Below are positions 1 to 64,000 of a DNA stretch of 64,000 nucleotides, in pieces. How positions within the stretch are numbered: the first letter of the stretch is position 1; every line of letters begins with the position of its first letter. The stretch is from a virus, in IMG/VR virus record IMGVR_UViG_3300033153_006701, positions 19,615 to 83,614 of that record. One strand, written 5' to 3'. The notes beneath the pieces are model-generated. The model worked only from the letters and a program-made list of their open reading frames with translations, had not been told where the DNA came from and searched no databases. The position numbers were made by a program, and so were the translations under genes.

Positions 1-1315
1 GGTCACCAATCATGGCGTTATCTAGATTGTCTCGATGATAAGCACCAGAAGTTCCGTAGCTTCCTGCTCTACTAAGGAGAGAGGTATGGTCATCTCCGGC
101 CCACCTTGAGCTTGGCCATTCGATACCAGACACAGGATAGGTCCCTGGATGCCCTGTATAGCTCTCACCTGGTGGGTTCAAGAACTTGAGCATCGAGTGC
201 TCCATGGTTGCAGCAAAGTCACCCTTGTTCCCATGGTCATGGCTATAGACTGAGTTTGCTAATGTCCAGAAAGATCTAGACAGAGGAGCTCCAGCAGCAA
301 TCACAGATAGCTGTGTGGAATTGTAACTACTCTCTTGCTCATTAGTAGAGACATAAGCTTCCAGATCAGTACTGGCCGACTCAATAACAAAGACCCAACT
401 ATCTGAAGTCTTCTTAAAAATAGCATCAGCAATAACCTGGTCCGCTGCACGGTCCCAGAGATAGATAAATCCAGTTGGGAGAACGTCACCAACAGCAATC
501 GCTCCCCACTGATCCTGTAGATCTTTAGGAAGGGCGTAACGATAGTGTTCATGATTTAGTGCATTAACGTCCGGGTCCTGCCAAAGTCTCTTATTCGCTT
601 GAACAGTAGTATCGAAGTTGTCATCAACTCCACCACCATAATCTAAGGCATCTGGATATCGTTCAGGTCTCTCCCACGAGCTAGAGAATGTGAGGGGTTG
701 CCGTGGAGGAAAGTGTAGATAATAGATAGATCCAGACTTAGAGATACGACATCCCGTGTAGTCAGTTTGGCGGGAGTCTGGGACAACACCCGGTAAAGTC
801 TCTGTTCCGACATTCCAGTCAGATGGGTCTACCGTATAGGTAACTGCTGTAGTCCCCGTGAGAGCAGAACCAAGACGCATTCGACCTGTCGAGTCGTCTA
901 CGAAATAATCGACAGCAGCATCAACTTCCCATGCGAGAGTCTTCTCTGTTGTGTACTGCTGATTCCAGGAGAACGCGCTTCCCGACTTTGGTTTGAATTG
1001 AAGATATACATCAGTCTCACCAGTAAACTTGTTGCCTACATTGTCTTCATAGAGGAACTCGCTAACAGAGGGAAACAGAGCTGGGTTAAGATAGCGCATC
1101 TCCCCCATGACCCTTGCGAGGCTAGTGATCTGCAAAGGAAAGTTGCTCATGACCGGGTCACCAGACTGGTTCCACAGATCACCAACAGCCTTCTCGAGAA
1201 CGTTAATACCCGTACGCCCTTGGCGAGCGACCGCAGTCAGCTTCGAGGGCGAAGGTTGTTCTCCTGCAGTAAAGGTAATATCTAGCGGGGCTGTTGCCCT
1301 TAGTTTGTCAGCCAT
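1..1315 (-). CDS. tail fibre / appendage protein, partial (C-terminus beyond window)
   Basis: The frame starts with ATG at 1315 (first residues MADKLRATAPLDITF), stays open for 438 codons and runs off the left edge. An AGAGGTG ribosome site lies just upstream, 12 bases after the stop of the fibre gene that starts at 4378. The protein is rich in aromatic, Gly, Ser and Thr residues and has no predicted membrane segment. A short stretch near residues 380-400 has several His residues (SHDHGNKGD, then MEHSM). It is the last visible gene of the baseplate/tail-fibre series, so a distal fibre, fibre-connector or receptor-binding role is likely. I recognise no specific family. Apparent open frames inside it on either strand are out-of-frame shadows. 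Confidence 0.8.
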   Translation of the reverse strand, partial: MADKLRATAPLDITFTAGEQPSPSKLTAVARQGRTGINVLEKAVGDLWNQSGDPVMSNFPLQITSLARVMGEMRYLNPALFPSVSEFLYEDNVGNKFTGETDVYLQFKPKSGSAFSWNQQYTTEKTLAWEVDAAVDYFVDDSTGRMRLGSALTGTTAVTYTVDPSDWNVGTETLPGVVPDSRQTDYTGCRISKSGSIYYLHFPPRQPLTFSSSWERPERYPDALDYGGGVDDNFDTTVQANKRLWQDPDVNALNHEHYRYALPKDLQDQWGAIAVGDVLPTGFIYLWDRAADQVIADAIFKKTSDSWVFVIESASTDLEAYVSTNEQESSYNSTQLSVIAAGAPLSRSFWTLANSVYSHDHGNKGDFAATMEHSMLKFLNPPGESYTGHPGTYPVSGIEWPSSRWAGDDHTSLLSRAGSYGTSGAYHRDNLDNAMIGD

Positions 1316-1327
1316 TACACACCTCTG

Positions 1328-4300
1328 TTATTCGTAGTATCCACTGATGAGATACTCGTTTGGATTGATATATGTTACCTGGTCTATTTCTGATGCTACA
1401 GTGATCCCTGCTGATTTCAAGCGGAAGCCAAGTGGAATGTCACCAGGAGCCGCAGTTAACTCAATATGATCTAACCCAAGTGTTACTGAGTCTGCCTTAT
1501 GGGTACGCCTAAACCAATTGATATAAGACTCTCCCACAAAATCATAGCCTGATACTGTCAAGGTTGTATTAGTAAGACGAGCTCCATTTGAGAAACGGAC
1601 TTCGTCATAAAGACCCAAGGGGGTTCCAATCGAATCAGTAGGATAACCAGCAAATATCCCTGAATCGGCACCATCGGCAATGGCGGCAGGACCACTAGTT
1701 AGCTCAACCCCTGAAGCTACCTCAATACCATCTATATGTATACCATATGAGAGGATTCCGCTAACAGAGGCACCATAATAAGCAGGATCTATCTCGTCGA
1801 AGAGCCAAACCAATTTGTAGTGATGCCAGTCAAGTAACTCATCTCTAGAAGAGAAGAGATCATCAAGCTTGACTCCAATCCAACCAATGTCATCATCTGA
1901 TAGCTGCAGAACACAGCGCAAATAAGAGTCTCCAGTAGATGTCCATTTCCAGAAACCAAACAAAATTGTGTTGGAATAACTCAGATTTCCCCAAGTATAG
2001 AGCAGCAACATGTCTGTCTTATCAGTATCTCCAACATAGAGCACGTTAGACTTGTAATTGAATTCAAAAGTTCCTTCTGCTCCTTGGTTTTCTGCTGCTG
2101 TCATAAGCCCTGAGGCTTGGAAGCATTGACCACTTGCCTGAACGTCATATGCTCCCTGAGACAGACCACTCGAAGTGGGGACTGCATCAATGTTTATCAG
2201 ATTTAGTCCGTTACCAGACGAATCATTGGTATTCCCATCAAAGTGCCAGAGACCAATTGTTTCAATATCTTCTCCACTAGTAGAAGTATAGGGAAGATAC
2301 GATGCAATCATGTCTCCTGATCTCTCTTCAAGATAAGAACTATACCAGTCAGACTGAGTTGCTAAGATCTCTGTATCTATTACGTCATCAATGTCTCTGA
2401 TCCTAGCTAAGACTCCACTAACAACATCGTCAATAGCAGAAACGTATTTGGTGCCGTTAGCTTCCTCGGTAATCAAGATGTTCAGGTCAATAGTATTAGA
2501 GTAAATGCGTCGACCCGAGCGCTGGTTAACGACATATGCTCGAGCAGATGTACTTCCCTCAACAGCGACAAAGTATGACTTGGTCAAGTTGATGCCAGGC
2601 TCTTCAAGAGCAGTGTCTGGAGTAAAAACTAAACTATAGACAGGGTCTTCATCTGAGCCTGTGTTGCTGATACTGTCTGAATATCTAGGACCAAGAGCAA
2701 CACCAGTAAATGTTCCAGTACGAGGATCTATGATATCTTCTCCACTTACCGTAACCAGGGTTTTCTTACCTGTAGATATATCACCGACAGAGTAGGTCTC
2801 TGGTGTACCAAGCCCATGCATCTCTCGAAAGAGAATTTCATAGTCGATATCAGCCTGGCCGCTTACTGGCAAGTCGTTATCGTTCAAGTAGTCTGTGTAG
2901 TATGTCTCCAATCTGGCTTCTGGGATACCAAGGATCTTATCATCCTGCCATACCTTATAGACCCATACTCCACTAACACTAGTGGGCTCAGAAATACCAC
3001 TCACTGAAACAGTTGCAGAAACGCCAGGATCAATGACAACATCTGTTGTGAACGTACCAATATCTTCAACAGTTGATGGGGGACTATAGAGAGCAAAAGC
3101 TTTACCGCTTGCCCCCGTTGCTGAGCTGATTGAAGTCTCTGTCCCAAAGGTTCCAAGGATAGGAGCTTGTAGATCAAAGGTAACAGTCTGTCCCTCGAGT
3201 GCTTCGCCTGCTGAGTTCTTCACCGTAGCTACTAGACGACCGATATTGTTCCCAACATTGATCTGGTATGGACTTCCAGTCGGGAGCTCTGCGGTCAAAA
3301 CGATAGAAGCTACTTCTGATTCAGCAGTCTGTACTTGAACGAACCCCTTGCTAAGAGCAGAAAGAGGATTCAGGTCTGCGTTAGAATCATTGATCCACTC
3401 CCCGGCAAAATTAGGTTCATAGAACACAGACTGGCCTGCCCAGTAGTGGACGACAATACGGTCACCTGCAGGAGGGACGAGACTGACGTCTCCGAAGGCC
3501 AGGACACCACGTTCATTATCTATCCATACTTCTTGGCCACTTGAGGTGAACTCATCTAGACCAGAGATACTAGTCCATTCAGTCAACATATCCGCATCGG
3601 AGTAAGACCAAACAGTAACCGTAGTATCCTCTGGGACAGGAGAGTAGACCAAATGAAACTGTTGTTCTACATCCCCTGATGAGATACCAACTAGCTCAAG
3701 ACCAGAGACCTCGGTTACAGTAGGGGTTCCACCAGCTACACTACCAATCTCGTCGGTCCAGTCGTTGTTCAACCATACGCGTGGAGGAGAGAAGTTTGTG
3801 GCATCTACCTTGAACTCAGGAGAGTCAGAGGTTGTAAGCTCGAGTCTCTTGCGGAAGTCGAGATCTGCATAGTGCTTGTTCTCAACCTTGTTGTATCTAA
3901 AGCGCCTAACCTGAATTGGGTATGTAGGCTTAGGGTCAAACTGCAGGTCAATGAACTGCAGACCACTTACCGTACTGTCCCTCAAGAAATCATGTGACTG
4001 ATACTCATCACTGAAGAGGTACCACTCATCCTCATAGTTGTAGAAGTACCCGCTATGGACCCTGGGGACCCAAGCACGCCAGTCGGATACGTACACAGGG
4101 AGTATTGTTGCTTGTGCTAAATCATCATTGTCTCCGTATCCCGACTGCCAAAGGTTGTCAGAGATACCTGAAGTAGTTGGATCCCAAAGGGTGGAAATTG
4201 TGGCAGAGGCCTGGAACTCCCTGTCGGTAGGCCAAGTACGCCTGTCCCACTGCCACCCTTGTATCTTCTTGTTCGACCCTGGGTGCTCTTCGCTGACATA

Positions 4301-4378
4301 GATAGAGTTCTGTCCTACGACCGTACTAAAGGACGACCGAAAGACTGTGATCATTACGTCAGTATCTACGAAAGCCAT
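1328..4378 (-). CDS. large tail-fibre protein with Ig-like and LamG-like domains
   Basis: This 1016-residue protein probably forms a tail fibre or baseplate-anchored appendage outside the virion. Roughly residues 350-470 look like a bacterial Ig-like (invasin/Big1 type) domain, with the typical run VATVKNSAGEALEGQTVTF followed by alternating strands. Roughly residues 690-930 resemble a LamG/concanavalin jelly-roll (GLWHFDGNTNDSSGNG opening, later LYDEVRFSNGARL), a fold often used to bind sugars. The N-terminal ~300 residues are Trp- and Tyr-rich and may be the attachment part. The tripeptide VSG recurs nine times, mostly at likely strand turns. Its ATG shares a base with the stop of the upstream gene (TAATG), so translation is probably coupled. 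Receptor binding is inferred from domains and position only. Confidence 0.75.
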   Translation of the reverse strand: MAFVDTDVMITVFRSSFSTVVGQNSIYVSEEHPGSNKKIQGWQWDRRTWPTDREFQASATISTLWDPTTSGISDNLWQSGYGDNDDLAQATILPVYVSDWRAWVPRVHSGYFYNYEDEWYLFSDEYQSHDFLRDSTVSGLQFIDLQFDPKPTYPIQVRRFRYNKVENKHYADLDFRKRLELTTSDSPEFKVDATNFSPPRVWLNNDWTDEIGSVAGGTPTVTEVSGLELVGISSGDVEQQFHLVYSPVPEDTTVTVWSYSDADMLTEWTSISGLDEFTSSGQEVWIDNERGVLAFGDVSLVPPAGDRIVVHYWAGQSVFYEPNFAGEWINDSNADLNPLSALSKGFVQVQTAESEVASIVLTAELPTGSPYQINVGNNIGRLVATVKNSAGEALEGQTVTFDLQAPILGTFGTETSISSATGASGKAFALYSPPSTVEDIGTFTTDVVIDPGVSATVSVSGISEPTSVSGVWVYKVWQDDKILGIPEARLETYYTDYLNDNDLPVSGQADIDYEILFREMHGLGTPETYSVGDISTGKKTLVTVSGEDIIDPRTGTFTGVALGPRYSDSISNTGSDEDPVYSLVFTPDTALEEPGINLTKSYFVAVEGSTSARAYVVNQRSGRRIYSNTIDLNILITEEANGTKYVSAIDDVVSGVLARIRDIDDVIDTEILATQSDWYSSYLEERSGDMIASYLPYTSTSGEDIETIGLWHFDGNTNDSSGNGLNLINIDAVPTSSGLSQGAYDVQASGQCFQASGLMTAAENQGAEGTFEFNYKSNVLYVGDTDKTDMLLLYTWGNLSYSNTILFGFWKWTSTGDSYLRCVLQLSDDDIGWIGVKLDDLFSSRDELLDWHHYKLVWLFDEIDPAYYGASVSGILSYGIHIDGIEVASGVELTSGPAAIADGADSGIFAGYPTDSIGTPLGLYDEVRFSNGARLTNTTLTVSGYDFVGESYINWFRRTHKADSVTLGLDHIELTAAPGDIPLGFRLKSAGITVASEIDQVTYINPNEYLISGYYE

Positions 4379-5244
4379 TACTTACCCCAAGTCGAAGGGA
4401 ATACAGAAAGAAGCTCGTTCACAATATCTGCTCCGAGTTCATTCGGTAAACCGTCATATCCTGTTGGACTCTGTTCGAACATCTTAGTTTTGAAGTCATC
4501 AGACTGCAAGTTGTGTAAGATCACAGGACTTGCCTCGACAACAAGATCATCATTACGGTATTTGTATCGCACGGTGGAACCTGGCGCTGGAACCACTGTT
4601 GAAAAAATGGTACCAGAGCTGAGGTCGATGTAATACTGCCCAGCTCGAGTCATCAAGCTCTCAACTGCAACGCGCTGAGTCATGTTGGTAGACTCCACCG
4701 ATACTGTGTCTGGGATCAGATTCACATTTGCCAGCTGAATCCGCACACCCTTGTCTGAAATATCCTCTATCTCTACCTGGACTATCGAGCTCTGGTCAAA
4801 AATAGTCATAGAACGATCAGTGGCTACAGCATCAGGAAGAAGGGTAACAGTAAACAAGCCAGTAGCATTAATTCGATCTGCCAGCTCCTGAACAGTGCGT
4901 GCCCCTCCAGCCCTTTCGTACCTATCTAGCGTGACTAGGACTGTATCAGGATAGTCAGAATAGAGAGTACACTTGGTCTCTTCAAAGACTATGGCTGGCA
5001 TAGTTAGCCCTGAGTTGGGGACTATTTGCATGACCTCAGTGACAGAGAGCCCTAGTTCTCGAGTGATACCATTGATGAGTCCACGATAGGAAGCATTGGC
5101 GCGATGCACAAAGACATCCATCAGCCGGAGACGATACTCGGCATTGGTCTCTTCCTCGAGACGTGCCAAGCTCATGGTCAGACCGTGCTGGTCAAACTCA
5201 TTGAAGACATGATATGGAGCGGGTGTTGCAGTGATCTTAGCCAT
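4378..5244 (-). CDS. baseplate / tail-tip protein, gpI-like position
   Basis: This 288-residue protein sits where P2-like phages keep gpI, two genes after the J-like wedge protein and just before the fibres, so it may link the baseplate to the fibres. Its N-terminal ~90 residues (EETNAEYRLRLMDVF, then YRGLINGITRELGL) look helical; the rest is beta-rich with no motif I can name. Its first bases overlap the end of the preceding gene by 8 and its stop overlaps the fibre gene start, which indicates a tightly coupled operon. Function is inferred from gene order; the family is not recognised. Confidence 0.65.
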   Translation of the reverse strand: MAKITATPAPYHVFNEFDQHGLTMSLARLEEETNAEYRLRLMDVFVHRANASYRGLINGITRELGLSVTEVMQIVPNSGLTMPAIVFEETKCTLYSDYPDTVLVTLDRYERAGGARTVQELADRINATGLFTVTLLPDAVATDRSMTIFDQSSIVQVEIEDISDKGVRIQLANVNLIPDTVSVESTNMTQRVAVESLMTRAGQYYIDLSSGTIFSTVVPAPGSTVRYKYRNDDLVVEASPVILHNLQSDDFKTKMFEQSPTGYDGLPNELGADIVNELLSVFPSTWGK

Positions 5245-6838
5245 CAGTCTCTACTGTTACCTCGCTGTAATCTTCTTTGAAATAGAGCAGTTTCTGTTGG
5301 TAATCTATCAGCATTATATCTGTGTGCAGACCAATTTGATAGTAACTAGAGGCAGTTCGAACCCACATCTTCTGATCAGCGTCAAAGTCAATACCAAGAA
5401 TTGGGCTCAACACAAGGGAGCTTAGGTCGATAGTAGCCAGAGGAAGCCTGTGGTTGACAGAGACAAGTACTCGGTCTGAGTGCTCAGTCTCGTCTACATA
5501 GACGGCGTCGAGTCCTAATAGGTACTCTCCGTAGTTAGAAGCTGTGACGCTCAGGACATTAGTCAGTGTACGGACCAGTCCACGGTCTACGATATAGGAG
5601 TCGGCAATCCATGTCTGCCAGGCGCTCCCATCCCAGTAGTATTTGTCTCCATCAGGTTGCTGGTACCAGACACGATATTTGAGCAGCTCTTGGATAGGAC
5701 GGCGATACCAAGGGATGAAGTCTATACTCTCACCCTGGAGCACCCACCGCTCTTCTATGTCAATCTGAACATGGGTCCCATCGGTTCTGTCTCTGAGGAG
5801 GTTTACTCCACTGACCATTTCTGAGATAGCATCATAGCAGTAGAGAATATTGGCATCGTCTACGATCCAGGCTCTCTCTGTGAACGGCTGTAGTGCCATA
5901 TCGACAGCAGTAACCGTAGCCCAGCTACTGTCCAAGAGTTCCCAGCTTTCGCTTGCCTCTTTTTCAACAACACCTAGGATCAGCTGCTCCCACTCGTCTG
6001 AGGTATAGCGGACCTTCTCGAGGTAGGATTTCCCTCCTGAGCTATCCAGTCCCCAGAAGGTATCGATCTTCTTGCGCTGCGCAGACCACTCGAGGTTCCA
6101 CTTGTCAAGATAGTCCTCTTCTTCAAACTCAGCAGAGGCAATCGTGAAGACTACATCAGGCTCAACATCTCTGGCCTCAATCTTTGTCAGGGTCTTCCAT
6201 TGTCTGAGGGACTTCTGTCTCTGGTCCCATGGGAAGATGATTGTCTCTTGGTCAGTAAGACCAAATCGAGTAGTTCCATGAAGGATAAGCTTGGCACGTC
6301 GGAGCTCATCAGCCGAGACCTGAAGGTATTGTGTTCCTCCGTCTGCCTCGACAAAGATGTCACCTCCGCCCAGGTGATGAGACCACTCACCAGATACACA
6401 GTAGTCAGAGGCCGTGAGCTCTACTAGGTTGTGGTCTCCGGTGACCGTGTCATCCAGGGTAGCCCTACTAGGGATAGAGTCATACCAAAAGCTCTCGATG
6501 TCATTACCCGCAGCCACAGGGACCTCATAGTATGTACTATCAACTAGGCCACTAACAGTAGGAGCAGTAGGGACTGGGCCAGCTGGGTCAGATACATCCT
6601 CATCAAAAGTGAAGGTGGTAGGAAGTGCAACACGATGGATCTGACCAATCTCGTTCATGTTGGCCGTAAGAAGAAACTGATTAGCTCGCATCTTTGCAAG
6701 CGCACGGTCTACTGAGTCAAGAGGACCAGCCATACTATTGAGTAAACGATATCCGATGGACTGAGAATCCTCTCTAGTCCTTGACCAAGGAGGATAGATA
6801 TTCGTGAGCTCTTGTGTTACTGGTCGTCTCTTCGCCAT
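5237..6838 (-). CDS. baseplate structural protein
   Basis: This 533-residue protein has a helical N-terminus (LTNIYPPWSRTREDSQSIGYRLLNSMAGPLDSVDRAL) that resembles the docking segment of baseplate/tail-tip proteins. A long, beta-rich, Trp- and Tyr-rich body follows, with repeated DGSAWQTW- and WELLDSSWATV-like strands. VSG tripeptides occur as in the neighbouring fibre proteins. Its ATG lies directly before the stop of the J-like wedge gene with no gap. A wedge extension or fibre-connector role is inferred from its place between baseplate J and the fibres. No enzymatic motif is visible. Confidence 0.65.
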   Translation of the reverse strand: MAKRRPVTQELTNIYPPWSRTREDSQSIGYRLLNSMAGPLDSVDRALAKMRANQFLLTANMNEIGQIHRVALPTTFTFDEDVSDPAGPVPTAPTVSGLVDSTYYEVPVAAGNDIESFWYDSIPSRATLDDTVTGDHNLVELTASDYCVSGEWSHHLGGGDIFVEADGGTQYLQVSADELRRAKLILHGTTRFGLTDQETIIFPWDQRQKSLRQWKTLTKIEARDVEPDVVFTIASAEFEEEDYLDKWNLEWSAQRKKIDTFWGLDSSGGKSYLEKVRYTSDEWEQLILGVVEKEASESWELLDSSWATVTAVDMALQPFTERAWIVDDANILYCYDAISEMVSGVNLLRDRTDGTHVQIDIEERWVLQGESIDFIPWYRRPIQELLKYRVWYQQPDGDKYYWDGSAWQTWIADSYIVDRGLVRTLTNVLSVTASNYGEYLLGLDAVYVDETEHSDRVLVSVNHRLPLATIDLSSLVLSPILGIDFDADQKMWVRTASSYYQIGLHTDIMLIDYQQKLLYFKEDYSEVTVETDG

Positions 6839-8062
6839 TTAGATAACCACCCTAAACAAGATAGGTGTTGCTCCCGCATACTGATTTTCTACAAGTAGCT
6901 TTTCATCGGCCTCAGGCAAGAAGTCAGTCAGAAGAGTATTCCGCACCTTGTTATCCTCGAGGCTCGAGGGCCTATGAATGAACACTTTGTCAAATGGTTT
7001 AGTAGTGGTCCCTACGTTCTTGATAAGATCGGAGGTAGAGAGAACGCGCTCTATCATCTCGTTGAAGATAAGCTGTTCTCCAATGTCTAGATTGTCGATA
7101 TAGGTAGAAACATTGGTAGTCACTGAAGAGACGATCGATGCCTGTTCATCAGAGGTTGCGCGGTGCTTCAGAGTGAGGTCCCCAATCATTGAAACACCTA
7201 TCTCTCTAGGACCTCGAACAGAAGACACGTTCCCATATCCTTGATTTTTCCAGACAGCCTGCCATACAGCCTGTTCTAGAGAAGCAGAGACCGAAGGAAC
7301 CGTGGCCTTGATGAGAACATCAAAGCTTCCAATGCCATGGAAGTATGGAATGAGAGATACGTCTGCTACACCTGGCACTGCCAGGGCTGTGAGGCGGATA
7401 GAGGTTTGGTTGGCTCTCTCAGCAGCGATGACCTGATTAGACAAGCGGAAGCGATAGTTAGTATCACCCTCGATCTCCCTCCCTACGTTGATCTCCCCTT
7501 CGTTGTTAACCTTCAGAGAGTTGTTCAATGAATCCGTGTAGTCAGTAAAATCATGATGAATAAGCTGACCCGCACCTACGTTAGCAGCAGCCCCAGGCCT
7601 GATGGCCTCTACTGCTACAAAGCTCTCGGACTGGTCAGAGGGGAGCAGTGTCTGAAATGGAATCCGATAGGTGATACCTGAGCCAGCACTACCTGTGCTA
7701 ACCACTCTTCCTGCAGGAAGAATAATAGAGCTACTCGAGTTAATGGTCCCAAAGGTCCCAAGATCTACATAGAAGCGGACTAGACGGTCAGCTGCAGAGA
7801 TAGAAGATGTGGTCTCTCCATGCCGAGGAAGACCAAGCATCTGGCCGATGAAATCTAGATACTTTGCGTTAGCACCGTCGATGAAACCAAGAGCAATGTT
7901 CTGATCAAAAGTCTTCCACTGACGACCTAGCTTCTTGCTGAGTGCCTGGACAAGTGCACGAGTCTTACTACCTGGAGAGGTTCTTGTGATGTTCGTATTG
8001 TTAACAACATCGAAGAGCAAGTCTCCAAATATCTTGCTCTCTGACTCAGCGAAAATAGGCAT
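6839..8062 (-). CDS. baseplate wedge protein, J-like (T4 gp6 / Mu gp47 family)
   Basis: This 407-residue protein has the hallmarks of the baseplate J family: a region around residues 95-190 on smooth versus jagged coordinates with GxVV and an EAIRPGAAANVGAG segment, then a DTNYRFRLSNQV motif (the family's DExYRxRL-like signature) near residues 195-210. The mid-region reads TALAVPGVADVSLIPY, another family trait (aVpGV..v.vi). It builds the iris of wedge dimers around the hub and signals sheath contraction. It follows the gp25-like gene, as in P2, Mu and T4-like clusters. The start ATG has a clear AAGGAG upstream. Confidence 0.88.
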   Translation of the reverse strand: MPIFAESESKIFGDLLFDVVNNTNITRTSPGSKTRALVQALSKKLGRQWKTFDQNIALGFIDGANAKYLDFIGQMLGLPRHGETTSSISAADRLVRFYVDLGTFGTINSSSSIILPAGRVVSTGSAGSGITYRIPFQTLLPSDQSESFVAVEAIRPGAAANVGAGQLIHHDFTDYTDSLNNSLKVNNEGEINVGREIEGDTNYRFRLSNQVIAAERANQTSIRLTALAVPGVADVSLIPYFHGIGSFDVLIKATVPSVSASLEQAVWQAVWKNQGYGNVSSVRGPREIGVSMIGDLTLKHRATSDEQASIVSSVTTNVSTYIDNLDIGEQLIFNEMIERVLSTSDLIKNVGTTTKPFDKVFIHRPSSLEDNKVRNTLLTDFLPEADEKLLVENQYAGATPILFRVVI

Positions 8063-8074
8063 CAGTCAAACTCC

Positions 8075-8545
8075 TTAAGCAAAGTCGAATTCAGTCTGGC
8101 CCCATGGAAGAACAAAGAGGCCCTGCTCAGTGCTATCAAATATGGTGGATACAACAATAGGATCTGATATGTCCAGCTGGTTATTAGTTGTTGCGATAGC
8201 CAGTATCGAGATCGCAATCATAACCTTATATACACCAACTGGAATCACCCGAACACTCACGTCTTCAGAAAGCACTATACCAGCTGCTATGAGCGCTGTC
8301 TTCACTCTGTCCTGAATTAGTTGACCCATTTCACGGGTGTTGGGTTCCCCAAGGAAGTCTGACAGGTTCGCCCCAATAGTAGGTTCACGCTCCCAGTCTA
8401 ACAGTTCTGACCTAACAATGTTTGCAACCTCGTTGCGGATCGACTGGAGATAGTCATAGGAGGTGTCCCGAATGTCGCCATCGTCATCGATAGCATAGTC
8501 TCCGTCCCATGTGAATTCCAGATCAATACTGTCATAGTCACTCAT
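8075..8545 (-). CDS. baseplate wedge protein, gp25 / gpW-like
   Basis: This 156-residue protein matches the gp25/gpW lysozyme-like wedge family in size and features. These include an N-terminal DGDYAIDDDGDI strand pair, SIRNEVANIVRSELLDWEREPTIGANL near residues 35-60 (the family's EPR-like motif appears as WEREPTIG), and a C-terminal beta part. In contractile tails it forms the wedge core and starts sheath polymerisation. The order gp25-like then J-like is the conserved pair of contractile injection systems. A 12-base gap with a ribosome site separates it from the J-like gene. Confidence 0.85.
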   Translation of the reverse strand: MSDYDSIDLEFTWDGDYAIDDDGDIRDTSYDYLQSIRNEVANIVRSELLDWEREPTIGANLSDFLGEPNTREMGQLIQDRVKTALIAAGIVLSEDVSVRVIPVGVYKVMIAISILAIATTNNQLDISDPIVVSTIFDSTEQGLFVLPWGQTEFDFA

Positions 8546-8549
8546 GCGT

Positions 8550-8894
8550 TTATCCTAATGCGGCAATCATCACTACCAAGTTCTTTGCTGTAGAAGCAAA
8601 TAGGGCAACGGGAGGAAAAGGAATACAGTTAGGGAACGGAGTCATCATGGTTTGAGGAATCATTCGGATCCAGTCGTTCATCTGGACAAACAAGCCTCCC
8701 ATTCGAATATTCTCCGAGGTAGTACCAAAAGAGACAGAACCACCCATACTGATATAGACACCATTCTCATCTGCTGCAACGGCATTCTTCTTGTTGCCCA
8801 CCAGGGCTACAGAGTTAGGGGTACACTGGAACCCTGCCTCTGCATTCTTAGTAGCTCGCCAAATTTTGAAGTTACGTTTCTGTGGATCAGCCAT
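8550..8894 (-). CDS. small baseplate protein of unknown family
   Basis: This 114-residue protein lies between the OB-fold spike candidate and the gp25-like gene. The central part is beta-rich and Gly-rich (GVYISMGGSVSFGTTSENIRMGG) and the C-terminus is hydrophobic (PFPPVALFASTAKNLVVMI). The slot is where a spike tip (PAAR/gp5.4-like) or another hub part might be coded. I see only two cysteines and no clear metal-binding set, so a PAAR call is not supported. Its ATG overlaps the last base of the preceding gene's stop. Confidence 0.6.
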   Translation of the reverse strand: MADPQKRNFKIWRATKNAEAGFQCTPNSVALVGNKKNAVAADENGVYISMGGSVSFGTTSENIRMGGLFVQMNDWIRMIPQTMMTPFPNCIPFPPVALFASTAKNLVVMIAALG

Positions 8895-9310
8895 TAGAAA
8901 GACGTTAGACCTCCTCCCATTAATTTGTATGCTCCAGTCTTAACCTCATTCTCTCTATCTTCCTTGGTCAAGAAATCAACATCCTCGCCACCAATGATCT
9001 CAATCATGGGCTTCCTGGCCCCGTGTCTGCCACGCCAATAGATGCGACACTTCATCCCCTTGCGTACTTGTCCCCAGCGAGTAAAGACATCCTCGAGATC
9101 ATTGAGCAAAGGGACGTAAGCTCCGTTAGCAATCGTCTCTCCTGTTGCATGGTCGATGACCTTGACCTGCAGGTCCTCTTTTCGAACATCTTCAATCATG
9201 CCATAGGACATTCTATCTTCAGTCACACTAGGCTGTTCGGCCTTAGTGTGAGCTCCTTCAATAGCCGTGTGGGCTTTCGAGCGAGGAGATGAATATCCAA
9301 AAGAAGACAT
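8894..9310 (-). CDS. baseplate spike / hub protein with OB-fold-like core
   Basis: This 138-residue protein has a central ~75-residue part (from MSYGMIEDVRKEDLQVKVID to KPMIEIIGGED) whose strand pattern resembles the OB-fold at the base of phage spike proteins (gpV/gp45 class). The N-terminal ~30 residues are polar and probably flexible; the C-terminus ends in a Gly-rich tail. It directly follows the 1975-residue hub, the usual place of the spike gene. No long beta-helix follows the OB-like part, so it would be a very short spike or an adaptor. Fold assignment is by eye. Confidence 0.6.
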   Translation of the reverse strand: MSSFGYSSPRSKAHTAIEGAHTKAEQPSVTEDRMSYGMIEDVRKEDLQVKVIDHATGETIANGAYVPLLNDLEDVFTRWGQVRKGMKCRIYWRGRHGARKPMIEIIGGEDVDFLTKEDRENEVKTGAYKLMGGGLTSF

Positions 9311-9312
9311 GA

Positions 9313-12300
9313 TTACCTCTCGGTCCCCGTTAACCAGGCAGAAAAACTACCTTGTGGTCGGAACCAGTTGTTTGGGTTGATTTTATCATACAGGTGTTCA
9401 GCGTATAGTGGGCTAGTTGCTCGAGTCCTGCTGCTCCAACGAGCAACACTCTGGGCGAAGGAACCTTTATTGCTTCGCGTCGGAACCCCACCAAGCATTG
9501 GTTTTCCTTGAAGAACCAGGGGACTGAAGCGAAGAGGGTGGGCCAATTGACTACGGGTCAATAGCTTATCTAGGATAAATGTACCAATGAAGTTATGGCG
9601 AACGGCACCAACGATAGCAGTTTTTGCCAGGGTAGTCGCCAGAGCTCCAAAAGAAACGCTTTCAGAAGATTGAGCAAATGAGTTAGCTAAACCTTTAGCT
9701 GCGAGAGGGTTAGGGAGACCAAGACCAGGAACAAACACAGTGTGACCGCCTGTGCTGACGCCGGGCAAAGACCTTAATCCTATCTTGTTCAAAGCATGTT
9801 CAGCAATTAGGCCCATAGCATCCATGGAAGCCATGGTAGTAACTTCGTTCACATGCACGCACATGCATGGAGTGATTTCCGTAATGAACCCATGCTGTTG
9901 CGAGAACTTATGGACGACCTGTTCTACCTCAATGGGGCCGAACATATCATTGTACTCATCAAGGACATAGCAGATGTCATAGGGCTTGATACGAGGATTC
10001 CCAATAATGATGATACTGCCACGATACCCATAGCCCATAGACTCCTTGAGCAGAGACTGGGCATACCGCTTAGCCGCTTCCTCCCCGATGCAGTTAGGAT
10101 AGGACGCAAACATCTCTCTCTTCTCTTCGTCCGGGATAGCGTCATCTACCCTAAGAGTGAAGGTCTCTGCCTCGTCAAGCTTGAGGGACTGTGTCTTTTC
10201 ATCCGGTGATGGTTCATCATCTTCATATTGTACGGTACAAATATTGAAGGTGTTCCAGGAGGTAGACTTTATGTCATTGTGGATGATGTGCTGCGTGCTG
10301 GTTAGCACATGGTAGTTACGGAACGGCTTGATGATACCTCTGTCCTTCGACATCTGGAGCAAAGCTCGATTGACGACAACCTCTCGTAGGTCATCGTCTA
10401 CGGTCTTAGCCTTTCCGGTAACAATGGCCTTAACTCTCTTACTCAGAGACTGATTAGCCTTGGTAGCATCAGTCACTTCTTCAAGAGCATCTACACTCTT
10501 GTCTACAAATTTACTAACAGAATCATAAGCTCTGTCTTCTTTTCCTGTAGGCTTACGGGCAAAGTAGAGCTGGTTGGGGAGGCCAAAGAAGAGAGTCATG
10601 CGGGCACCCCAAACATCATCATAGGGGACGGGGTAGGCGATCCAACCTGGGTGGCGTAGAGTCATCTCTTGGATAACGTCCCAAGCAGTCGCCCGATAGA
10701 GTTTGTATACTGTATTGTCGTACAGGCCATTCAGTCCAGAGTTACCAGTAGGAGCAAAGATGTTGTCGTCGGCAGGTGTAGGAATAATCTCCCACTTATT
10801 AGTCAACAAGGCACGGGACTTGTCCTTTGGGTCAGCTGGATCCCAACGACCAAAATGCGTTATCTCTGGGGCAGCCATCATCTCTTCTAGAATTGTAGCC
10901 GTACTGGAGTCACCAGCACTGAACCAACCAGCACTAAATTCTTTGACATCTCCATAGACGTTCTGTACTAGCTCGATACCATAGCTCTGACAGGTGATCT
11001 CAATAATGTCGTCAGAAGGTGAGAAGGAAACATCTGTGATTACTCCATTGAGAACCTTCTCGAGCTCGTCAGGTTGATTGTCGTACCCTAGTCTCAGCTG
11101 CATGGCAATGCCTGGCTGCAACATGAGAGAGGCAATTGGGTTCTCTAGGCCAGTATTAGCTGCGCCTGGTGCGAGACTTTCCTTCGCTAAAGTGTCATCG
11201 GCTTTCCTTGGCTCGGTCTCTCGTCCCTGTCCCTGGAACTTCCGGTTACTAAGGACACCAGAAACATTGGTAAGTCGGATGATAGCAAGATCAGCAGGGA
11301 GCTTCTTGTTTCGGACCACCTCAATATCAACGACTGAGCTATAGCCAAAGAAGTCATCGAACTTATACTTCTTCCGCTCCCCCTCATCTGACTCAATGAA
11401 GTAGAGCTTGAAGGTAGGATAGGCTCTCATAATAGAGTAGCCCTGTGTCTTGATAAGATCCTTCTCTAGCTGCTCGACACTCTTAGTGAACAAAGATTCG
11501 TTGGTGGGATCGAAGCCGACGATTGGGCCAGGAGACTTATGGAACTCACTATCTAGGACCTCGAGGGGAGGAAGGACAGAAGTCTTGTTCGCATTGGCTC
11601 GGACTTCAAAATGAAGATGAGCTCCTGTCGAGTACCCTGTGTTCCCTACTTTACCAAGAGGATCTCCCTTCTTGACATAGACTGGCTCGTTGCTCTCATA
11701 GAAACGCTTAGACAATGCCTGAATCATTGGTTCGTCTGGCCACTGGAGATGTGTGTAGACAGTGCGGTAGCCTCCTGCATGTATCAGACGAATGGTGACT
11801 GCCGTATCATGCTGCTTCAGCCGAATCTTTTCACGTAGTTTCAAAGGGTCTCTTCCCTGTGACTCTTTATACTCTCCCCAGGTCTCGTTGTAGGTAAGAT
11901 ACTTGTCCGGGATTACCTCTATCTTCCCATCTGCTGCGGCAAGGACCGTCAACAGTTTAGAAGTATTCCCAGGCCCACCGTTACGGACGATGTCAATCCC
12001 TCTATGAGGAGCCGTGGAGATACCACCTCGGACCACACCGAAGTGACTAGATATATGCGTGTTCTCACTCTCAGATGTTGGCCAACCCCATTCAGGGTCT
12101 GCATTAGGATCTAGAGATGGAGGAGGCTTAACATAGGAAGAGGCAGGAAGATGGTCCAAGGTATCCTTGATTCCAAAGCGATGCTGTGCAACCTCTGCCC
12201 CGCGTGCACCTGTCATAGTCTTTTGGGGGCGAGTTTTTATGGTCTCGAGATAGAGATCTGCTCCAAGAGTAATTTTCTTCAGAGCCATCCCTCCTAACGT

Positions 12301-15240
12301 AGAGAGAGCTGACGAGAGGGCCCCTTCCTGATCGGGAGCTACGAGCACAGATTTTTTTCCAGCCTCTGTAGTACGAGAGTCAGCAGCTCGAGATTTGAGC
12401 GTGTTGATGGCTGTTTTTCTAGACTCAGGGAGAGTCTTTGATACTAGCCACTCAGCCCATTTCTTTATTCTAGTAGAAACTCTATCAGCATCACGACTGG
12501 GGCCCCCAGCAACAACATCTTCACGTATCTGTCCTGCGCGATCTGGACCAATAATTGTCCCCTCATAGACCTCTGTTAGCCAATCGTCCTCAGCCTGAAA
12601 ACGCTTGTCTCCTTGTACAGTTATGATTGCAGTCTTCGCAGCATTGATTACATCGTTCCCAATCAGTTTGTCTGAGCCCTCTATCTGTGGGTTGTACAAA
12701 TAGAAATCTGGATTGATCAGGCTTGCAATACCAATGTTATACAGCCCAAGGTTCTCTAGCTCATGAGTATCTTCAAGATACTGAGCTACACGATCATAAC
12801 TGTCATCCTGCTGAAGAGCGTTAACCACTTGAGAAAGAGGAAAGTCCGGATAGGCGTTGTTCCCACCGGCAGCTGTTGAAGCAGAGATAAGCTCACGGAC
12901 ACTTTCGAACTGCTTCAGCTCAATCAGTTCTGAGTTGAGAATGCGATCAGCTAATTCAGAGACCTTCCCAGTAAAGAGATTCATAGCCTCCTGGCCAGGA
13001 CCGAGCGAAGCAATATCATGTGTCTCTTTTGTGCGATCTGCTATTAGAGTATTTAGCTGTTCTCTTTCTTCCGAAGAAAGGTCCTCTCCCTTACCAACCT
13101 TTTCCCAGAGGCCGAGAACTAAGCCAACATTCTTTTGTGGAGCTATTACTGGCTCAAAGTTAACAACACCGGCCAGACCAGCAGTTCTGACTGGGGCACT
13201 ACCAAATCCTTTCGGAGGGGGAGTTGGACCAATCTTAACCGCAGCGCGGCGTTCTTGAATAAACGGCAAGAGGTCCTCCGCTAATCTTTTCCCAGCTACT
13301 GCATTTCCATCCACAACATTAATAAGCATAAAGGCCAGATCTGCTATTGACGACTCAGTAATCAAGTTCAAATACTTTAGAACCTCCAACATAGTGAGAT
13401 GTAGATAGAGCCCATATTGTGTAGCCGAATTAGCATAAGCATCTTCGGTTCCGTCCCGGGTCCCTCCATACCTATAGGAAGAAGCAACATCCCTGTTATA
13501 TAGATGGATAGATCCTTCGTCATCTGGGGCCAAATCACCTGCTCCAATTAGAGGGAGACCAGCAAGCCCTAAGACAGGGCCTAAGGCTGCTGCTGCAACA
13601 GACCCAAGACCTGACACTCCTACTCTAGCCTTTCCTACTATTGGAAGTTTATCTGAATCTACACTGAAGCCAGACTTTGAGTTAAAACTAAAAGCATCTG
13701 AGACAAACTCGAGAGATTGACCAAGTACGTCGAGCACAGCATTCCTTAGCTGATAGCTAGAGGTAAACGATGTTCCTGCTACCAGTTTCTCTTGGGTCTC
13801 AGGGGTGACCGGGTTGTCGACCAGAGTGAAGACTGCACTGTAGGTTCCCGGTTTACCAGGAACAGTAGAGGTGCTCATGTCCTCTACAATGAATTCTTTG
13901 AGCCCACAGAGATTAACGAGCTCGTTACGGAGACGTATGTTCCTCATACCAGCGGGGACCTGGCGCATCTTCCTTCCCTGGCTCTCTACCATGTTGTACC
14001 AGGTAGCAAGAGCTGCAATCCCGTCCTCATGAGGAGTCAGGATAGAAAGAGAGACGATACCATCTGTGCTTCCAATGTGTTGAAAGGTTGGATAACAGTG
14101 TCCGGTCATAGGAATGGTAGCAAGTGTATTCTCGAAACTGATTGAAATTCCTGTGATAATTAGACCCATGTCATCAAAGGCAAATACTTCCTCCTTCTGC
14201 ATGAGTAACTTTGACTCTGCTCCTGTTCCTTCTCCCTTTGCTGCCTCCTCTAATGTGATATCTAGCCTGTCATGCCATTCAATGATTGAACCACGCTTAT
14301 CTGTTGTGACGTTCCAATCTGTTCCCTCTCCTACTAGGACACCCATAGAGGCAAGCTCTTTCTCCTTGCTTGCGATCTTTCCTCTGAGAACGCTCTTCAC
14401 GTCTTCAAGACGAGGGGCTTCTTCAGGGAGATCGATAAAGGAGGAAGTATTCCAGACCTCTCTTACTGGGGCTATGTTCATGTCCAGTTGTTCTTTAACC
14501 TGGACGATGAGAGCACCGGGCATTCCAGCAAATTCACTTGTTCCAATCGCTGGAGTGAACTGTGTATACTTCACTATCTCGCTGTCCATCTCTTTGAGGG
14601 CAGCTATGTCGCTCCTTAGAGCATTGAACATCTTCTTAGCGACTAGCATGTACTGGCTGACAAACATCTCTGTACCAGGAGTAGAGAGGTGACCCACTTC
14701 AGCGTCTCCAGGATAGGGACCGCGCATCTGCTCAGCCTTATAGAGGAGCCTCCAAGCCTTAGAATGCTTAGGGTTCCGGACGCCCTTGGGAATGAAGATG
14801 TCCTCACGGAAGATGAAGTCGTTAGAATAAGGGAAGTAATTGAACCAGGAAAACATTAGATTCAGTGTGAGAACATTAGTATCTGAACCAGCAGCATCAA
14901 CTATCTCGAGCTGCTTGAGTGCAAGAACCATGGCTTGGTCATTCTTATCGTTGGCGAGACCTAGGACACTCTTACGGATGAAAGCATTCTCAACCCAGCA
15001 GAAGGGAGTGACGCGAATCTGGGAGACAAGGTCACGTAGCTTCTTTAGCTCATCACCTTGATCAACTATCTGAATTGTGACAGCAATATCAATCTGTGAG
15101 TATTCAGAGCTCAGCTTGATAGACGAACGGGTACGCAGAGTCGACCAGTAGTTGTTACTGGAGTTCCTCATGACCCTGATGTTCTCTGGAGGAACTACAA
15201 AGTCAATGTCGTTGATTTGGAAACTGCCGGTATCGGTCAT
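9313..15240 (-). CDS. giant baseplate hub fused to M23 endopeptidase (tail lysin)
   Basis: This 1975-residue protein combines tube-cap/hub-like parts with a peptidoglycan hydrolase. Residues ~1-560 contain two beta-rich blocks typical of tail-tip hub proteins (FQINDIDFVVPPENI; FAFDDMGLIITGISISF). Residues ~1060-1230 are an M23 (LytM/lysostaphin-type) metallopeptidase: HRGID (~1079-1083) supplies the first Zn His and Asp, THLQW (~1165) the catalytic His, and GAHLHFE (~1205-1210) the second Zn His. Residues ~1280-1800 look like the hub ring of the gp27/gpD class (IAMQLRLGYDNQPDELEKVLNGVITDV). It would plug the tube and cut cell-wall peptide cross-links during DNA entry. The ATG follows GTAGGAG closely. 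Most phages code hub and lysin separately, so this is unusually large. Confidence 0.85.
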   Translation of the reverse strand: MTDTGSFQINDIDFVVPPENIRVMRNSSNNYWSTLRTRSSIKLSSEYSQIDIAVTIQIVDQGDELKKLRDLVSQIRVTPFCWVENAFIRKSVLGLANDKNDQAMVLALKQLEIVDAAGSDTNVLTLNLMFSWFNYFPYSNDFIFREDIFIPKGVRNPKHSKAWRLLYKAEQMRGPYPGDAEVGHLSTPGTEMFVSQYMLVAKKMFNALRSDIAALKEMDSEIVKYTQFTPAIGTSEFAGMPGALIVQVKEQLDMNIAPVREVWNTSSFIDLPEEAPRLEDVKSVLRGKIASKEKELASMGVLVGEGTDWNVTTDKRGSIIEWHDRLDITLEEAAKGEGTGAESKLLMQKEEVFAFDDMGLIITGISISFENTLATIPMTGHCYPTFQHIGSTDGIVSLSILTPHEDGIAALATWYNMVESQGRKMRQVPAGMRNIRLRNELVNLCGLKEFIVEDMSTSTVPGKPGTYSAVFTLVDNPVTPETQEKLVAGTSFTSSYQLRNAVLDVLGQSLEFVSDAFSFNSKSGFSVDSDKLPIVGKARVGVSGLGSVAAAALGPVLGLAGLPLIGAGDLAPDDEGSIHLYNRDVASSYRYGGTRDGTEDAYANSATQYGLYLHLTMLEVLKYLNLITESSIADLAFMLINVVDGNAVAGKRLAEDLLPFIQERRAAVKIGPTPPPKGFGSAPVRTAGLAGVVNFEPVIAPQKNVGLVLGLWEKVGKGEDLSSEEREQLNTLIADRTKETHDIASLGPGQEAMNLFTGKVSELADRILNSELIELKQFESVRELISASTAAGGNNAYPDFPLSQVVNALQQDDSYDRVAQYLEDTHELENLGLYNIGIASLINPDFYLYNPQIEGSDKLIGNDVINAAKTAIITVQGDKRFQAEDDWLTEVYEGTIIGPDRAGQIREDVVAGGPSRDADRVSTRIKKWAEWLVSKTLPESRKTAINTLKSRAADSRTTEAGKKSVLVAPDQEGALSSALSTLGGMALKKITLGADLYLETIKTRPQKTMTGARGAEVAQHRFGIKDTLDHLPASSYVKPPPSLDPNADPEWGWPTSESENTHISSHFGVVRGGISTAPHRGIDIVRNGGPGNTSKLLTVLAAADGKIEVIPDKYLTYNETWGEYKESQGRDPLKLREKIRLKQHDTAVTIRLIHAGGYRTVYTHLQWPDEPMIQALSKRFYESNEPVYVKKGDPLGKVGNTGYSTGAHLHFEVRANANKTSVLPPLEVLDSEFHKSPGPIVGFDPTNESLFTKSVEQLEKDLIKTQGYSIMRAYPTFKLYFIESDEGERKKYKFDDFFGYSSVVDIEVVRNKKLPADLAIIRLTNVSGVLSNRKFQGQGRETEPRKADDTLAKESLAPGAANTGLENPIASLMLQPGIAMQLRLGYDNQPDELEKVLNGVITDVSFSPSDDIIEITCQSYGIELVQNVYGDVKEFSAGWFSAGDSSTATILEEMMAAPEITHFGRWDPADPKDKSRALLTNKWEIIPTPADDNIFAPTGNSGLNGLYDNTVYKLYRATAWDVIQEMTLRHPGWIAYPVPYDDVWGARMTLFFGLPNQLYFARKPTGKEDRAYDSVSKFVDKSVDALEEVTDATKANQSLSKRVKAIVTGKAKTVDDDLREVVVNRALLQMSKDRGIIKPFRNYHVLTSTQHIIHNDIKSTSWNTFNICTVQYEDDEPSPDEKTQSLKLDEAETFTLRVDDAIPDEEKREMFASYPNCIGEEAAKRYAQSLLKESMGYGYRGSIIIIGNPRIKPYDICYVLDEYNDMFGPIEVEQVVHKFSQQHGFITEITPCMCVHVNEVTTMASMDAMGLIAEHALNKIGLRSLPGVSTGGHTVFVPGLGLPNPLAAKGLANSFAQSSESVSFGALATTLAKTAIVGAVRHNFIGTFILDKLLTRSQLAHPLRFSPLVLQGKPMLGGVPTRSNKGSFAQSVARWSSRTRATSPLYAEHLYDKINPNNWFRPQGSFSAWLTGTER

Positions 15241-15246
15241 GCGCTC

Positions 15247-18200
15247 CTACCCGAATATCTTGTCAGCCATAGTGTATGGATTGTTGCTAGACCTACTGTC
15301 CCTGACGTTTAGATTAACAGAACTTCCACCACCCGTCATCCCCGATATAGAGGAGGCCAGGCTAGATGGAGTCACCATGAAGTTGGATCGAGCTCGAACA
15401 TGTGCTCGTGTACGAGGAGGACCAGCCAAATGTACAGCATTCTGATGCATCATACCAGGGGCAGAAGGAGAACCCATCTGGGCAGAGACCTGCATATCGT
15501 CTTGCTTCATGCGACCAGCTCCCTTTCCTCTATTCAGACTCACTCGTGTCTGCATCCCTCGTCCTGAGCCTACAGTCTCATTAGGAGAAGAGAGAGCAAG
15601 GGACAGAGCGATAGCACCAGCAAGGCCATAGCCAATAGGCTTATGGTGACGGATCATCCCGCGCCCTGCCTTGCCTAGCAAGTTCTCTATCGTCCCTCGA
15701 GCCCCAACAGCTTCTCCCATTGCGTGACCACCAGAGAAGCTCACAGTCTGTAGGAACTGCTTAATCGCACCAGGCTGGAACAATCGTCCACCAGTGCCAC
15801 TGATCAGCTGAGCCTTAGCGAGCTCTCCAGATTTTTCAAACTTGTGTAGTGACGACATGAGTCCCTTAGCGGTTCCCTCTACGTCAATGCCACTTAGTTT
15901 GTTTCCAAGACTAAAGCCCAAAGCCTTCTCTGCGTCACGAGCTCCAGAGATAGCCAGGTCCTGACTCAATAGCTTTTGGCCAGCGGTCCCCGGCTTAACA
16001 ATCTCGTTGATCTCTCCGATTAGAGAGGTGGCATCCCGCTGAGTAAATGAGCGACGGATAGCTTCCATCTGTGCTTCAAAGGAAAGGGTCTTCTCTCCAG
16101 CAATATGTTTACCAGAGATAGGTGTCTGTTCTAACCACTCGAGCAGGAACTGAGCATCAGCTAATTTCTTCCCTTTCATATGCTGGAGGGAAGCTCTGCG
16201 GGCTGTAGTCAATTCAGTGGAGAGGAAGGGGACCTCGCGTTGAGTAATCCCCAGCTTTGCGATATCTCCATATACGTTCTTCTCTATTTGTGCCAAGGTC
16301 ATAGCCCCTGCGCTCTTCTTAGCCTTAACTAGCTGTAGCCTCATCTGATGCTGAGCATAGGCAACCTGGTATTCGTTACCAGCCATTTGGTTAAAGTGGG
16401 CCAGCTGTTTAGCTGACTTAGGGCTAACCAAGAATGCAGACAAGGCATCAGCGTCTTTATCAGCTGCCATACCTAACATAGGAGAAAGATTCATCTGGTG
16501 GACCTCTCCACCGATGTTCATGCGGACCTTCTTCTCTGCTACAGCAATACTGTCCTCGAGAGTATCTACTGCCTCAAACATTACAGGCTGTAGAGAGAAG
16601 GCCCCAATAAGTGGGTCACGAGCCACCATTCCCTGTACCTTTCCTGTGCTCTTGAACTGCTCGAACATCTCGGTAAGCTCTGAGCCATACATGCCAGTGC
16701 GTCTCATCTCACCAAACATATTCTCGATGTGGCTCTTCGATATGCCAACAGTGTTTAGGTCAGTGGGAGTATAGTTCCCTATCTGGGAAACTGCTTTGAG
16801 GCGTCGAGAGCCAGTGACCTTTCCTCTTAGAAAGCCACCAAGGCCTTTACCAGCAGGGGCTGCTTGGCCTGCAAGCTCAGCCATTGCTTTCTTCATATAA
16901 GAGTCCATGGCCCCTGCGCCTAGATCACCAGAAGCAAAGGCTCCACCTCTCTCTGCTATACGGTGATAGACGTCAGGGAGGTAACCGGCAATCTTCCCGG
17001 TAGGTGTAGCATGCGGCTGCATAGCTGGGGTATTGACACCTGGGACAAAGACATCTGGGCGTCCCTCTCCCATCTTCATCCACCCTCCACCGCGTTCAAT
17101 GAAGTTCTGGAAATCACCTCGAGAATATGGATGCTTAGAAACGTCCCAGTCAGCAGTACCAGGCATACTAATCTGGCCCTGCATAGAAGAAAGACTCTTA
17201 GTGATATCTTCAAAAGCAGACACTTTCTCAGGAGAGGTAATAGCAACTCGGCGAGCGAGATCATCTGCTAGTTCACTTGCAAACGGAGTGTCTCTATACG
17301 GAGCTCCTTCAAGGATATCAAACACACGAGGTTCAATATTTCCCAGGCCTCCTACGCCCTCGTGAGGTCCACCCCACGTAAGCTGAGCCCCACCAACAGC
17401 AATGCCACGGAACATTTCGCGGAAAGTCTGCGTACTGGTAACACCTGCACTGGAGGCCATTTGGTATGCTGCCTTAGCTCCAAACACTTTGGGAACAGCA
17501 CCAAAGATTCGACCGAACTCCTCTCCAGTAACATTCCCGTGTCTGACAGCAAATCCCATGGCCCTCTCAACAAAAGCTTGTTGAGACTTCTGTGTACGAT
17601 CCCAAGTGTGAGCAAACGACAGGGGCTTACGCATGAAGCGCTCTCCCCATGGGCCGAGATCCTTATCTAACATAGTCTGGTACATACCAGTCATGATCTG
17701 TTTGTTCAGCTTGGCCGGATCTTTTACAAGGTCATCGAAGGATGCGAGTACATCTACTGGAGCTCGCATTCCGAATCCACGGCCAGTAGAGAAACGCATC
17801 AGGTCGTCTTCAGTAAATCTAGCGAGAGCCTTTAGGTCACCAAACCACTTCTCTTGCTGACCAAGGCGACGACGATTCATCTGCCACAGTGTGACAAAGT
17901 CTCCCTTATTAACGTCTTTGAAATTCTCGATGCCCATGATGGCACCCTCTGCAGCTGAAGGGGCGGTGACCAATGCTCCAGTCTTTGCGCTCCTTCCAAG
18001 AACAGTACCTGGAGCAACAGTCTCTCCTGCACGAATTGCGTTCATTACGTCTCTGTCTACAGCAGTAAGATGAGTAGAAGTAGCATACTCTTGTTGCATG
18101 ATACCTTTAACGCGAGAGCTCATAAGAGCTTCACCCTCATTAACCCCTAGTCTCTCTAACTCGCCAGCATACTTCTCTGGATCGACATAGGCTGTTGTAA

Positions 18201-19548
18201 GGTAAGGGGCAGAGGCATAAGCTTCCCGAGCTGCTGTGTCAAAGGCTCCTAGCTCAGCGACGGAGGCTGCTCGAGCTTGAGCTTCTCCTGTGTATCCCCA
18301 CGCACGAACTGCCTGTTGTGGCGACCTTCCCATTGCTGTGCGACGTGGCGTTGGGTACAAATCAGCGATGTCGAATGTTTGTGCCCGGCCCTTTGATACA
18401 CCAGTTGCACCCACTCCACCAAACAGTTTCCTCTCTTCCATAATCGACATGTACTCAGCAGTCCTAGGATCTCTAGTAGAAGCTTTCCAATTGAATGGTC
18501 CCGTCTGATCAACTGCCTCTGTCGCTATTCTGATATCAACTTGCTGGCCACGAAAATCTCTGTAGCCTTGCATCCATGATGGTTCTAATCCTTCTGGCAT
18601 ATTGGGCAGTGTCTCTAGTTCACGGAAGATAGAAGTGCTCATCGATTTGATGGCAACATCGAGCTCACCTTGAGAACGAATGCGACCTTCTTTGAGAGCA
18701 GGCATAATAGTTGTTTCAAATTCTCTCAGGAAATACTCATGGCGAGCCATCGACTTGTACTTGAAACCGCCTCCGTCTTGAGGCGTAGCAAGAAGAATAT
18801 CAGGAGAGATATAACGAGTCTGGAGAGACTGGCCCATGAGCATGGTCCCATCACGGGTAATAGGAAGATTGAACCCTACCTCGAGCCCTCCTGCTGCTTG
18901 CCAATGAAAACGATAGGCTTCTCCAGGAAGGCCTGGGCGTGTGATCTGTTGAGCGAGCCCCCCTGTTGCTCCAAGACCTTTTGTAATATCATTGAAATAA
19001 CTAGAGACTCCGGGAATCATATCCACAGGGTTAATGGTCGAGGGCTTGAGCCTCAATTCGCGAACAGAGGAGATGTCTGGAAGGTTTCCTAGCTTGGACT
19101 GCTGCCAGCTGAGGACATCTACGTTCTCTCTGAAACGCGCGGTCACCCTCTGCATCAGGTTAGACTGGTTACGACCTACCGTCTCTCTAATAGCCGTATA
19201 TACGTCCTGAGGATTCTTATAGGTTCCTAGCTTTGAGGTAAAGGACAGGAGCTTCTGCTTGGACATAGGATCTGCCGCTGCCATAGCTTGTTCCCATGCC
19301 TGTTGGGCTACCCGTGCCCCTTCCTTCTCTAGGAAGAACTTCTCCTTACCTCCCATATAGCGTAGGAAGTCAGCAACAGAAGCCTCCCCTTTAGCAGCAG
19401 AGCCTGTTCTCATAGCTCCTAGAAGAGAAGAGGTAGTACCTACTTCTGTGGTACCTGCACGGGATTGCCTTACAGCAGCCGCTACACCCGCTACAACAGG
19501 AGCACCTATGATGGCAGACTCTAGTAGACCTGGGCCGTCATTAGCCAT
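15247..19548 (-). CDS. large virion protein in tape-measure slot (second of two)
   Basis: This 1433-residue protein is Ala- and Gly-rich with mixed helical content. Residues ~10-30 are hydrophobic (LLESAIIGAPVVAGVAAAV), and a second hydrophobic stretch lies near residue 1305 (GYGLAGAIALSLALS). Its low-complexity C-terminal tail is Met-, Ser- and Gly-rich. It sits between tail chaperones and hub, where a tape-measure gene belongs, but it lacks the long continuous coiled coil usual there. It may be part of a split tape measure or a protein ejected through the tube. Its ATG shares a base with the stop of the 1300-residue upstream gene. I cannot name a family. Confidence 0.65.
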   Translation of the reverse strand: MANDGPGLLESAIIGAPVVAGVAAAVRQSRAGTTEVGTTSSLLGAMRTGSAAKGEASVADFLRYMGGKEKFFLEKEGARVAQQAWEQAMAAADPMSKQKLLSFTSKLGTYKNPQDVYTAIRETVGRNQSNLMQRVTARFRENVDVLSWQQSKLGNLPDISSVRELRLKPSTINPVDMIPGVSSYFNDITKGLGATGGLAQQITRPGLPGEAYRFHWQAAGGLEVGFNLPITRDGTMLMGQSLQTRYISPDILLATPQDGGGFKYKSMARHEYFLREFETTIMPALKEGRIRSQGELDVAIKSMSTSIFRELETLPNMPEGLEPSWMQGYRDFRGQQVDIRIATEAVDQTGPFNWKASTRDPRTAEYMSIMEERKLFGGVGATGVSKGRAQTFDIADLYPTPRRTAMGRSPQQAVRAWGYTGEAQARAASVAELGAFDTAAREAYASAPYLTTAYVDPEKYAGELERLGVNEGEALMSSRVKGIMQQEYATSTHLTAVDRDVMNAIRAGETVAPGTVLGRSAKTGALVTAPSAAEGAIMGIENFKDVNKGDFVTLWQMNRRRLGQQEKWFGDLKALARFTEDDLMRFSTGRGFGMRAPVDVLASFDDLVKDPAKLNKQIMTGMYQTMLDKDLGPWGERFMRKPLSFAHTWDRTQKSQQAFVERAMGFAVRHGNVTGEEFGRIFGAVPKVFGAKAAYQMASSAGVTSTQTFREMFRGIAVGGAQLTWGGPHEGVGGLGNIEPRVFDILEGAPYRDTPFASELADDLARRVAITSPEKVSAFEDITKSLSSMQGQISMPGTADWDVSKHPYSRGDFQNFIERGGGWMKMGEGRPDVFVPGVNTPAMQPHATPTGKIAGYLPDVYHRIAERGGAFASGDLGAGAMDSYMKKAMAELAGQAAPAGKGLGGFLRGKVTGSRRLKAVSQIGNYTPTDLNTVGISKSHIENMFGEMRRTGMYGSELTEMFEQFKSTGKVQGMVARDPLIGAFSLQPVMFEAVDTLEDSIAVAEKKVRMNIGGEVHQMNLSPMLGMAADKDADALSAFLVSPKSAKQLAHFNQMAGNEYQVAYAQHQMRLQLVKAKKSAGAMTLAQIEKNVYGDIAKLGITQREVPFLSTELTTARRASLQHMKGKKLADAQFLLEWLEQTPISGKHIAGEKTLSFEAQMEAIRRSFTQRDATSLIGEINEIVKPGTAGQKLLSQDLAISGARDAEKALGFSLGNKLSGIDVEGTAKGLMSSLHKFEKSGELAKAQLISGTGGRLFQPGAIKQFLQTVSFSGGHAMGEAVGARGTIENLLGKAGRGMIRHHKPIGYGLAGAIALSLALSSPNETVGSGRGMQTRVSLNRGKGAGRMKQDDMQVSAQMGSPSAPGMMHQNAVHLAGPPRTRAHVRARSNFMVTPSSLASSISGMTGGGSSVNLNVRDSRSSNNPYTMADKIFG

Positions 19549-22500
19549 TAGAACCAGTCCCTCCTAGCTAAGCTATTGTAGTTAGGTTGTTCGTATACCT
19601 GCATTTGAACGGAATCTGTACCAGCAGGATCGAAGACTGTTCTCGTAAACACGTCTCCCTCCATCCGGTTTGTCATTAGTAACCCACTGATTCTATCATG
19701 GATTTCCCCTCGAGACAGAGTTCCCTCTCCTACAATAGGTTCAATTGCCTGATTATTAATGTAAGGCTTGTTAGCCATAGCCTGTGCTCGGCCTGGCCAG
19801 AGGTCATACTCGTGCATATCCTCTCCCCAGTTCTGAATAACCTTTAGCTTTACGTCATCAAGGTCCACAGAAGGGTGCCACCCTACCCAGTCTGGGCCAG
19901 GAAGGGTAGATAATTGGGTCAGCAAATGGGTCTTGCGATACCAATCGCCATAGTTTTCTCCAGGTGAACGACTCTGCAGGTATGCCGAGTTCAGATCTTT
20001 GCTTGTCGGGAAGCCTTCAGTAGCAGCTTCATCGTAAATCTTGTCGATGAGCACGTCTGCTTCAGCTAATTCAGAGCCACTGAGCAGTTCATCCTTCTTC
20101 GCGCGACGTACTTCGTCCGCAAACATGACCTTCCACTGTGCAACATACAGTGCTTTTTCGTTTCGAGGGACCATCTCAAGGATCTTGGCACGTTCAGCTT
20201 CGGTTTCTGCACCTGCAAACGCGTTGAAGTAGTCTCGATCACGTCTCGGTAGAGCTCGGAAGATGGCACTGAAGTTTCTCGTGTACGGATTCAGACCAAA
20301 TAGGGTCTGGTCCTTCTGACTTTCGAACTCTCGGAGTGCTGCAGAGTCCTGATTCTCTCGAGCAATGTTAGATAGACGAGAGTATTTCACATATTTTAGG
20401 ACATCAAAGTAGTCTTCGAGCTCACGACGACGTGCAATGTGACTGGGAACTCCTTCATATCCAACAGCTTGTGCCCCTAACCAGAACGATGGGCGCATGA
20501 AGTCACGGAAAGGATGGTTCCAGAATGCATTCTCGGTTCCATAAAGCTGAGTTCTTTCATAGTGCTCAATAGCAGTACGCTGGTGAACCAGCTTAGCACC
20601 AGGAGAGATAGGTGTCATCTGGTCCAATGCAGTCTCGGCATTGTGAGACAAGGCCTCCCAGTAGCCACCGAAGTACTTTGCAAATAGGCCACTTTCTCCA
20701 TCCTTGTCAGCCTTGAGTCTATTTATAGCCCCTATGATATTGGAAGAATCTTCCCCATCGTAATAAACCTTATCTCCAAAGAGCCCACCAGTAGAGGTAA
20801 GGTGCTTATATTCCTGGAACTCTACCCTAGTCTTCTTCTGCTGCAGCTGGTCCTGGGTCTGTTGGAATACCATCTCCTGACTCTCAGTCCAGCTCTCCTC
20901 CTTACGGGCCCTATTCACCATCCTAAGATGGTCTTTATAGTTCTCTGTATAGGGAGCAACATCAGCTAGTATCTTATACTTGTGAATTAGTGGGTAGTCC
21001 TCTGGGGAAACACCTTCGAGCTCTGGGTAACGGGCCTCATAACCTCGTCCTGGGAGCCGTAGCTCGCCCTCAGGGATCTTTATATAGGGGTCACCATGTA
21101 GGAAGTCTGGAGACTTCGACCCGGGGCCTGGGAGCCATCCTGGCATCATGTTTGGAATCGGGTTGTACAGGGGGATCTGGCGACGTCTATGGGGGTACAA
21201 ACGACGGAAGGCTTCTGTAGTACCCATGAGTCCACCAAGCTCGAGGTCCCAGTAACTACGCTCAAAACCAAACATACGACGGGCACTCTCAAGCCTCTGT
21301 GTTTGGTCAAACCAGTCTGGGGTACCAGTCATCTGCTCTTTCATACTCATCATAGTAAAGCCTGGAAGACCTATCATCTCCTGTAGGCGATAGATCTGTT
21401 CACCGACTATACCTGTTGTGTCATATGGAGTAGTGGGGACACCTCCGGGTGTCTCCCCAATCTCTGTAGCAATCCTCTGTCCGAACCTAGGAGGCTCAAC
21501 TAGAGCTCCTTCTGAAGAGAGCCAGTCATCTTCGTGCATGATACGCTCAGGTTTGATAGCTCTGCCAACAGTCGCAGCAAGCAATGGTCCGACAAAGGGG
21601 ACATCTTCAAGTGGCAAAGCGGAAACAGGGTATGGGCGCTCCTCATAATGTTTCTCTTCTAGGGCATAGGTGAACTCAGACTGGAACCAACGCTGGATCG
21701 GAGACAGAGCTTCTGCGTCATCGCCCCAGATACCTTCGTTCTTTGCATCCATCCTCATGCGTGCGTACCAGTGAGGACGGAAGTAGGCAATGCGTTGTCC
21801 CTCAAAAGCTGATCGACCAAACTCCCACCAACGACCACGGCGAACAGGGACTTCCTGTGCTCCAGAGTAGATGGCTTCGAGTTCTTCAGGACTCTTCTCT
21901 GGAATCAGAGAGCCTGGAAGGAAAGGTACGATTGATAGTGCGCCGGCAAGACCGCCGATGATACCTGCCAGCTTGACTGGACCAACCTTTCTGAACAGCT
22001 TGAAGGAGAGCTCACCTGTTCCTTCGGCAACTGGCTTCGCAATTCGACGCCAGAGATCTCCCATCTTCCCAGGGCGAGCATAGATACCAGACTCTTGAGT
22101 AAGAGAGCGACCCCACTGAGCAAGGCGAGTTTGTTTTCCATACTCAGATGCCCACTCTTCAGCTGCGGCTCGAGCTTGTACTGCAGTGGCTCCCCGGGTT
22201 TGTTCCCGAGCCATGTACCCAACCTTGAGACCATAGGCTGCGCCGGTACCGAACATGGCTCCCATCAATGGGAAGGCCATTAGTCGAGAGAAGTCTGTGC
22301 TACCAGGGGCAAGATCCTCTTGCCAATTCCTGTAGTCCTGTAGTCCAGTAGCCTGAGCAACTCGAGATGCTAGCAGGTTAGCTCTGGTGATAGCTGTGCC
22401 GGCAGCAACTGAAGTTCCCTCTTCGAGAATGGTCCCTTGAGTTAGAGCGCTCCCACTGGTCATCCAGTCCAGTGTCTGGTAACCCATGTAGGCGAGAGGA

Positions 22501-23450
22501 AGATAGAGACCATACTTTTTGAGCAGGCCTCCCATCATTCTGCCACCAGTAGATTCTGGTACTGCTAGTGTTGGCCTGATTCCTTTACCAAAGATCTTCT
22601 CAGTAGCCTTCTCAACAAAGCTTTGCCCTTTGGAGAAAGCAGTATCGAATGGAGGCATCTGTGCAGGGAGACGAAGGAGAGTATTAAAACGGGAAACCAT
22701 AGCGGTTCCCCAGGCGCTTGCATGTCTCCAGGCTGCCTGTCCTCTAGTGTGTCCACCTACTACTGTTGTGGGCATACCTCCTACGAGAGGAGGCTTGAAT
22801 TCTGGGAACCCTTTAAGAGGTTGCACCTTACCGTAGAAGACTTCTGGATTATCGACTGGGGCTCCAACTACACGCGCCCACGAAGAAGTTAGCTTAGCGC
22901 TAGCATCTGGAGCAGTTCTGATCCCAGAAGCAAAAGGCAGTGCGACTTCGTCACTCTGTCCCCAGAAGAGCTTCGAGTCTCTGAATGCTAGACCCTCAGA
23001 GAGGACACGGCGGTAGGTAGTCCCAACACCAGGGTAGTTGCGCTTACCTATTAGTGAAGTGTAGTACTCGGCAAGCTGTTTTGTCCCTGTTCCCTCGGCC
23101 GCAAACAACGATGGTGGCAGCTGGAAACCAGCTCGGGTTGATGTCTCAAACTGTGAGAGAAAAGGACCAGCAGAAAATGTACGAAAGATATGAGCAGGAG
23201 AGTACTCCTCGAGGACACGAGCTCCTCGAGCATACAGGTCCCAGACACGACCACCTTTCCAAGGAGCATACCCAAGAGCTACTACTCCTGCAACAGCTCC
23301 AGCCTTACCGAGCATGCCAGTTGCTGGATAGTCTTTCCTATAGAAATCTTCTTGCTGGTCGGCTGTCCACATAGGTGGAGATCGACGAGGATCTTGCAAA
23401 GAAGACCCATAATAAGGGCGACCATAACCTGGAGTATAATTATCTGGCAC
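19548..23450 (-). CDS. large virion protein in tape-measure slot (first of two)
   Basis: This 1300-residue protein starts with GTG at 23450 inside the end of the chaperone-like gene. The N-terminal 450 residues have several hydrophobic, Gly-rich stretches (AGAVAGVVALGYAP; GLYLPLAYMGYQTLDWM; GIIGGLAGALSIVPFLPGSLIP) that could be membrane segments. Residues ~750-1000 are Pro-, Tyr- and Trp-rich (IPNMMPGWLPGPG; GDPYIKIPEGELRLPG; HKYKILADVAPYTENYK), a sequence style I associate with very large structural proteins of large phages, without a known activity. The end is helical. By position it is a tape-measure candidate, but its hydrophobic and Pro-rich content fits an ejected or membrane-active protein at least as well. 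Confidence 0.65.
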   Translation of the reverse strand: MPDNYTPGYGRPYYGSSLQDPRRSPPMWTADQQEDFYRKDYPATGMLGKAGAVAGVVALGYAPWKGGRVWDLYARGARVLEEYSPAHIFRTFSAGPFLSQFETSTRAGFQLPPSLFAAEGTGTKQLAEYYTSLIGKRNYPGVGTTYRRVLSEGLAFRDSKLFWGQSDEVALPFASGIRTAPDASAKLTSSWARVVGAPVDNPEVFYGKVQPLKGFPEFKPPLVGGMPTTVVGGHTRGQAAWRHASAWGTAMVSRFNTLLRLPAQMPPFDTAFSKGQSFVEKATEKIFGKGIRPTLAVPESTGGRMMGGLLKKYGLYLPLAYMGYQTLDWMTSGSALTQGTILEEGTSVAAGTAITRANLLASRVAQATGLQDYRNWQEDLAPGSTDFSRLMAFPLMGAMFGTGAAYGLKVGYMAREQTRGATAVQARAAAEEWASEYGKQTRLAQWGRSLTQESGIYARPGKMGDLWRRIAKPVAEGTGELSFKLFRKVGPVKLAGIIGGLAGALSIVPFLPGSLIPEKSPEELEAIYSGAQEVPVRRGRWWEFGRSAFEGQRIAYFRPHWYARMRMDAKNEGIWGDDAEALSPIQRWFQSEFTYALEEKHYEERPYPVSALPLEDVPFVGPLLAATVGRAIKPERIMHEDDWLSSEGALVEPPRFGQRIATEIGETPGGVPTTPYDTTGIVGEQIYRLQEMIGLPGFTMMSMKEQMTGTPDWFDQTQRLESARRMFGFERSYWDLELGGLMGTTEAFRRLYPHRRRQIPLYNPIPNMMPGWLPGPGSKSPDFLHGDPYIKIPEGELRLPGRGYEARYPELEGVSPEDYPLIHKYKILADVAPYTENYKDHLRMVNRARKEESWTESQEMVFQQTQDQLQQKKTRVEFQEYKHLTSTGGLFGDKVYYDGEDSSNIIGAINRLKADKDGESGLFAKYFGGYWEALSHNAETALDQMTPISPGAKLVHQRTAIEHYERTQLYGTENAFWNHPFRDFMRPSFWLGAQAVGYEGVPSHIARRRELEDYFDVLKYVKYSRLSNIARENQDSAALREFESQKDQTLFGLNPYTRNFSAIFRALPRRDRDYFNAFAGAETEAERAKILEMVPRNEKALYVAQWKVMFADEVRRAKKDELLSGSELAEADVLIDKIYDEAATEGFPTSKDLNSAYLQSRSPGENYGDWYRKTHLLTQLSTLPGPDWVGWHPSVDLDDVKLKVIQNWGEDMHEYDLWPGRAQAMANKPYINNQAIEPIVGEGTLSRGEIHDRISGLLMTNRMEGDVFTRTVFDPAGTDSVQMQVYEQPNYNSLARRDWF

Positions 23451-24376
23451 TACTTAGTCTTGGCAGACCTGCGGCGTTTTCGAGACTTCTTGGGTTTTAC
23501 CTTACTAACCTTAGCTTCAAGCTCAGCTATCCTTGTCTGTTCTTCCTGGACCATGAGCAGATTTGCTTTCTTGTTTTCTTGTTTTTGTTCTTCCAGGGCT
23601 GCCAATCTCTCCTCTGGGCTCATGATCTTAACCTTCTCTCCTTTCTTCATCTGTTCTATGTATTCATGATAGACACTAGGAACATCATCCATTGATTGCT
23701 TCTCAAAGATTACAGCATCAACTTTATCATGCCCAGCCAACGCTGCCAGGTGCTCAACATGGTCCTTCTGGCCGATGATTGTCTGCTCCTCCTGAGGAGC
23801 TGCTGGCTGTTGCTCTCTCCAGGCTCTCTCGAGCTCTTCTGGAGGAGGTAGTTTTTCAACACGGGGCCTCTTCTGATCCTGCTGGTCAGTAAAGGAAATA
23901 GGCTGTTGGAGAACTCCTACCTGTATAAGCTTACGTTCAGCCTGAGCCAGCCTTGTCATGAAGGTGTCATAGTCCATAGCATAGACCTGATCAGGGGTAT
24001 ATGCCGGGAAAGCTTGAGTTATCAAAGCTGCCATGTCATGGACTACAGAGGTAGCGTCATGTCGACATACAACAAGGCGCTGTTCGATATCATCTAATGT
24101 GGATGGCCCAGAGTGAGCCATGATTGCCTGAGCAACTGCTGATACAGTCCCTGCTGGGAGCTTGCTCATGTTATCGACGAAGACTTGGTTGAGAACACAC
24201 TTCTTGAAGGCCTCATCCTCGAGCACAGCATGAGGATATGCCCGAAGAGCAAAGCGTGTTTGCAAGTCTAGGAACTCACCGATAGTTAGAGGGCGCCACG
24301 GAATAGTCTCCCCATCTGGGAATACAGAAGCGAAGACTGAATCGTGCTGCTCCCTTAGCAGGAACAGCTCTCTCAT
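23450..24376 (-). CDS. tail assembly chaperone-like protein (second of pair)
   Basis: This 308-residue protein has an N-terminal ~130-residue domain sharing the pattern EQHDSVFAS...GETIPWRPLTIGEFLDLQ with the preceding gene, so the two are related. The C-terminal half is charged and helical (probable coiled coil ~245-290) and ends in a very basic tail (KPKKSRKRRRSAKTK). Tail assembly chaperones between tube and tape-measure genes coat the tape measure before tube polymerisation, which fits the position. Its ATG overlaps the stop of the first chaperone (TAATG). It has its own start, so no programmed frameshift is needed. Confidence 0.65.
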   Translation of the reverse strand: MRELFLLREQHDSVFASVFPDGETIPWRPLTIGEFLDLQTRFALRAYPHAVLEDEAFKKCVLNQVFVDNMSKLPAGTVSAVAQAIMAHSGPSTLDDIEQRLVVCRHDATSVVHDMAALITQAFPAYTPDQVYAMDYDTFMTRLAQAERKLIQVGVLQQPISFTDQQDQKRPRVEKLPPPEELERAWREQQPAAPQEEQTIIGQKDHVEHLAALAGHDKVDAVIFEKQSMDDVPSVYHEYIEQMKKGEKVKIMSPEERLAALEEQKQENKKANLLMVQEEQTRIAELEAKVSKVKPKKSRKRRRSAKTK

Positions 24377-24816
24377 TACAACTTGATTACGATCTGAGAT
24401 GCAATCCGTGGATCCAAGAAGTTAGAGTTGACCATGATCTGCTCGTGGAGCAGAGTGATAGTCCCACCCTTCTGGGCCATAGCTATCATCCCTAGGGGAG
24501 AACCCCAAAGAACGCACCTGTGTACTACCTCAGCTTCTACAGCGAGCTGTGTCAGTTGCTGTTCAACAGCGGCAACACTAACCTCTGTGAACTCGGTACG
24601 GGTAACAGGGCGCCAGATAAACATCTCTGTATCGCTGGTGCCAGAGGCATAGACCGATCCGTGCTCTTGCTTCCATCCTTCCATGATCTCCTGGGTAGGA
24701 GCTCCTGGGAAAACAGCAAGGGCCTCGGCCAGATTCTTAATCTGCTCCTCGACTGCTTGTTCTTCCTGAGTCTGTTCTTGTTCTTCGACCTTAGCGGTTT
24801 CTTCTAGAGCTTCCAT
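24376..24816 (-). CDS. tail assembly chaperone-like protein (first of pair)
   Basis: I choose the ATG at 24816 (MEALEETAK) because AAAGGAGG lies five bases upstream; an in-frame TTG at 24843 has no comparable site. The resulting 146-residue protein has an acidic, Gln/Glu-rich helical N-terminus, then a domain with EHGSVYASG...FIWRPVTRTEFTEV, matching the next gene. It sits right after the tube paralogues, the classic place of tail chaperones such as lambda gpG. The chaperone role is inferred from position and from the pairing of two related proteins. Confidence 0.65.
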   Translation of the reverse strand: MEALEETAKVEEQEQTQEEQAVEEQIKNLAEALAVFPGAPTQEIMEGWKQEHGSVYASGTSDTEMFIWRPVTRTEFTEVSVAAVEQQLTQLAVEAEVVHRCVLWGSPLGMIAMAQKGGTITLLHEQIMVNSNFLDPRIASQIVIKL

Positions 24817-24846
24817 TGCTCCTCCTTTATGACTGGTCTCCAAGTG

Positions 24847-25650
24847 TTATAGCAAATCCCTTGCGATAAAGGAATAGGCCTCCTGGATTGGGAGGCCATC
24901 AATAGCCACTTGTTTTGATTGACCAAGAATATAAACGTCTTCTAGCTTCTGGACAGTGTGGTGGATATTATCATCCCCCACATAGTCTCCAAAAGCGACA
25001 TAGATGTCAAAAGGATTCAACGCTGGATCGTCAACATGTCGACCCATCCCTGTGTCAACAGTAATGGATCCTATATTTTCCTTCTTTGGTGCGCCCCAGA
25101 CTCTGTTCTCGAACATCTCAAAAGCATTCTCTGCTCTACCTACTTTCCCAGCGGCACGTTGAGAGCTAGAGAAGCCCGTTAAAGAAGCATGGGCAGCTAG
25201 CTCTTGTAGCTGATCGACAGGGAGCCCGAGATTACCATTAATGACTTTTTCAATATTTGCCGTAACTGTCTCTTCTCCAATATACTTTCCCTTGTCTGAT
25301 TTCACAGCAGAGAAGGGAGTAAACTCGCCCTTTACTAGAGCCTTATAGCGTTGTAGGACAAGCCACAAATAGCCAGCCTCTTTGAAGTTGATAGTGAACT
25401 GGCCCTGTACAATTACGTTCCCCTCCGCCACGGCGTCAAATAGACGAGAGGCATATCCATAGAGAGGAGTACGAGACTGAGTGACAGCATAAGACATACT
25501 AGTGACCTCATCTATAAGTACATCGCCAATATAGATAGCCACCTGTGCGCCCGAGAAGTAATCATTGTTGTAGATACCCCTTCGGTCTAAGGTAGCCCCA
25601 TGAGTATCCCAAAAGGATTTCTCTGATTCGCCCTGAGGATCAATAGCCAT
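24847..25650 (-). CDS. tail tube paralogue 3
   Basis: This 267-residue protein shares a core with the two preceding genes: FSGAQVAIYIGDVLIDEVTSMSYAVTQSRTPLYGYASRLFD, then GNVIVQGQFTINF. The same order (surface or membership strand, SYSVTREKAPLYT-like motif, then IxGxLxFxxF) appears in the main tube protein. The middle has an ~80-residue insertion. In contractile tails tube-like proteins also make tube initiators or terminators, so this copy may cap or start the tube. Its first base overlaps the previous stop. Confidence 0.7.
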   Translation of the reverse strand: MAIDPQGESEKSFWDTHGATLDRRGIYNNDYFSGAQVAIYIGDVLIDEVTSMSYAVTQSRTPLYGYASRLFDAVAEGNVIVQGQFTINFKEAGYLWLVLQRYKALVKGEFTPFSAVKSDKGKYIGEETVTANIEKVINGNLGLPVDQLQELAAHASLTGFSSSQRAAGKVGRAENAFEMFENRVWGAPKKENIGSITVDTGMGRHVDDPALNPFDIYVAFGDYVGDDNIHHTVQKLEDVYILGQSKQVAIDGLPIQEAYSFIARDLL

Positions 25651-26855
25651 TAGAGCCTTCTCCCTGAGCGCCTAAGCCCCATACTCTCCAGGTATCTAAC
25701 ATATCTTCTTCCACCTGCTACAAGAAGCTCGGACGCAGTCCTTTCTCTTCCTTTACTCCAAATACCTCTATCATTCTGAGAGAGCTTCATTCTGCCTACA
25801 GAGGTCATGATGTCTACATCTCGAGCGACAAAGTTAATCACCTGTTCTGTCAGTAGATCTTCTACGGACATAGTAACTCCATCATTCATGAACTCAACAC
25901 CATAGATCCCCATACGGGAAATGGAACCATATTCATTAGCGAAGAGAACGGTAAGATCCATTGGAGGAAGTTGATCAGGAATGAGAGTTGAGACTTCAGT
26001 ATCTGCTCCCATTTCTCCTGCAGTCCTGGCGTCTCCCATCGCACGAATCAAGGGAGCAAGGGCATGCTCATTGAAGAGAGTGAAGATCATCGAACCACCA
26101 ATAGTCCTAGGTCCACGGGTATATCCCTTTACATAGCCTTGGCCCAGAGCCCTTACCCCCATCTTCTCACGGTGGCTCTGGACACTGATAGTCTGTAGGG
26201 TAGCCAAAGTAAGAGTATTGGTAGCTGCATCATCCATCTCTTTGATGTGATCAATGCGGCGCTGTAGGCCATCCTTGATGAACTGATGTTCTGCCTTCAT
26301 AGCAAAGGCTACACGAATCATTCTCTCGTACCCAGCTGCAGAAAAGCCGTGTCTGTTGAATATTCCGAGGACGATAGGAACAGCAAGATCCTTAGCTGGA
26401 CTGTCTGTCCCGTCTGCGGCACCTCTTATATATAGACCAGCAACTGTGAGAAAGTGTCGCTTGAGATCCTCATAGCTAGAACGGATGACGGCGTCAACAT
26501 CCAGCGGATTCATGTTGTTGATGATATTCTCACAAGCAGCTACAACCTCTACTGAGGTATCGACCTCTTCCTTGAGAGCCGCGATCTGTACGTCCTTGTC
26601 CACTCTGCCGTACAAATGGGCCACAACCTTGATGTCGCTTCCAGAAAAGCTACTACCAACCCACTTGATCTCACTATGTTTGTCTTGTTCGACAGGAAGA
26701 TTATCCTTTTCTCTATGATATTCCTGTCGGATTAAGGCAGGGAAAGAGTCTTCTTGAAGGAGGACTTCACCGGGTTGGAACTGTTGCGCCTCGACGGCAG
26801 CAAGATCAGGAGGGCCAGAGTCTGATTTAACATTGATTGGTCGATCGCCTGGCAT
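25650..26855 (-). CDS. tail tube paralogue 2 (enlarged)
   Basis: This 401-residue protein has an N-terminal start WVGSSFSGSDIKVVAHLYG and a second half with TLQTISVQSHREKMGVRALG, then GGSMIFTLFNEHAL. These match the main tube protein's VDIKAVFGSKV, ISYSVTREKAPLYTMG and GTLIFLMFDEHAL. Between the two parts is a ~130-residue helical insertion (VEVVAACENIINNMNPLD onward). C-terminal residues (FANEYGSISRMGIYGVEFMNDGVTMSVEDL) also match the tube (AANEYGSFAVMRIFGVELLNEGYGVSIDDI). It is therefore a tube-fold protein with a helical insert, possibly decorating or terminating the tube. The ATG at 26855 follows AAGGAG. Confidence 0.75.
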   Translation of the reverse strand: MPGDRPINVKSDSGPPDLAAVEAQQFQPGEVLLQEDSFPALIRQEYHREKDNLPVEQDKHSEIKWVGSSFSGSDIKVVAHLYGRVDKDVQIAALKEEVDTSVEVVAACENIINNMNPLDVDAVIRSSYEDLKRHFLTVAGLYIRGAADGTDSPAKDLAVPIVLGIFNRHGFSAAGYERMIRVAFAMKAEHQFIKDGLQRRIDHIKEMDDAATNTLTLATLQTISVQSHREKMGVRALGQGYVKGYTRGPRTIGGSMIFTLFNEHALAPLIRAMGDARTAGEMGADTEVSTLIPDQLPPMDLTVLFANEYGSISRMGIYGVEFMNDGVTMSVEDLLTEQVINFVARDVDIMTSVGRMKLSQNDRGIWSKGRERTASELLVAGGRRYVRYLESMGLRRSGRRL

Positions 26856-26870
26856 CAGAACTCCTTGTGA

Positions 26871-26896
26871 GAAGCACCGGGATTAACCGATGCTCC
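26871..26896 (-). other. intergenic stem-loop between main tube and tube paralogue 2
   Basis: In minus-strand RNA the arms GGAGCAUCGG and CCGGUGCUUC pair over ten positions around a six-base loop, including U-G and G-U wobbles. No U-run follows and the ribosome site of the next gene lies just after it. It could shield the abundant tube mRNA from 3' decay or reduce read-through. Confidence 0.5.
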
Positions 26897-26910
26897 TCTG
26901 TATCTTAGAA

Positions 26911-27603
26911 TTATGTATATAGTTGACTAGTTAGACCAGGAAGCTCAACCTTCTGCCAAGGTACGAGTGTCCTAGCGATATAAGTGTTCTGCATCTCAGA
27001 CGTAATGTCGTCAATCGAAACACCATATCCCTCATTGAGTAGCTCAACACCGAAGATCCTCATGACAGCAAAGCTGCCGTACTCGTTAGCCGCTGCTAGT
27101 GTGATATCAAACGGAGGAATTTGATCTGAGAACCATGGAGCCATGGCAACCTGATCAGATCCAACATTAGTGATATCCGACTCGATATTAAAATCTGGAT
27201 CGTCAAAGTCTACTGCCACATTAGGGTCAGAGACTTGAGCAATCGGTAGAGTCGTCACCGAAGCGTCATTGGTATTCTGAGGAATGAAGTCATCCTTATC
27301 GGCCAAAAACTTCGGAGCAGTTCCTGCACCATGTTTTCGATCAGCGATCATTCCAAAGAGACCAAGTAGAGCATGTTCATCGAACATGAGGAAAATTAGG
27401 GTACCAGCAATGCCACGTTTACCGCGCGAGAAGGATCTAGGATCCGCTGATCCCATAGTATACAGAGGGGCTTTCTCTCTCGTAACCGAGTACGAGATAG
27501 CCTGAATCTCTGCAATAACCTTGCTCCCGAAAACAGCCTTAATGTCTACGCCGGAAAAACTGTGGTAGCTCTTTCCAAATTGATTATCTGCTGTGTTGGC
27601 CAT
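26911..27603 (-). CDS. major tail tube protein
   Basis: This 230-residue protein directly follows the sheath gene with an AAGGAG ribosome site, the standard sheath-tube order. It contains the compact core shared by all three tube-like genes: VDIKAVFGSKVIAEIQAISY, REKAPLYTMG, GTLIFLMFDEHAL and ANEYGSFAVMRIFGVELLN. It is the shortest and least decorated of the three, so it is the likely main tube subunit forming stacked hexamers inside the sheath. A stem-loop lies just after it. Confidence 0.82.
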   Translation of the reverse strand: MANTADNQFGKSYHSFSGVDIKAVFGSKVIAEIQAISYSVTREKAPLYTMGSADPRSFSRGKRGIAGTLIFLMFDEHALLGLFGMIADRKHGAGTAPKFLADKDDFIPQNTNDASVTTLPIAQVSDPNVAVDFDDPDFNIESDITNVGSDQVAMAPWFSDQIPPFDITLAAANEYGSFAVMRIFGVELLNEGYGVSIDDITSEMQNTYIARTLVPWQKVELPGLTSQLYT

Positions 27604-27613
27604 TTACTTCTCC

Positions 27614-29518
27614 TTATACCGCCGCCAAAGCTACGGAGACAGTGATTCTACGTAGTTCGAAGGCTGGTACTAGTTTTAGTTCAACTGTGGCTTGTCCTAG
27701 TACCCTCTGTTGTGGTGTGATAATGAGCTGGAACTCAAAGCGACGTATTACCCCATTCTTAACAAGGTTCTGCAATACACGCTCAAGAGCCGTCTCGAGA
27801 GCTGCAGTTTGAGCTCCCGTCATTGCTTCGCCTAGGAATGGTTCTCCTACGTCGCGAATCGCGTCCATCGAAGCCTTGACCTGACGCATGGTTGACAGAC
27901 GCTGATAATCAGAATCTGGACGTGCTGCTGTTGGACCATCGCTGACTACGATTCCACGCTTCTTAGCATGGAAGGTAACAAAGCGATAGCCTGCAAGCGT
28001 GTCAATCTTAGCTAGATTAAGACGGAATGGCAGTCTAACACTGTTCAACAGTTTGTTTGTAGGCGCACTGTTAACAGCTAGTGCAGAGTAGAACCCTGCA
28101 TAAGTGGCAGCACCAGACGCAACGTAGGCTGACGTTCTGCTTGAGTTAGCCAGAACAGGCCATGTCGCCACGACACTGAGATACTTACCAATATCGACCA
28201 GGTGATCGTTGTCATCCTCTAGCTGGGTACCATCCAACCAATGATCATCAGTAGCGATGAAACCACCGTATGCCAGACCCTCGACTCCGTCGATGGTAAA
28301 TCCTGGCGTACCAGTTACTCCTCCACTTGCTAGACGACCGGCTAGGAACTTGTTCCCTAGCAGTCCAGTACCATTGCCACCAGAAGCCACAACTCTATTA
28401 CCGTTTGCGTCGGTTTCTAGAGTTGGTGCGGTTCCTACCCACTGTGCTGCTCCCTTGAGAGAGTAACTCGTAGGTGGCTTGACACCAATTACACCTGTCA
28501 TGTCCATGTTGTCTGTAGCCTGGCGGTAACAGAAATCAGCCAGCTGATAACCGAAGTTGACTTCATGGAAGTCTCCTGCGGTCAAAGCCGTTCCGTCAGT
28601 CGTCGCAGATGCAGTTGCCGATCCTACCCCAGAAGAGGTAAAGACCTGTGCTACAGTGAACGACGGAGACGATGCGTTGGGCTGTTCTGGGAACCACCAC
28701 CAAAAATAGTTAGTTCCTTCAAACTCTTCTGTGTACAGCATACCGAGAGCGTCGTCAGACGCTGCGGCAACTGGGTACCCAGTAAGAGCAGCAAGGCTCA
28801 GGCCAGAAACGGTTGCTTCATTCATATCCCTAACGTTGAGGTCATCTAGATAAACATCCATGGGGACTACTACGTCAATTTCCTGATCCTCGAGCAGTTC
28901 ATATGCGTTATACAAATGCTCGTATAGTTTCATTCGGGATACGGTAAGACCGTCTGTACCTGCTGTGTATACCGCGCCGCCAACTGCATCTGCTGCAGCT
29001 AGTGTTACTGGCACAGAAAGGGTTCCGATGTCCCCTGCGCCAGTAGTTGCGGTACCAGTTACGTCAAGCTCCCTAAGGTCAACGCGATCCGATGGAGATG
29101 ATGGGATGTTGTCATAGACAAGTTCATCATCCGAAGCGCGCCAAAGTCTTAGCCTAAGGCCAGTGTCATCCCAGAAGATTAAGTAATCAGTGCCGGCAGA
29201 GTCATCCTTTGAGACAGTCTCAACAGTGATTCCAGTACCAACACCTGTAAGAGTAGCTGAAGTAGCACCAGTCCTAAATAGGTTGACGTTCTCAGCCCCT
29301 CCAACAGAAACTTCATACATACCTCTTGTGAGAGTTCCTTCGGCCTTGCCAAACTCGCTTGCCGCGTCTGCTACGCGTTGCACCCCGTACAAAGTCTCGG
29401 ACCTACCCTTTGAGGCAGTTCCAAGAATTAGAGAAACGGGATCACTATTAACAGAGTTGGTGATAGTATTGCCATCTTGCTTTACTTCAACAATCCCTGG
29501 CAGGTTTTCGCGAGCCAT
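27614..29518 (-). CDS. tail sheath protein
   Basis: This 634-residue protein has the conserved sheath C-terminal domain: GYRFVTFHAKKRGIVVSDGPTAA, then SDYQRLSTMRQVKASMDAIR, and RRFEFQLIITPQQRVLGQATVELKLVPAFELRRI at the end (residues ~500-634). The N-terminal MARENLPGIVEVKQDG matches the arm that interlocks sheath subunits. Middle regions vary in this family and form the outer lobes. It drives contraction for DNA delivery. The ribosome site AAGGAGG is optimal, as expected for an abundant protein, and the tube gene follows ten bases later. Confidence 0.9.
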   Translation of the reverse strand: MARENLPGIVEVKQDGNTITNSVNSDPVSLILGTASKGRSETLYGVQRVADAASEFGKAEGTLTRGMYEVSVGGAENVNLFRTGATSATLTGVGTGITVETVSKDDSAGTDYLIFWDDTGLRLRLWRASDDELVYDNIPSSPSDRVDLRELDVTGTATTGAGDIGTLSVPVTLAAADAVGGAVYTAGTDGLTVSRMKLYEHLYNAYELLEDQEIDVVVPMDVYLDDLNVRDMNEATVSGLSLAALTGYPVAAASDDALGMLYTEEFEGTNYFWWWFPEQPNASSPSFTVAQVFTSSGVGSATASATTDGTALTAGDFHEVNFGYQLADFCYRQATDNMDMTGVIGVKPPTSYSLKGAAQWVGTAPTLETDANGNRVVASGGNGTGLLGNKFLAGRLASGGVTGTPGFTIDGVEGLAYGGFIATDDHWLDGTQLEDDNDHLVDIGKYLSVVATWPVLANSSRTSAYVASGAATYAGFYSALAVNSAPTNKLLNSVRLPFRLNLAKIDTLAGYRFVTFHAKKRGIVVSDGPTAARPDSDYQRLSTMRQVKASMDAIRDVGEPFLGEAMTGAQTAALETALERVLQNLVKNGVIRRFEFQLIITPQQRVLGQATVELKLVPAFELRRITVSVALAAV

Positions 29519-29544
29519 TTAGCAATTCCTCCTTGTAAACATTC

Positions 29545-30264
29545 TTAAGTAGTATCCATCGCTGGGTTTAGTCTAATGATGATTTCTTCGAGTGTCTTCT
29601 GCTTAAATGTGCTTACCTTTTCTGTCTTTACGAAGAAGTCGATCGGTCGGCCATACCATTTGTTCTCGTTTACTCGAACAACAATATCGCTTCCCTGACC
29701 TTCCCAGAATACTCTATTGACGCCTTGCATAACAAACCACCAATTGTACTCTGCCATCAAACTCTCAAACCAAAGAGCGCGCCGGTTAGCTGCCTTATTG
29801 GTTCGAGCCCAACATGTGAAACGCACTACATTGTCGTACCAGAACCCAAAACTCAGGTTCTTGTACTTTGGATTCTCAGGGTCGTCTAACTCCTCTCTAA
29901 ACATAGGTCTACGATTGTGGACCTTTGCTTGTCCAGGAGGACCCTGTCCAAAAGCTCCAGGCTGTCTACTGACCAAACTGAAGGTGATTGACTCAGTCAT
30001 AGACTTGACGTCAGGTTCCTCCTCAGTAAAGGTCACCCGGTTCTTTTGAGATGTTCCGGCTCTATCTTCATAGTTATCTATAGCTTGGCGAACCAAATCA
30101 TGAAATTCCAGAAGAGATTTCGCCTTGCCAACAGTTGTGGACTTCCCAGGTTGGTACCCGAACACGTCCTCAGTGATCGCAGAATAGACTTGTTGGACTT
30201 CGATCCTCGGCCCATCATCTACCAGTTCTTCATCTAGAAGATCTAGAAGTAGACTATCTGTCAT
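29545..30264 (-). CDS. neck / tail terminator-like protein
   Basis: This 239-residue protein lies between the connector genes and the sheath, where contractile phages code the tail terminator or neck proteins (T4 gp15/gp3 class). The sequence combines an acidic helical N-terminus and a beta-rich Trp-rich core (FGFWYDNVVRFTCWARTNKAANRRALWFESLMAEYNWW). It ends with FVKTEKVSTFKQKTLEEIIIRLN. No enzymatic motif is visible. Its role is inferred from gene order; the family is not recognised with certainty. Confidence 0.6.
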   Translation of the reverse strand: MTDSLLLDLLDEELVDDGPRIEVQQVYSAITEDVFGYQPGKSTTVGKAKSLLEFHDLVRQAIDNYEDRAGTSQKNRVTFTEEEPDVKSMTESITFSLVSRQPGAFGQGPPGQAKVHNRRPMFREELDDPENPKYKNLSFGFWYDNVVRFTCWARTNKAANRRALWFESLMAEYNWWFVMQGVNRVFWEGQGSDIVVRVNENKWYGRPIDFFVKTEKVSTFKQKTLEEIIIRLNPAMDTT

Positions 30265-30846
30265 TTAGCCAACTCCATTAAGGAACTTCTTCTCTTCCTT
30301 ATAGCAGTCGAGTTTCCAATACTCGAGCCTACCCTTGTCGGATCGCAAGTCCAATGCACTTGATATACGGTAAAGAGCTTCCCTCTGATATGGACGGACG
30401 GGCTGTCCCTCCTCATCCCTAACCAGCTCTACAATCTTGTCATCAGGGGTAATAGAAACGCTGGATCTCAGATAGAATACCATAAGGGGCACGTTCATCA
30501 ACCCAGGCGGAATGATTTGCTCCCTAATGGCCTGACCAATGTCACTACCGAGGACTACCCGATAGACACTGATAAAGGTTTCGTCCCAGAAGAAACCTTC
30601 ACCATGACAAAAGGGACAAAAGGTATCGCGGTCGGGCTCATGAGTAACCAAATCAACACAGGGACATCCAAGTAAGATACCATTATTCCTACGCATTTTA
30701 CGTAGAACCGCTGGCTGACCCTTAGCTATCTCTGGCCATTTTCCATCAAGGAAGTTGATGAGCTCCTGTCTCATATTAGGTTCTGTTCGTCCGTCACCAA
30801 AAAGAGTTCTCTGAGCTGGGTTCTTGTCCCAAAAACGACTACTCAT
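30265..30846 (-). CDS. neck / head-tail connector protein with Cys zinc-binding pairs
   Basis: This 193-residue protein carries a CxC...CPFC cluster near residues 56-79 (GCPCVDLVTHEP, then FCPFCHGEGFFWDE), which is likely to bind Zn. The rest is mixed, with a PYQREALYRISSALDLRSDKGRLEYW strand-helix end. It sits between the 327-residue neck protein and the terminator-like gene. A head-completion or connector role is inferred. Zinc-stabilised small connector proteins do occur in phages, but I cannot match this one. The ribosome site is weak (GGTGG), so coupling with the upstream gene is likely. Confidence 0.62.
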   Translation of the reverse strand: MSSRFWDKNPAQRTLFGDGRTEPNMRQELINFLDGKWPEIAKGQPAVLRKMRRNNGILLGCPCVDLVTHEPDRDTFCPFCHGEGFFWDETFISVYRVVLGSDIGQAIREQIIPPGLMNVPLMVFYLRSSVSITPDDKIVELVRDEEGQPVRPYQREALYRISSALDLRSDKGRLEYWKLDCYKEEKKFLNGVG

Positions 30847-30849
30847 TTT

Positions 30850-31833
30850 TTACCACCACTTCTTCCTATTAACGTTATAGGTTCTTAAATGGCGACGATG
30901 ACCCGTTGGTCTTACTCTAGTATTCGCAGCAGGATAACGTCTCGAGATGTCGCCAGAGTCAGTACTCTCCCAAGAGCGACTCACATCTGGTCTGTCAACA
31001 TCCATCTCCCCCTTCACTACATAGGAGGGATTGGTTGCTGCCTTAGCCCAGCCGCCAGCAATCAACTGACCTTCCCATCGGGCCATACACTCTCTCACTC
31101 TATTCATACTGTCTCTTACTGTATTAGAGTCATATTCTACACTTAGGTTATCAAGGGTCTTAGACCTGATCGTTCCTGCAGTAATGTTGTTAAGGAGAAT
31201 AGATGAAGAGAAACAGGAAACATACTCACGGCGAGCATGTTCGTAAAGAGCCGTATTGATCTGGCCGATCTTAAAGGTGAGAACATTAGCCTCGAGACTA
31301 GCTTCTAAGATAGCAGTCTGAATAACGTCATCATAGAGGTCTACGATATGTCTACCAATCTCCAACCTGACCTTACGAACGTTGGTATAAGCAGGGCTAG
31401 TTGTAGTCATGAACTCAAAGATCTCTTCGTCCTCGAGCACGCTACCATCCTCTGCTTGGATCCCAGAAGCCAATGTCACCTGGACTACATTGTTCACATT
31501 GAGCTGAGCAGGGAGACTGAAAATTTGGCCGGAGGCTGAGACGTTGAAGGCCATGACACCAGAGATTGTCTGGGCCGGCAGATCCCCTATCCACTGGTCA
31601 TGCCAGGCACCACCAGGACCTATGCTAGGGACAGCATAGTCATACTCAAAGATACCTTCCCCAAAATAGGTAGCCACACCAGAGACGACTACAGCATTTG
31701 CTGGAACAAATTCCTCTGCATCAGGATCGTAGATATGGACAATAACATTCTGGGCCTGCTGGGATTTCCCTAGGTCGTCCTTGAACCTAGTCCGTAAAGT
31801 AATGGTATCTCCGGCCCTTACATTTCTACTCAA
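30850..31833 (-). CDS. head-tail connector / neck protein with N-terminal Ig-like domain
   Basis: This 327-residue protein uses a TTG start at 31833, seven bases after GGAGGG. The N-terminal ~110 residues are beta-rich and resemble an Ig-like/decoration fold (TITLRTRFKDDLGKSQQAQNVIVHIYDPD). The C-terminal ~200 residues look like a helical connector domain (YTNVRKVRLEIGRHIVDLYDDVIQTAILEASLEAN) followed by a basic tail. Position before the sheath and after the capsid/fibre genes supports a neck function. The fusion of an Ig-like part to a connector is notable. Confidence 0.6.
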   Translation of the reverse strand: MSRNVRAGDTITLRTRFKDDLGKSQQAQNVIVHIYDPDAEEFVPANAVVVSGVATYFGEGIFEYDYAVPSIGPGGAWHDQWIGDLPAQTISGVMAFNVSASGQIFSLPAQLNVNNVVQVTLASGIQAEDGSVLEDEEIFEFMTTTSPAYTNVRKVRLEIGRHIVDLYDDVIQTAILEASLEANVLTFKIGQINTALYEHARREYVSCFSSSILLNNITAGTIRSKTLDNLSVEYDSNTVRDSMNRVRECMARWEGQLIAGGWAKAATNPSYVVKGEMDVDRPDVSRSWESTDSGDISRRYPAANTRVRPTGHRRHLRTYNVNRKKWW

Positions 31834-31863
31834 CGGCCTGCCCTCCTATTAGTGTTGTTTGTC

Positions 31864-31869
31864 ATTATA
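31864..31869 (-). promoter_or_regulatory. candidate -10 box before the neck/tail genes
   Basis: The minus strand reads TATAAT here, just after the stop of the long fibre gene, with ~25 bases to the ribosome site of the neck gene. No convincing -35 hexamer sits at 16-18 bases, so this is a weak candidate for a promoter driving the tail genes. Confidence 0.3.
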
Positions 31870-31884
31870 TCTTAACTCTGTCTC

Positions 31885-34800
31885 TTAGCTAGCGGCGGCT
31901 GTACAGTCCAAATAATGAACAGTAATACGAACTGCTCCATCGTCAAAACCAGGATCCCCACCGATGGCAGTTAAACGAACCTCGTCTCCAGCCGCAAAAT
32001 TTTGAATCGTCGAATTAGTCCAATCTGTATTGTCACTAGTTGTCCCAAGTGCCCCTGAGATTTCACTACCCCAATCTTCGTTACCAAAACCAGTAAGTGG
32101 AGCTATGCTATAACTATCTGCTCCTTCAATTGAGCTTGTTACACGAGTAGAAACTGCCACCACAACCGCGCCAGCTGGAATAAAAATGCCCGTAGTGGTG
32201 TCACTTGCACCATCCAAGCTACTCAAGACAGTACTAACAGATTTGATATTCAGAGTTTGGCTGTTAGATAAATCATTAGAAATTTCTATATCACCATCAC
32301 CAAGAACAGCCATACGTGTATTGTCTCCATGTGTCTGCAACAAGATACTCCCTGTACTAGAGCTCCCAGCGTCTGCTTCTCCAGTTCTAATAGAGACATC
32401 ACCAGTCTCTCCAACTGTATCGCTGTTTCCAGTCCATAGACGAAGTTCTCCACTATCATAATCACCTGCATTTTCAGAGTCCCCAGTCCTAATAGTTATC
32501 ATTCCACTACTATATGCAGGAGATACATCATTTGTGCGGAGATCTAACGTGCCACGACCTGCGTTATAAAAATCAACATTCGAATCACTATAGAGTCTAA
32601 GGGCGGTTGAGGTGAAATAGGTAATAGGACCAATAGAAATTTTATTGCTGGCACCAAGTGCTAAGTCTAAACCGTCCCAGGTCAAGTTACTGTCACCGCT
32701 AACAGTATTTGAATCAGAAAAAACAGCTATCTCATTTTGTGCTGGAGTTTCAGCAGCATCGATAGCCACGCTAGTTTCCCATGCACATGTGCCGTCGCCC
32801 ACGGCAGTCAATAGGTAACCATCAGCAATAGCAGTTGCTGCTAAATCATCGGCCTCAATCTCGTCTGCTCCACCATCATGATGTCGTGAGCCATGGGCAG
32901 ATACATCTACACCGTCAACATTTCCAGTGACTGTAATTGCTCCAGTAATGGCCAATGTCGACCCGTCCCATGTAAAATTCGTATCACCTTCAATGCTGTC
33001 GCTACCGGTGAATACTGCAATACGGTCGTCTTCGCCATCCGTTGCATCAACGCCAGTCCCGCTGAGACCGGATGCAGTCAGGTCAATCTCGGCACCATCA
33101 TGAGGCTTGTAGTACAAGGCGCCGTCAGTCTTGGCATAGAGAGCTCCATACCCGGCAGTGATACCGGTCGCTTCCGTAGCAAGTTCTTCCAGCTCAAGGA
33201 ACCCGGTCGGAGTGATAGCCAGCCGTGTATTGGTGCCATGGGTTTGGAAGTAGATTCCACCCGCGTCAGCCACACCTACAACAGCAGCACCGGTCCTTAA
33301 TGTGATATCTCCTGTATTGCCGTCAGTGTCAGTTGTCGCACCTGTTACAAGGGTGATAGCCCCACTGGCATAGTCGCCCGCATTGGTCTGATCCCCCGTG
33401 TAGAAGTCGAGGGAACCAGAATCTATGGCAGTAGAGGCATCAGCAGTGAAGAACTCAGTATCTCCACCGATATAGTAATTGTTCATTCGGCCAAGGGAGG
33501 CATAAAGAGACAGCCGATTCGCAGCAAAGTACGCACTGTCTATGCTTGTCGCCCAGGAGTTGGCTTTTACGTTGCCGAGGGCTCCGCCGGCATCCTGAAA
33601 CGTAAGGAACGATGACCCAACAAGCAGGCGAAACGAGTACGTCCCTGCAGCGTTCCAGATCTTGAGCGCCCCATCGGCAGGCGCTGACAACCTCGTCAAG
33701 CCACCTAGCTGGACGGTACTATCGCTCGCATCGATGCGGAGCTGCTCGACTGTACCATGAGTCTGGAAGATAATGTCTCCCGCATCGGCAGCACCAACAA
33801 CAGCAACACCCGTTTTTAGAATAATGCTTCCCGAATCACCGATGGTATTTGTCGTCGCACCCGTCTCGAGAGTAATCGAACCGCTATCGTAGTTGCCCAC
33901 GTTGGTTTGATCACCGGTCCATAAGTGCAAAGAGCCACTATCACCAGTGAAAGAATGGTTGGACGAATAGATGTTGAGGCCCCAGTAGGTATGGCTTTGG
34001 TAAATTGAAGCATTCATCGCAGCAGAGAACTTCACTGCCGCGTCGCTTATATATGCAGTTGAGCCACAATAAAAAGCTGACCCCTGTACGGAAGCCGTAT
34101 ACCCATCCTCGTCTAGAACAATAAGTCGAGCATTTGTGGTTGAGGTATCAAGCCTGATGCCCTGGCCACTGGCTGCATTGTTGATGATAAGATCACCGTC
34201 GGCAGGAGCCGTGAGTCTCGTCGTTCCTGCGAGCTGGATCCCGGACGTGGTTAGAGTGACGCCGTCCCAAGTGAAAGTAGAGTCGCCCTCGATTGTATCC
34301 CCATCCGTAAAAACAGCGATTTGATTATCAGCAGGTGAGCCAGAAGTATCTACGCCACCAGCAGCTTGTACGTCAAGGTCTACCCAATCGACTCCATCAT
34401 GTCCCTGGAAGTTAGATCCATCCCACTGAATATCACCAGCTGTCGTTGAAGACGTAGAACCAACTCGGATACCGTTGGCGAACTGAACATCTTGGTTGAA
34501 ATCGATCCGCATTGCTTCAAACAATCCAGTCGTGTTACCGGTACTAAACACCAGATCGGCGGACACCGAGTCCACAGCAGAACCGTTCTGGATGCACCTA
34601 ATTCTAGCACCCTCATCCCAATTCGGCCCAGATGATCGAACACCTCGGAAATTGATTGATGCAAGAATATCTTCGTCAGCGGTAGCCGTGAGGGTTCCAA
34701 CACTAGTTCCCCTGGAACGACGAAGGTCCAATGCACTGTAATCATTTGCTCCAGTACCATAAGCACTGACTCTCGTAGCACAGGTACTCACATTAGCAAC

Positions 34801-36009
34801 CTCAAGCTTGCCTCCAGGCGAAGCAGTACCAATACCAATACCAACATTGCCCTCATAATCAAGCACCATATAATCTTGAAGATCTGAACCATCATTGGTG
34901 CGAAAGACTAGCTTGCCCTGGTCGTCTGCCCCGTTACGCTGTCCCTCAACTGTAGCAATAGTATTGCCACCGGAACCATCTTTGAGAGTAAAGCTAATTG
35001 CGACACCAAAACCATCCACCATCACAGCATCAGTTTCGTGCACGATGTTGAGCGGCGACCTAGCAGTATTTGTGTAAGAGGCAGCATACTCCAATCGGCA
35101 AGAAGTCGAAGAATCACGGACAGTAAGCCGATTCCCTAAAGTTTCAGTGCCAATACCAACGCGCTGGCTGGAGTCGATCCGCATGGCCTCTACGAACATA
35201 GAGCCGCTGTCAGTCTCAAAGATCAGTGCACCCTGGCCGTCTGCCCCATCCCGTATACCAGCGATAGCAGCAATTGACTGGACAGCTCCGGGGTCCTTGA
35301 TCGAAAACACAACACCGGCACCGAAGCCATCCACCATGTTTCCGTCAGTAACATGACGGACACTGAGTACAGACCGGTACACACTTGTGAGACTGGAAGA
35401 AAACTCAGCCAAAATTGGCCAATTTGCTGAAGCCGCGTTGTTAACGTATAGCTGATTGCTGTCCCAAGTCAGATTTGCATCACCTTCAAGGGTTCCATTA
35501 CCAGTCCATACGGCAACCTGGTCATCAACTGGCGTATCTACCTTGGTAACAGCAATCAAGATGTGAGAATCTATCTGAGTATGGGTATTAGAACCAACAT
35601 TTTGGATACTTAGATGGCTGATATCAGTAGTCAGATTATGTGTGTTAGTAATTAAGGCGTGATCAATATCGGTCGTTAGATTATGTGTATTGAGGATACT
35701 GTTGTGATCAATAGATGCTTCTGTAAAGTGAATATCAGTATCAGCAGCATGAGAAGTATAGTTAGAGCTAAGAGTAGAGACATCTACTCCATCTACATTA
35801 CCGACATTGGTGACAGCGCTGGCCCCCATATCTAGGTCACCAGTCATTGCTCGAGAGCCAGTCACCAGCAAGTACTGAGTATGGTCGTCATCTAGAAGAC
35901 CATCTAGTTCGCCATGGTTAGTGACAATCCCACTAACAGTGGTTCCTCCGCCGCTGGTCACGCCGAGAATATCATGTATTCTCTTATGTTCCACAATAGG
36001 GTTAGGCAC
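31885..36009 (-). CDS. long repetitive tail-fibre / appendage protein
   Basis: This 1374-residue protein starts with GTG at 36009, nine bases after AGGAG. Its N-terminus has the fibre module DDHTQYLLVTGSRAMTGDLDMG and tandem THNLTTDI repeats. The body is built of beta-rich repeats: four copies of an IAVF...EGDSNLTWDG unit, three of a longer TGDQTNxGxYxSGxITLxTGA...FQTHGT unit and three of an EAMRID-type unit. Such repeats form long trimeric beta-helical shafts. The C-terminal ~90 residues (IPAGAVVVAVSTRVTSSI...FAAGDEVRLTAIGG) look like a globular tip. Base composition changes along the gene, with a more GC-rich middle, suggesting recombination between fibre modules. A receptor-binding or long-fibre role is inferred. 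Confidence 0.78.
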   Translation of the reverse strand: MPNPIVEHKRIHDILGVTSGGGTTVSGIVTNHGELDGLLDDDHTQYLLVTGSRAMTGDLDMGASAVTNVGNVDGVDVSTLSSNYTSHAADTDIHFTEASIDHNSILNTHNLTTDIDHALITNTHNLTTDISHLSIQNVGSNTHTQIDSHILIAVTKVDTPVDDQVAVWTGNGTLEGDANLTWDSNQLYVNNAASANWPILAEFSSSLTSVYRSVLSVRHVTDGNMVDGFGAGVVFSIKDPGAVQSIAAIAGIRDGADGQGALIFETDSGSMFVEAMRIDSSQRVGIGTETLGNRLTVRDSSTSCRLEYAASYTNTARSPLNIVHETDAVMVDGFGVAISFTLKDGSGGNTIATVEGQRNGADDQGKLVFRTNDGSDLQDYMVLDYEGNVGIGIGTASPGGKLEVANVSTCATRVSAYGTGANDYSALDLRRSRGTSVGTLTATADEDILASINFRGVRSSGPNWDEGARIRCIQNGSAVDSVSADLVFSTGNTTGLFEAMRIDFNQDVQFANGIRVGSTSSTTAGDIQWDGSNFQGHDGVDWVDLDVQAAGGVDTSGSPADNQIAVFTDGDTIEGDSTFTWDGVTLTTSGIQLAGTTRLTAPADGDLIINNAASGQGIRLDTSTTNARLIVLDEDGYTASVQGSAFYCGSTAYISDAAVKFSAAMNASIYQSHTYWGLNIYSSNHSFTGDSGSLHLWTGDQTNVGNYDSGSITLETGATTNTIGDSGSIILKTGVAVVGAADAGDIIFQTHGTVEQLRIDASDSTVQLGGLTRLSAPADGALKIWNAAGTYSFRLLVGSSFLTFQDAGGALGNVKANSWATSIDSAYFAANRLSLYASLGRMNNYYIGGDTEFFTADASTAIDSGSLDFYTGDQTNAGDYASGAITLVTGATTDTDGNTGDITLRTGAAVVGVADAGGIYFQTHGTNTRLAITPTGFLELEELATEATGITAGYGALYAKTDGALYYKPHDGAEIDLTASGLSGTGVDATDGEDDRIAVFTGSDSIEGDTNFTWDGSTLAITGAITVTGNVDGVDVSAHGSRHHDGGADEIEADDLAATAIADGYLLTAVGDGTCAWETSVAIDAAETPAQNEIAVFSDSNTVSGDSNLTWDGLDLALGASNKISIGPITYFTSTALRLYSDSNVDFYNAGRGTLDLRTNDVSPAYSSGMITIRTGDSENAGDYDSGELRLWTGNSDTVGETGDVSIRTGEADAGSSSTGSILLQTHGDNTRMAVLGDGDIEISNDLSNSQTLNIKSVSTVLSSLDGASDTTTGIFIPAGAVVVAVSTRVTSSIEGADSYSIAPLTGFGNEDWGSEISGALGTTSDNTDWTNSTIQNFAAGDEVRLTAIGGDPGFDDGAVRITVHYLDCTAAAS
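32668..35530 (-). repeat. four dispersed copies of a fibre repeat unit
   Basis: At about 35452-35530, 34256-34330, 32963-33030 and 32668-32737, the minus strand codes near-identical units of the form IAVF..DxxEGDSNLTWDG. Copies differ at many wobble positions, so they diverged long ago and are kept by protein structure rather than by recent duplication. Confidence 0.75.
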
Positions 36010-36504
36010 TTATTTAGCTCCTAGATACTTAGCAAACGTCAGCAACTTTCTTCCTACCCACTCACCAAATGAACCAGATACAACATGGTCTGTCCGAGCT
36101 GCGTCCCAAACAGCAGCAGCGATTTCGGTTGGAGTGATGACATTAATCAAACCTGCGCTATTTGCCGCACGAACCGAAACTTGGTTTGCATTAGTAACTT
36201 CGAGAACATTTGAGTTAGCACCAACTAGATTTACAACATACTGGCCATCTTCAAAGGTGACTGTATAGCCATTGATAATCTCAATAATTCGAGCATAGGT
36301 TACGCCGCCCAAAAGAACCTCAGTATTATGATTGTGGGTATCAAGAAAAGGCATTCCCTCTGGGTCCCACTCTGCTGCTCTTAGCCAGAGGTGAAAATCA
36401 TTGAGATCTAGTTCTCTAATTTCGGGAGGCCCTGCGTCAATCAACGTTAGGTCAGCCTTAGGGACAGTGATGACTCTTGTTCCCCAGTCAATTGAAATAG
36501 CCAT
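36010..36504 (-). CDS. phage structural protein of a widespread unnamed family
   Basis: This 164-residue protein has the layout IDWGTRVITVPKADLTLI, LDLNDFHLWLRAAEWDPEGMPFLDTHNHNTEVLLGG and GYTVTFEDGQYVVNLVGANSNV. I know this sequence style from many tailed-phage genomes where it is left as a hypothetical protein near fibre genes. It is beta-rich with a helical C-terminus (AAAVWDAARTDHVV), and no enzyme motif is visible. Its position between a coiled-coil protein and the long fibre suggests a fibre-attachment or collar role. The ribosome site AGGAG is good. Confidence 0.7.
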   Translation of the reverse strand: MAISIDWGTRVITVPKADLTLIDAGPPEIRELDLNDFHLWLRAAEWDPEGMPFLDTHNHNTEVLLGGVTYARIIEIINGYTVTFEDGQYVVNLVGANSNVLEVTNANQVSVRAANSAGLINVITPTEIAAAVWDAARTDHVVSGSFGEWVGRKLLTFAKYLGAK

Positions 36505-36516
36505 CAGCTGCTCCTA

Positions 36517-36828
36517 TTAGTCTTCGTCGCCGGGGTCTGACTTTAGTCCTTTCTCCATTCGAAAGGCCTTGATCTTCGACCTAAGGCCAGCAATCTCTTG
36601 TTCTAGCTGTCTCTTTTCATTTGAGCTCTGCATCAAATGATTGGAGACAATTGTCTGCTGCTGGCTTATCCCCGCCTGTAGACTTTGTATTTGAACAGCT
36701 AGCTGGCGATTCTCTGCTGCAGCAATATTGAGAGCCTTATGTAGGTTCTCTACTGCCTCATTTGTTGAGGTGTGAATCTCCTGCAGGCGCTTATACTTTA
36801 CCTCTAACGGAATTTCTTTTTCAGACAT
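36517..36828 (-). CDS. small coiled-coil protein
   Basis: I place the start at the ATG at 36828 (MSEKEIPLEV) because AAAGGGAG lies five bases upstream; the in-frame TTG five codons earlier is weaker. The 103-residue product is almost entirely helical with heptad-like Leu/Ile/Gln spacing (residues ~10-85). Gln-rich and Glu-rich segments and a charged KSDPGDED tail follow. It may be a trimeric stalk or assembly factor for the fibre next to it. No family is recognised. Confidence 0.68.
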   Translation of the reverse strand: MSEKEIPLEVKYKRLQEIHTSTNEAVENLHKALNIAAAENRQLAVQIQSLQAGISQQQTIVSNHLMQSSNEKRQLEQEIAGLRSKIKAFRMEKGLKSDPGDED

Positions 36829-36864
36829 TGTACTCCCTTTCAAATTACTGACCTGTCGCTGCCT

Positions 36865-36894
36865 AGAATAGCACCATTACTCATCCTTCACCAA
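36865..36894 (-). promoter_or_regulatory. candidate promoter (TTGGTG, 18 bases, TATTCT)
   Basis: The minus strand has TATTCT at 36865-36870 and TTGGTG at 36889-36894 with an 18-base spacer, ending ~35 bases before the coiled-coil gene start. The -10 is identical to that of two stronger candidates in this window, but the -35 is poor. Confidence 0.35.
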
Positions 36895-38733
36895 GAAAGA
36901 TGTTTGAGAGAAGCCTCCCGACCCAATTGCTCCTACCAGAGGAGCTGCCTTATAGAGAGGAGTTGTAGTCCCTCGGCGAACAATGCCCTCAACTGGCTGA
37001 GAGCTCGTATAGACAAATGCGATCGCGAGCTCGCCATCTATATCCGTATCTCCATCTAGGATAACTGCTGTAGCAGTTGGTGAGCCAGTAGCTGGCGAGT
37101 CAGGTGTACCAGTCACAGTATAGGTATAGGTACTTGCTCCAGTAACAGTTATCGTCGTGACAGAGTTATATTCCTGCTCTGCAGCCCCTTTAATCAAGAC
37201 CTTATCGTCGGTCTCGAATGGATGAGAGGAGTGTGTCACAGTCGCTGTAGAGCCAGAGCGCTCAATGTCCACCGATATCTGATAGGGTAGGTCACCACCA
37301 GTATCAGCAAGCAGGAGAGCACGAGCAGTCTCGATGTTCGTAAGTAAGGCAGCATCCTTTGCAATAATCTTCACCTCAACTTGGTTAACGTTCATAATAA
37401 CTGTTGCGGTACCTGGAGCAGTCTTATAGGTAAAATTGCCATTGCCACCGAAGACATTGATAGTCACAGTGCCACTAGTACGCGCTACATAGATAGTCGA
37501 GTCGTCCTCTTCGTTACCTGCGTTAAAGCCAGTTGTTGTCCAACCACGTAGATTGATCGTTGTCGGAGAGCTGGTTCCGAGCTCGATTGCATGGTGAGCA
37601 TTCGTTCCTTTGGAGAACGTCATGTCGTCCAGATAACCATCTGGATCTGTTGCTACATCCCAAATGAACGCTGAGGTATTAGTTGCGACCGTGGAAGTGA
37701 TGACCTTTGATCCTGTAAAGGTTCCACCGGCTGCCGTGATGGCTCCACACGAAGTCCAGATTGTATTGGTCGAGGTAGCGTTGGTACCGCCAAATACAAA
37801 TGTATTCATCCCAGTAAACTGGCAGGCATCCCAGTTCAGATCTGCATCGACCCCGGCCGAAGAGAATGTCCCGGGGCAGTACGTACCAAGCGCGGTGAAC
37901 TTGACGTTGGACCAGTCAATGCGCGAACTGGCATTGGTTACTACGATCGCGTTGAAGACATCGGCCGTTGCCTTGGGCGTGTCGGCAATCTTGATGTCGA
38001 CATTGCTGTCTCGCATATCGACGATGTTGTTCGTGCCGAGTGACAGGAGCCCCTTCCACACGTAACTGCCGCCGACCTCCTGAAACAAACCCCACCTGGC
38101 AGCGACGGCATCGTTTGCTGCAGCAATCCCGGCGAACGTCGCATAGTTGTCCGCCCCCTCTCCGTACTCAACGATCAACTCACCGCGACCCCACCGGAAC
38201 ACGTCGAGCCCAAACGGTCGCCCACGGGAAAGACCCGCAGCGATCGACATCGCTCCACCGAAGAACTGGTAGACGGTGGCCGATGGTGAGCCAACGCTGT
38301 CGTCCTCGGACTCTTCCGGGTTGACCACCACGTTCACCCAGCCGCCGTATGGGTTCGGCTCACGATCGCTGCCGCCAGTATCCCACGCGCGGAAGTCACC
38401 ACGACTAGACCCGATGATCACCCGTTGCCCGCCAGCGGTGTAGATGGCGAGCGCGTTCGGCACACCGAAGAACTGCCACACGAACAGGCAGTCCGTGCCG
38501 TCCCACGCGCTAATGTCGGTACCGTAGTCGGCGATCATCGTGCCCACGCCGGCCTTGGTACACTGCGCAGAGATGCACTGGGCGCCGCCGTTCACGTTGG
38601 CGATGTAGTATTCGCCCTCATCATCCGGTGCGCCCTGGTCGTCCCAGGCAGCATTGGTCGACTCATCCCACGACGTTACGTCTTCGGCATCATCGACTAC
38701 AAGCAGATCCGTTGTATAGCTAGGTGCCGTCAT
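36877..38733 (-). CDS. tail-fibre / appendage beta-structural protein, GC-rich 5' half
   Basis: This 618-residue protein is almost all beta, rich in Thr, Asn, Gly and Ser. It has laminar repeats (WTSCGAITAAGGTFTGSKVITS; GTSSPTTINLRGWTTTG) typical of a beta-helix shaft in residues ~240-440. The first ~300 residues are coded by clearly GC-richer DNA than the neighbours (for example 41 of 60 bases from 38341), then composition returns to normal. That points to a recombinant fibre gene. It pairs with the 652-residue gene before it. ATG at 38733 with GGAG five bases upstream. Role as a virion appendage is inferred. Confidence 0.72.
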   Translation of the reverse strand: MTAPSYTTDLLVVDDAEDVTSWDESTNAAWDDQGAPDDEGEYYIANVNGGAQCISAQCTKAGVGTMIADYGTDISAWDGTDCLFVWQFFGVPNALAIYTAGGQRVIIGSSRGDFRAWDTGGSDREPNPYGGWVNVVVNPEESEDDSVGSPSATVYQFFGGAMSIAAGLSRGRPFGLDVFRWGRGELIVEYGEGADNYATFAGIAAANDAVAARWGLFQEVGGSYVWKGLLSLGTNNIVDMRDSNVDIKIADTPKATADVFNAIVVTNASSRIDWSNVKFTALGTYCPGTFSSAGVDADLNWDACQFTGMNTFVFGGTNATSTNTIWTSCGAITAAGGTFTGSKVITSTVATNTSAFIWDVATDPDGYLDDMTFSKGTNAHHAIELGTSSPTTINLRGWTTTGFNAGNEEDDSTIYVARTSGTVTINVFGGNGNFTYKTAPGTATVIMNVNQVEVKIIAKDAALLTNIETARALLLADTGGDLPYQISVDIERSGSTATVTHSSHPFETDDKVLIKGAAEQEYNSVTTITVTGASTYTYTVTGTPDSPATGSPTATAVILDGDTDIDGELAIAFVYTSSQPVEGIVRRGTTTPLYKAAPLVGAIGSGGFSQTSFLVKDE

Positions 38734-38752
38734 ACGATCTCCAGATCCCTAG

Positions 38753-38783
38753 GTCCAGGATCACCCGGCTGGTGACCCTGGAC
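38753..38783 (-). other. intergenic stem-loop between two appendage genes
   Basis: The sequence is an inverted repeat: GTCCAGG and CCTGGAC arms, an inner TCACC/GGTGA pair and a five-base loop. The single mismatch becomes a G-U wobble in minus-strand RNA, so the stem has 13 unbroken pairs. No U-run follows, so it is more likely an RNA processing or stability element than a terminator. Confidence 0.55.
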
Positions 38784-38836
38784 ACGAGGAATAGCTTGCA
38801 ACAGAGTGTGCATCCATCGCATTCCACAATTATTCC

Positions 38837-40795
38837 TTATGCATCCGACGCTCTAATAGCGGTAACGGAACCACCACCAGAGCCTAGGGTACCCTGAGAC
38901 TCGAAGGTCTTAATCGGGGTAGGCCCACCATCTCTTACTCGAATCCACAGTGTACGAGGAGAGTCATAAACCGTAGTAAACGACATGCTCGAAACAACCG
39001 CTGCCTTATCAAGGTACGAGATGAAGATGTTTTTACCTGCTGTTGAGTCATCTGGATCCAAGAAGTCATATCCACTGATGGAGAAAGTAGAAGCAGCCCA
39101 TGAGTAGTAGTTGATTCTACGATAAGTTAAGACATCAAGCTGAATACGAATGGTGCCAGCCGTTGGAGTATCGTCCGGAATCTGCGTCGTAGAAACAACA
39201 GCGTTTTCCGTGCCTGCGTCAAGAGTGGTGTCCAACACCATCTGATCCTTCTCGAAGTCAGCACCAGTATCCTTTGGTCCTACCAAGACATAGTCACCGG
39301 CAGTCAATCCATCAACTGTAAAGGTAACATTGTTAGGAGCAGGATTAGTGTCACCTTCAAGGTCCTGTACGGTATCTGGGAAGCTTAGGTCATCCTGATC
39401 TACGCCGATACCGAAGGCACCGATGAGAGAACCAGTAAACGCGCCCAAGAAGATCTTAGGAATAGTACGTGAAGTAGATGCTCCATTTACATCAGCTGTG
39501 CAATCTGAGTCTCTTCCGCGAAGAGGAAGACCGGTTGCTGGAGCAACTCCAGAGATGAGCTGAATCCACAAAGTTCCCTCTGCTACGTTGTCATACAGAG
39601 CTAGAAGAACACCTTCTCCTCCATCCTTATCTCCATTGGTAACTGCTCCATCGACAGCCGCTGTGACGCCTGTAACAGCACCAGTAGAAACGCTCCACTC
39701 AGTCATTACTTCCGTAGTAGCAGGAGCCGCTGAGGTATCCTCGAGGGCTATTCTACAATCAGTACTGCCATTGTCGTACAATACCTTTCCGGCATTACCG
39801 CCAGCAAATACGACGTAGTTTCCCTCAGCAAAGGTTCCACCAACTAGAGAAGTATAGGTAACATCAGTTCCCCATGTAATAATCTCTTGCTCCTGGAATG
39901 GGCCGCTAAGCTCATTGTTATAGTCAAACTCATGGGTAATACCAAGGAACAAGTCTCCAATAACACCATCAGTAGTTCTAGTCGTTCCACTACCCGTTAG
40001 TGCCTTAAGGTATTCATAGACACCCTTTAGCTGATCAGCTGAGCTATCTGCACCATAAGTCCACTTAGAATAGTAAGGCTGGTCACCATTACCATCATTG
40101 ATGTCGATCAACTGATAGCCACCTGTTGGGGCCGCAGCTGATCCACCACTGTTGACAACATGGGTATATCCAGATACCTCAAGCTGAGCAGTGTCGTTCT
40201 GTGCATCTGGAGTAGTCGAGACAGCAGCAACTGCTTCTCCTGTCCCTAGCTGCACATTAAAGAAGTCATATGTATCGCCCCAATGTCGGGCCTGGACACG
40301 GACCTTCTGCAAGTCAACGTCATGAGCGTTCTGGCGAGTCTTCACCAAAACACGCATGAGAATACCAGCAGTAGAGTCACCGTTGTATCCACCACCAGAC
40401 TGGGTTCCCCAGAAAGGAACCGTGTCACTATCGTAGAAATCGTTATCCCTAACGATAGTAAGCTGGGTTACGCTGTTATTTACAGCTCCAAGAACTCGTA
40501 GGCCAGAATAGATTGTTCCTCCACTGGCCTGCGTAATTGATCCTCCATACAAAAACTTAGCTGCATCATCGTCGATATTGTAAGTTCCTAGGAGAGTGAT
40601 GATCTGGTCCGTAATACGTTCAGACGGAGTGCTTGAAACGATATCGATCAGATCGTTACCACTTGTGCTCGCCGCTGGATCATCAGCCAAATCCTGAAGC
40701 CAACGGTGTAGTGCAAGAACGGTATAGTGTGTCGCTCCACTGACGTGGCGAATGTCGCCATTTACCGCAGCAGAAAAGTCGTCGCCAATAGCCAT
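38837..40795 (-). CDS. phage structural protein of a widespread unnamed family
   Basis: This 652-residue protein starts MAIGDDFSAAVNGDIRHVSG and continues with THYTVLALHRWLQDLADDPAASTSGNDLIDI. I recognise this opening from many large-phage genomes, where it stays unnamed. The body is beta-rich with SG/GS turns and internal DGLTAGDYVLVGPKDTGADF-type strand pairs. It has its own strong promoter candidate upstream, suggesting high expression as a virion component. It probably works with the 618-residue protein coded next. No catalytic motif is visible. Confidence 0.75.
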   Translation of the reverse strand: MAIGDDFSAAVNGDIRHVSGATHYTVLALHRWLQDLADDPAASTSGNDLIDIVSSTPSERITDQIITLLGTYNIDDDAAKFLYGGSITQASGGTIYSGLRVLGAVNNSVTQLTIVRDNDFYDSDTVPFWGTQSGGGYNGDSTAGILMRVLVKTRQNAHDVDLQKVRVQARHWGDTYDFFNVQLGTGEAVAAVSTTPDAQNDTAQLEVSGYTHVVNSGGSAAAPTGGYQLIDINDGNGDQPYYSKWTYGADSSADQLKGVYEYLKALTGSGTTRTTDGVIGDLFLGITHEFDYNNELSGPFQEQEIITWGTDVTYTSLVGGTFAEGNYVVFAGGNAGKVLYDNGSTDCRIALEDTSAAPATTEVMTEWSVSTGAVTGVTAAVDGAVTNGDKDGGEGVLLALYDNVAEGTLWIQLISGVAPATGLPLRGRDSDCTADVNGASTSRTIPKIFLGAFTGSLIGAFGIGVDQDDLSFPDTVQDLEGDTNPAPNNVTFTVDGLTAGDYVLVGPKDTGADFEKDQMVLDTTLDAGTENAVVSTTQIPDDTPTAGTIRIQLDVLTYRRINYYSWAASTFSISGYDFLDPDDSTAGKNIFISYLDKAAVVSSMSFTTVYDSPRTLWIRVRDGGPTPIKTFESQGTLGSGGGSVTAIRASDA

Positions 40796-40836
40796 TGTGT
40801 TTTACTCCCTGACCCCTCCACCGAGGCCTTCAAAAA

Positions 40837-40864
40837 AGAATATAGTGTTCGAAGTTAGTGTCAA
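40837..40864 (-). promoter_or_regulatory. promoter (TTGACA, 16 bases, TATTCT)
   Basis: On the minus strand TTGACA (40859-40864) matches the -35 consensus exactly and TATTCT (40837-40842) is the -10. The pair lies in an 80-base gap before the 652-residue structural gene and just after the stop of the 174-residue gene. It would start a transcript ~40 bases before that gene's ATG. Confidence 0.65.
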
Positions 40865-40875
40865 GTAAGAGTAAC

Positions 40876-41400
40876 TTAGTACGAGAAGGAACCGCGATTG
40901 TTCCAGATATGGACAAATGCCGCGTCTCCATTGGCATACTTCTTTAGTAGTTCTTCATCACCTGACTCAGACTCATCGAGCCTGAAAACTCGCCAAACTG
41001 CCGAGCTCGATGACGATCCCGGAGCAGCTTCTCCAATGTATGTATAGTCTCCATCTTCATCGAGCAATAGATCTAGTTTTGTTGCCACGTCATCTGCCCT
41101 CTGGAAATCTTCATAGATTTCCTCAATGAAAAGATAATTAGCCGAATAGTCAGCTGGAGCCTCTATGATTAGTGAGTCCCCTGACCACTCAAGGCCACTG
41201 CTCGTAATACCGTCGTATAAGTCTCTAGAATCTCTAATCTCTGTAGCCGTGAACTGACCTGAGGCCTCGAGCGGAACACCTTCCATCATCGAAGACATCT
41301 CGGTCCAGTCAACACCAGAAACTATGTTAACACCCAGGTCGAGGATTTCAACATCGATCCCAGTCCCTGCACTAGCAGTTCTTACGAATAAACGACCCAT
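40876..41400 (-). CDS. hypothetical appendage-cassette protein (174 aa)
   Basis: This 174-residue acidic protein starts RLFVRTASAGTGIDVEILDLG and has an Asp/Glu-rich centre (EEIYEDFQRADDVATKLDLLLDEDGDY) and a Ser-rich linker (PGSSSSSAVW). It lies in the appendage cassette and its ATG overlaps the upstream stop by one base. It may be a small fibre-associated or capsid-decorating protein. No family is recognised and no enzymatic residues are evident. Confidence 0.6.
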   Translation of the reverse strand: MGRLFVRTASAGTGIDVEILDLGVNIVSGVDWTEMSSMMEGVPLEASGQFTATEIRDSRDLYDGITSSGLEWSGDSLIIEAPADYSANYLFIEEIYEDFQRADDVATKLDLLLDEDGDYTYIGEAAPGSSSSSAVWRVFRLDESESGDEELLKKYANGDAAFVHIWNNRGSFSY

Positions 41401-41918
41401 TAGAGACTATCATTCCTCCAAGCAATTTGTATCCAGACAACTGGATCTCTGACTCCAAAGACACCAGTTGTCTCTGCGTATATCTGGATGTAGTCCCCTG
41501 CAGCAAAATCAACGTCTATGTCAGTATCATGATCACCAGCACTTGCGGCAATAGCTAGGCTGGCAAGATCAGTGGCACTGTCATTCTTTCGTATCTGTAC
41601 GGTCCATGTCTCAGCTGTGCGAGTCTGGGCTGCTATCGCTATAAGAGTAGCATCGCGTGGCAGCCTATATCCACTAACTCCGAGCTCTAGTCCGTCCCAA
41701 GTGCTCAGATACCTGTTCTTCGCCCTACCTGCGCTTGCTACTCCAAAGGTAGCTCGATCAGCACTGAGCCACTTAGACCTACTTGTATCCTCATACCAGA
41801 GAACTCCGTCTGCTTGCCAGAGCCCAGAGACTGTAACCCCGGCGCTGCCAGTGTCGTCAATACCAAGGATCTCATGCTCAATGATGTGATCCGCTATAGA
41901 GTCTGGACTGACTGGCAT
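41400..41918 (-). CDS. appendage protein with beta-sandwich C-terminus
   Basis: This 172-residue protein opens SPDSIADHIIEHEILGIDDTG, the same type of N-terminus as the long fibre (HKRIHDILGV), which probably docks both to one partner. The C-terminal ~100 residues (GVSGYRLPRDATLIAIAAQTRTAETWTVQIRKND, then GDYIQIYAETTG) form a jelly-roll-like unit common at the tips of phage fibres. A short fibre or fibre-tip protein is the best guess. The overlap with both neighbours indicates coupling. Confidence 0.65.
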   Translation of the reverse strand: MPVSPDSIADHIIEHEILGIDDTGSAGVTVSGLWQADGVLWYEDTSRSKWLSADRATFGVASAGRAKNRYLSTWDGLELGVSGYRLPRDATLIAIAAQTRTAETWTVQIRKNDSATDLASLAIAASAGDHDTDIDVDFAAGDYIQIYAETTGVFGVRDPVVWIQIAWRNDSL

Positions 41919-42265
41919 TACAGAGTATCCCCAATCATTGCTCCGACTGTACGGAACGAGATCTCTACATCATTATAGCCTGTGTTCTGCGCAGGCCAGG
42001 TAGCAGTGAGGTGATCTCCAGAATCGTCAGTGAGAGTAGTAAAGTCACCCATAACTAAGATAGAAGCAACTACGCGGGTTCCTACCCCAAGATAGAGTAG
42101 AGTACGCTTGCTTGTAGGATGTGCAGAGAAATGGAACTTGGTAGCTGAAATCTTGCGTGTTTCTGCAACAACCGCAATGTTATCTATTGCGATAACTTTA
42201 CCAGCTGAGTTTTTGTAGATCCTCATCGCAGAACCGATCTGACGAGAGTTAGCGTGAGCAGCCAT
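41918..42265 (-). CDS. small beta-rich appendage-cassette protein
   Basis: This 115-residue protein (AMRIYKNSAGKVIAIDNIAVV, then HPTSKRTLLYLGVGTRVVASILVMGDFTTL) is a single beta-rich domain. The ribosome site is excellent (TAAGGAGG, five bases from the ATG), suggesting high expression, as expected of a capsid or fibre subunit. No family is recognised. Confidence 0.62.
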   Translation of the reverse strand: MAAHANSRQIGSAMRIYKNSAGKVIAIDNIAVVAETRKISATKFHFSAHPTSKRTLLYLGVGTRVVASILVMGDFTTLTDDSGDHLTATWPAQNTGYNDVEISFRTVGAMIGDTL

Positions 42266-42275
42266 AGGAACCTCC

Positions 42276-43022
42276 TTAGACCTTGATCTTCAGCCGATTC
42301 CCTTCTACAGTCAGCTCCTTGGCTAGCTCGCCATGCGCGTTCGCAGATGCACCAGGATGGTCTGTCGCAGGTATAGTCTCTACAGTGACGTTATCATCAG
42401 TGATTGAGTCAGAGTCCAGATTCTTGTTGAACTCTACTACTATCTCTTCTATGTCGACATCATTCTGCACAGAATGATCAGCTGGAATAGTCTTCCCTAT
42501 GGTAAGGGGAGTCTGTGAAGCCAGCTGTGATAGAGCCTGAGGAGAGGCAGCAAGAATTGAGCTCGAGATGTTACTCGGGAGCTCCTCAATAGAACCAGTT
42601 CCTGTCTCAAAACTCCAGGTTACCGAACCGGTAAGAGTATTTCCGTCTGCATCCAGTGTCTCTCCAATGAAAGCAGTATACAGAGTCAGGGGAGCCATAG
42701 GGTTAGTTGGAGAGAATGTCAGCTCTGTACTAACACCTGAGACTGTTACAAAGCTGAATGTTCCCTGAACAATGCCTGTGTAGCCAGGAGACTGGAGAAA
42801 GTCGTCCAAATCCCCTTGTGAGATATTGCTTGGGTCAATGAGCTCGGCCATAAAGGGGCCAACGAACTGGTCCGTATCAGGCCCCTGCAGAAAGAAATCT
42901 TCTTCAAGCCGGTCAGTATCCATCTCGATACTAAACTGGACTGTGACCTCACTCTGCAAAGGAATGGATACCCCAGATGCAGGAGGGAAATAATCAGAGA
43001 TAACGTCAATGAGGTCGGCCAT
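42276..43022 (-). CDS. Ig-like (SbsA/Big_5-type) structural protein
   Basis: This 248-residue protein has one clear and probably two Ig-like domains. The N-terminal FPPASGVSIPLQSEVTVQFSIEMD and the later TELTFSPTNPMAPLTLYTAFIGETLDADGNTLTGSVTWSFETG follow the Big_5 (SbsA) pattern. The C-terminal PADHSVQNDVDIEEIVVEFNKNLDSDSI starts a second copy. Phages use such domains as capsid decorations or fibre spacers that bind cell-surface sugars weakly. There is no clear Shine-Dalgarno site close to the ATG, so translation may depend on the upstream gene. Confidence 0.72.
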   Translation of the reverse strand: MADLIDVISDYFPPASGVSIPLQSEVTVQFSIEMDTDRLEEDFFLQGPDTDQFVGPFMAELIDPSNISQGDLDDFLQSPGYTGIVQGTFSFVTVSGVSTELTFSPTNPMAPLTLYTAFIGETLDADGNTLTGSVTWSFETGTGSIEELPSNISSSILAASPQALSQLASQTPLTIGKTIPADHSVQNDVDIEEIVVEFNKNLDSDSITDDNVTVETIPATDHPGASANAHGELAKELTVEGNRLKIKV

Positions 43023-43031
43023 TTGTGGCTA

Positions 43032-43655
43032 TTATTCCTCGAGAGTTGGATTTAGAACAATTTGCTCTACTTCCGATTCTACTATATCTGATAGCTGTGT
43101 CGACACAGCTGCAACACGATCTTGGGCATGAATACCCGCCATATCTGAAAGATCAGAAGCTCCTACTCGATCAGTCACCTGTTTCTCATGTCCCTTGATA
43201 ATCTGCTCGAGCATCGCTATTACTTTCTTTCGTGCCTTCTTTGATTTTTCAATCTCAAGGAGCTTACGAAGTTCTCCCATTCTGAGAGTTGGGAGGGCGG
43301 CTTTGATGGTAGGAATCCGTCCCGAAAGAAGCTTGCGAAGCTGTTTGGCACTCTCTTCCTGAGTCTCCTGAGGGGACTTAGAAATAGGCTTTGCAGGATC
43401 GATTGGAGGTGGAGGAGAAGCCAGTGGAGCATACCCTTGCGCGCTGGCAGGAGCTTCCTGTCCGTGCCTTTTAAGCTCGCTCTCGTCATCAACGACGAGA
43501 ACATTCTGCCTCCAATTGTAAAGGATTTGTTCGATCTGATCCTGAGAAAAGTTTTTCAACTCAATCTCTTTAGGACCAGGATCATCATACGAAAACGATA
43601 GTGGGCCAATAAACAACATAGATCTTCTATTTCTGTCTGCTAGAGCTACTTTCAT
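43032..43655 (-). CDS. helical protein following the capsid gene
   Basis: I start at the ATG at 43655 (MKVALADRNRR) because AAGGGAG lies six bases upstream; the longer frame to 43706 would begin inside the terminator hairpin. The 207-residue product has a small N-terminal domain (SMLFIGPLSFSYDDPGPKEIELKNF), a Pro-rich linker (APLASPPPPIDPAKPISK) and a helical C-terminal half with many charged residues. Position just after the capsid gene suggests a capsid-associated or neck protein. No family is recognised. Confidence 0.62.
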   Translation of the reverse strand: MKVALADRNRRSMLFIGPLSFSYDDPGPKEIELKNFSQDQIEQILYNWRQNVLVVDDESELKRHGQEAPASAQGYAPLASPPPPIDPAKPISKSPQETQEESAKQLRKLLSGRIPTIKAALPTLRMGELRKLLEIEKSKKARKKVIAMLEQIIKGHEKQVTDRVGASDLSDMAGIHAQDRVAAVSTQLSDIVESEVEQIVLNPTLEE

Positions 43656-43679
43656 GTAGTTCTCCCTTCTAGATAAAAG

Positions 43680-43703
43680 AATGGGGAGGTTGCCCTCCCC
43701 ATT
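43680..43703 (-). terminator. intrinsic terminator after the major capsid gene
   Basis: A perfect 10-base-pair stem (arms 43680-43689 and 43694-43703, loop of four) is followed on the minus strand by CTTTTAT. It lies 35 bases after the capsid stop, so it should cap the abundant head-gene transcript or lower read-through into the appendage genes. Two short hairpins (43711-43725 and 43723-43740) lie between the stop codon and this stem. Confidence 0.85.
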
Positions 43704-43737
43704 CATTATATTAGCTATTCGCTAATCTTACTAGAGA

Positions 43738-44967
43738 TTAGCTCAAAACGCTATCAGTTGCACCAATCTTCTCGATGCTACCAGAAACACTGATTGTGGT
43801 CTGTGCCGGTAGAACGATTTCGTTTGGTACCACATGGACGTTCTTCAGCGTTGCGATTGCCATACCCTCATTGAGGATTCCGATCGCATAACGTTCACGC
43901 ATCTTGATCTTCTTGATGTCTACGCGTGGGTCATCAAACTCTTCAGTCATCAGATCCTCATCGACAATCAGAACGCCAAGCTCTGATGAGTCGAACATGT
44001 AGATATCAGTCAGCTTAGTTGCGGGATCGTATGGAACGAATGGGCTAACGATAATCCTAAATGGAATGTTCATATAGCCCGGCAACTGCGGTGCCGAATT
44101 GAGTGTCTGTGGATAGTCAGCTAGTGGGCTGGCTTGGTCTCCAGATGCTGCATCTGGAGGCGTAATCAGCTGTCCGCCTGACATTCCTAGACCGCCCTGA
44201 CTAGAGCTGTCCCATGGGGCACGCCCCGCAGGATTTCCAGTCCAAGTAGCGAAGAAGGTTCCGCCGCCGTTATTAAGAACGAACGCACGGAGAGTCGCAT
44301 CCTTCACAAACATAACCCAAGTCAAGGGATGCATAAGCAGTGTGTTAGGGAAGAATCCCTGGGTAATGATCTGAGCATAAGCATCAAATAGATCGTCCAT
44401 AGTGACGGCTCCATTTCCTGCTCCACTTATATCACGTCCCGTACACACGCCCCTGACAGAGGCTGCTGGTGTGACGTTATCGAAAACGGGCACACCCATC
44501 GCACGGATGTAGTTAAAGATCTTGACCTCTTTATGACGGGCCAATGCGCGTCCTGCCGCACGTAGATGCATACCAATTACGTCGAACTGCGAGTACCTGA
44601 TCATTTCCTCAGTGATCTTCACTGCGAGACCAGTCTTCCCGATAGTTGCCGTAACTGTGCTTCCACCCATCTGTAGGCTGCGCTCTGGGTACTCTTGACC
44701 CTCAGCAACATCTGCTGCTACTAGAGCTCCTACAGCTGGGAAAGTGATTGTCTGTCCGTAAGAATAGTTGATTCTCTGGAGCAGGCTAGTACCAACTAGA
44801 AGGGGCTCTTGAGCTTCCTTCACGATGTTGGAAATCACCTTCGGCATAAGCATTGGTGCATTGGGAACCGAAAGAGCATCCTCGAGCTTTATTTCAGTGC
44901 CATCCTCGAGTCGGCCGTTATTTCGCCACATGAACTCGAGTTGTCTGGCGTCTTTAAATTCGAGCAT
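43738..44967 (-). CDS. major capsid protein (HK97-like)
   Basis: This 409-residue protein has the usual capsid features: an N-terminal arm, YSYGQTITFPAVGALVAADVAEGQEYPERSLQMGGSTVTATIGKTGLAVKITEEMI (E-loop and P-domain start, residues ~70-125), a long helix (FDVIGMHLRAAGRALARHKEVKIFNYI), NTLLMHPLTWVMFVKD (A-domain), and a C-terminal IDVDED-like strand followed by RERYAIGILNEGMAI. It is preceded by AGGAGGT and followed by a strong terminator, consistent with the highest expression in the head module. The length suits a protein without a large cleaved delta domain. Confidence 0.9.
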   Translation of the reverse strand: MLEFKDARQLEFMWRNNGRLEDGTEIKLEDALSVPNAPMLMPKVISNIVKEAQEPLLVGTSLLQRINYSYGQTITFPAVGALVAADVAEGQEYPERSLQMGGSTVTATIGKTGLAVKITEEMIRYSQFDVIGMHLRAAGRALARHKEVKIFNYIRAMGVPVFDNVTPAASVRGVCTGRDISGAGNGAVTMDDLFDAYAQIITQGFFPNTLLMHPLTWVMFVKDATLRAFVLNNGGGTFFATWTGNPAGRAPWDSSSQGGLGMSGGQLITPPDAASGDQASPLADYPQTLNSAPQLPGYMNIPFRIIVSPFVPYDPATKLTDIYMFDSSELGVLIVDEDLMTEEFDDPRVDIKKIKMRERYAIGILNEGMAIATLKNVHVVPNEIVLPAQTTISVSGSIEKIGATDSVLS

Positions 44968-44989
44968 TGTCTCGGTTACCTCCTATAAA

Positions 44990-46237
44990 TTACCTGGAAA
45001 TCAGGTTGATCCTTACGACCAGGTCTGCTGCACCTGCGTAATGTACCTTGTCAGATACACCACCAGTAGCTGAGCCAGGCATCTGGTCCATCTGTCCAGC
45101 ATAAGCTGGCAGGGAACCGGAAGCATCTGTGCCCAGACTTGGATACGCTGTACGTACCCTATCAAGAGCATCCTTGCCCTTGACGTTCTCAACTTCTAGT
45201 ACCTGGCCAACAATGTCAGCATGGGTGTCGAAGTTGTCCGTTTGTGAAGCGCCATAGGTCTTTGGGACTGCAACAACGAAGTTGGAGTCGACATTGGCCT
45301 TAACGAAATCACCAGCGGAGAGATCTCCGAGAGCAGAACAGAATCTACTAACGTTCGAGCCAGTTGGAGCTGATCCATAGTGGCTGTAACTCAGAGTGTA
45401 GAGATTGCCCGCGCCTAGAGAGTTATCGGCGAAGCAACTAACCACACCAGTGGTGAGGTTAATATACCAGTCGCCCTTAGCAGATATTTCTGCTAGTGCA
45501 TCCTTTTGGATTACAAAGCGCTCATCTGAATCTGACAGAATTCCGTCAGCCCACGTTAGTGGAGTGCGTGCCGTGTTGGTTGCAACAGGCAGATTGTCCA
45601 CTGCAGTAAAGGTAGAGACATTGCTTGCAAAAGAACTTTGGTCCATATTCTCTGTTGATGCCGATGCCGGCACCAAAGGAACCTCTAGCACGTAGTCACA
45701 AAGAATTGCGACCTGATGCTGTAGGTTATAGTTGTGCTGACGGAGCCCAGCTGGGTTAAAGCCGTCATCAAATGCACTCGAGTCACCTGCCCACTGCCAG
45801 AAAGCGTACGGAGCAACTCCGACCATCTTGCTGACTGAAAGGGCAATGCCCGCACGACCCATGAAGTGATAAGTGCTGCCTTCGACCTGCGACAGGGTAA
45901 CCGTGCCAATGGCGCCGATTAGTAATACTACTCCTGTTCGAATATCGATGACACCTGAGTTAACATCATTTGCCGTATAAACAATGGTCGCGCCAGAGAC
46001 ACCTAGGCCTGCTGGAACCAAATAACCATCATTTTCAAATGCCAGGGGTTTACCCGGCATAATTACGAACCAGTCCTCAAAGAACTTATCGTAAAATTGT
46101 ACTGGAAGCCACGAAGCTGGCCTGAATTCACCATGTGGGCGAATACCCTCAGAATGTTCAACCTGAGGGATAATATTACCCACGTGATCCCAGGACTTAT
46201 GGCTCGCAGCGTATCTTCCCAGACTGTCGAAAGCCAT
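44990..46237 (-). CDS. capsid-associated protein before the capsid gene
   Basis: This 415-residue protein is beta-rich (SGVIDIRTGVVLLIGAIGTVTLSQVEGSTYHFMGRAGIALSVSKMVGVAPYAFWQWAGD) with a final Gly- and Ser-rich part. It lies between the protease/scaffold and the capsid gene with an AGGAGG site, where decoration or minor capsid proteins are often coded. It has no HK97-fold landmark that I can see, so a decoration or vertex protein is more likely than a second capsid subunit. No family is named. Confidence 0.65.
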   Translation of the reverse strand: MAFDSLGRYAASHKSWDHVGNIIPQVEHSEGIRPHGEFRPASWLPVQFYDKFFEDWFVIMPGKPLAFENDGYLVPAGLGVSGATIVYTANDVNSGVIDIRTGVVLLIGAIGTVTLSQVEGSTYHFMGRAGIALSVSKMVGVAPYAFWQWAGDSSAFDDGFNPAGLRQHNYNLQHQVAILCDYVLEVPLVPASASTENMDQSSFASNVSTFTAVDNLPVATNTARTPLTWADGILSDSDERFVIQKDALAEISAKGDWYINLTTGVVSCFADNSLGAGNLYTLSYSHYGSAPTGSNVSRFCSALGDLSAGDFVKANVDSNFVVAVPKTYGASQTDNFDTHADIVGQVLEVENVKGKDALDRVRTAYPSLGTDASGSLPAYAGQMDQMPGSATGGVSDKVHYAGAADLVVRINLISR

Positions 46238-46258
46238 TGATACTTTCCTCCTACTTTA

Positions 46259-48511
46259 TTAACTCCTCATGTTGGGCTCAATATGCCCTTCGGCAATAGC
46301 CCAATCAATGAGGCTGTTTGCTTCTCCCTGCTTTCCGGAAAAGACCAGACGGTAGACGCGATTCTGGAATTTTGCCTTCTCTTCAGGAGAAAATCTCTTC
46401 TGATTGGTTGGAGTGTTTTGTTCCGCGTTGTCGGAAACCTCAAGGGGACTTTCTACTGTTTCAGTAGGTACCCTTGACATTCCATCCCCAAGCTTATCAG
46501 CTATCTTAGTCATGTCAACATCTCGCTCGAGTCTCTCGACATCGGCCGACAAGTCAGCATCAGATAGCTTAGTGAAGTCTGTCTCAGACACAGAACCTTC
46601 CTTGACTACCTTTAGAACACCAAAGAATCGTTCCTTCATCTTGCGACTATCGGCAACGAATTCGGTGTGGGCATCTTGGAGTGAGTCCATATCCTTGAAT
46701 AGACTATTGTACTCTTTGCGCAACGCATCTAGCTCATCACGGAGCTCACAGATAGTCTCCTCATTGCGAACGACCTCATCTGCGAGAGCCTGTTCACATG
46801 AAGGAGCAACTGCTAGCTCATTAGCAACTACTGCATTGGTAATGTTTTCCTTTCCTACTAGAGCCACAAGGGCAATAAGAACTGACTTGAGAGCTTCAAG
46901 ATCGTCACCCTCAAAAGGTGTTTCCTCAAGACCCGCCGCTATGTCCTTATCAATCCCAGCAATAGCAGACTGAACCTGTGCCAAAAGAGCTTTATGATCA
47001 ACTGGCTTAGCTTCGGTCGATGTTGCATCCTCTAGCTTCCAGCCATGAGCTCGACCTTTTCTTTCCACATTTCCCTTGAGAATGGAAAGATCAATTACTT
47101 CACTATGTCGATCAACGAACCTTAGAACTGCACGATAGTGAAACTCATCTGGAACAGGGAAGCTGCGATTTGGACCACAGAAAACAGATAGAGGAAAAGC
47201 TCCCCTCTGTTCTGCAGTAGCTACAAATTCAGCTTGCGCGCCGCTCGAGTCATCCTGAGACCCTTCGGTGTTGTCCCCAAGTTCTTCCTCGGAGACTTTA
47301 TCTATAGGAACCATTTCTCTAATGACCAGGTCATAGAGGCGTGGCTCATCTTCCTCGGTCAGCTTTTCGCTCAGGGTTGAAAAGACACGAGTAAGAAAAT
47401 CTGCATCGGTTTCGACGGCATCTTCAACTTCCTCGATCTGTTCGTCAGTCGCCTGAACTTCTTCATCAGCTGGCTTAGGAGTTTCTTCTTCTTCAACAGA
47501 ATCTTGGACCTGAGTCTGATCAACAACTTCTGCCTTCTTTTTCTTCCCGGCCATCTTTGTTTCCTCCTGCATAGTATCCTCATCATATTGAGGGAAGCTT
47601 AGCTGCACCTCATAGAGAGGACCACGAAAATCTTGTGCGATCTCGATCTTTTGTACTGAGTCATTGTAGTGTAGCTCCAAAACCTTAGAGTGTCTATCGG
47701 CTGGAGCGTTAACAAAGGAGTATTCATCATAGTCCAGGCGACCAGCAATAATGAAGCATTTAGCTCCATCGTACAAAGCTCCTGGCTGATGCTCACAAGG
47801 ACCTCCTTCTGTCCAATCCTGGCGGCAAACAGAACAGATAGCCTGATCTGTAGTAGCTCCGACAGAACCAGTCAAATAGCGGCCATCCATCAGTTTCTGA
47901 ATAGCCTCTGGGTCCACGACATCTCCGACCAACTGGATAAATCCAAGGCCAGAATAGCCCTCATCCTCTAGTAACACACTATCTCGGAACAAGGAAACCA
48001 CTGTGTCGACCTGCATCCCATGAGGCATGCGACCTTCACAGAAGTCCTTAATAAGGAGCTCGTTGATGACCCCCTTCTTTCTTCCGCTTCTGTCCTTAAC
48101 GACAATGCCCTTTACGAGGTCAAAATTGTCATGAAGAGCCCCAGACGTGTCGATATAGTCTGCCTTAACAATACGGCCGATGCTATCTTCTCGATCATTG
48201 TGATGGAGCAATAAGGGCTTGCCATAGTCTTCGGTAAAAGAGGGGGCGCCCTTTGACATTTTATCAGGCAAGTAAAAACCATTGTTGCGAGTAATGATAC
48301 CAGAGTGGGTTGCTGCGATACGGACTAGGAGACCTCGAGCAACAGATTGATCTTGTGCTCCAGGTTCCTGAGTTCCTAAGCCGCTTCCGTGTAGCTCCTC
48401 TCCTTCATTCGATGGCTTAAATGCGCCATAGTAATCGTCCTTAACCTTAATCAAGGCACGATTAGTGAGGGAAAAAGAAACAACGTCATTGAACTTTAAT
48501 TTGTTACCCAC
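46259..48511 (-). CDS. prohead protease / scaffold fusion with Cys zinc-binding site
   Basis: This 750-residue protein starts with GTG at 48511, eight bases after AAGGAG. The N-terminal ~300 residues look like a head-maturation protease region (GKPLLLHHNDREDSIGRIVKADYID; GRYLTGSVGATTDQAICSVC; YDEYSFVNAPADRHS), with a CxxC...CxH set near residue 225 likely to bind Zn. The central part is acidic and Gln/Glu-rich; residues ~580-690 form a coiled coil, and the C-terminus is helical, as expected of a scaffold. Fusion of protease and scaffold is known in other phages. The exact catalytic Ser/His pair cannot be assigned with confidence. Confidence 0.72.
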   Translation of the reverse strand: MGNKLKFNDVVSFSLTNRALIKVKDDYYGAFKPSNEGEELHGSGLGTQEPGAQDQSVARGLLVRIAATHSGIITRNNGFYLPDKMSKGAPSFTEDYGKPLLLHHNDREDSIGRIVKADYIDTSGALHDNFDLVKGIVVKDRSGRKKGVINELLIKDFCEGRMPHGMQVDTVVSLFRDSVLLEDEGYSGLGFIQLVGDVVDPEAIQKLMDGRYLTGSVGATTDQAICSVCRQDWTEGGPCEHQPGALYDGAKCFIIAGRLDYDEYSFVNAPADRHSKVLELHYNDSVQKIEIAQDFRGPLYEVQLSFPQYDEDTMQEETKMAGKKKKAEVVDQTQVQDSVEEEETPKPADEEVQATDEQIEEVEDAVETDADFLTRVFSTLSEKLTEEDEPRLYDLVIREMVPIDKVSEEELGDNTEGSQDDSSGAQAEFVATAEQRGAFPLSVFCGPNRSFPVPDEFHYRAVLRFVDRHSEVIDLSILKGNVERKGRAHGWKLEDATSTEAKPVDHKALLAQVQSAIAGIDKDIAAGLEETPFEGDDLEALKSVLIALVALVGKENITNAVVANELAVAPSCEQALADEVVRNEETICELRDELDALRKEYNSLFKDMDSLQDAHTEFVADSRKMKERFFGVLKVVKEGSVSETDFTKLSDADLSADVERLERDVDMTKIADKLGDGMSRVPTETVESPLEVSDNAEQNTPTNQKRFSPEEKAKFQNRVYRLVFSGKQGEANSLIDWAIAEGHIEPNMRS

Positions 48512-48555
48512 CTTTATCTCTCCTTGAGTGATGTTGTACTTTTGTGCATAGTAAT

Positions 48556-51165
48556 CTATCCTTCTTCATCTTCATCTTGGAGAAGGTGGTCACAGGCCGT
48601 TTCGGCATGCATTTTAACCGTACCTTCATCCCACTTGGGATTCTGTGTTCTCAAACGGGCCTTGGCTTTCTGAACACACTTGAGCCACCTGGCACGTTTA
48701 CTCTTCGGGCCACCAAGCTCTCCTGCATCTTCTGTCTTCTCTTCCTTTTGCCAGGAATGTTTACAAGCCGGGCAATTATAGAGATCTGCAGTGCCTGTCT
48801 TCAGTAATGCAGTTTTATCACACTTTGGGCATTTTTCTATTCCGCCCGTGTCAGGAAGAGGGACATCTGCTGGCTCGTCACTCATTGGAGTGCCAGGAGG
48901 TGGTGGAGGAAGAGATCTCTCTGAGTCTCTGATCGAATCCTCAATACCAGATAGAGGTTCTAGAGAACAGTAACAATGAGCATGATATGGAGGAACAGTT
49001 TCGAGTGTCAGATTCTTTAGTCTGACCGATCCGTTGTGCCTCTTACAATCTTCACATACTGTCAAAGGAGCTCCAGCTGTAGACTCTACTTCTTTGACTT
49101 CCTTGGCACGCCAAGCAACTACCTGTCCCCAGGTAAACGCCTTCCTGATCTCTACATCTTCTATGAAGTCAGTCCTGTAGTTGAAAGCATCAAACACAGC
49201 TCTGACCTGCTCAGCTAGCTCTTCAGAACTAGTTAGCTCACGAGTTCTCTTCTTGAGAGCAGAAATCACATGATTAACTAGGCGAGCCACATAGTGGTTA
49301 GCTCTGGTAGAGAATCGATTGCGGGCTACCGAAACAGTCTGTGGTTGGTTTTCTAAATAGGAGAAGGAGACAGAGTTGAAGCCTTGGCGAAATGCCATGA
49401 CCTGCTCAGCAATTAGCCTTTGAATAGACGTATCCATAGCAGTCCGAATTAGCTGTGCTGTCCAGTCCTCATTGAAACGTGCCTCCATAGCAGTCCTAAG
49501 GACCAGATCATTTGCCAGTTGTTCATAGGTTGCCTTGAGATAACCATCCTTCCTCTTAGGCTTAGACGGACGGGTATTCGTATTGGGCTTCGGCTTAGCT
49601 TTAGCAACAGCTACCTTAGCCTTGGTTCTTTCCTTCTCTACAGCAATCTCAGCCTCTTGCTTCTGCTTGCCAGACTCATCGATATCACCCTGTGTGGTCT
49701 CGAGAGAAGAACTCCTTGCTACTGCTCTAGCAGTCGGAGTCCAAGGTTCATCGAGAGACTGGATGATGAGAGTTGGTTCCTCAAAAAGCTTCCAACGCGT
49801 ACGATGCCATTCTGGATAGAGCTCAGCAGTATCCTGCTCTGATTCAATTTCCTTCCTAGAAGGAATCTGTAGAGGCTCATAGCCAGATGCACGACGTGCC
49901 TCATCATGTGTAATGACGTCTTTATTGAACTGATCTGCATGATGAGCGTCTTTCTTGATCTGAGCGTCAACATCAATCTCCTTGAACTTCAAGAAGCAGA
50001 CATTGTCGTCATTGAGGACATCGTCACCAAAAGTAGATTCCAGAAGGAGCTCATTGAGCACAAATTCGTTAACAAAGGTCTCTGCCACCTGCTGAAAGTC
50101 TTTGACTGCATCAATAAGGTTACGAGACATATTGTCAGCCGTTGCACGGTTAGCGGTCTCTCCTTCACCCATATCAACAGCAGAGATGGCTAGGCCGGCA
50201 AAGACACGCTTCTTGAAATGCTCAAGGTACCCCTCTGCTCGCAGTGCCTGATTCTCTGCTCCAATGACACGTATCTCATGTCGGAACGGAGTGACAATAC
50301 CACCCTCGGTAGGCATGAACTCAATCTCTTGCTTTACTACATCGATTTCACGACGACCATCTTCGGTCATGCCTGCAGGTGATTCCTTAGTCCCTACTAC
50401 GTATTGGAACATAGGAAAGAGATGAGCATAGACAAGGAGCTCAACATTCTCTTCAATCTTTCGAAGAGCTCGAACATCATCTACGACTGGAGTTAGAACT
50501 GGGGTACCAAAGATAAATCCTTCTTTCCTGTCATAATGGAAATGGACTACATCTTTAGGGCTAAAGTCCTTATAGTCACCAGAGGGCATCCTTTGTCGCC
50601 ATCGAGTAATCTTGTTCCCACTCCCCATTTTGAAGCTCATCGTTTCAGCAGGAGCAACAAAGTAGCCAGCGATTGGCTTCAGATCAACGTTAGCCCCAGG
50701 TTCCCTGCGGAGTCGACCACCAGATGACTCAGTCTTACGGACCTTGATGAGAAAAGCGTTTGATTTACGGATCAATCCAGATCCAATATCTCTCATGAGG
50801 CTACGGGTGGGGACCCCAGTCGCTCGAGATATCTGAGCAAAACGCATCTTAAGATATTTGATAGTTCGCAGATTCTTTCCAGTGATATCCCAGCCCTCTT
50901 TGAACATGAGGGCAACCTTCTTGTCAAAAGCCTGACGAACATAGCTATCGGTATCTTCGACTCTACCAATCTCGGCCAAATTATATTCAGCCTGTTCAAA
51001 GGCACCGCGACCAATTACTCGCGAACTCTGATAACCCAGGGTTGGGTTATTGATTCGCTTGATCATAGCGGGCTTCTTGGTGTCGGGAATCGAGACCTCG
51101 ATATCAGGAACTTTGTCCTGTACCTCGTTCTTCTTCTCGAAGAGTCTCAGCCCAAAGATTTTCAA
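48556..51165 (-). CDS. portal protein fused to MuF-like and zinc-ribbon domains
   Basis: This 869-residue protein uses a TTG start at 51165, eight bases after AAGGAG. Residues ~40-430 read as a portal (DTDSYVRQAFDKKVALMFKEGWDITG; PAETMSFKMG; DVVHFHYDRKEGFIFGTPVLTPVVDDVRALRKIEENVELL). Residues ~560-740 resemble the MuF/head-morphogenesis domain, ending in the CEDC...PPYHAHCYCSLEPL signature. A CPKC...CPAC zinc ribbon follows (~778-803), then a Cys-containing helical end. The portal dodecamer is the DNA gate; MuF parts often sit inside the capsid and may be injected. The three-part fusion is long for a portal (usually 450-600 residues). Confidence 0.85.
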   Translation of the reverse strand: MKIFGLRLFEKKNEVQDKVPDIEVSIPDTKKPAMIKRINNPTLGYQSSRVIGRGAFEQAEYNLAEIGRVEDTDSYVRQAFDKKVALMFKEGWDITGKNLRTIKYLKMRFAQISRATGVPTRSLMRDIGSGLIRKSNAFLIKVRKTESSGGRLRREPGANVDLKPIAGYFVAPAETMSFKMGSGNKITRWRQRMPSGDYKDFSPKDVVHFHYDRKEGFIFGTPVLTPVVDDVRALRKIEENVELLVYAHLFPMFQYVVGTKESPAGMTEDGRREIDVVKQEIEFMPTEGGIVTPFRHEIRVIGAENQALRAEGYLEHFKKRVFAGLAISAVDMGEGETANRATADNMSRNLIDAVKDFQQVAETFVNEFVLNELLLESTFGDDVLNDDNVCFLKFKEIDVDAQIKKDAHHADQFNKDVITHDEARRASGYEPLQIPSRKEIESEQDTAELYPEWHRTRWKLFEEPTLIIQSLDEPWTPTARAVARSSSLETTQGDIDESGKQKQEAEIAVEKERTKAKVAVAKAKPKPNTNTRPSKPKRKDGYLKATYEQLANDLVLRTAMEARFNEDWTAQLIRTAMDTSIQRLIAEQVMAFRQGFNSVSFSYLENQPQTVSVARNRFSTRANHYVARLVNHVISALKKRTRELTSSEELAEQVRAVFDAFNYRTDFIEDVEIRKAFTWGQVVAWRAKEVKEVESTAGAPLTVCEDCKRHNGSVRLKNLTLETVPPYHAHCYCSLEPLSGIEDSIRDSERSLPPPPPGTPMSDEPADVPLPDTGGIEKCPKCDKTALLKTGTADLYNCPACKHSWQKEEKTEDAGELGGPKSKRARWLKCVQKAKARLRTQNPKWDEGTVKMHAETACDHLLQDEDEEG

Positions 51166-51177
51166 GAGGCTTTCTCC

Positions 51178-53706
51178 TTATACGGTATTCAGCTCTCTAA
51201 TCCATGTATTGACCTTCTCTGCATCCGCGACCGAAGTCACAAGTGGACACTTGAAGGTTACAGAGACTGGAGTCTCTACTGCGTCGGCCAATCTCGCAAT
51301 CTCGGAGTCTAAGACCGGATCACCGGTAAATTCTATCAAAGACTTTAAGTTCTGCCTAGTGCCAGCCGGTTGACCAGCCGACTGGCCAGCCTCGAGAGAG
51401 GCTACAACATCATCAATGGCACCTTTTACAGCATCAGAGTCCTCGATAATATTGATGTTCCCAAACTCATCAGTAAGCACAGTGAACCCTTGGCGCTGTG
51501 GAACAAGGGAATGTACCTCTACTTCATTTGCCAGATCGTCGCAATCAAGTCCCTTAGACAGGGCCACAACTATGGCAATGATAATTGAAATGAGCTTGAT
51601 GATCTCGAGTTTCTTGAAGAGCTTGATAGAGATCATATTGTTGGTTCCAAAGATGTCCCCCATTAGTTTCTTGAACTCGTCAACTAGTTCTACAAAAAAG
51701 GTCTCAATCGCTTCGATAATCTCACGCACATACTGAATAATTTTTTGGAAGAGAGAGCGCACCATTTGTTTTAGCTCCCTTAACTCCTGAGCTCTCTGCT
51801 GTGCTTCAGAGAAGCTTTGTTCTGAGACGGCTTCGTTGAGCTCAGCTCGAGCCTTCTCTAGTTCGTCATAATACTGCTTACGCTGCTTATCATCGCGCAT
51901 GTCAACATCACCAAGCTTTTTGCGAATCTTGGCGAGAGCAGCATTTGCATCGTCTACATCCTGCTGTTCCTTTTTCTTTTGTGCAGAGACTGTAAACTCT
52001 GTCCCAGGAATACCAAGATAAGGACTAACCTCTTCATGAATATTGAACTCTGCTCGTGGAACCTTCAGGTCCAGATCAGGGAGACGCTTATTTGTAAAGG
52101 GAAGAGGAATCTTTGAAGCTGCGACATGGACACCTGGTCCCTCTGTTCCAAATTGCACATTGAATGCCGCCCCTCCTTGGAAGAGTTGGCTCCAGTCAGC
52201 TTTCTCCAAGAAGGCGATCATGGAGTCAATTAGACAGTTCAGTGGCTTAAGAATCAGCATCAGGAACTGGGTTACTGTATTGATGATCACACTCAAGAAC
52301 GGAGTAATCAACGGAGCAATCAAGCCTAGGATGATATCAAAAAGATTAGTTAGTTCAAAAGCTAGTTTCATCAACAGGGCCATGAATGCTGCGATAAGCT
52401 TTGCCAGATCTGGAATACAGACGAACTTGGTGAAGAAGTCCTTCAGTGCACACAGGTCTATATATGACTCTTCGAAGTCCCAGAACTTGAGCATATTGGC
52501 AAGCTGTTTCAGCTGGTTGAGGTACTGGTCCTTGATAAAGAGGAGCTGTTCATAGATCTCTTCCCAAATCTTTCCAAACCCCAGCTCGCCAAAATCTATC
52601 CTATCTAGACACGGAATACAGTCCTTGATCCAATCGGCGAACCAGTCTTTCTTCTTGTAAGCTTCTGCATCTTCCTCTGCTTCACCCTGACCTTTCATCC
52701 CAGACTCTCTATCAACCATGATTTGGTTTGCCTGAGCTTGTATCAAGAAGGCGTTAGCATTAGTACGCATACCATTCAAGGTTGGGGTCATCATAGCAAA
52801 GACGGACTCTTCTGTTGTACAGAAATGGGCGGCTCGCTCAAATGTCTTAGTAAGGTTTTGACAATCCTGGAACTTGAATGGTTCACTAACCTTTGGTTCT
52901 CGAGCTGCTATCCCTGTCAGGTCAGGGGCCTGACTTGACCTTACAGACTCAAGGGTGGCCTCGGTAAGACTATCAATCTGGACCTTAGGGATCTTCTTAA
53001 CAGAATCTTCTGCTGCACCAATAAATTGCTCTGCTCTAGTATTTTTTGGAACCTTTGCAATCTTCTTTGGAAGGAAGGGGAGAGGGATGATAGGACGAAT
53101 AAAGTTCTCCCAAAGAAAGTTCACGAAAAGCTTGATTAGAAGGTCCTGGGTCTCTTCCATGTCCAGAGGAGGAACAATCTGAGCATTCTTGTTCAGCTCT
53201 GGTCGAAGCCCACCATTTGCAGCTTCAGGGGAACCAAAGCCGCCAATTTGGCTTAGGTTCGTCTTCTGGACATCATCAGCATTATCAAGATCCTTTCTGG
53301 CCTTGTTAATATCATCAGCTGAGATTGCTGCCTTCTTAGCTGTCTCAATGCCATGATCTCTCTGCTGGTCTTTACAGTTCCTATACTGATCATAGTTGAT
53401 CTCGTTGGGGTTATCATCTGGATAGAGACGGCGCATAGAGGAGATAGCGGCAGCGTCTATCCCTGGGTCAAGAGCAATGACCATTCCGGACGCTCGTAGG
53501 TCTGCTCGAGCCTGTACAGCTGCTGCAAGAGTATCTACTGCCTTAGCAAGAGCAACAGTTTGATCAACCTCTTTTTGGATGCCTTCTATCTGTAAAGGTT
53601 GAGGAATAGGAGTCGGAACAACAGAGGTAACCTCCGGCTCAACAAATTCAATGTTGGGCCGAAACTCGAGTATATCTCTACTGTCTTTGTCCAATCTCTT
53701 AGACAT
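51178..53706 (-). CDS. large hydrophobic virion protein between portal and terminase
   Basis: This 842-residue protein has a long hydrophobic run at ~430-490 (LIAAFMALLMKLAFEL, IILGLIAPLITPFLSVII, QFLMLILKPL) that could span a membrane more than once, and another at ~700-718 (IKLISIIIAIVVALSKGL). Charged, helical regions flank these, including a probable coiled coil at ~590-680. I know no family. A head-interior or ejected membrane-active protein is a reasonable guess; its place beside the portal fits. The start has AAGGAG six bases upstream. Cys residues are scattered (KDCIPCLDRI; DLCALKDFF; KFVCIPD). Confidence 0.62.
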   Translation of the reverse strand: MSKRLDKDSRDILEFRPNIEFVEPEVTSVVPTPIPQPLQIEGIQKEVDQTVALAKAVDTLAAAVQARADLRASGMVIALDPGIDAAAISSMRRLYPDDNPNEINYDQYRNCKDQQRDHGIETAKKAAISADDINKARKDLDNADDVQKTNLSQIGGFGSPEAANGGLRPELNKNAQIVPPLDMEETQDLLIKLFVNFLWENFIRPIIPLPFLPKKIAKVPKNTRAEQFIGAAEDSVKKIPKVQIDSLTEATLESVRSSQAPDLTGIAAREPKVSEPFKFQDCQNLTKTFERAAHFCTTEESVFAMMTPTLNGMRTNANAFLIQAQANQIMVDRESGMKGQGEAEEDAEAYKKKDWFADWIKDCIPCLDRIDFGELGFGKIWEEIYEQLLFIKDQYLNQLKQLANMLKFWDFEESYIDLCALKDFFTKFVCIPDLAKLIAAFMALLMKLAFELTNLFDIILGLIAPLITPFLSVIINTVTQFLMLILKPLNCLIDSMIAFLEKADWSQLFQGGAAFNVQFGTEGPGVHVAASKIPLPFTNKRLPDLDLKVPRAEFNIHEEVSPYLGIPGTEFTVSAQKKKEQQDVDDANAALAKIRKKLGDVDMRDDKQRKQYYDELEKARAELNEAVSEQSFSEAQQRAQELRELKQMVRSLFQKIIQYVREIIEAIETFFVELVDEFKKLMGDIFGTNNMISIKLFKKLEIIKLISIIIAIVVALSKGLDCDDLANEVEVHSLVPQRQGFTVLTDEFGNINIIEDSDAVKGAIDDVVASLEAGQSAGQPAGTRQNLKSLIEFTGDPVLDSEIARLADAVETPVSVTFKCPLVTSVADAEKVNTWIRELNTV

Positions 53707-53715
53707 TCAAACTCC

Positions 53716-54132
53716 TTACGACTCGTCGAAGTCAATTCTCAATGAGACACTCTGAAAGGAAGAGACAGGAGCTCGAAGTGGAACCTCTATCCGCACCCAA
53801 AAAGGGGCATAGGTGGTTGTGTCCAAAATATCACTCAGAGAAATCGTATTACCATCTGATTCATTGGCCCATTGTGTAGAAGTAGGCTTTGAATCGCCAG
53901 CAATAAACTTCCAAGAATACCCAGTCGAACCGTCTACGAGGTCATCACCACCGTCAACGGCAAGAACTTGAATACTCGAATAATTTTTTGCGCCATTGTC
54001 ATTTCTGACATAGAGCCTCTTCTCGATTGCTCCACCAGTCACACCGTCTATCGAGACAGAAAACGGAGTGGCAAAACCACCATCGTCACTGAACTTGCTA
54101 CCAGAGTCCGCAGAACTGTAGATTCCTAACAT
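53716..54132 (-). CDS. small beta-rich virion protein
   Basis: This 138-residue protein (FATPFSVSIDGVTGGAIEKRLYVRND, then WVRIEVPLRAPVSSFQSVSLRIDFDES) is a single beta-sandwich-like domain with no helix or enzyme motif. It lies between the terminase and the 842-residue protein and could be a head decoration or head-completion factor. No family is recognised. Confidence 0.62.
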   Translation of the reverse strand: MLGIYSSADSGSKFSDDGGFATPFSVSIDGVTGGAIEKRLYVRNDNGAKNYSSIQVLAVDGGDDLVDGSTGYSWKFIAGDSKPTSTQWANESDGNTISLSDILDTTTYAPFWVRIEVPLRAPVSSFQSVSLRIDFDES

Positions 54133-54153
54133 GTTCTCACCTCAGAGAAGGCA

Positions 54154-56193
54154 TTATATATGCTTTCGGCTAGGCCTTCTACTTCTTCTTGACCCAAACC
54201 CCAATCTTTTTCGTGTATTTGCTGAGTCAGGAATCCCTCGTGCACCAGGTTTTGGTTCGTCACGATTAAAGCCTGAGGGATCCCACAACTTAACAGAAGT
54301 CTCCCTAAGGTTACCAGCAGGCAGACCCTTGTCCGCAAACAAGGTCTGTTGCCGCATAGGCTCTGATCGAGCCATTGTTGGCCTCGTTCTATCCCTAGCT
54401 GTCTCATTCTTTTGCTTAAGATCTCCCTGGATGATAAGGTCTCCCTCCCCAGTTAGAGGAGTAAGCTTATCTCCAAAGTAACCAGAGAAAGCAACATCTG
54501 TTGCATACTGAGGCTGACCAAAAGGAGAAGACTCGAGGACAAAGGCTACCAGAGCACACATCACAGAGTCAAGGACATGGTCGCCAGCTGATTCGTCTGC
54601 TGCTGCATAAATTGGAACCCCGCTCTGAGAAATATTTTTGACAACATACCCAAGTAGCTGACGCTCAAAGAGATCATCCTTCTCCGGGAATATGAAGTCC
54701 CCAGACTCAAAACGACGCACAGTGCTCTCTACCAGGAACGACTTTGCTGGCTTCTTCACAGGCTGCTTAGTAAACAGGTCTCTTACCTCTATAGTGCTAC
54801 CAAACTTGTACTGCTTAACAATGTCCTTGAGCTTAGCATCTGGATGGTTTGGTCCCTTAGTCCCATCGATAGTTGAGTCAAAGCCATATTTGCGGAGGAT
54901 CTCAAACTGAGTTCCGCCAAAGCCTGAGTCAACATAGATAGCCATCGGATGCCAGATCCTATTCAGTTCAGCAACTTTCTGACAAGCAGCTAGCTGTGTC
55001 CAACCATCTCTCGAGACTGTGTGACGATCTACCAGCACAAATTTGTTTCTGCTGGGATCAAATCCCACAACTGCAATACAGCTACCATTCTTAGTATCGT
55101 TCCAGTCCACCCCAAAGGTATAGGTCCAGTGCTTGTAGTACTTGAACTCACCATACTGAAAACGTCTCTTAGCATTCTGTACATACGTGTTCTGGAAGAC
55201 ACCCTCTTCTTGCTCTCCAAACTCAGCAAGGACTTCATGCTGATACCCAATCTCTGTGTAGGCTGTACGGAACTGCCTTTCTGTCTCGTCTGTGAACATC
55301 GGGTTAATAGAAGATGGATAGTAGAACTCGCGATAGGTCTTATCGAAGCAAGTGTGATAGAAGCGCTCTCTCCTTCCAGAAGGAGTAGAGCTCATCCACA
55401 CGTGAGCCTTTGGGAAGTTGGTAGTGATAGCCATCGCAGAATCCAAGTCTCCAGATGACAGATAGTCAGCCTCATCAAAGATCAACATGTGAGCATGCTG
55501 ACCACGGATGTTCTGCGCGTCACCACCAGACTTCGTTCCTGCGGTAAAACCACGAACCTCAGATTTGTTGTGTAGCTTGATACTATAGTTAGGGGCCTTG
55601 ACTGAACGCTGAATAGAGCTAGCAGTCAAAGGCGATGAAGAGATAAGGTCGTATATCCGATTGAAGACAACCTCAATCTGTGTCTGCATTGGGGCTACCA
55701 AACAAACTTCAAATCCTTCGTTCTCTGCACAGTTCGGCTGAGTGAACATATGGTAAAGGATTGAGACAACAATCGCCTCAGTCTTTCCTGCCTGACGACC
55801 AATGCGGAAGATCTTGTACTTAGCTGAGCATCTAAGCATCTCTGCCTGATAGGGACGGTGGTAGCGAGACTTCCCTAAGATAGAGGCACCAGGGTTATCG
55901 TCCACCCACTCTTGGTACTCGGCTGGATTCTTTCTCTTCCAAATAGCTCCATCAGGATCGAGACAATGCCAATCCAAGACTTGTATCGCCCACTCAACAG
56001 GATCGAGAACAGACAGAGCAGTCAGCTGCTCTTCGTCATTCATTCCACTGAATAGAGATAGCTGCCTTCTGTGATCAGTGATTCCGTCACAACGGATGTC
56101 AAATGATTCGCCCGCCTCTAGCTTGTGCTTCCCTTTGTATCCTCGGATACAGGTAATACAGTCGTTACTGCACTGTTGTAGATCTAACGCCAT
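54154..56193 (-). CDS. terminase large subunit (packaging ATPase-nuclease)
   Basis: This 679-residue protein has the complete large-terminase layout. Walker A GRQAGKTE lies near residues 131-138, Walker B HMLIFDEADYL near 235-242, and coupling motif HVWMSSTPSGRRERFY follows. A nuclease domain begins with TFGVDWNDTKNGS (~360-370) and has later acidic residues (AIYVDSGFG; DESAGDHVLDSVMCALVAF). The N-terminus carries a Cys group (CSNDCITC, later IRC) that may bind a metal. The enzyme cuts concatemeric DNA and pumps it through the portal. There is no clear Shine-Dalgarno site; the ATG follows the previous stop by three bases, suggesting coupling. Confidence 0.93.
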   Translation of the reverse strand: MALDLQQCSNDCITCIRGYKGKHKLEAGESFDIRCDGITDHRRQLSLFSGMNDEEQLTALSVLDPVEWAIQVLDWHCLDPDGAIWKRKNPAEYQEWVDDNPGASILGKSRYHRPYQAEMLRCSAKYKIFRIGRQAGKTEAIVVSILYHMFTQPNCAENEGFEVCLVAPMQTQIEVVFNRIYDLISSSPLTASSIQRSVKAPNYSIKLHNKSEVRGFTAGTKSGGDAQNIRGQHAHMLIFDEADYLSSGDLDSAMAITTNFPKAHVWMSSTPSGRRERFYHTCFDKTYREFYYPSSINPMFTDETERQFRTAYTEIGYQHEVLAEFGEQEEGVFQNTYVQNAKRRFQYGEFKYYKHWTYTFGVDWNDTKNGSCIAVVGFDPSRNKFVLVDRHTVSRDGWTQLAACQKVAELNRIWHPMAIYVDSGFGGTQFEILRKYGFDSTIDGTKGPNHPDAKLKDIVKQYKFGSTIEVRDLFTKQPVKKPAKSFLVESTVRRFESGDFIFPEKDDLFERQLLGYVVKNISQSGVPIYAAADESAGDHVLDSVMCALVAFVLESSPFGQPQYATDVAFSGYFGDKLTPLTGEGDLIIQGDLKQKNETARDRTRPTMARSEPMRQQTLFADKGLPAGNLRETSVKLWDPSGFNRDEPKPGARGIPDSANTRKRLGFGSRRSRRPSRKHI

Positions 56194-56196
56194 TAA

Positions 56197-56604
56197 TTAT
56201 AGGCCCATCGCCGTAAAGGCATTGATCCCTTCGTTGGTTACTATTCTCCTACCTGAGCGGAAGTTCCCTCGTGCATGTGAGAACATAGAGCGGCCAGCAA
56301 GACCAGCACTTCTTCCGACGCCAAGACCTCGAGCTCGTGAGTGAGCAAAACGTCTAGCTCCAAAGCCTCCATAATATCCTACACCTGCTCCCATAGCTGC
56401 GCCGCCAAGAACACTCGTGTCACTAGACATCATACCCCATCCAGCTCCTGCTCCTGCTCCGATAATAGCTCGCCTACCATGGGGACTAGCCCAAGCACCG
56501 CGTGCTGCATTATTCAAATAGCCACCTCGAGCCACAGAGGCGCTTGCTCGTCCCCAAAGACGATCAGCACCGGCTCGTCCAGCTGCCCAAGCTCCTCCAA
56601 TCAT
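56197..56604 (-). CDS. small glycine-zipper protein
   Basis: I take the ATG at 56604, five bases after AGGAGG, rather than the GTG directly before it. The 135-residue product is rich in Gly, Ala and Arg: RGAWASPHGRRAIIGAGAGAGWGMMSSD, then GGAAMGAGVGYYGGFGARRF. The spacing of small residues suggests paired glycine-zipper helices that may enter membranes. The same unit occurs in the 382-residue protein two genes upstream. A role in DNA ejection or membrane passage is a guess from composition. The C-terminal half is basic (ARGLGVGRSAGLAGRSMF). Confidence 0.62.
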   Translation of the reverse strand: MIGGAWAAGRAGADRLWGRASASVARGGYLNNAARGAWASPHGRRAIIGAGAGAGWGMMSSDTSVLGGAAMGAGVGYYGGFGARRFAHSRARGLGVGRSAGLAGRSMFSHARGNFRSGRRIVTNEGINAFTAMGL

Positions 56605-56606
56605 CA

Positions 56607-57527
56607 CTACCTCCTGTAGGCCCCGTCATGCATTAGGATACCTTCGTTACCCATAGCCATTCTACCGTTGATGTGCGTATTGTTCAACGCCATCAAACTT
56701 CTCTGTCTAGTTGTCGCCACTGTCCCGAATGGGTCTACAATAGGAGCTCCCATCTCTAGGCTCTTCATTTGCTTACCATACTCTTGAGCTGCTTCTCCAA
56801 ACTGATAGAAGCCATAGGCTCCACCAGCAGCGATAGCAAGAGGAGCAAGAACACCTGCACCAATACCAGCTTTAGCTAGAAGAGCAATACCGGCGCGCAT
56901 AGCTCCCCACTCTGCTCCAAACCTAACCCCTGCTCCAACCGCTCCAGTAACTCCACCTTCCTGATAGCCAGTGTACATAGCATGGGCAGCAAACCCAACA
57001 CCAAGAGCATGCCCTGCTATACCCATGCCTCCCATCTTTCCACCAGCACCCTTGAACGCCGCCCTTACCCCTCTCTCTTTGATAAAGTGTCCAGCTGCAC
57101 GGAATTGACCAGCTTTCTGAGCAGCTCCCCTTAGGGCTTGACCTCTAAGACCAGCTGTCCTAGCTCCAGTAGAGATTTGACCATGGATGGAGTGGCTTCT
57201 TGTCTGAAAGCTTCCCATTCCCCAACTAGGAGCATGGCCTTGACCAAACATCCTGCCATATCTTCCAGCTGCCGATGTTCCCATACCTAAGAAGCCAGCA
57301 GAACTATACTGTCCAGTACGACTGAACATGGTTCCTTTACCAGATCCGAGTAGCCCCTGACCACGTGGGTCTTGCATGAAACCAAACGACTCAGCAAAGC
57401 CGACGCCCATTTCCTTTCCTATGGTGGTTCCGCCAGCAAAGCTAAGAGCTTGTGATCCAGCACGATGAGCACTACCTGCCCATGTCCCCGCTACTGCTCT
57501 AAACTTAGCTGCTTGATCAGAAGCCAT
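56607..57527 (-). CDS. glycine-zipper virion protein (306 aa)
   Basis: This 306-residue protein has Gly/Ala-rich helices in residues ~150-245 (GKMGGMGIAGHALGVGFAAHAMYTGYQEGG; GVLAPLAIAAGGAYGFYQFGEAAQEYGKQ). The N-terminal part is Gly-, Ser- and Arg-rich and low in hydrophobic residues. It ends RQRSLMALNNTHINGRMAMGNEG. It is the middle of three adjacent glycine-rich genes that lead up to the terminase, all linked by overlapping or touching stops and starts. It is probably a virion-interior or membrane-active protein. No family is recognised. Confidence 0.62.
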   Translation of the reverse strand: MASDQAAKFRAVAGTWAGSAHRAGSQALSFAGGTTIGKEMGVGFAESFGFMQDPRGQGLLGSGKGTMFSRTGQYSSAGFLGMGTSAAGRYGRMFGQGHAPSWGMGSFQTRSHSIHGQISTGARTAGLRGQALRGAAQKAGQFRAAGHFIKERGVRAAFKGAGGKMGGMGIAGHALGVGFAAHAMYTGYQEGGVTGAVGAGVRFGAEWGAMRAGIALLAKAGIGAGVLAPLAIAAGGAYGFYQFGEAAQEYGKQMKSLEMGAPIVDPFGTVATTRQRSLMALNNTHINGRMAMGNEGILMHDGAYRR

Positions 57528-58675
57528 TAGCCATGCCTCCCTCTACTGAGTCCTTGGACTAGTCCATCGGTACTCTCTCTAAAGGATCGTTGCTGAGGCC
57601 CCATCATTACAGGAGCTGGCCCAACCTGACCTGTTGGAGCATAGTTTCCTCGAGACATGAAGTCAGTCGCTGCCATCTGTGCATCATAGTTAGTATTCAC
57701 CTGAGCTCCTTGTAAGGTAGGGGAGTCTGTGCCGCCTGAGGCAGAAAGCATACTGTACCCACCGTAGGCAGCTCCAGCTCCGCCTACTGTCATAAAGGGA
57801 TGCTTGAGAGCAAAGCCAGCAGCTGTTCCAGCTGCATTAACGGCTCCAGCTCCGCCTCGAGCGGCAGAGCCAAGAATATTCGGTGCATTCATCACAGCCC
57901 CGGGAAGAAGTCTACCAGGATCATCCCAGGCTTTTTGTGCCCAGCCGCCAATCCCCTTCACTCCTTTCCAGGCTAACTTCCCTGCCCCTACGGCCCCACC
58001 AGCGGTCCCCTTGAAGGCTATGCCAGCAGCATTAGCCAATGGGCTCTGGGCAAAGACGTTAGCATTGAACCGAGCAGCACCAGGGGATATAGGAGTTCCG
58101 GCCTGAGTTCGGAGAAGCCCAAGAGGCTCCTCTCCTACTGAAGGCTTTCTGAAACGCCCAGTGATAAACGACCGTGACCGGCTGTTGGTATGACTGGGAA
58201 ATGTGGCGGCTTTGCTAAAGCGTCCAGTGGTAAACACCCGAGCTCCTCTCTCAGGGACTTCGCTTCTGAGCATCGTAAGGTTAGGAGAGTCGAATGGAGC
58301 CATGACTACATCGTCAGTAACACTTGACGAGCTAAATGAGGCAGCTTCTTGTACTGGACGAAGAGAACTCTTTGTCTTCCAAGGCAAGGCTAAAGCTCTG
58401 CGTTGGCCAACAGCTCGATTTACCGCTAATCCAGCTCCTGCCATACCGACGCCGAGACCAATAGCTCCACCAGCAATCGCTCCGCGAATACCAGACTGAG
58501 CTCGTAAGTTGAAGCTGTCATAATCGCTAGAGGCAAACCCGTAAGCACCTCCGACGCCTGCCCCGATTAGAGGAGAAGCTCCTCCTCTCAATAGCATTGA
58601 GCCGGCGGTACTCCATCCACTTTTAATGGCCCCTGACTTAGTCAGAGCCTTTAATACTGCTGGTAGTAATGGCAT
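57527..58675 (-). CDS. glycine-zipper virion protein (382 aa)
   Basis: This 382-residue protein begins with a helical Gly-rich module (GASPLIGAGVGGAYGFASSDYDSFN; GAIAGGAIGLGVGMAGAGLAV, residues ~30-90) matching the 135-residue protein's pattern. A polar middle follows with two related TFPSHT/TTGRF- or ITGRF-like segments. A second Gly/Ala-rich region (residues ~230-310) follows, and a tail ending FRESTDGLVQGLSRGRHG. Tails of that kind appear on large virion proteins of some myoviruses. A membrane-active or structural role is inferred from composition only. Confidence 0.62.
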   Translation of the reverse strand: MPLLPAVLKALTKSGAIKSGWSTAGSMLLRGGASPLIGAGVGGAYGFASSDYDSFNLRAQSGIRGAIAGGAIGLGVGMAGAGLAVNRAVGQRRALALPWKTKSSLRPVQEAASFSSSSVTDDVVMAPFDSPNLTMLRSEVPERGARVFTTGRFSKAATFPSHTNSRSRSFITGRFRKPSVGEEPLGLLRTQAGTPISPGAARFNANVFAQSPLANAAGIAFKGTAGGAVGAGKLAWKGVKGIGGWAQKAWDDPGRLLPGAVMNAPNILGSAARGGAGAVNAAGTAAGFALKHPFMTVGGAGAAYGGYSMLSASGGTDSPTLQGAQVNTNYDAQMAATDFMSRGNYAPTGQVGPAPVMMGPQQRSFRESTDGLVQGLSRGRHG

Positions 58676-58709
58676 GGTCCTATCTTACAATACCTCCGCT
58701 ACAATTCCA

Positions 58710-61700
58710 TTAGAAGTTCGTCTTAGTACGTTTACGACCAGGTCTCTTTCCTTGTTGCCAAGCATGGTTCTTTCCACCCTTAGAATTTCTTGACAAAGCT
58801 TGTTGACCATTTTTTTGACCAATCGCCATTGCCTCTTTTTTTCTTACCTTAGCATAAGAAGATAAAGCATCTTGAAGAGCATCAAGAGTGCCGGTCGAAG
58901 GTCTATGAGTAGTCTGAGCTGCTAAGCCAAAGTCAATTAGCATCATCTCATTTCCCTTTATCATGATATTAGCTACACTTGGATCAAAATGTCGAACAAC
59001 TTGAGTCGTTCCTTCTTCTGAAGAGGCCATCCACATTTGATTAAATTCCTTTTCAAGGAATTCCAAAGCTTTCTCTGTTTCTGCCCCAGGCTTGAGTGGC
59101 CTTCCTGCAGATTCCATAAAAAAGCCCTCACCTCCCTTTTCTAACCCAAAAAATTCTGGGACGTTCTTCCCTTTTCGTTCAAGGAAAGCAGCCTTCTGCA
59201 TAGCCCCCTCATGAGGAGCTCCCAGTCCACCAAACCTCTGCATCGTTTTAACTAAATCTTCACCAAGTTCTTCTTGGGCTCCTAAAAGTTCTCCAAACGG
59301 TCCCTTTTTTGCCATCATATCTTCAAGACTCAGCTTATCCATAAGCGTTTGTAAACGATCTTGAAAAATAGGCCCACCAGGTTGAATAATGTCATCAGAA
59401 GCAATTTTTTGTACCTTCCCTATATGCTTGTAGATACCTGACTTACCTGTTCCTCCCTCTATTGCTTTAAAAACTTTTCCAAAACCTCCACTTCCTAATT
59501 GTTTTCCTACAAACCATTTGGCTCCTTCTGCTTCTACAACTCGAGCAGATTCATCTCCCAAAACCCTAGCTGCAGAAGCAACATTTTCTACAGACATCCC
59601 CATCTTGAGGGCACGACGGATCCATGGAGACTCGAATGGGATATCTAGAGTCTTTCGACTAGCCTTAGCGGCAATACCTTCAGAAAGACCTTTGACAGTG
59701 TTTTCTGTTTGAAAACCTCGTATTCTCGGAAGCCACTTCTGTTCAATGGAGTTAACTATTTTGCGTGTTCTACGTGCATACTGTCCTATGCCTTCTGCGC
59801 TTTCGTAGGCGAAAAACAAAGAACGATCTATCTCTTGGCCTAATTCTTGAGCAGTTGGCTCAACAGGAACTATTTTACTAGATAGTTCTCTTACATCTGC
59901 TTTCCAGTTGTTGACATAATAAGTAGCTTCCATTGAAAGCGAAGGACGTTGAGGCGGACGGTGATCAGGTCGCCAAAACAGAGGATTCATTGAGCCACCG
60001 GATTCTTTATACTCCCGAAGGGATTTACGATATTCCCAAAGTTTGGAAGCTGCTTTAGATCGCAGAGGCGCAACGTCGTTCAATCGATATTGAACTTGTT
60101 CAAGTCCTTTAGCAAACTTCATATTGTTCTGTAGACGAGCGCGAGCAATACTTGCTTTTTGCTCTGCTCGATATAAGGGGTCTTTTGATTCTGCGATGAT
60201 TCGTTCGATGTTGTCTAGTTCATCAAACCTAAACTTCTTTACTTCTTCAAAATTCCCTGTCTTTGCCGCTATGAACATTTCGTCGATAATAGGATCAACC
60301 CCTAGATGTGATCCAAAACTTGGTGAAACAGATTTAGCAACTTGTGCTCTATTCTCTAAAACATGTTTTCCAACAATTTTATTAGCAAGCTGATACTCAG
60401 AAATTTCATGGGCAATAAATGATGAACGCAAAGGTTCCTGAATAGACTCAGGATCAATATTTATTTGGAACAGTTTTTTCAAAGACTCTGGATTCTTAAT
60501 AGCCGACACGCTTGGAACACCTGGTTCAACTGGGACAGTTTTCAAAAATGAAGAAACACGTTTTTCCACCGATGCCTTAGACATCTTCATAAACTGGGCC
60601 ATCCCACCGAAAAGAACGTCAATTGCCCCACTACCAAAGGCTGTCAGAGCTCGACGCTTCTTCCAGGCAATACCCTCGTGCCGTAATCCTTCTACCTTCA
60701 GGTAGTTATCATCGCGGCCGGAGAACTTACTGGAGTTTGGCCCAAACTTCCTTGGTCCGTGGGTCCTCTTCAGAGCTCTACCAATCTGCTTAGCCTTCTT
60801 CCTCTCCCATACACTCAGTGGTTGCTGCTTAGCTCCCATCTCAGCAAGGAAGGAACCATAGGCACCCAGGTTAAGGTTGGCCCCGAGCTTATCTAGCCTG
60901 GTAAGGGTGTTATGGGTAGTGACCCTTCCAATCTCCCTGCTTGCTATCTTCGCTGCCTGATAGCGGGAGTAGCTCCACATCCCTGTTCCAGAAGCAACGG
61001 CCTGACCTTCTGCTTGTTCAGCAGCCCGGCGGGAGACTACATCTGTTCTAGAAGGACCAAAGGGGAGGGCCGAGACAGCACCTTTACGAAGGAGCTCGAG
61101 GTTGATATTCATTCCCTCTTCGCCAACAAGTGCGCCCAAGTAGCGGCCATAGGTCTTCTGGTTCTCTGCGACTACGAGGGAGAGTTCATCCTGCTCTTGC
61201 AGTATCGACTTCAGTTGCCAAGCGGCAGCCTCGCCGTGAGGTTGATTCTGGAATATGCGGAATGGAGCAAGTGGGTCGTTTGCATGGCCTGCTACCTCAG
61301 GGGCATCAATCCCTGCCAGACGAATGACTACCTCCTCCCCCATTCCTACTGTAGACTTGAGCCAAGGTACGACACCCCTACGCCTCAGCATAATGGTATC
61401 TGCGTCCTCTACATCGATAGCGAATCTGGAGAGCCGTACAGCCTTCATTCCATCATGGAGGTCATTCATCCCCTCGATGGTCTGTAGATCGACTGAGAAG
61501 AGATCTGAAGGCCCTAGGACACCAATTTTCGCCTGGGCAATGGCCGAGCGTTCCTTGATGGTCTGCTGGACCTCGGCACGAGCACTTTCTGAATCCCAGA
61601 CATCTGCTCGAAACTCGAGAATCCGAGAATCGATCGGGATGCCCATCAAAGAAGCCGGAAGACCTCGGTATCCAGAGCCAAAATCGGTAATAGCAGGACG

Positions 61701-62573
61701 TCGTTCACCGGCCATACCGGTATGAGGCATCGCCTCGAGTGTATTGTAGTCGTCGTCACTTCCAGAGAAGAGGAGATTTACCCCTAGGACAGCGGCTGCG
61801 CCAGCTATCCCTAGTCTGCCCCACCTCGACCTTCCTAGTGCCTTAGCCTCTTCGAGTATCGTTGTACCCGTCTGACCTCGTTCTATAGAAGTGGCAACTC
61901 TCGACGAAATTGCCTTTGGAGCAAATTGGGACTGATACTCCAGGTACTCAGAGTAGATATCCCCTATTCCTGCAGCACTAGCTCTCTTGGCAAAGTGTTC
62001 TGCAAAGAAAGGGTTATGGACAGTACTGGCTGCTAGCTTGTTGGCTAGGGCTTCCTTGTTCCATCTAGAGATAAAGGATGGCCCGCTCTCGGACACCATT
62101 ACATGTTCCAACCCTGCGGGATCCAGGAACTCAGGGATGAACCTGGCATACAGTCCAGGGTCTGCTTGGAGGGCTGCCAGGTTAGGGATACCGGCTGGAA
62201 CTTGTCCCCTATAGAGGGTAGCAAGGACTACGTTTTTCGCGGAACCGCTTAATCGGAAACTGCGATCCCATACTGACTTAGCTGCTTGCTCAGCTGTCTG
62301 GCCAAGGTCTTTGTATCCGCGTACTGCTTGAGAGTACTTGAAGGCAGATTCCGCCAGATCCGGGTCAACTAGTTCCCTATAGATGTGAGCGCCGCGAGAC
62401 AACTCTGCCGCCCACTCTGCAGTGAGGGTTGCCTTTATTGGCTGTCTCCATTTTGTTTCCCAGTATTGTTGTGCGGAGAGTCCTCTCAGTTGAGGACGTT
62501 GCTGTACGGATGGGCGTTTCTTGGAAGAATAGTCCTTATGAGTAAAGGGAACGTCTTTTGCAGAAGGTGGCAT
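58710..62573 (-). CDS. virion-module protein fusing SNase nuclease and protein-kinase-like domains
   Basis: This 1287-residue protein has four visible parts. Residues ~1-270 are helical and polar. A hydrophobic stretch lies near residue 270 (GIAGAAAVLGVNLLFSG). A staphylococcal-nuclease (thermonuclease) domain spans ~385-510: EDADTI, RLAGIDAPE and TYGRYLG give the Asp, Arg/Asp/Glu and Arg catalytic set. A kinase-like domain spans ~1020-1230: GSGGFGKVFKA loop, HFDPSVANIMI catalytic loop with Asp-to-Asn spacing of five, and LIDFGLA. The last ~50 residues are basic and Gln-rich. DNA coding residues beyond ~650 is clearly AT-richer than the first half. The ATG overlaps the previous stop. Substrates are unknown; it could degrade host DNA or phosphorylate host or virion proteins after entry. 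Confidence 0.8.
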   Translation of the reverse strand: MPPSAKDVPFTHKDYSSKKRPSVQQRPQLRGLSAQQYWETKWRQPIKATLTAEWAAELSRGAHIYRELVDPDLAESAFKYSQAVRGYKDLGQTAEQAAKSVWDRSFRLSGSAKNVVLATLYRGQVPAGIPNLAALQADPGLYARFIPEFLDPAGLEHVMVSESGPSFISRWNKEALANKLAASTVHNPFFAEHFAKRASAAGIGDIYSEYLEYQSQFAPKAISSRVATSIERGQTGTTILEEAKALGRSRWGRLGIAGAAAVLGVNLLFSGSDDDYNTLEAMPHTGMAGERRPAITDFGSGYRGLPASLMGIPIDSRILEFRADVWDSESARAEVQQTIKERSAIAQAKIGVLGPSDLFSVDLQTIEGMNDLHDGMKAVRLSRFAIDVEDADTIMLRRRGVVPWLKSTVGMGEEVVIRLAGIDAPEVAGHANDPLAPFRIFQNQPHGEAAAWQLKSILQEQDELSLVVAENQKTYGRYLGALVGEEGMNINLELLRKGAVSALPFGPSRTDVVSRRAAEQAEGQAVASGTGMWSYSRYQAAKIASREIGRVTTHNTLTRLDKLGANLNLGAYGSFLAEMGAKQQPLSVWERKKAKQIGRALKRTHGPRKFGPNSSKFSGRDDNYLKVEGLRHEGIAWKKRRALTAFGSGAIDVLFGGMAQFMKMSKASVEKRVSSFLKTVPVEPGVPSVSAIKNPESLKKLFQINIDPESIQEPLRSSFIAHEISEYQLANKIVGKHVLENRAQVAKSVSPSFGSHLGVDPIIDEMFIAAKTGNFEEVKKFRFDELDNIERIIAESKDPLYRAEQKASIARARLQNNMKFAKGLEQVQYRLNDVAPLRSKAASKLWEYRKSLREYKESGGSMNPLFWRPDHRPPQRPSLSMEATYYVNNWKADVRELSSKIVPVEPTAQELGQEIDRSLFFAYESAEGIGQYARRTRKIVNSIEQKWLPRIRGFQTENTVKGLSEGIAAKASRKTLDIPFESPWIRRALKMGMSVENVASAARVLGDESARVVEAEGAKWFVGKQLGSGGFGKVFKAIEGGTGKSGIYKHIGKVQKIASDDIIQPGGPIFQDRLQTLMDKLSLEDMMAKKGPFGELLGAQEELGEDLVKTMQRFGGLGAPHEGAMQKAAFLERKGKNVPEFFGLEKGGEGFFMESAGRPLKPGAETEKALEFLEKEFNQMWMASSEEGTTQVVRHFDPSVANIMIKGNEMMLIDFGLAAQTTHRPSTGTLDALQDALSSYAKVRKKEAMAIGQKNGQQALSRNSKGGKNHAWQQGKRPGRKRTKTNF

Positions 62574-63418
62574 TAAGCATCATTGTCACCCTCTTCGAAC
62601 TCTGCGTCAATCACGTCCTGGGGAGAATGAAGGGCAGAGGAGTCAGTGGGCGACTCACTAGAAAAGTTCTGGATGCTTCTAGAGAGGTCATCGAGCTTAG
62701 CTCGCATATTGGACATTTTGGAAGAAGGGTCCTGCTCGATCTTCATTCGGAGAGCAGCTTCCTTCTTGTATTTTTCTTGGCGATCACCAACCATGAGTTT
62801 GATGATTTTAGATCTGCGCGAGACTAGACGATCTTTCATGTCCATAAATGGAGAGACATCTTTTTGAACTAGAGGAGTTCCGTCGTTAGAGACACCTACG
62901 ATCTTGTCGGTGACGAGCTCCGCGTTTTCAGAGCGAGCTAGATTCATGTTCAGTCTCATGAGATGAATTTCAATCTCAGCAAGTTCAGAGATATACGCGA
63001 CTTCGGTAAAATTATTCGGATCAACTTCGTACTCGTCAAAGTAACGAACAATCCATTCCTTCATCAGTTGAACTTCGATTAAGCATTGTTTTCCAAGAGG
63101 ATGCTTGCTGATCTCAAAGAGAGGACAGCGATCTTTGAAGGGACACTTGGCTCCTCCACAATACATGGGAACCATTGCAGTGGAACCAGTAGAGAGCTTC
63201 TGTAAGTGAGTATGGATACGGCGCGCTTCTGCTGGTTCCAACTTGATGTCGTCATAGTTATCAAGATTGTGCCCGAGGAAGCGAAAGAAGTTGCTGCGAG
63301 TAAGCTTTCCAGATTCAGTGACAGCAGTGCCACCAAGAGAAACAAGTCCTTTGGGTTCGCGGTTCTCAGAAGTAAAGCGCGATTCCTGGTCGATTTCTTC
63401 GCGATCTTTTTTATCCAC
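62573..63418 (-). CDS. Cys-cluster protein, possible small terminase subunit
   Basis: I place the start at a GTG at 63418 (GTG GAT AAA AAA), five to six bases after GAAGG. The longer frame to 63622 overlaps the whole small gene before it and codes an unlikely N-terminus. The 281-residue product has a four-Cys set near residues 87-111 (YCGGAKCPFKDRCPLF, then GKQC) that may hold Zn or an Fe-S cluster. The rest is helical with a probable coiled coil and an acidic end (DVIDAEFEEGDNDA). The position ahead of the large terminase suggests a packaging role, such as the DNA-recognition subunit, but no DNA-binding motif is certain. Confidence 0.6.
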   Translation of the reverse strand: MDKKDREEIDQESRFTSENREPKGLVSLGGTAVTESGKLTRSNFFRFLGHNLDNYDDIKLEPAEARRIHTHLQKLSTGSTAMVPMYCGGAKCPFKDRCPLFEISKHPLGKQCLIEVQLMKEWIVRYFDEYEVDPNNFTEVAYISELAEIEIHLMRLNMNLARSENAELVTDKIVGVSNDGTPLVQKDVSPFMDMKDRLVSRRSKIIKLMVGDRQEKYKKEAALRMKIEQDPSSKMSNMRAKLDDLSRSIQNFSSESPTDSSALHSPQDVIDAEFEEGDNDA

Positions 63419-63662
63419 GTTTACCTTCAATGATGTCAATTGTTTCAGAGAGCTGGCGGACAGAGTCGCGAAGCTTCTCATAGTCTTCGGACAAGAAGAG
63501 GTCCATGCTCTTTGTATAGTAGCGGCAGTCGGTTCCAGAGAAAGCAAGAAAGTGAGCAGTACGCTCGACACCAGAGTCCGAAACCTGCTTGTAGAATGTC
63601 TCGAGTAATCTACGAAGATCATCGAGCTCGTTTATTAGCATCTGTCCACTAGTCAGGGCCAT
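63411..63662 (-). CDS. small helical protein, first gene of the leftward operon
   Basis: This 83-residue protein (INELDDLRRLLETFYKQVSDSG; DYEKLRDSVRQLSETIDIIEGKRG) is mainly helical. Its start has GAAAGGA six bases upstream, right after a promoter with the same orientation. It overlaps the next gene by eight bases, so the two are translated together. No family is recognised. It may be a regulator or packaging accessory because it is the first product of the morphogenesis operon. Confidence 0.65.
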   Translation of the reverse strand: MALTSGQMLINELDDLRRLLETFYKQVSDSGVERTAHFLAFSGTDCRYYTKSMDLFLSEDYEKLRDSVRQLSETIDIIEGKRG

Positions 63663-63680
63663 AAAAGTCCTTTCACCCAG

Positions 63681-63709
63681 AGAATAGCGGAATTTTCCTC
63701 AGAGGTCAA
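63681..63709 (-). promoter_or_regulatory. main leftward promoter (TTGACC, 17 bases, TATTCT)
   Basis: On the minus strand TTGACC (63704-63709) and TATTCT (63681-63686) have the ideal 17-base spacer. The expected start gives a very short leader of about 12 bases that still contains the GAAAGGA ribosome site. It heads the whole structural operon. Confidence 0.68.
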
Positions 63710-63743
63710 ATTGGGTTTATTTCGAGACCCTACCTATGTGTGT

Positions 63744-63771
63744 AAGGAGGAGTAAAGAGACTCCTTTCCTT
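63744..63771 (+). other. stem-loop in divergent intergenic region
   Basis: A hairpin with a six-pair inner stem (AGGAGT/ACTCCT) and a four-pair outer stem (AAGG/CCTT) separated by a two-base bulge lies in the leader of the rightward gene and upstream of the leftward promoter. On the plus strand it buries an AAGGAGG sequence. A regulatory role is possible but not shown. Confidence 0.45.
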
Positions 63772-63851
63772 GCAAGACCCCGGGTAGCATTCTGAGCTGT
63801 TCACATGGTGTGATCAGTCCCGAGTGCCCAACCTTCTAAAGGAGAAGGCAA

Positions 63852-64000
63852 ATGATCGACTCTCTCGTTGCTGTCCTCTTCCTCGTCCTCCTCTTCATCG
63901 GCATGCCTGTTGTAGCATGCATCATCATCAGCTGGACTGTTGATGTCAAGCACTGTGACACCACACGCATCAAGCTCTTCCTCTCCTTCATGTACAACAC
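63852..64000 (+). CDS. membrane protein, partial, rightward gene
   Basis: An ATG at 63852 follows AAAGGAG at good spacing and stays open to the window's right edge (49 codons). The visible product is a short leader (MIDSL), then a 23-residue hydrophobic stretch (VAVLFLVLLFIGMPVVACII), then a polar part with WTVDVKHCDTT. It is the only plus-strand gene I support, and it diverges from the structural operon across a 189-base gap that contains a promoter and a hairpin. Function is unknown; a small membrane protein such as a holin-like or host-interaction factor is possible. Confidence 0.65.
   Translation, partial: MIDSLVAVLFLVLLFIGMPVVACIIISWTVDVKHCDTTRIKLFLSFMYN

Follow-up and report, generated by a model that had tools for sequence, protein, structure and literature searches.

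Polyvalent proteins of phages (Iyer et al. 2017, PMC5512222) combine several enzyme domains of unlike activity in one large polypeptide of variable architecture, are encoded among late genes and have been proposed to be delivered with the DNA; some have kinase domains with a reduced C-lobe, in a clade with an insert between the catalytic His and Asp. In the 0305phi8-36 lineage, SNase domains are found in large baseplate hub proteins with M23 or gp27-like parts (the BtI1 hub, PMC2147016, and ME3_37), and it was remarked in 2007 that it is not obvious why a hub protein of this lineage carries a staphylococcal nuclease domain (PMC2147016). Small or atypical kinases of the Bud32, ABC1, RIO and APH types have a catalytic loop without Lys and a compact C-lobe.

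Here we describe a 1287-residue protein (P0001) of a large bacterial virus, encoded close to the DNA-packaging genes, in which an SNase domain and a kinase-like domain are joined in one frame. The window analysed is a 64,000-nucleotide stretch of the IMG/VR record IMGVR_UViG_3300033153_006701 (positions 19,615 to 83,614). A first-pass annotation, made from the sequence alone, had proposed that this nuclease–kinase fusion is a packaged effector that may act on host DNA and host proteins at entry. The fusion itself is confirmed by our analysis. The interpretation is supported in part, and was too narrow: the main point is not one fusion but a shuffled family with a shared linker motif, in which related viruses keep the gene slot but exchange the nucleases and kinases within it.

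Results

Gene organization and phage lineage

The gene lies on the minus strand as one open frame of 1287 codons without internal stops, its first base overlapping the end of the upstream gene at 62573 (Table 1). The neighborhood is that of late genes, with TerL (phrog_2, E 2.4e-33) and portal (phrog_9232, E 1.9e-49) both recognized. TerL is 30–36% identical to those of MTATph1, ME3, and KLEB27-3, and a pair of adjacent paralogues (23450–24376 and 24376–24843, E 2e-6) precedes the tape-measure slot, as expected of the two-gene tail chaperonin of 0305phi8-36-like phages, the chaperonin role being assigned by position. A scan for promoters and terminators gave 14 promoter-like sites against 7.1 (sd 2.9) expected and 8 terminator-like sites against 6.9, and was not used further. 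In what follows, L numbers denote viral contigs and, where the context requires, the modular proteins that they encode.

Table 1. Features of the modular gene and its neighbors (window coordinates, all minus strand).
Coordinates	Feature	Residues	Basis
58710..62573	Whole gene (P0001), stop codon included	1287 aa	Open reading frame
61815..62417	N-terminal region shared with several members (e.g., L029, L107, L113, L031)	about 53–253	BLAST
61758..61814	Hydrophobic, Gly/Ala-rich stretch	254–272	Kyte-Doolittle scan, not a trained TM predictor
61668..61769	34-residue motif, copy 1	269–302	Motif search; low pLDDT
60726..61667	SNase module (Pfam SNase 417–534)	303–616	Pfam, alignment, predicted structure
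60627..60725	34-residue motif, copy 2	617–649	Motif search
60159..60626	Unassigned module, partial matches in L027, L101, L102, L106, L107	about 650–805	BLAST; weak
59622..59702	Degenerate third motif copy, just before the kinase-like domain	958–984	11.2 bits, best shuffle 5.2; aligned with an intact copy of L074
58812..59600	Kinase-like domain	about 992–1254	Sequence profiles
58713..58811	Basic C-terminal tail with GGKNH signature		Sequence, signature search
62573..63622	Upstream gene	349 aa	Homologue directly before the modular gene in 21 of 28 members
56197..58675	Three Gly/Ala-rich genes between this gene and TerL	382, 306, 136 aa	Homologue of the 306-aa gene follows in 25 of 28 members
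54154..56193	Terminase large subunit (TerL)	679 aa	phrog_2

The SNase module

PF00565 matches with an E value of 2.2e-12 and 47.8 bits, well over the curated cut-off of 21. The AlphaFold model of residues 250–655 is confident over about 301–610, whereas the motif copies in the same model have low confidence, and the predicted fold, an OB-fold, matches staphylococcal nuclease with a target-normalized TM-score of about 0.8. D390, D392, R418, D423, E426, and R477 are invariant in all 11 rows of the SNase-module alignment, P0001 included, in agreement with the first-pass annotation, which had found every main catalytic position in place.

The kinase-like domain

The evidence for the kinase is thinner and rests on sequence alone. 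PF00069 matches in two stretches with an E value of 6.3e-6 and 26.2 bits, below the curated cut-off of 31.7; the Bud32 model gives E 5.3e-5, far below that model's own cut-off, and a four-row family profile hits twitchin kinase at 2.8e-6. Weak matches to the defence kinases PD-T4-6 and mad6 (E 5e-4 to 8e-3) are not convincing. The AlphaFold model of the kinase region, built from a four-row alignment, has a mean pLDDT of 41 and is unusable.

All of the expected elements could nevertheless be placed in P0001: the Gly loop at 1026–1032, K1049, a probable helix-C E1122 (a likely, not a certain, match), H1195-x-D1197, N1202, and D1214-F-G. Two points of the first-pass annotation need correction here. 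It had not found an obvious invariant Lys, but this residue is present (K1049, in GIYKH), 22 residues after G1027, which is the spacing in PKA (G50–K72), and by eye a Lys stands at the like place in the three closest kinases. It had also taken the Ser two residues after the catalytic Asp as leaving activity open; in the eight other members that matched a catalytic-loop pattern this residue is H, N, Q, or A, never K, and the Ser is no sign of inactivity here. Other features do speak against activity: K1049 and E1122 are 73 residues apart, an unusual insert, only about 70 residues follow DFG, and in two of the three closest relatives (L022 and L027) Gln replaces the catalytic-loop Asn.

A family of modular proteins in a conserved slot

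Close homologues of P0001 were not found directly. Peptide patterns gave no match in the viral contigs and six matches, none confirmed, in the genome contigs; the kinase part gave one match, not confirmed, in the viral contigs; and tblastn found none in named phages, as was also the case for a second member (L129). In plasmids, 31 records matched the SNase part only, the listed ones at 30–33%. Members appeared only through relatives of TerL and then through the motif.

In divergent 0305phi8-36-like viral contigs, the slot between the conserved upstream gene and the terminase holds a protein of 724–2418 aa in which a 34-residue motif (FSGkDDxYNtIEGLxHxGxAxxxRxxxTDFGSGw), present in 1–6 copies, separates modules. 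The motif is found in 29 of the 32 records searched, with all copies in one frame of one protein per record, and was not detected in named phages or cellular genomes by the searches used; a literature search with motif strings gave one irrelevant hit. Copies within a protein are hardly more alike (64%, 41 pairs) than copies between proteins (62%, 1499 pairs), giving no sign of recent internal duplication. A glutamate-specific prohead-protease site in the motif (TIE|G) was considered, but is weakened because the E is replaced in 15 of 77 copies; 46259–48511 is a candidate for the phage's own prohead protease by position only. Most members end in a short basic signature, seen in 17 of 25 against 2.27 in shuffles. 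The tails of P0001 and of the next gene (382 aa) look alike by eye, but a profile of 17 such tails scored no family tail above the best shuffles, and the idea was dropped.

Of 28 nonredundant members, 11 have an SNase domain, about 12 a DEDD-type exonuclease, 5 a Cas4-like exonuclease, and 13 a kinase-like domain; 6 have both SNase and kinase-like domains, and 7 have no recognized nuclease. Weak hits to Ntox37 in L035 and to DnaJ in L114 (E about 1e-3, below cut-off) are not relied on. Three members lie in another slot, after sheath/tube/chaperonin-like genes. On a 23-row tree of the upstream gene, the presence of SNase and kinase-like domains requires at least 5 and 8 changes of state, respectively, counted without a shuffled-label control. 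A conflict between the SNase and TerL trees was not supported (p-AU 0.28 and 0.22 on the SNase data for the two alternative groups), although this test is weak, as three TerL rows were short fragments (90, 92, and 149 aa). Of three near-identical pairs considered for dN/dS, two contained N bases that prevented an estimate and the third was identical.

These comparisons bear on whether the fusion could be an assembly or sequencing artefact joining two genes. A contig with identical TerL (L004) stops two bases before the next gene, beside this one, so that the join to TerL in this virus rests on one record. However, the frame is open throughout, L027 matches P0001 over residues 305–787 and 951–1218 in the same order, L035, L108, L104, and L129 also carry both domain types, and others have the same slot. 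We therefore regard an artefact as very improbable.

Discussion

On balance, and with only moderate confidence, we favor the view that P0001 is a lineage-specific, domain-shuffled “polyvalent” effector, belonging to a family of modular multi-enzyme proteins seen so far only in 0305phi8-36-like viral contigs. In this view each member is a string of globular enzyme modules joined by flexible segments that carry the repeated motif, the recognizable modules here being an SNase-type nuclease and a compact atypical kinase. The protein would most likely be loaded into the particle during assembly and enter the host with the DNA, where the nuclease would attack nucleic acid and the kinase phosphorylate host proteins, as proposed for polyvalent proteins; the motif would be the constant part that lets different enzymes be swapped in and still be loaded, threaded, or cut apart. 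Our analysis establishes the single reading frame, the two enzyme domains with their catalytic residues (the kinase-like one with the reservations given above), the motif copies at module borders, and the turnover of modules in a fixed late-gene slot, whereas catalysis, presence in virions, delivery, targets, and the role of the motif are inferred, the phage being uncultured. The multi-enzyme make-up, the late-gene slot, and the precedent of SNase domains in virion hub proteins of relatives all fit a packaged effector. On the other hand, delivering an unspecific nuclease with one's own DNA needs a control to which we cannot point. The three members in another slot, the seven members without a recognized nuclease, the kinase score below the Pfam cut-off with its unusable model, and the absence of catalogued polyvalent-type Pfam domains from all 28 members also count against this view.

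Other roles are possible, if less likely. The protein could act late inside the infected cell, without being delivered, as a packaging or maturation accessory that processes DNA for the terminase, with regulatory phosphorylation. Its position between the upstream gene and TerL, and the occurrence of nucleases of three folds in this slot, would suit this reading, but enzyme content varies widely while TerL and neighbors persist, seven of the 28 members have no recognized nuclease, and a packaging role would predict a constant activity; we consider it unlikely. About equally doubtful is a mainly structural or tail-lumen protein, whose enzyme domains are decorations used at the cell envelope or are degenerate. 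The SNase domains in hub proteins of this lineage and the three members after sheath/tube/chaperonin-like genes speak for it, while the invariant SNase catalytic residues, the fact that the enzymes act on nucleic acids and proteins and not on cell wall, and the lack of any recognized shared structural domain speak against it. Least likely of these is an early or middle enzyme made in the cell against host defence, rivals, or host DNA and lying in the late region by chance: its only support is the unconvincing similarity to defence kinases, and the conserved late-gene slot and the overlapping start with the upstream gene argue against it.

A bolder and tentative possibility is that the motif, with the C-terminal signature, is a dedicated loading or processing code, so that an enzyme inserted between motif copies becomes virion cargo. 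This would give the lineage an exchangeable injected toolkit (three nuclease folds, several kinases) reshuffled against host defences, a phage counterpart of polymorphic-toxin cassettes. If the protein is virion cargo, the slot is a catalogue of what a phage lineage finds worth delivering with its DNA, namely nucleases and kinases in changing combinations, and it would also give a context for the 2007 remark on the hub nuclease. The motif is a search key for further unannotated effectors, and a candidate for a cargo or cleavage signal.

Comparison with known systems

The first-pass annotation knew of no described fusion of SNase and kinase in a structural operon, and our full-text searches likewise found none, although the general class of polyvalent proteins is published. 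The SNase-bearing hub proteins share with P0001 an SNase domain in a large protein of the virion region of related phages, but they have no kinase match, whereas the SNase domain here is in a separate gene near TerL. For MTATph1, a genome search gave an SNase match over the cut-off, but hmmscan of the annotated 2225-aa protein did not list it.

The best viral structure match of the modelled SNase region, in a library of predicted structures, is A0A6J5NQ80, a 1342-aa protein of an uncultured Caudovirales phage (E 4e-20, 404 columns, query TM-score 0.55, rmsd 12.5 over the alignment). It is named “SNase-like” for that domain only and, judged from the structure match alone, is probably a member of the family. 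The kinase-like domain resembles the Bud32, ABC1, RIO, and APH types in its catalytic loop without Lys and its compact C-lobe, with weak profile hits, and differs in its canonical-looking Gly loop, the long insert before the probable helix-C Glu, and its fusion to a nuclease.

With respect to polyvalent proteins, no LPD, ART, MuF, zincin, or PolyVal-named family was found in Pfam scans of the 28 members (E ≤ 1 for P0001 and ≤ 0.1 for the rest), and the kinase-like domain, although it has a short C-lobe, has no insert in H1195-x-D1197. The words SNase and staphylococcal nuclease do not occur in the main text of PMC5512222, and we saw no repeated 34-residue motif in the text examined. P0001 nevertheless shares with the polyvalent proteins two domains of disparate predicted activity in one polypeptide, a variable architecture among members of its family, and a place among the late genes of a phage.

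The nuclease and kinase-like parts of P0001

The observation of the first-pass annotation, an SNase domain and a kinase-like domain in one 1287-residue protein (P0001), held: the ORF is real, lies on the minus strand and has no internal stop (the coordinates of all features are collected in the table). Pfam finds SNase with an E-value of 2.2e-12, well over its cut-off, whereas the protein-kinase model matches in two stretches with an E-value of 6.3e-6 but only 26.2 bits, under its cut-off of 31.7. The AlphaFold model of residues 250-655, built on an 11-row alignment, has a mean pLDDT of 77, and the best PDB matches found with Foldseek are staphylococcal nuclease, at a target TM-score of about 0.8. 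D390, D392, R418, D423, E426 and R477, equivalent to the catalytic residues of staphylococcal nuclease, are invariant in 11 of 11 rows.

Independent support for the kinase-like part comes from a Bud32 model (E 5.3e-5) and from a profile of four family kinases that hits twitchin and other solved kinases (best E 2.8e-6). The first-pass annotation had found the invariant Lys not obvious; however, K1049 in GIYKH lies 22 residues after G1027 of the Gly loop, which is the spacing in PKA, and by eye the three nearest family kinases (those of members L074, L022 and L027; L numbers denote viral records and the family members they encode) have a Lys at the like place. E1122 is the likely helix-C Glu, but it is 73 residues from K1049, an unusually long stretch. 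The catalytic loop reads H-F-D-P-S-V-A-N, and in the eight other members that matched the pattern the residue two after Asp is H, N, Q or A, never K, as in Bud32, RIO, ABC1 and APH kinases. The Ser at this position, which the annotation had counted among its doubts, is therefore no argument against activity. Against activity, the catalytic-loop Asn is Gln in L022 and L027, only about 70 residues follow DFG, so that the C-lobe is short, and the structure model, built on four rows, failed, with a mean pLDDT of 41.

Coordinates of the features (nucleotides of the window or of the record named; residues of the encoded protein)
Feature	Sequence	Nucleotides	Strand	Residues
Modular gene, 1287 codons	window (P0001)	58710-62573	minus	
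Motif, copy 1	P0001			269-302
Confident part of the AlphaFold model	P0001			about 301-610
SNase match (Pfam)	P0001			417-534
Motif, copy 2	P0001			617-649
Motif, degenerate third copy, before the kinase	P0001			958-984
Bud32 model match	P0001			1193-1246
Conserved upstream gene, 349 aa	window	62573-63622		
Conserved upstream gene	L039	6763-7584		
Break of the L004 contig	window	58676		
Next gene downstream	window	57527-58675		
Modular family member (nucleotides) with intein-splicing and LAGLIDADG matches (residues)	L111	4688-11920		about 1290-1740
ORF with actin/MreB-like N-terminus, 332 aa	L005 (record left of the window)	about 5753-6751		

Genomic context

The window is the right-hand 64 kb of an 83.6-kb viral record. 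TerL and the portal are recognised, and a 1975-aa protein with an M23 peptidase domain is hub-like by comparison with Acinetobacter phage ME3. TerL is 30-36% identical to those of Moorella phage MTATph1, ME3 and Bacillus phage KLEB27-3; many ME3 genes are annotated as like those of Bacillus phage 0305phi8-36, and two adjacent paralogous genes sit at the tail-chaperonin place, which the 0305phi8-36 comparison describes as a two-gene chaperonin (PMC2147016). The 2329-aa hub protein of ME3 carries SNase and M23, and SNase has been reported in the BtI1 hub, with the remark that the reason is not obvious (PMC2147016). For MTATph1, a genome search found SNase over the cut-off, but hmmscan of the annotated protein did not list it. 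No kinase match at E <= 1 was found in the four named phage records or in the record of L004 (IMGVR_UViG_3300033148_004740). The latter, a second contig with identical TerL, stops two bases before the 382-aa gene, beside the modular gene; a branching assembly caused by several alleles of the modular gene would explain this.

In L029, L031, L034, L036, L037, L038, L039, L074, L108, L110 and L129, the TerL frames are about 1000-1450 aa long instead of about 680, probably because of inserts such as inteins, as mentioned for BtI1 TerL (PMC2147016). In L111, intein-splicing (below cut-off) and LAGLIDADG (over cut-off) matches lie inside a modular family member itself. In the record left of the window, the ORF with an actin/MreB-like N-terminus, assigned by eye only, lies near glycosyltransferase-like ORFs.

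A family joined by one motif

A search with a TerL alignment found 306 confirmed places, and in the nearer ones among the best 80 of these a long ORF upstream of TerL aligns with P0001 in pieces. The pieces are joined by a motif seen twice in P0001 and, in degenerate form, a third time before the kinase, this copy scoring 11.2 bits against a best of 5.2 among the 1814 hits reported from 2000 shuffles. A motif alignment found 33 loci in the viral collection. In the genome collection (84,980 species), 37 stretches matched the one pattern used and none was confirmed, and tblastn with one motif copy found nothing in 50,697 named phage records, although both searches are of limited power for so short a query. 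Thirty-two distinct motif proteins resulted, of which four were dropped (L034, L102 and L037 as near-duplicates and L033 as a fragment), leaving 28, one of which (L106) is cut at its start. Of 32 records chosen and searched whole, 29 contain the motif, and in each all copies lie in one open frame; the three without it are that of L004, which ends beside the gene, that of L020, which begins shortly before TerL, and that of L039.

In 78 copies from the 28 proteins, the best kept positions are S2 (56 of 56), D5 (58 of 63), D6 (60 of 63), N9 (64 of 69), I11 (65 of 75), G13 (72 of 77), H16 (69 of 78), G18 (76 of 78), R24 (71 of 77), T28 (68 of 76), F30 (76 of 78), G31 (77 of 78), S32 (78 of 78) and an aromatic end (68 of 68). 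In the AlphaFold model both copies have a pLDDT of about 30-42 while the SNase module between them is confident, so the motif behaves as a linker-borne short motif rather than a domain.

The slot is largely constant. The homologue of the upstream gene sits directly before the modular gene in 21 of 28 members, with two small ORFs between in 2; a further 2 begin at a contig edge, and 3 (L111, L121 and L127) lie instead after genes that by eye match the window's sheath, tube and chaperonin-like genes. The homologue of the 306-aa downstream gene follows in 25 of 28. In both the window and L039, the upstream gene has a Cys pattern (C-x4-C-x5-C and a later C); by position it is a candidate small terminase subunit or adaptor, although no Pfam or PHROG family reached significance.

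Most members also share a C-terminal signature: [GPA]G-x(1,2)-H occurs in the last 50 residues of 17 of 25 terminase-slot members, against 2.27 of 25 in shuffles and 15 of 581 internal 50-mers, and in 0 of 3 members in the other slot. As the pattern was made after looking, and the L021 match lies at another place than the rest, 16 is the fairer count. L039, which has no motif and was not used for the pattern, has in this slot a 300-aa protein with a Cas4-like module only, ending in GGRRHASMGYS. Seventeen of the next genes downstream share a C-terminal tail like ST.GLVQGLHRGRH.

Module turnover

SNase scores over the Pfam cut-off in 11 of 28 members (P0001, L019, L021, L027, L035, L101, L104, L108, L115, L127 and L129). 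A kinase-like domain is found in 10 of 28 by Pfam at E <= 1e-3 (P0001, L029, L035, L038, L099, L104, L106, L108, L124 and L129) and in 3 more by BLAST to the P0001 kinase (L022, L027 and L074), while L110, L114 and L115 are weaker. SNase and kinase occur together in 6 of 28 (P0001, L027, L035, L104, L108 and L129), with SNase first in five and last in L104.

Two further nuclease types occur in the family. A DEDD-type exonuclease near the N-terminus was assigned in 9 members by a D-x-E pattern, in L021 and L101 by eye and in L129 by Pfam, whereas L108, with a weak hit, was not counted; a profile of seven N-termini hits solved exonucleases (best E 3.5e-8, named exodeoxyribonuclease III, with oligoribonuclease and DnaQ weaker). 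A Cas4-like PD-(D/E)XK exonuclease module is found in 5 of 28 (L111, L112, L120, L124 and L130), at N-terminal, middle or C-terminal places, with invariant G-x3-H, D, D-x-K and Q-x3-Y. All 6 aligned rows match phrog_1990, "Cas4-domain exonuclease", at E <= 0.1 (best 9.7e-12), although the best PDB hit is weak (4ic1, E 0.003) and Pfam found nothing in the three proteins tried. Seven of 28 members have no recognised nuclease.

On a 23-row tree of the upstream gene, the fewest changes are 5 for SNase, 8 for kinase and 6 for DEDD exonuclease, and the six double carriers fall at four places by eye; only 7 of 20 inner branches are well supported, and the counts are without a shuffled control. As an example, L022 has 57% TerL identity to this virus and no SNase, whereas L108 has 35% and an SNase module that is 48% identical.

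Comparison with published systems

Full-text searches found no description of the fusion or of the motif, with most subscription papers and all bioRxiv preprints outside their coverage. SNase and ejection do not occur in an account of phage protein mosaicism (PMC10684548), nor do SNase and protein kinase in PMC7824862. A predicted viral structure named only "SNase-like", A0A6J5NQ80, is probably a member of the family.

A multi-enzyme late protein with a constant slot, linker motif and (mostly) tail but changing enzymes is what one expects of cargo, in which the constant parts would deal with the particle and the variable parts with the host. The suggestion in the first-pass annotation of a packaged effector is supported in part: the architecture and the setting were observed, while activity, packaging, delivery and targets are inferred. 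Polyvalent proteins are the published class of this kind (PMC5512222). P0001 has the architecture and the setting of that class; however, it shows none of that paper's catalogued domains in the Pfam scans, and its kinase lacks their His-Asp insert. We therefore believe that P0001 most likely works like a polyvalent protein, and we class it as a variant that differs from those published in its domains and in its kinase.
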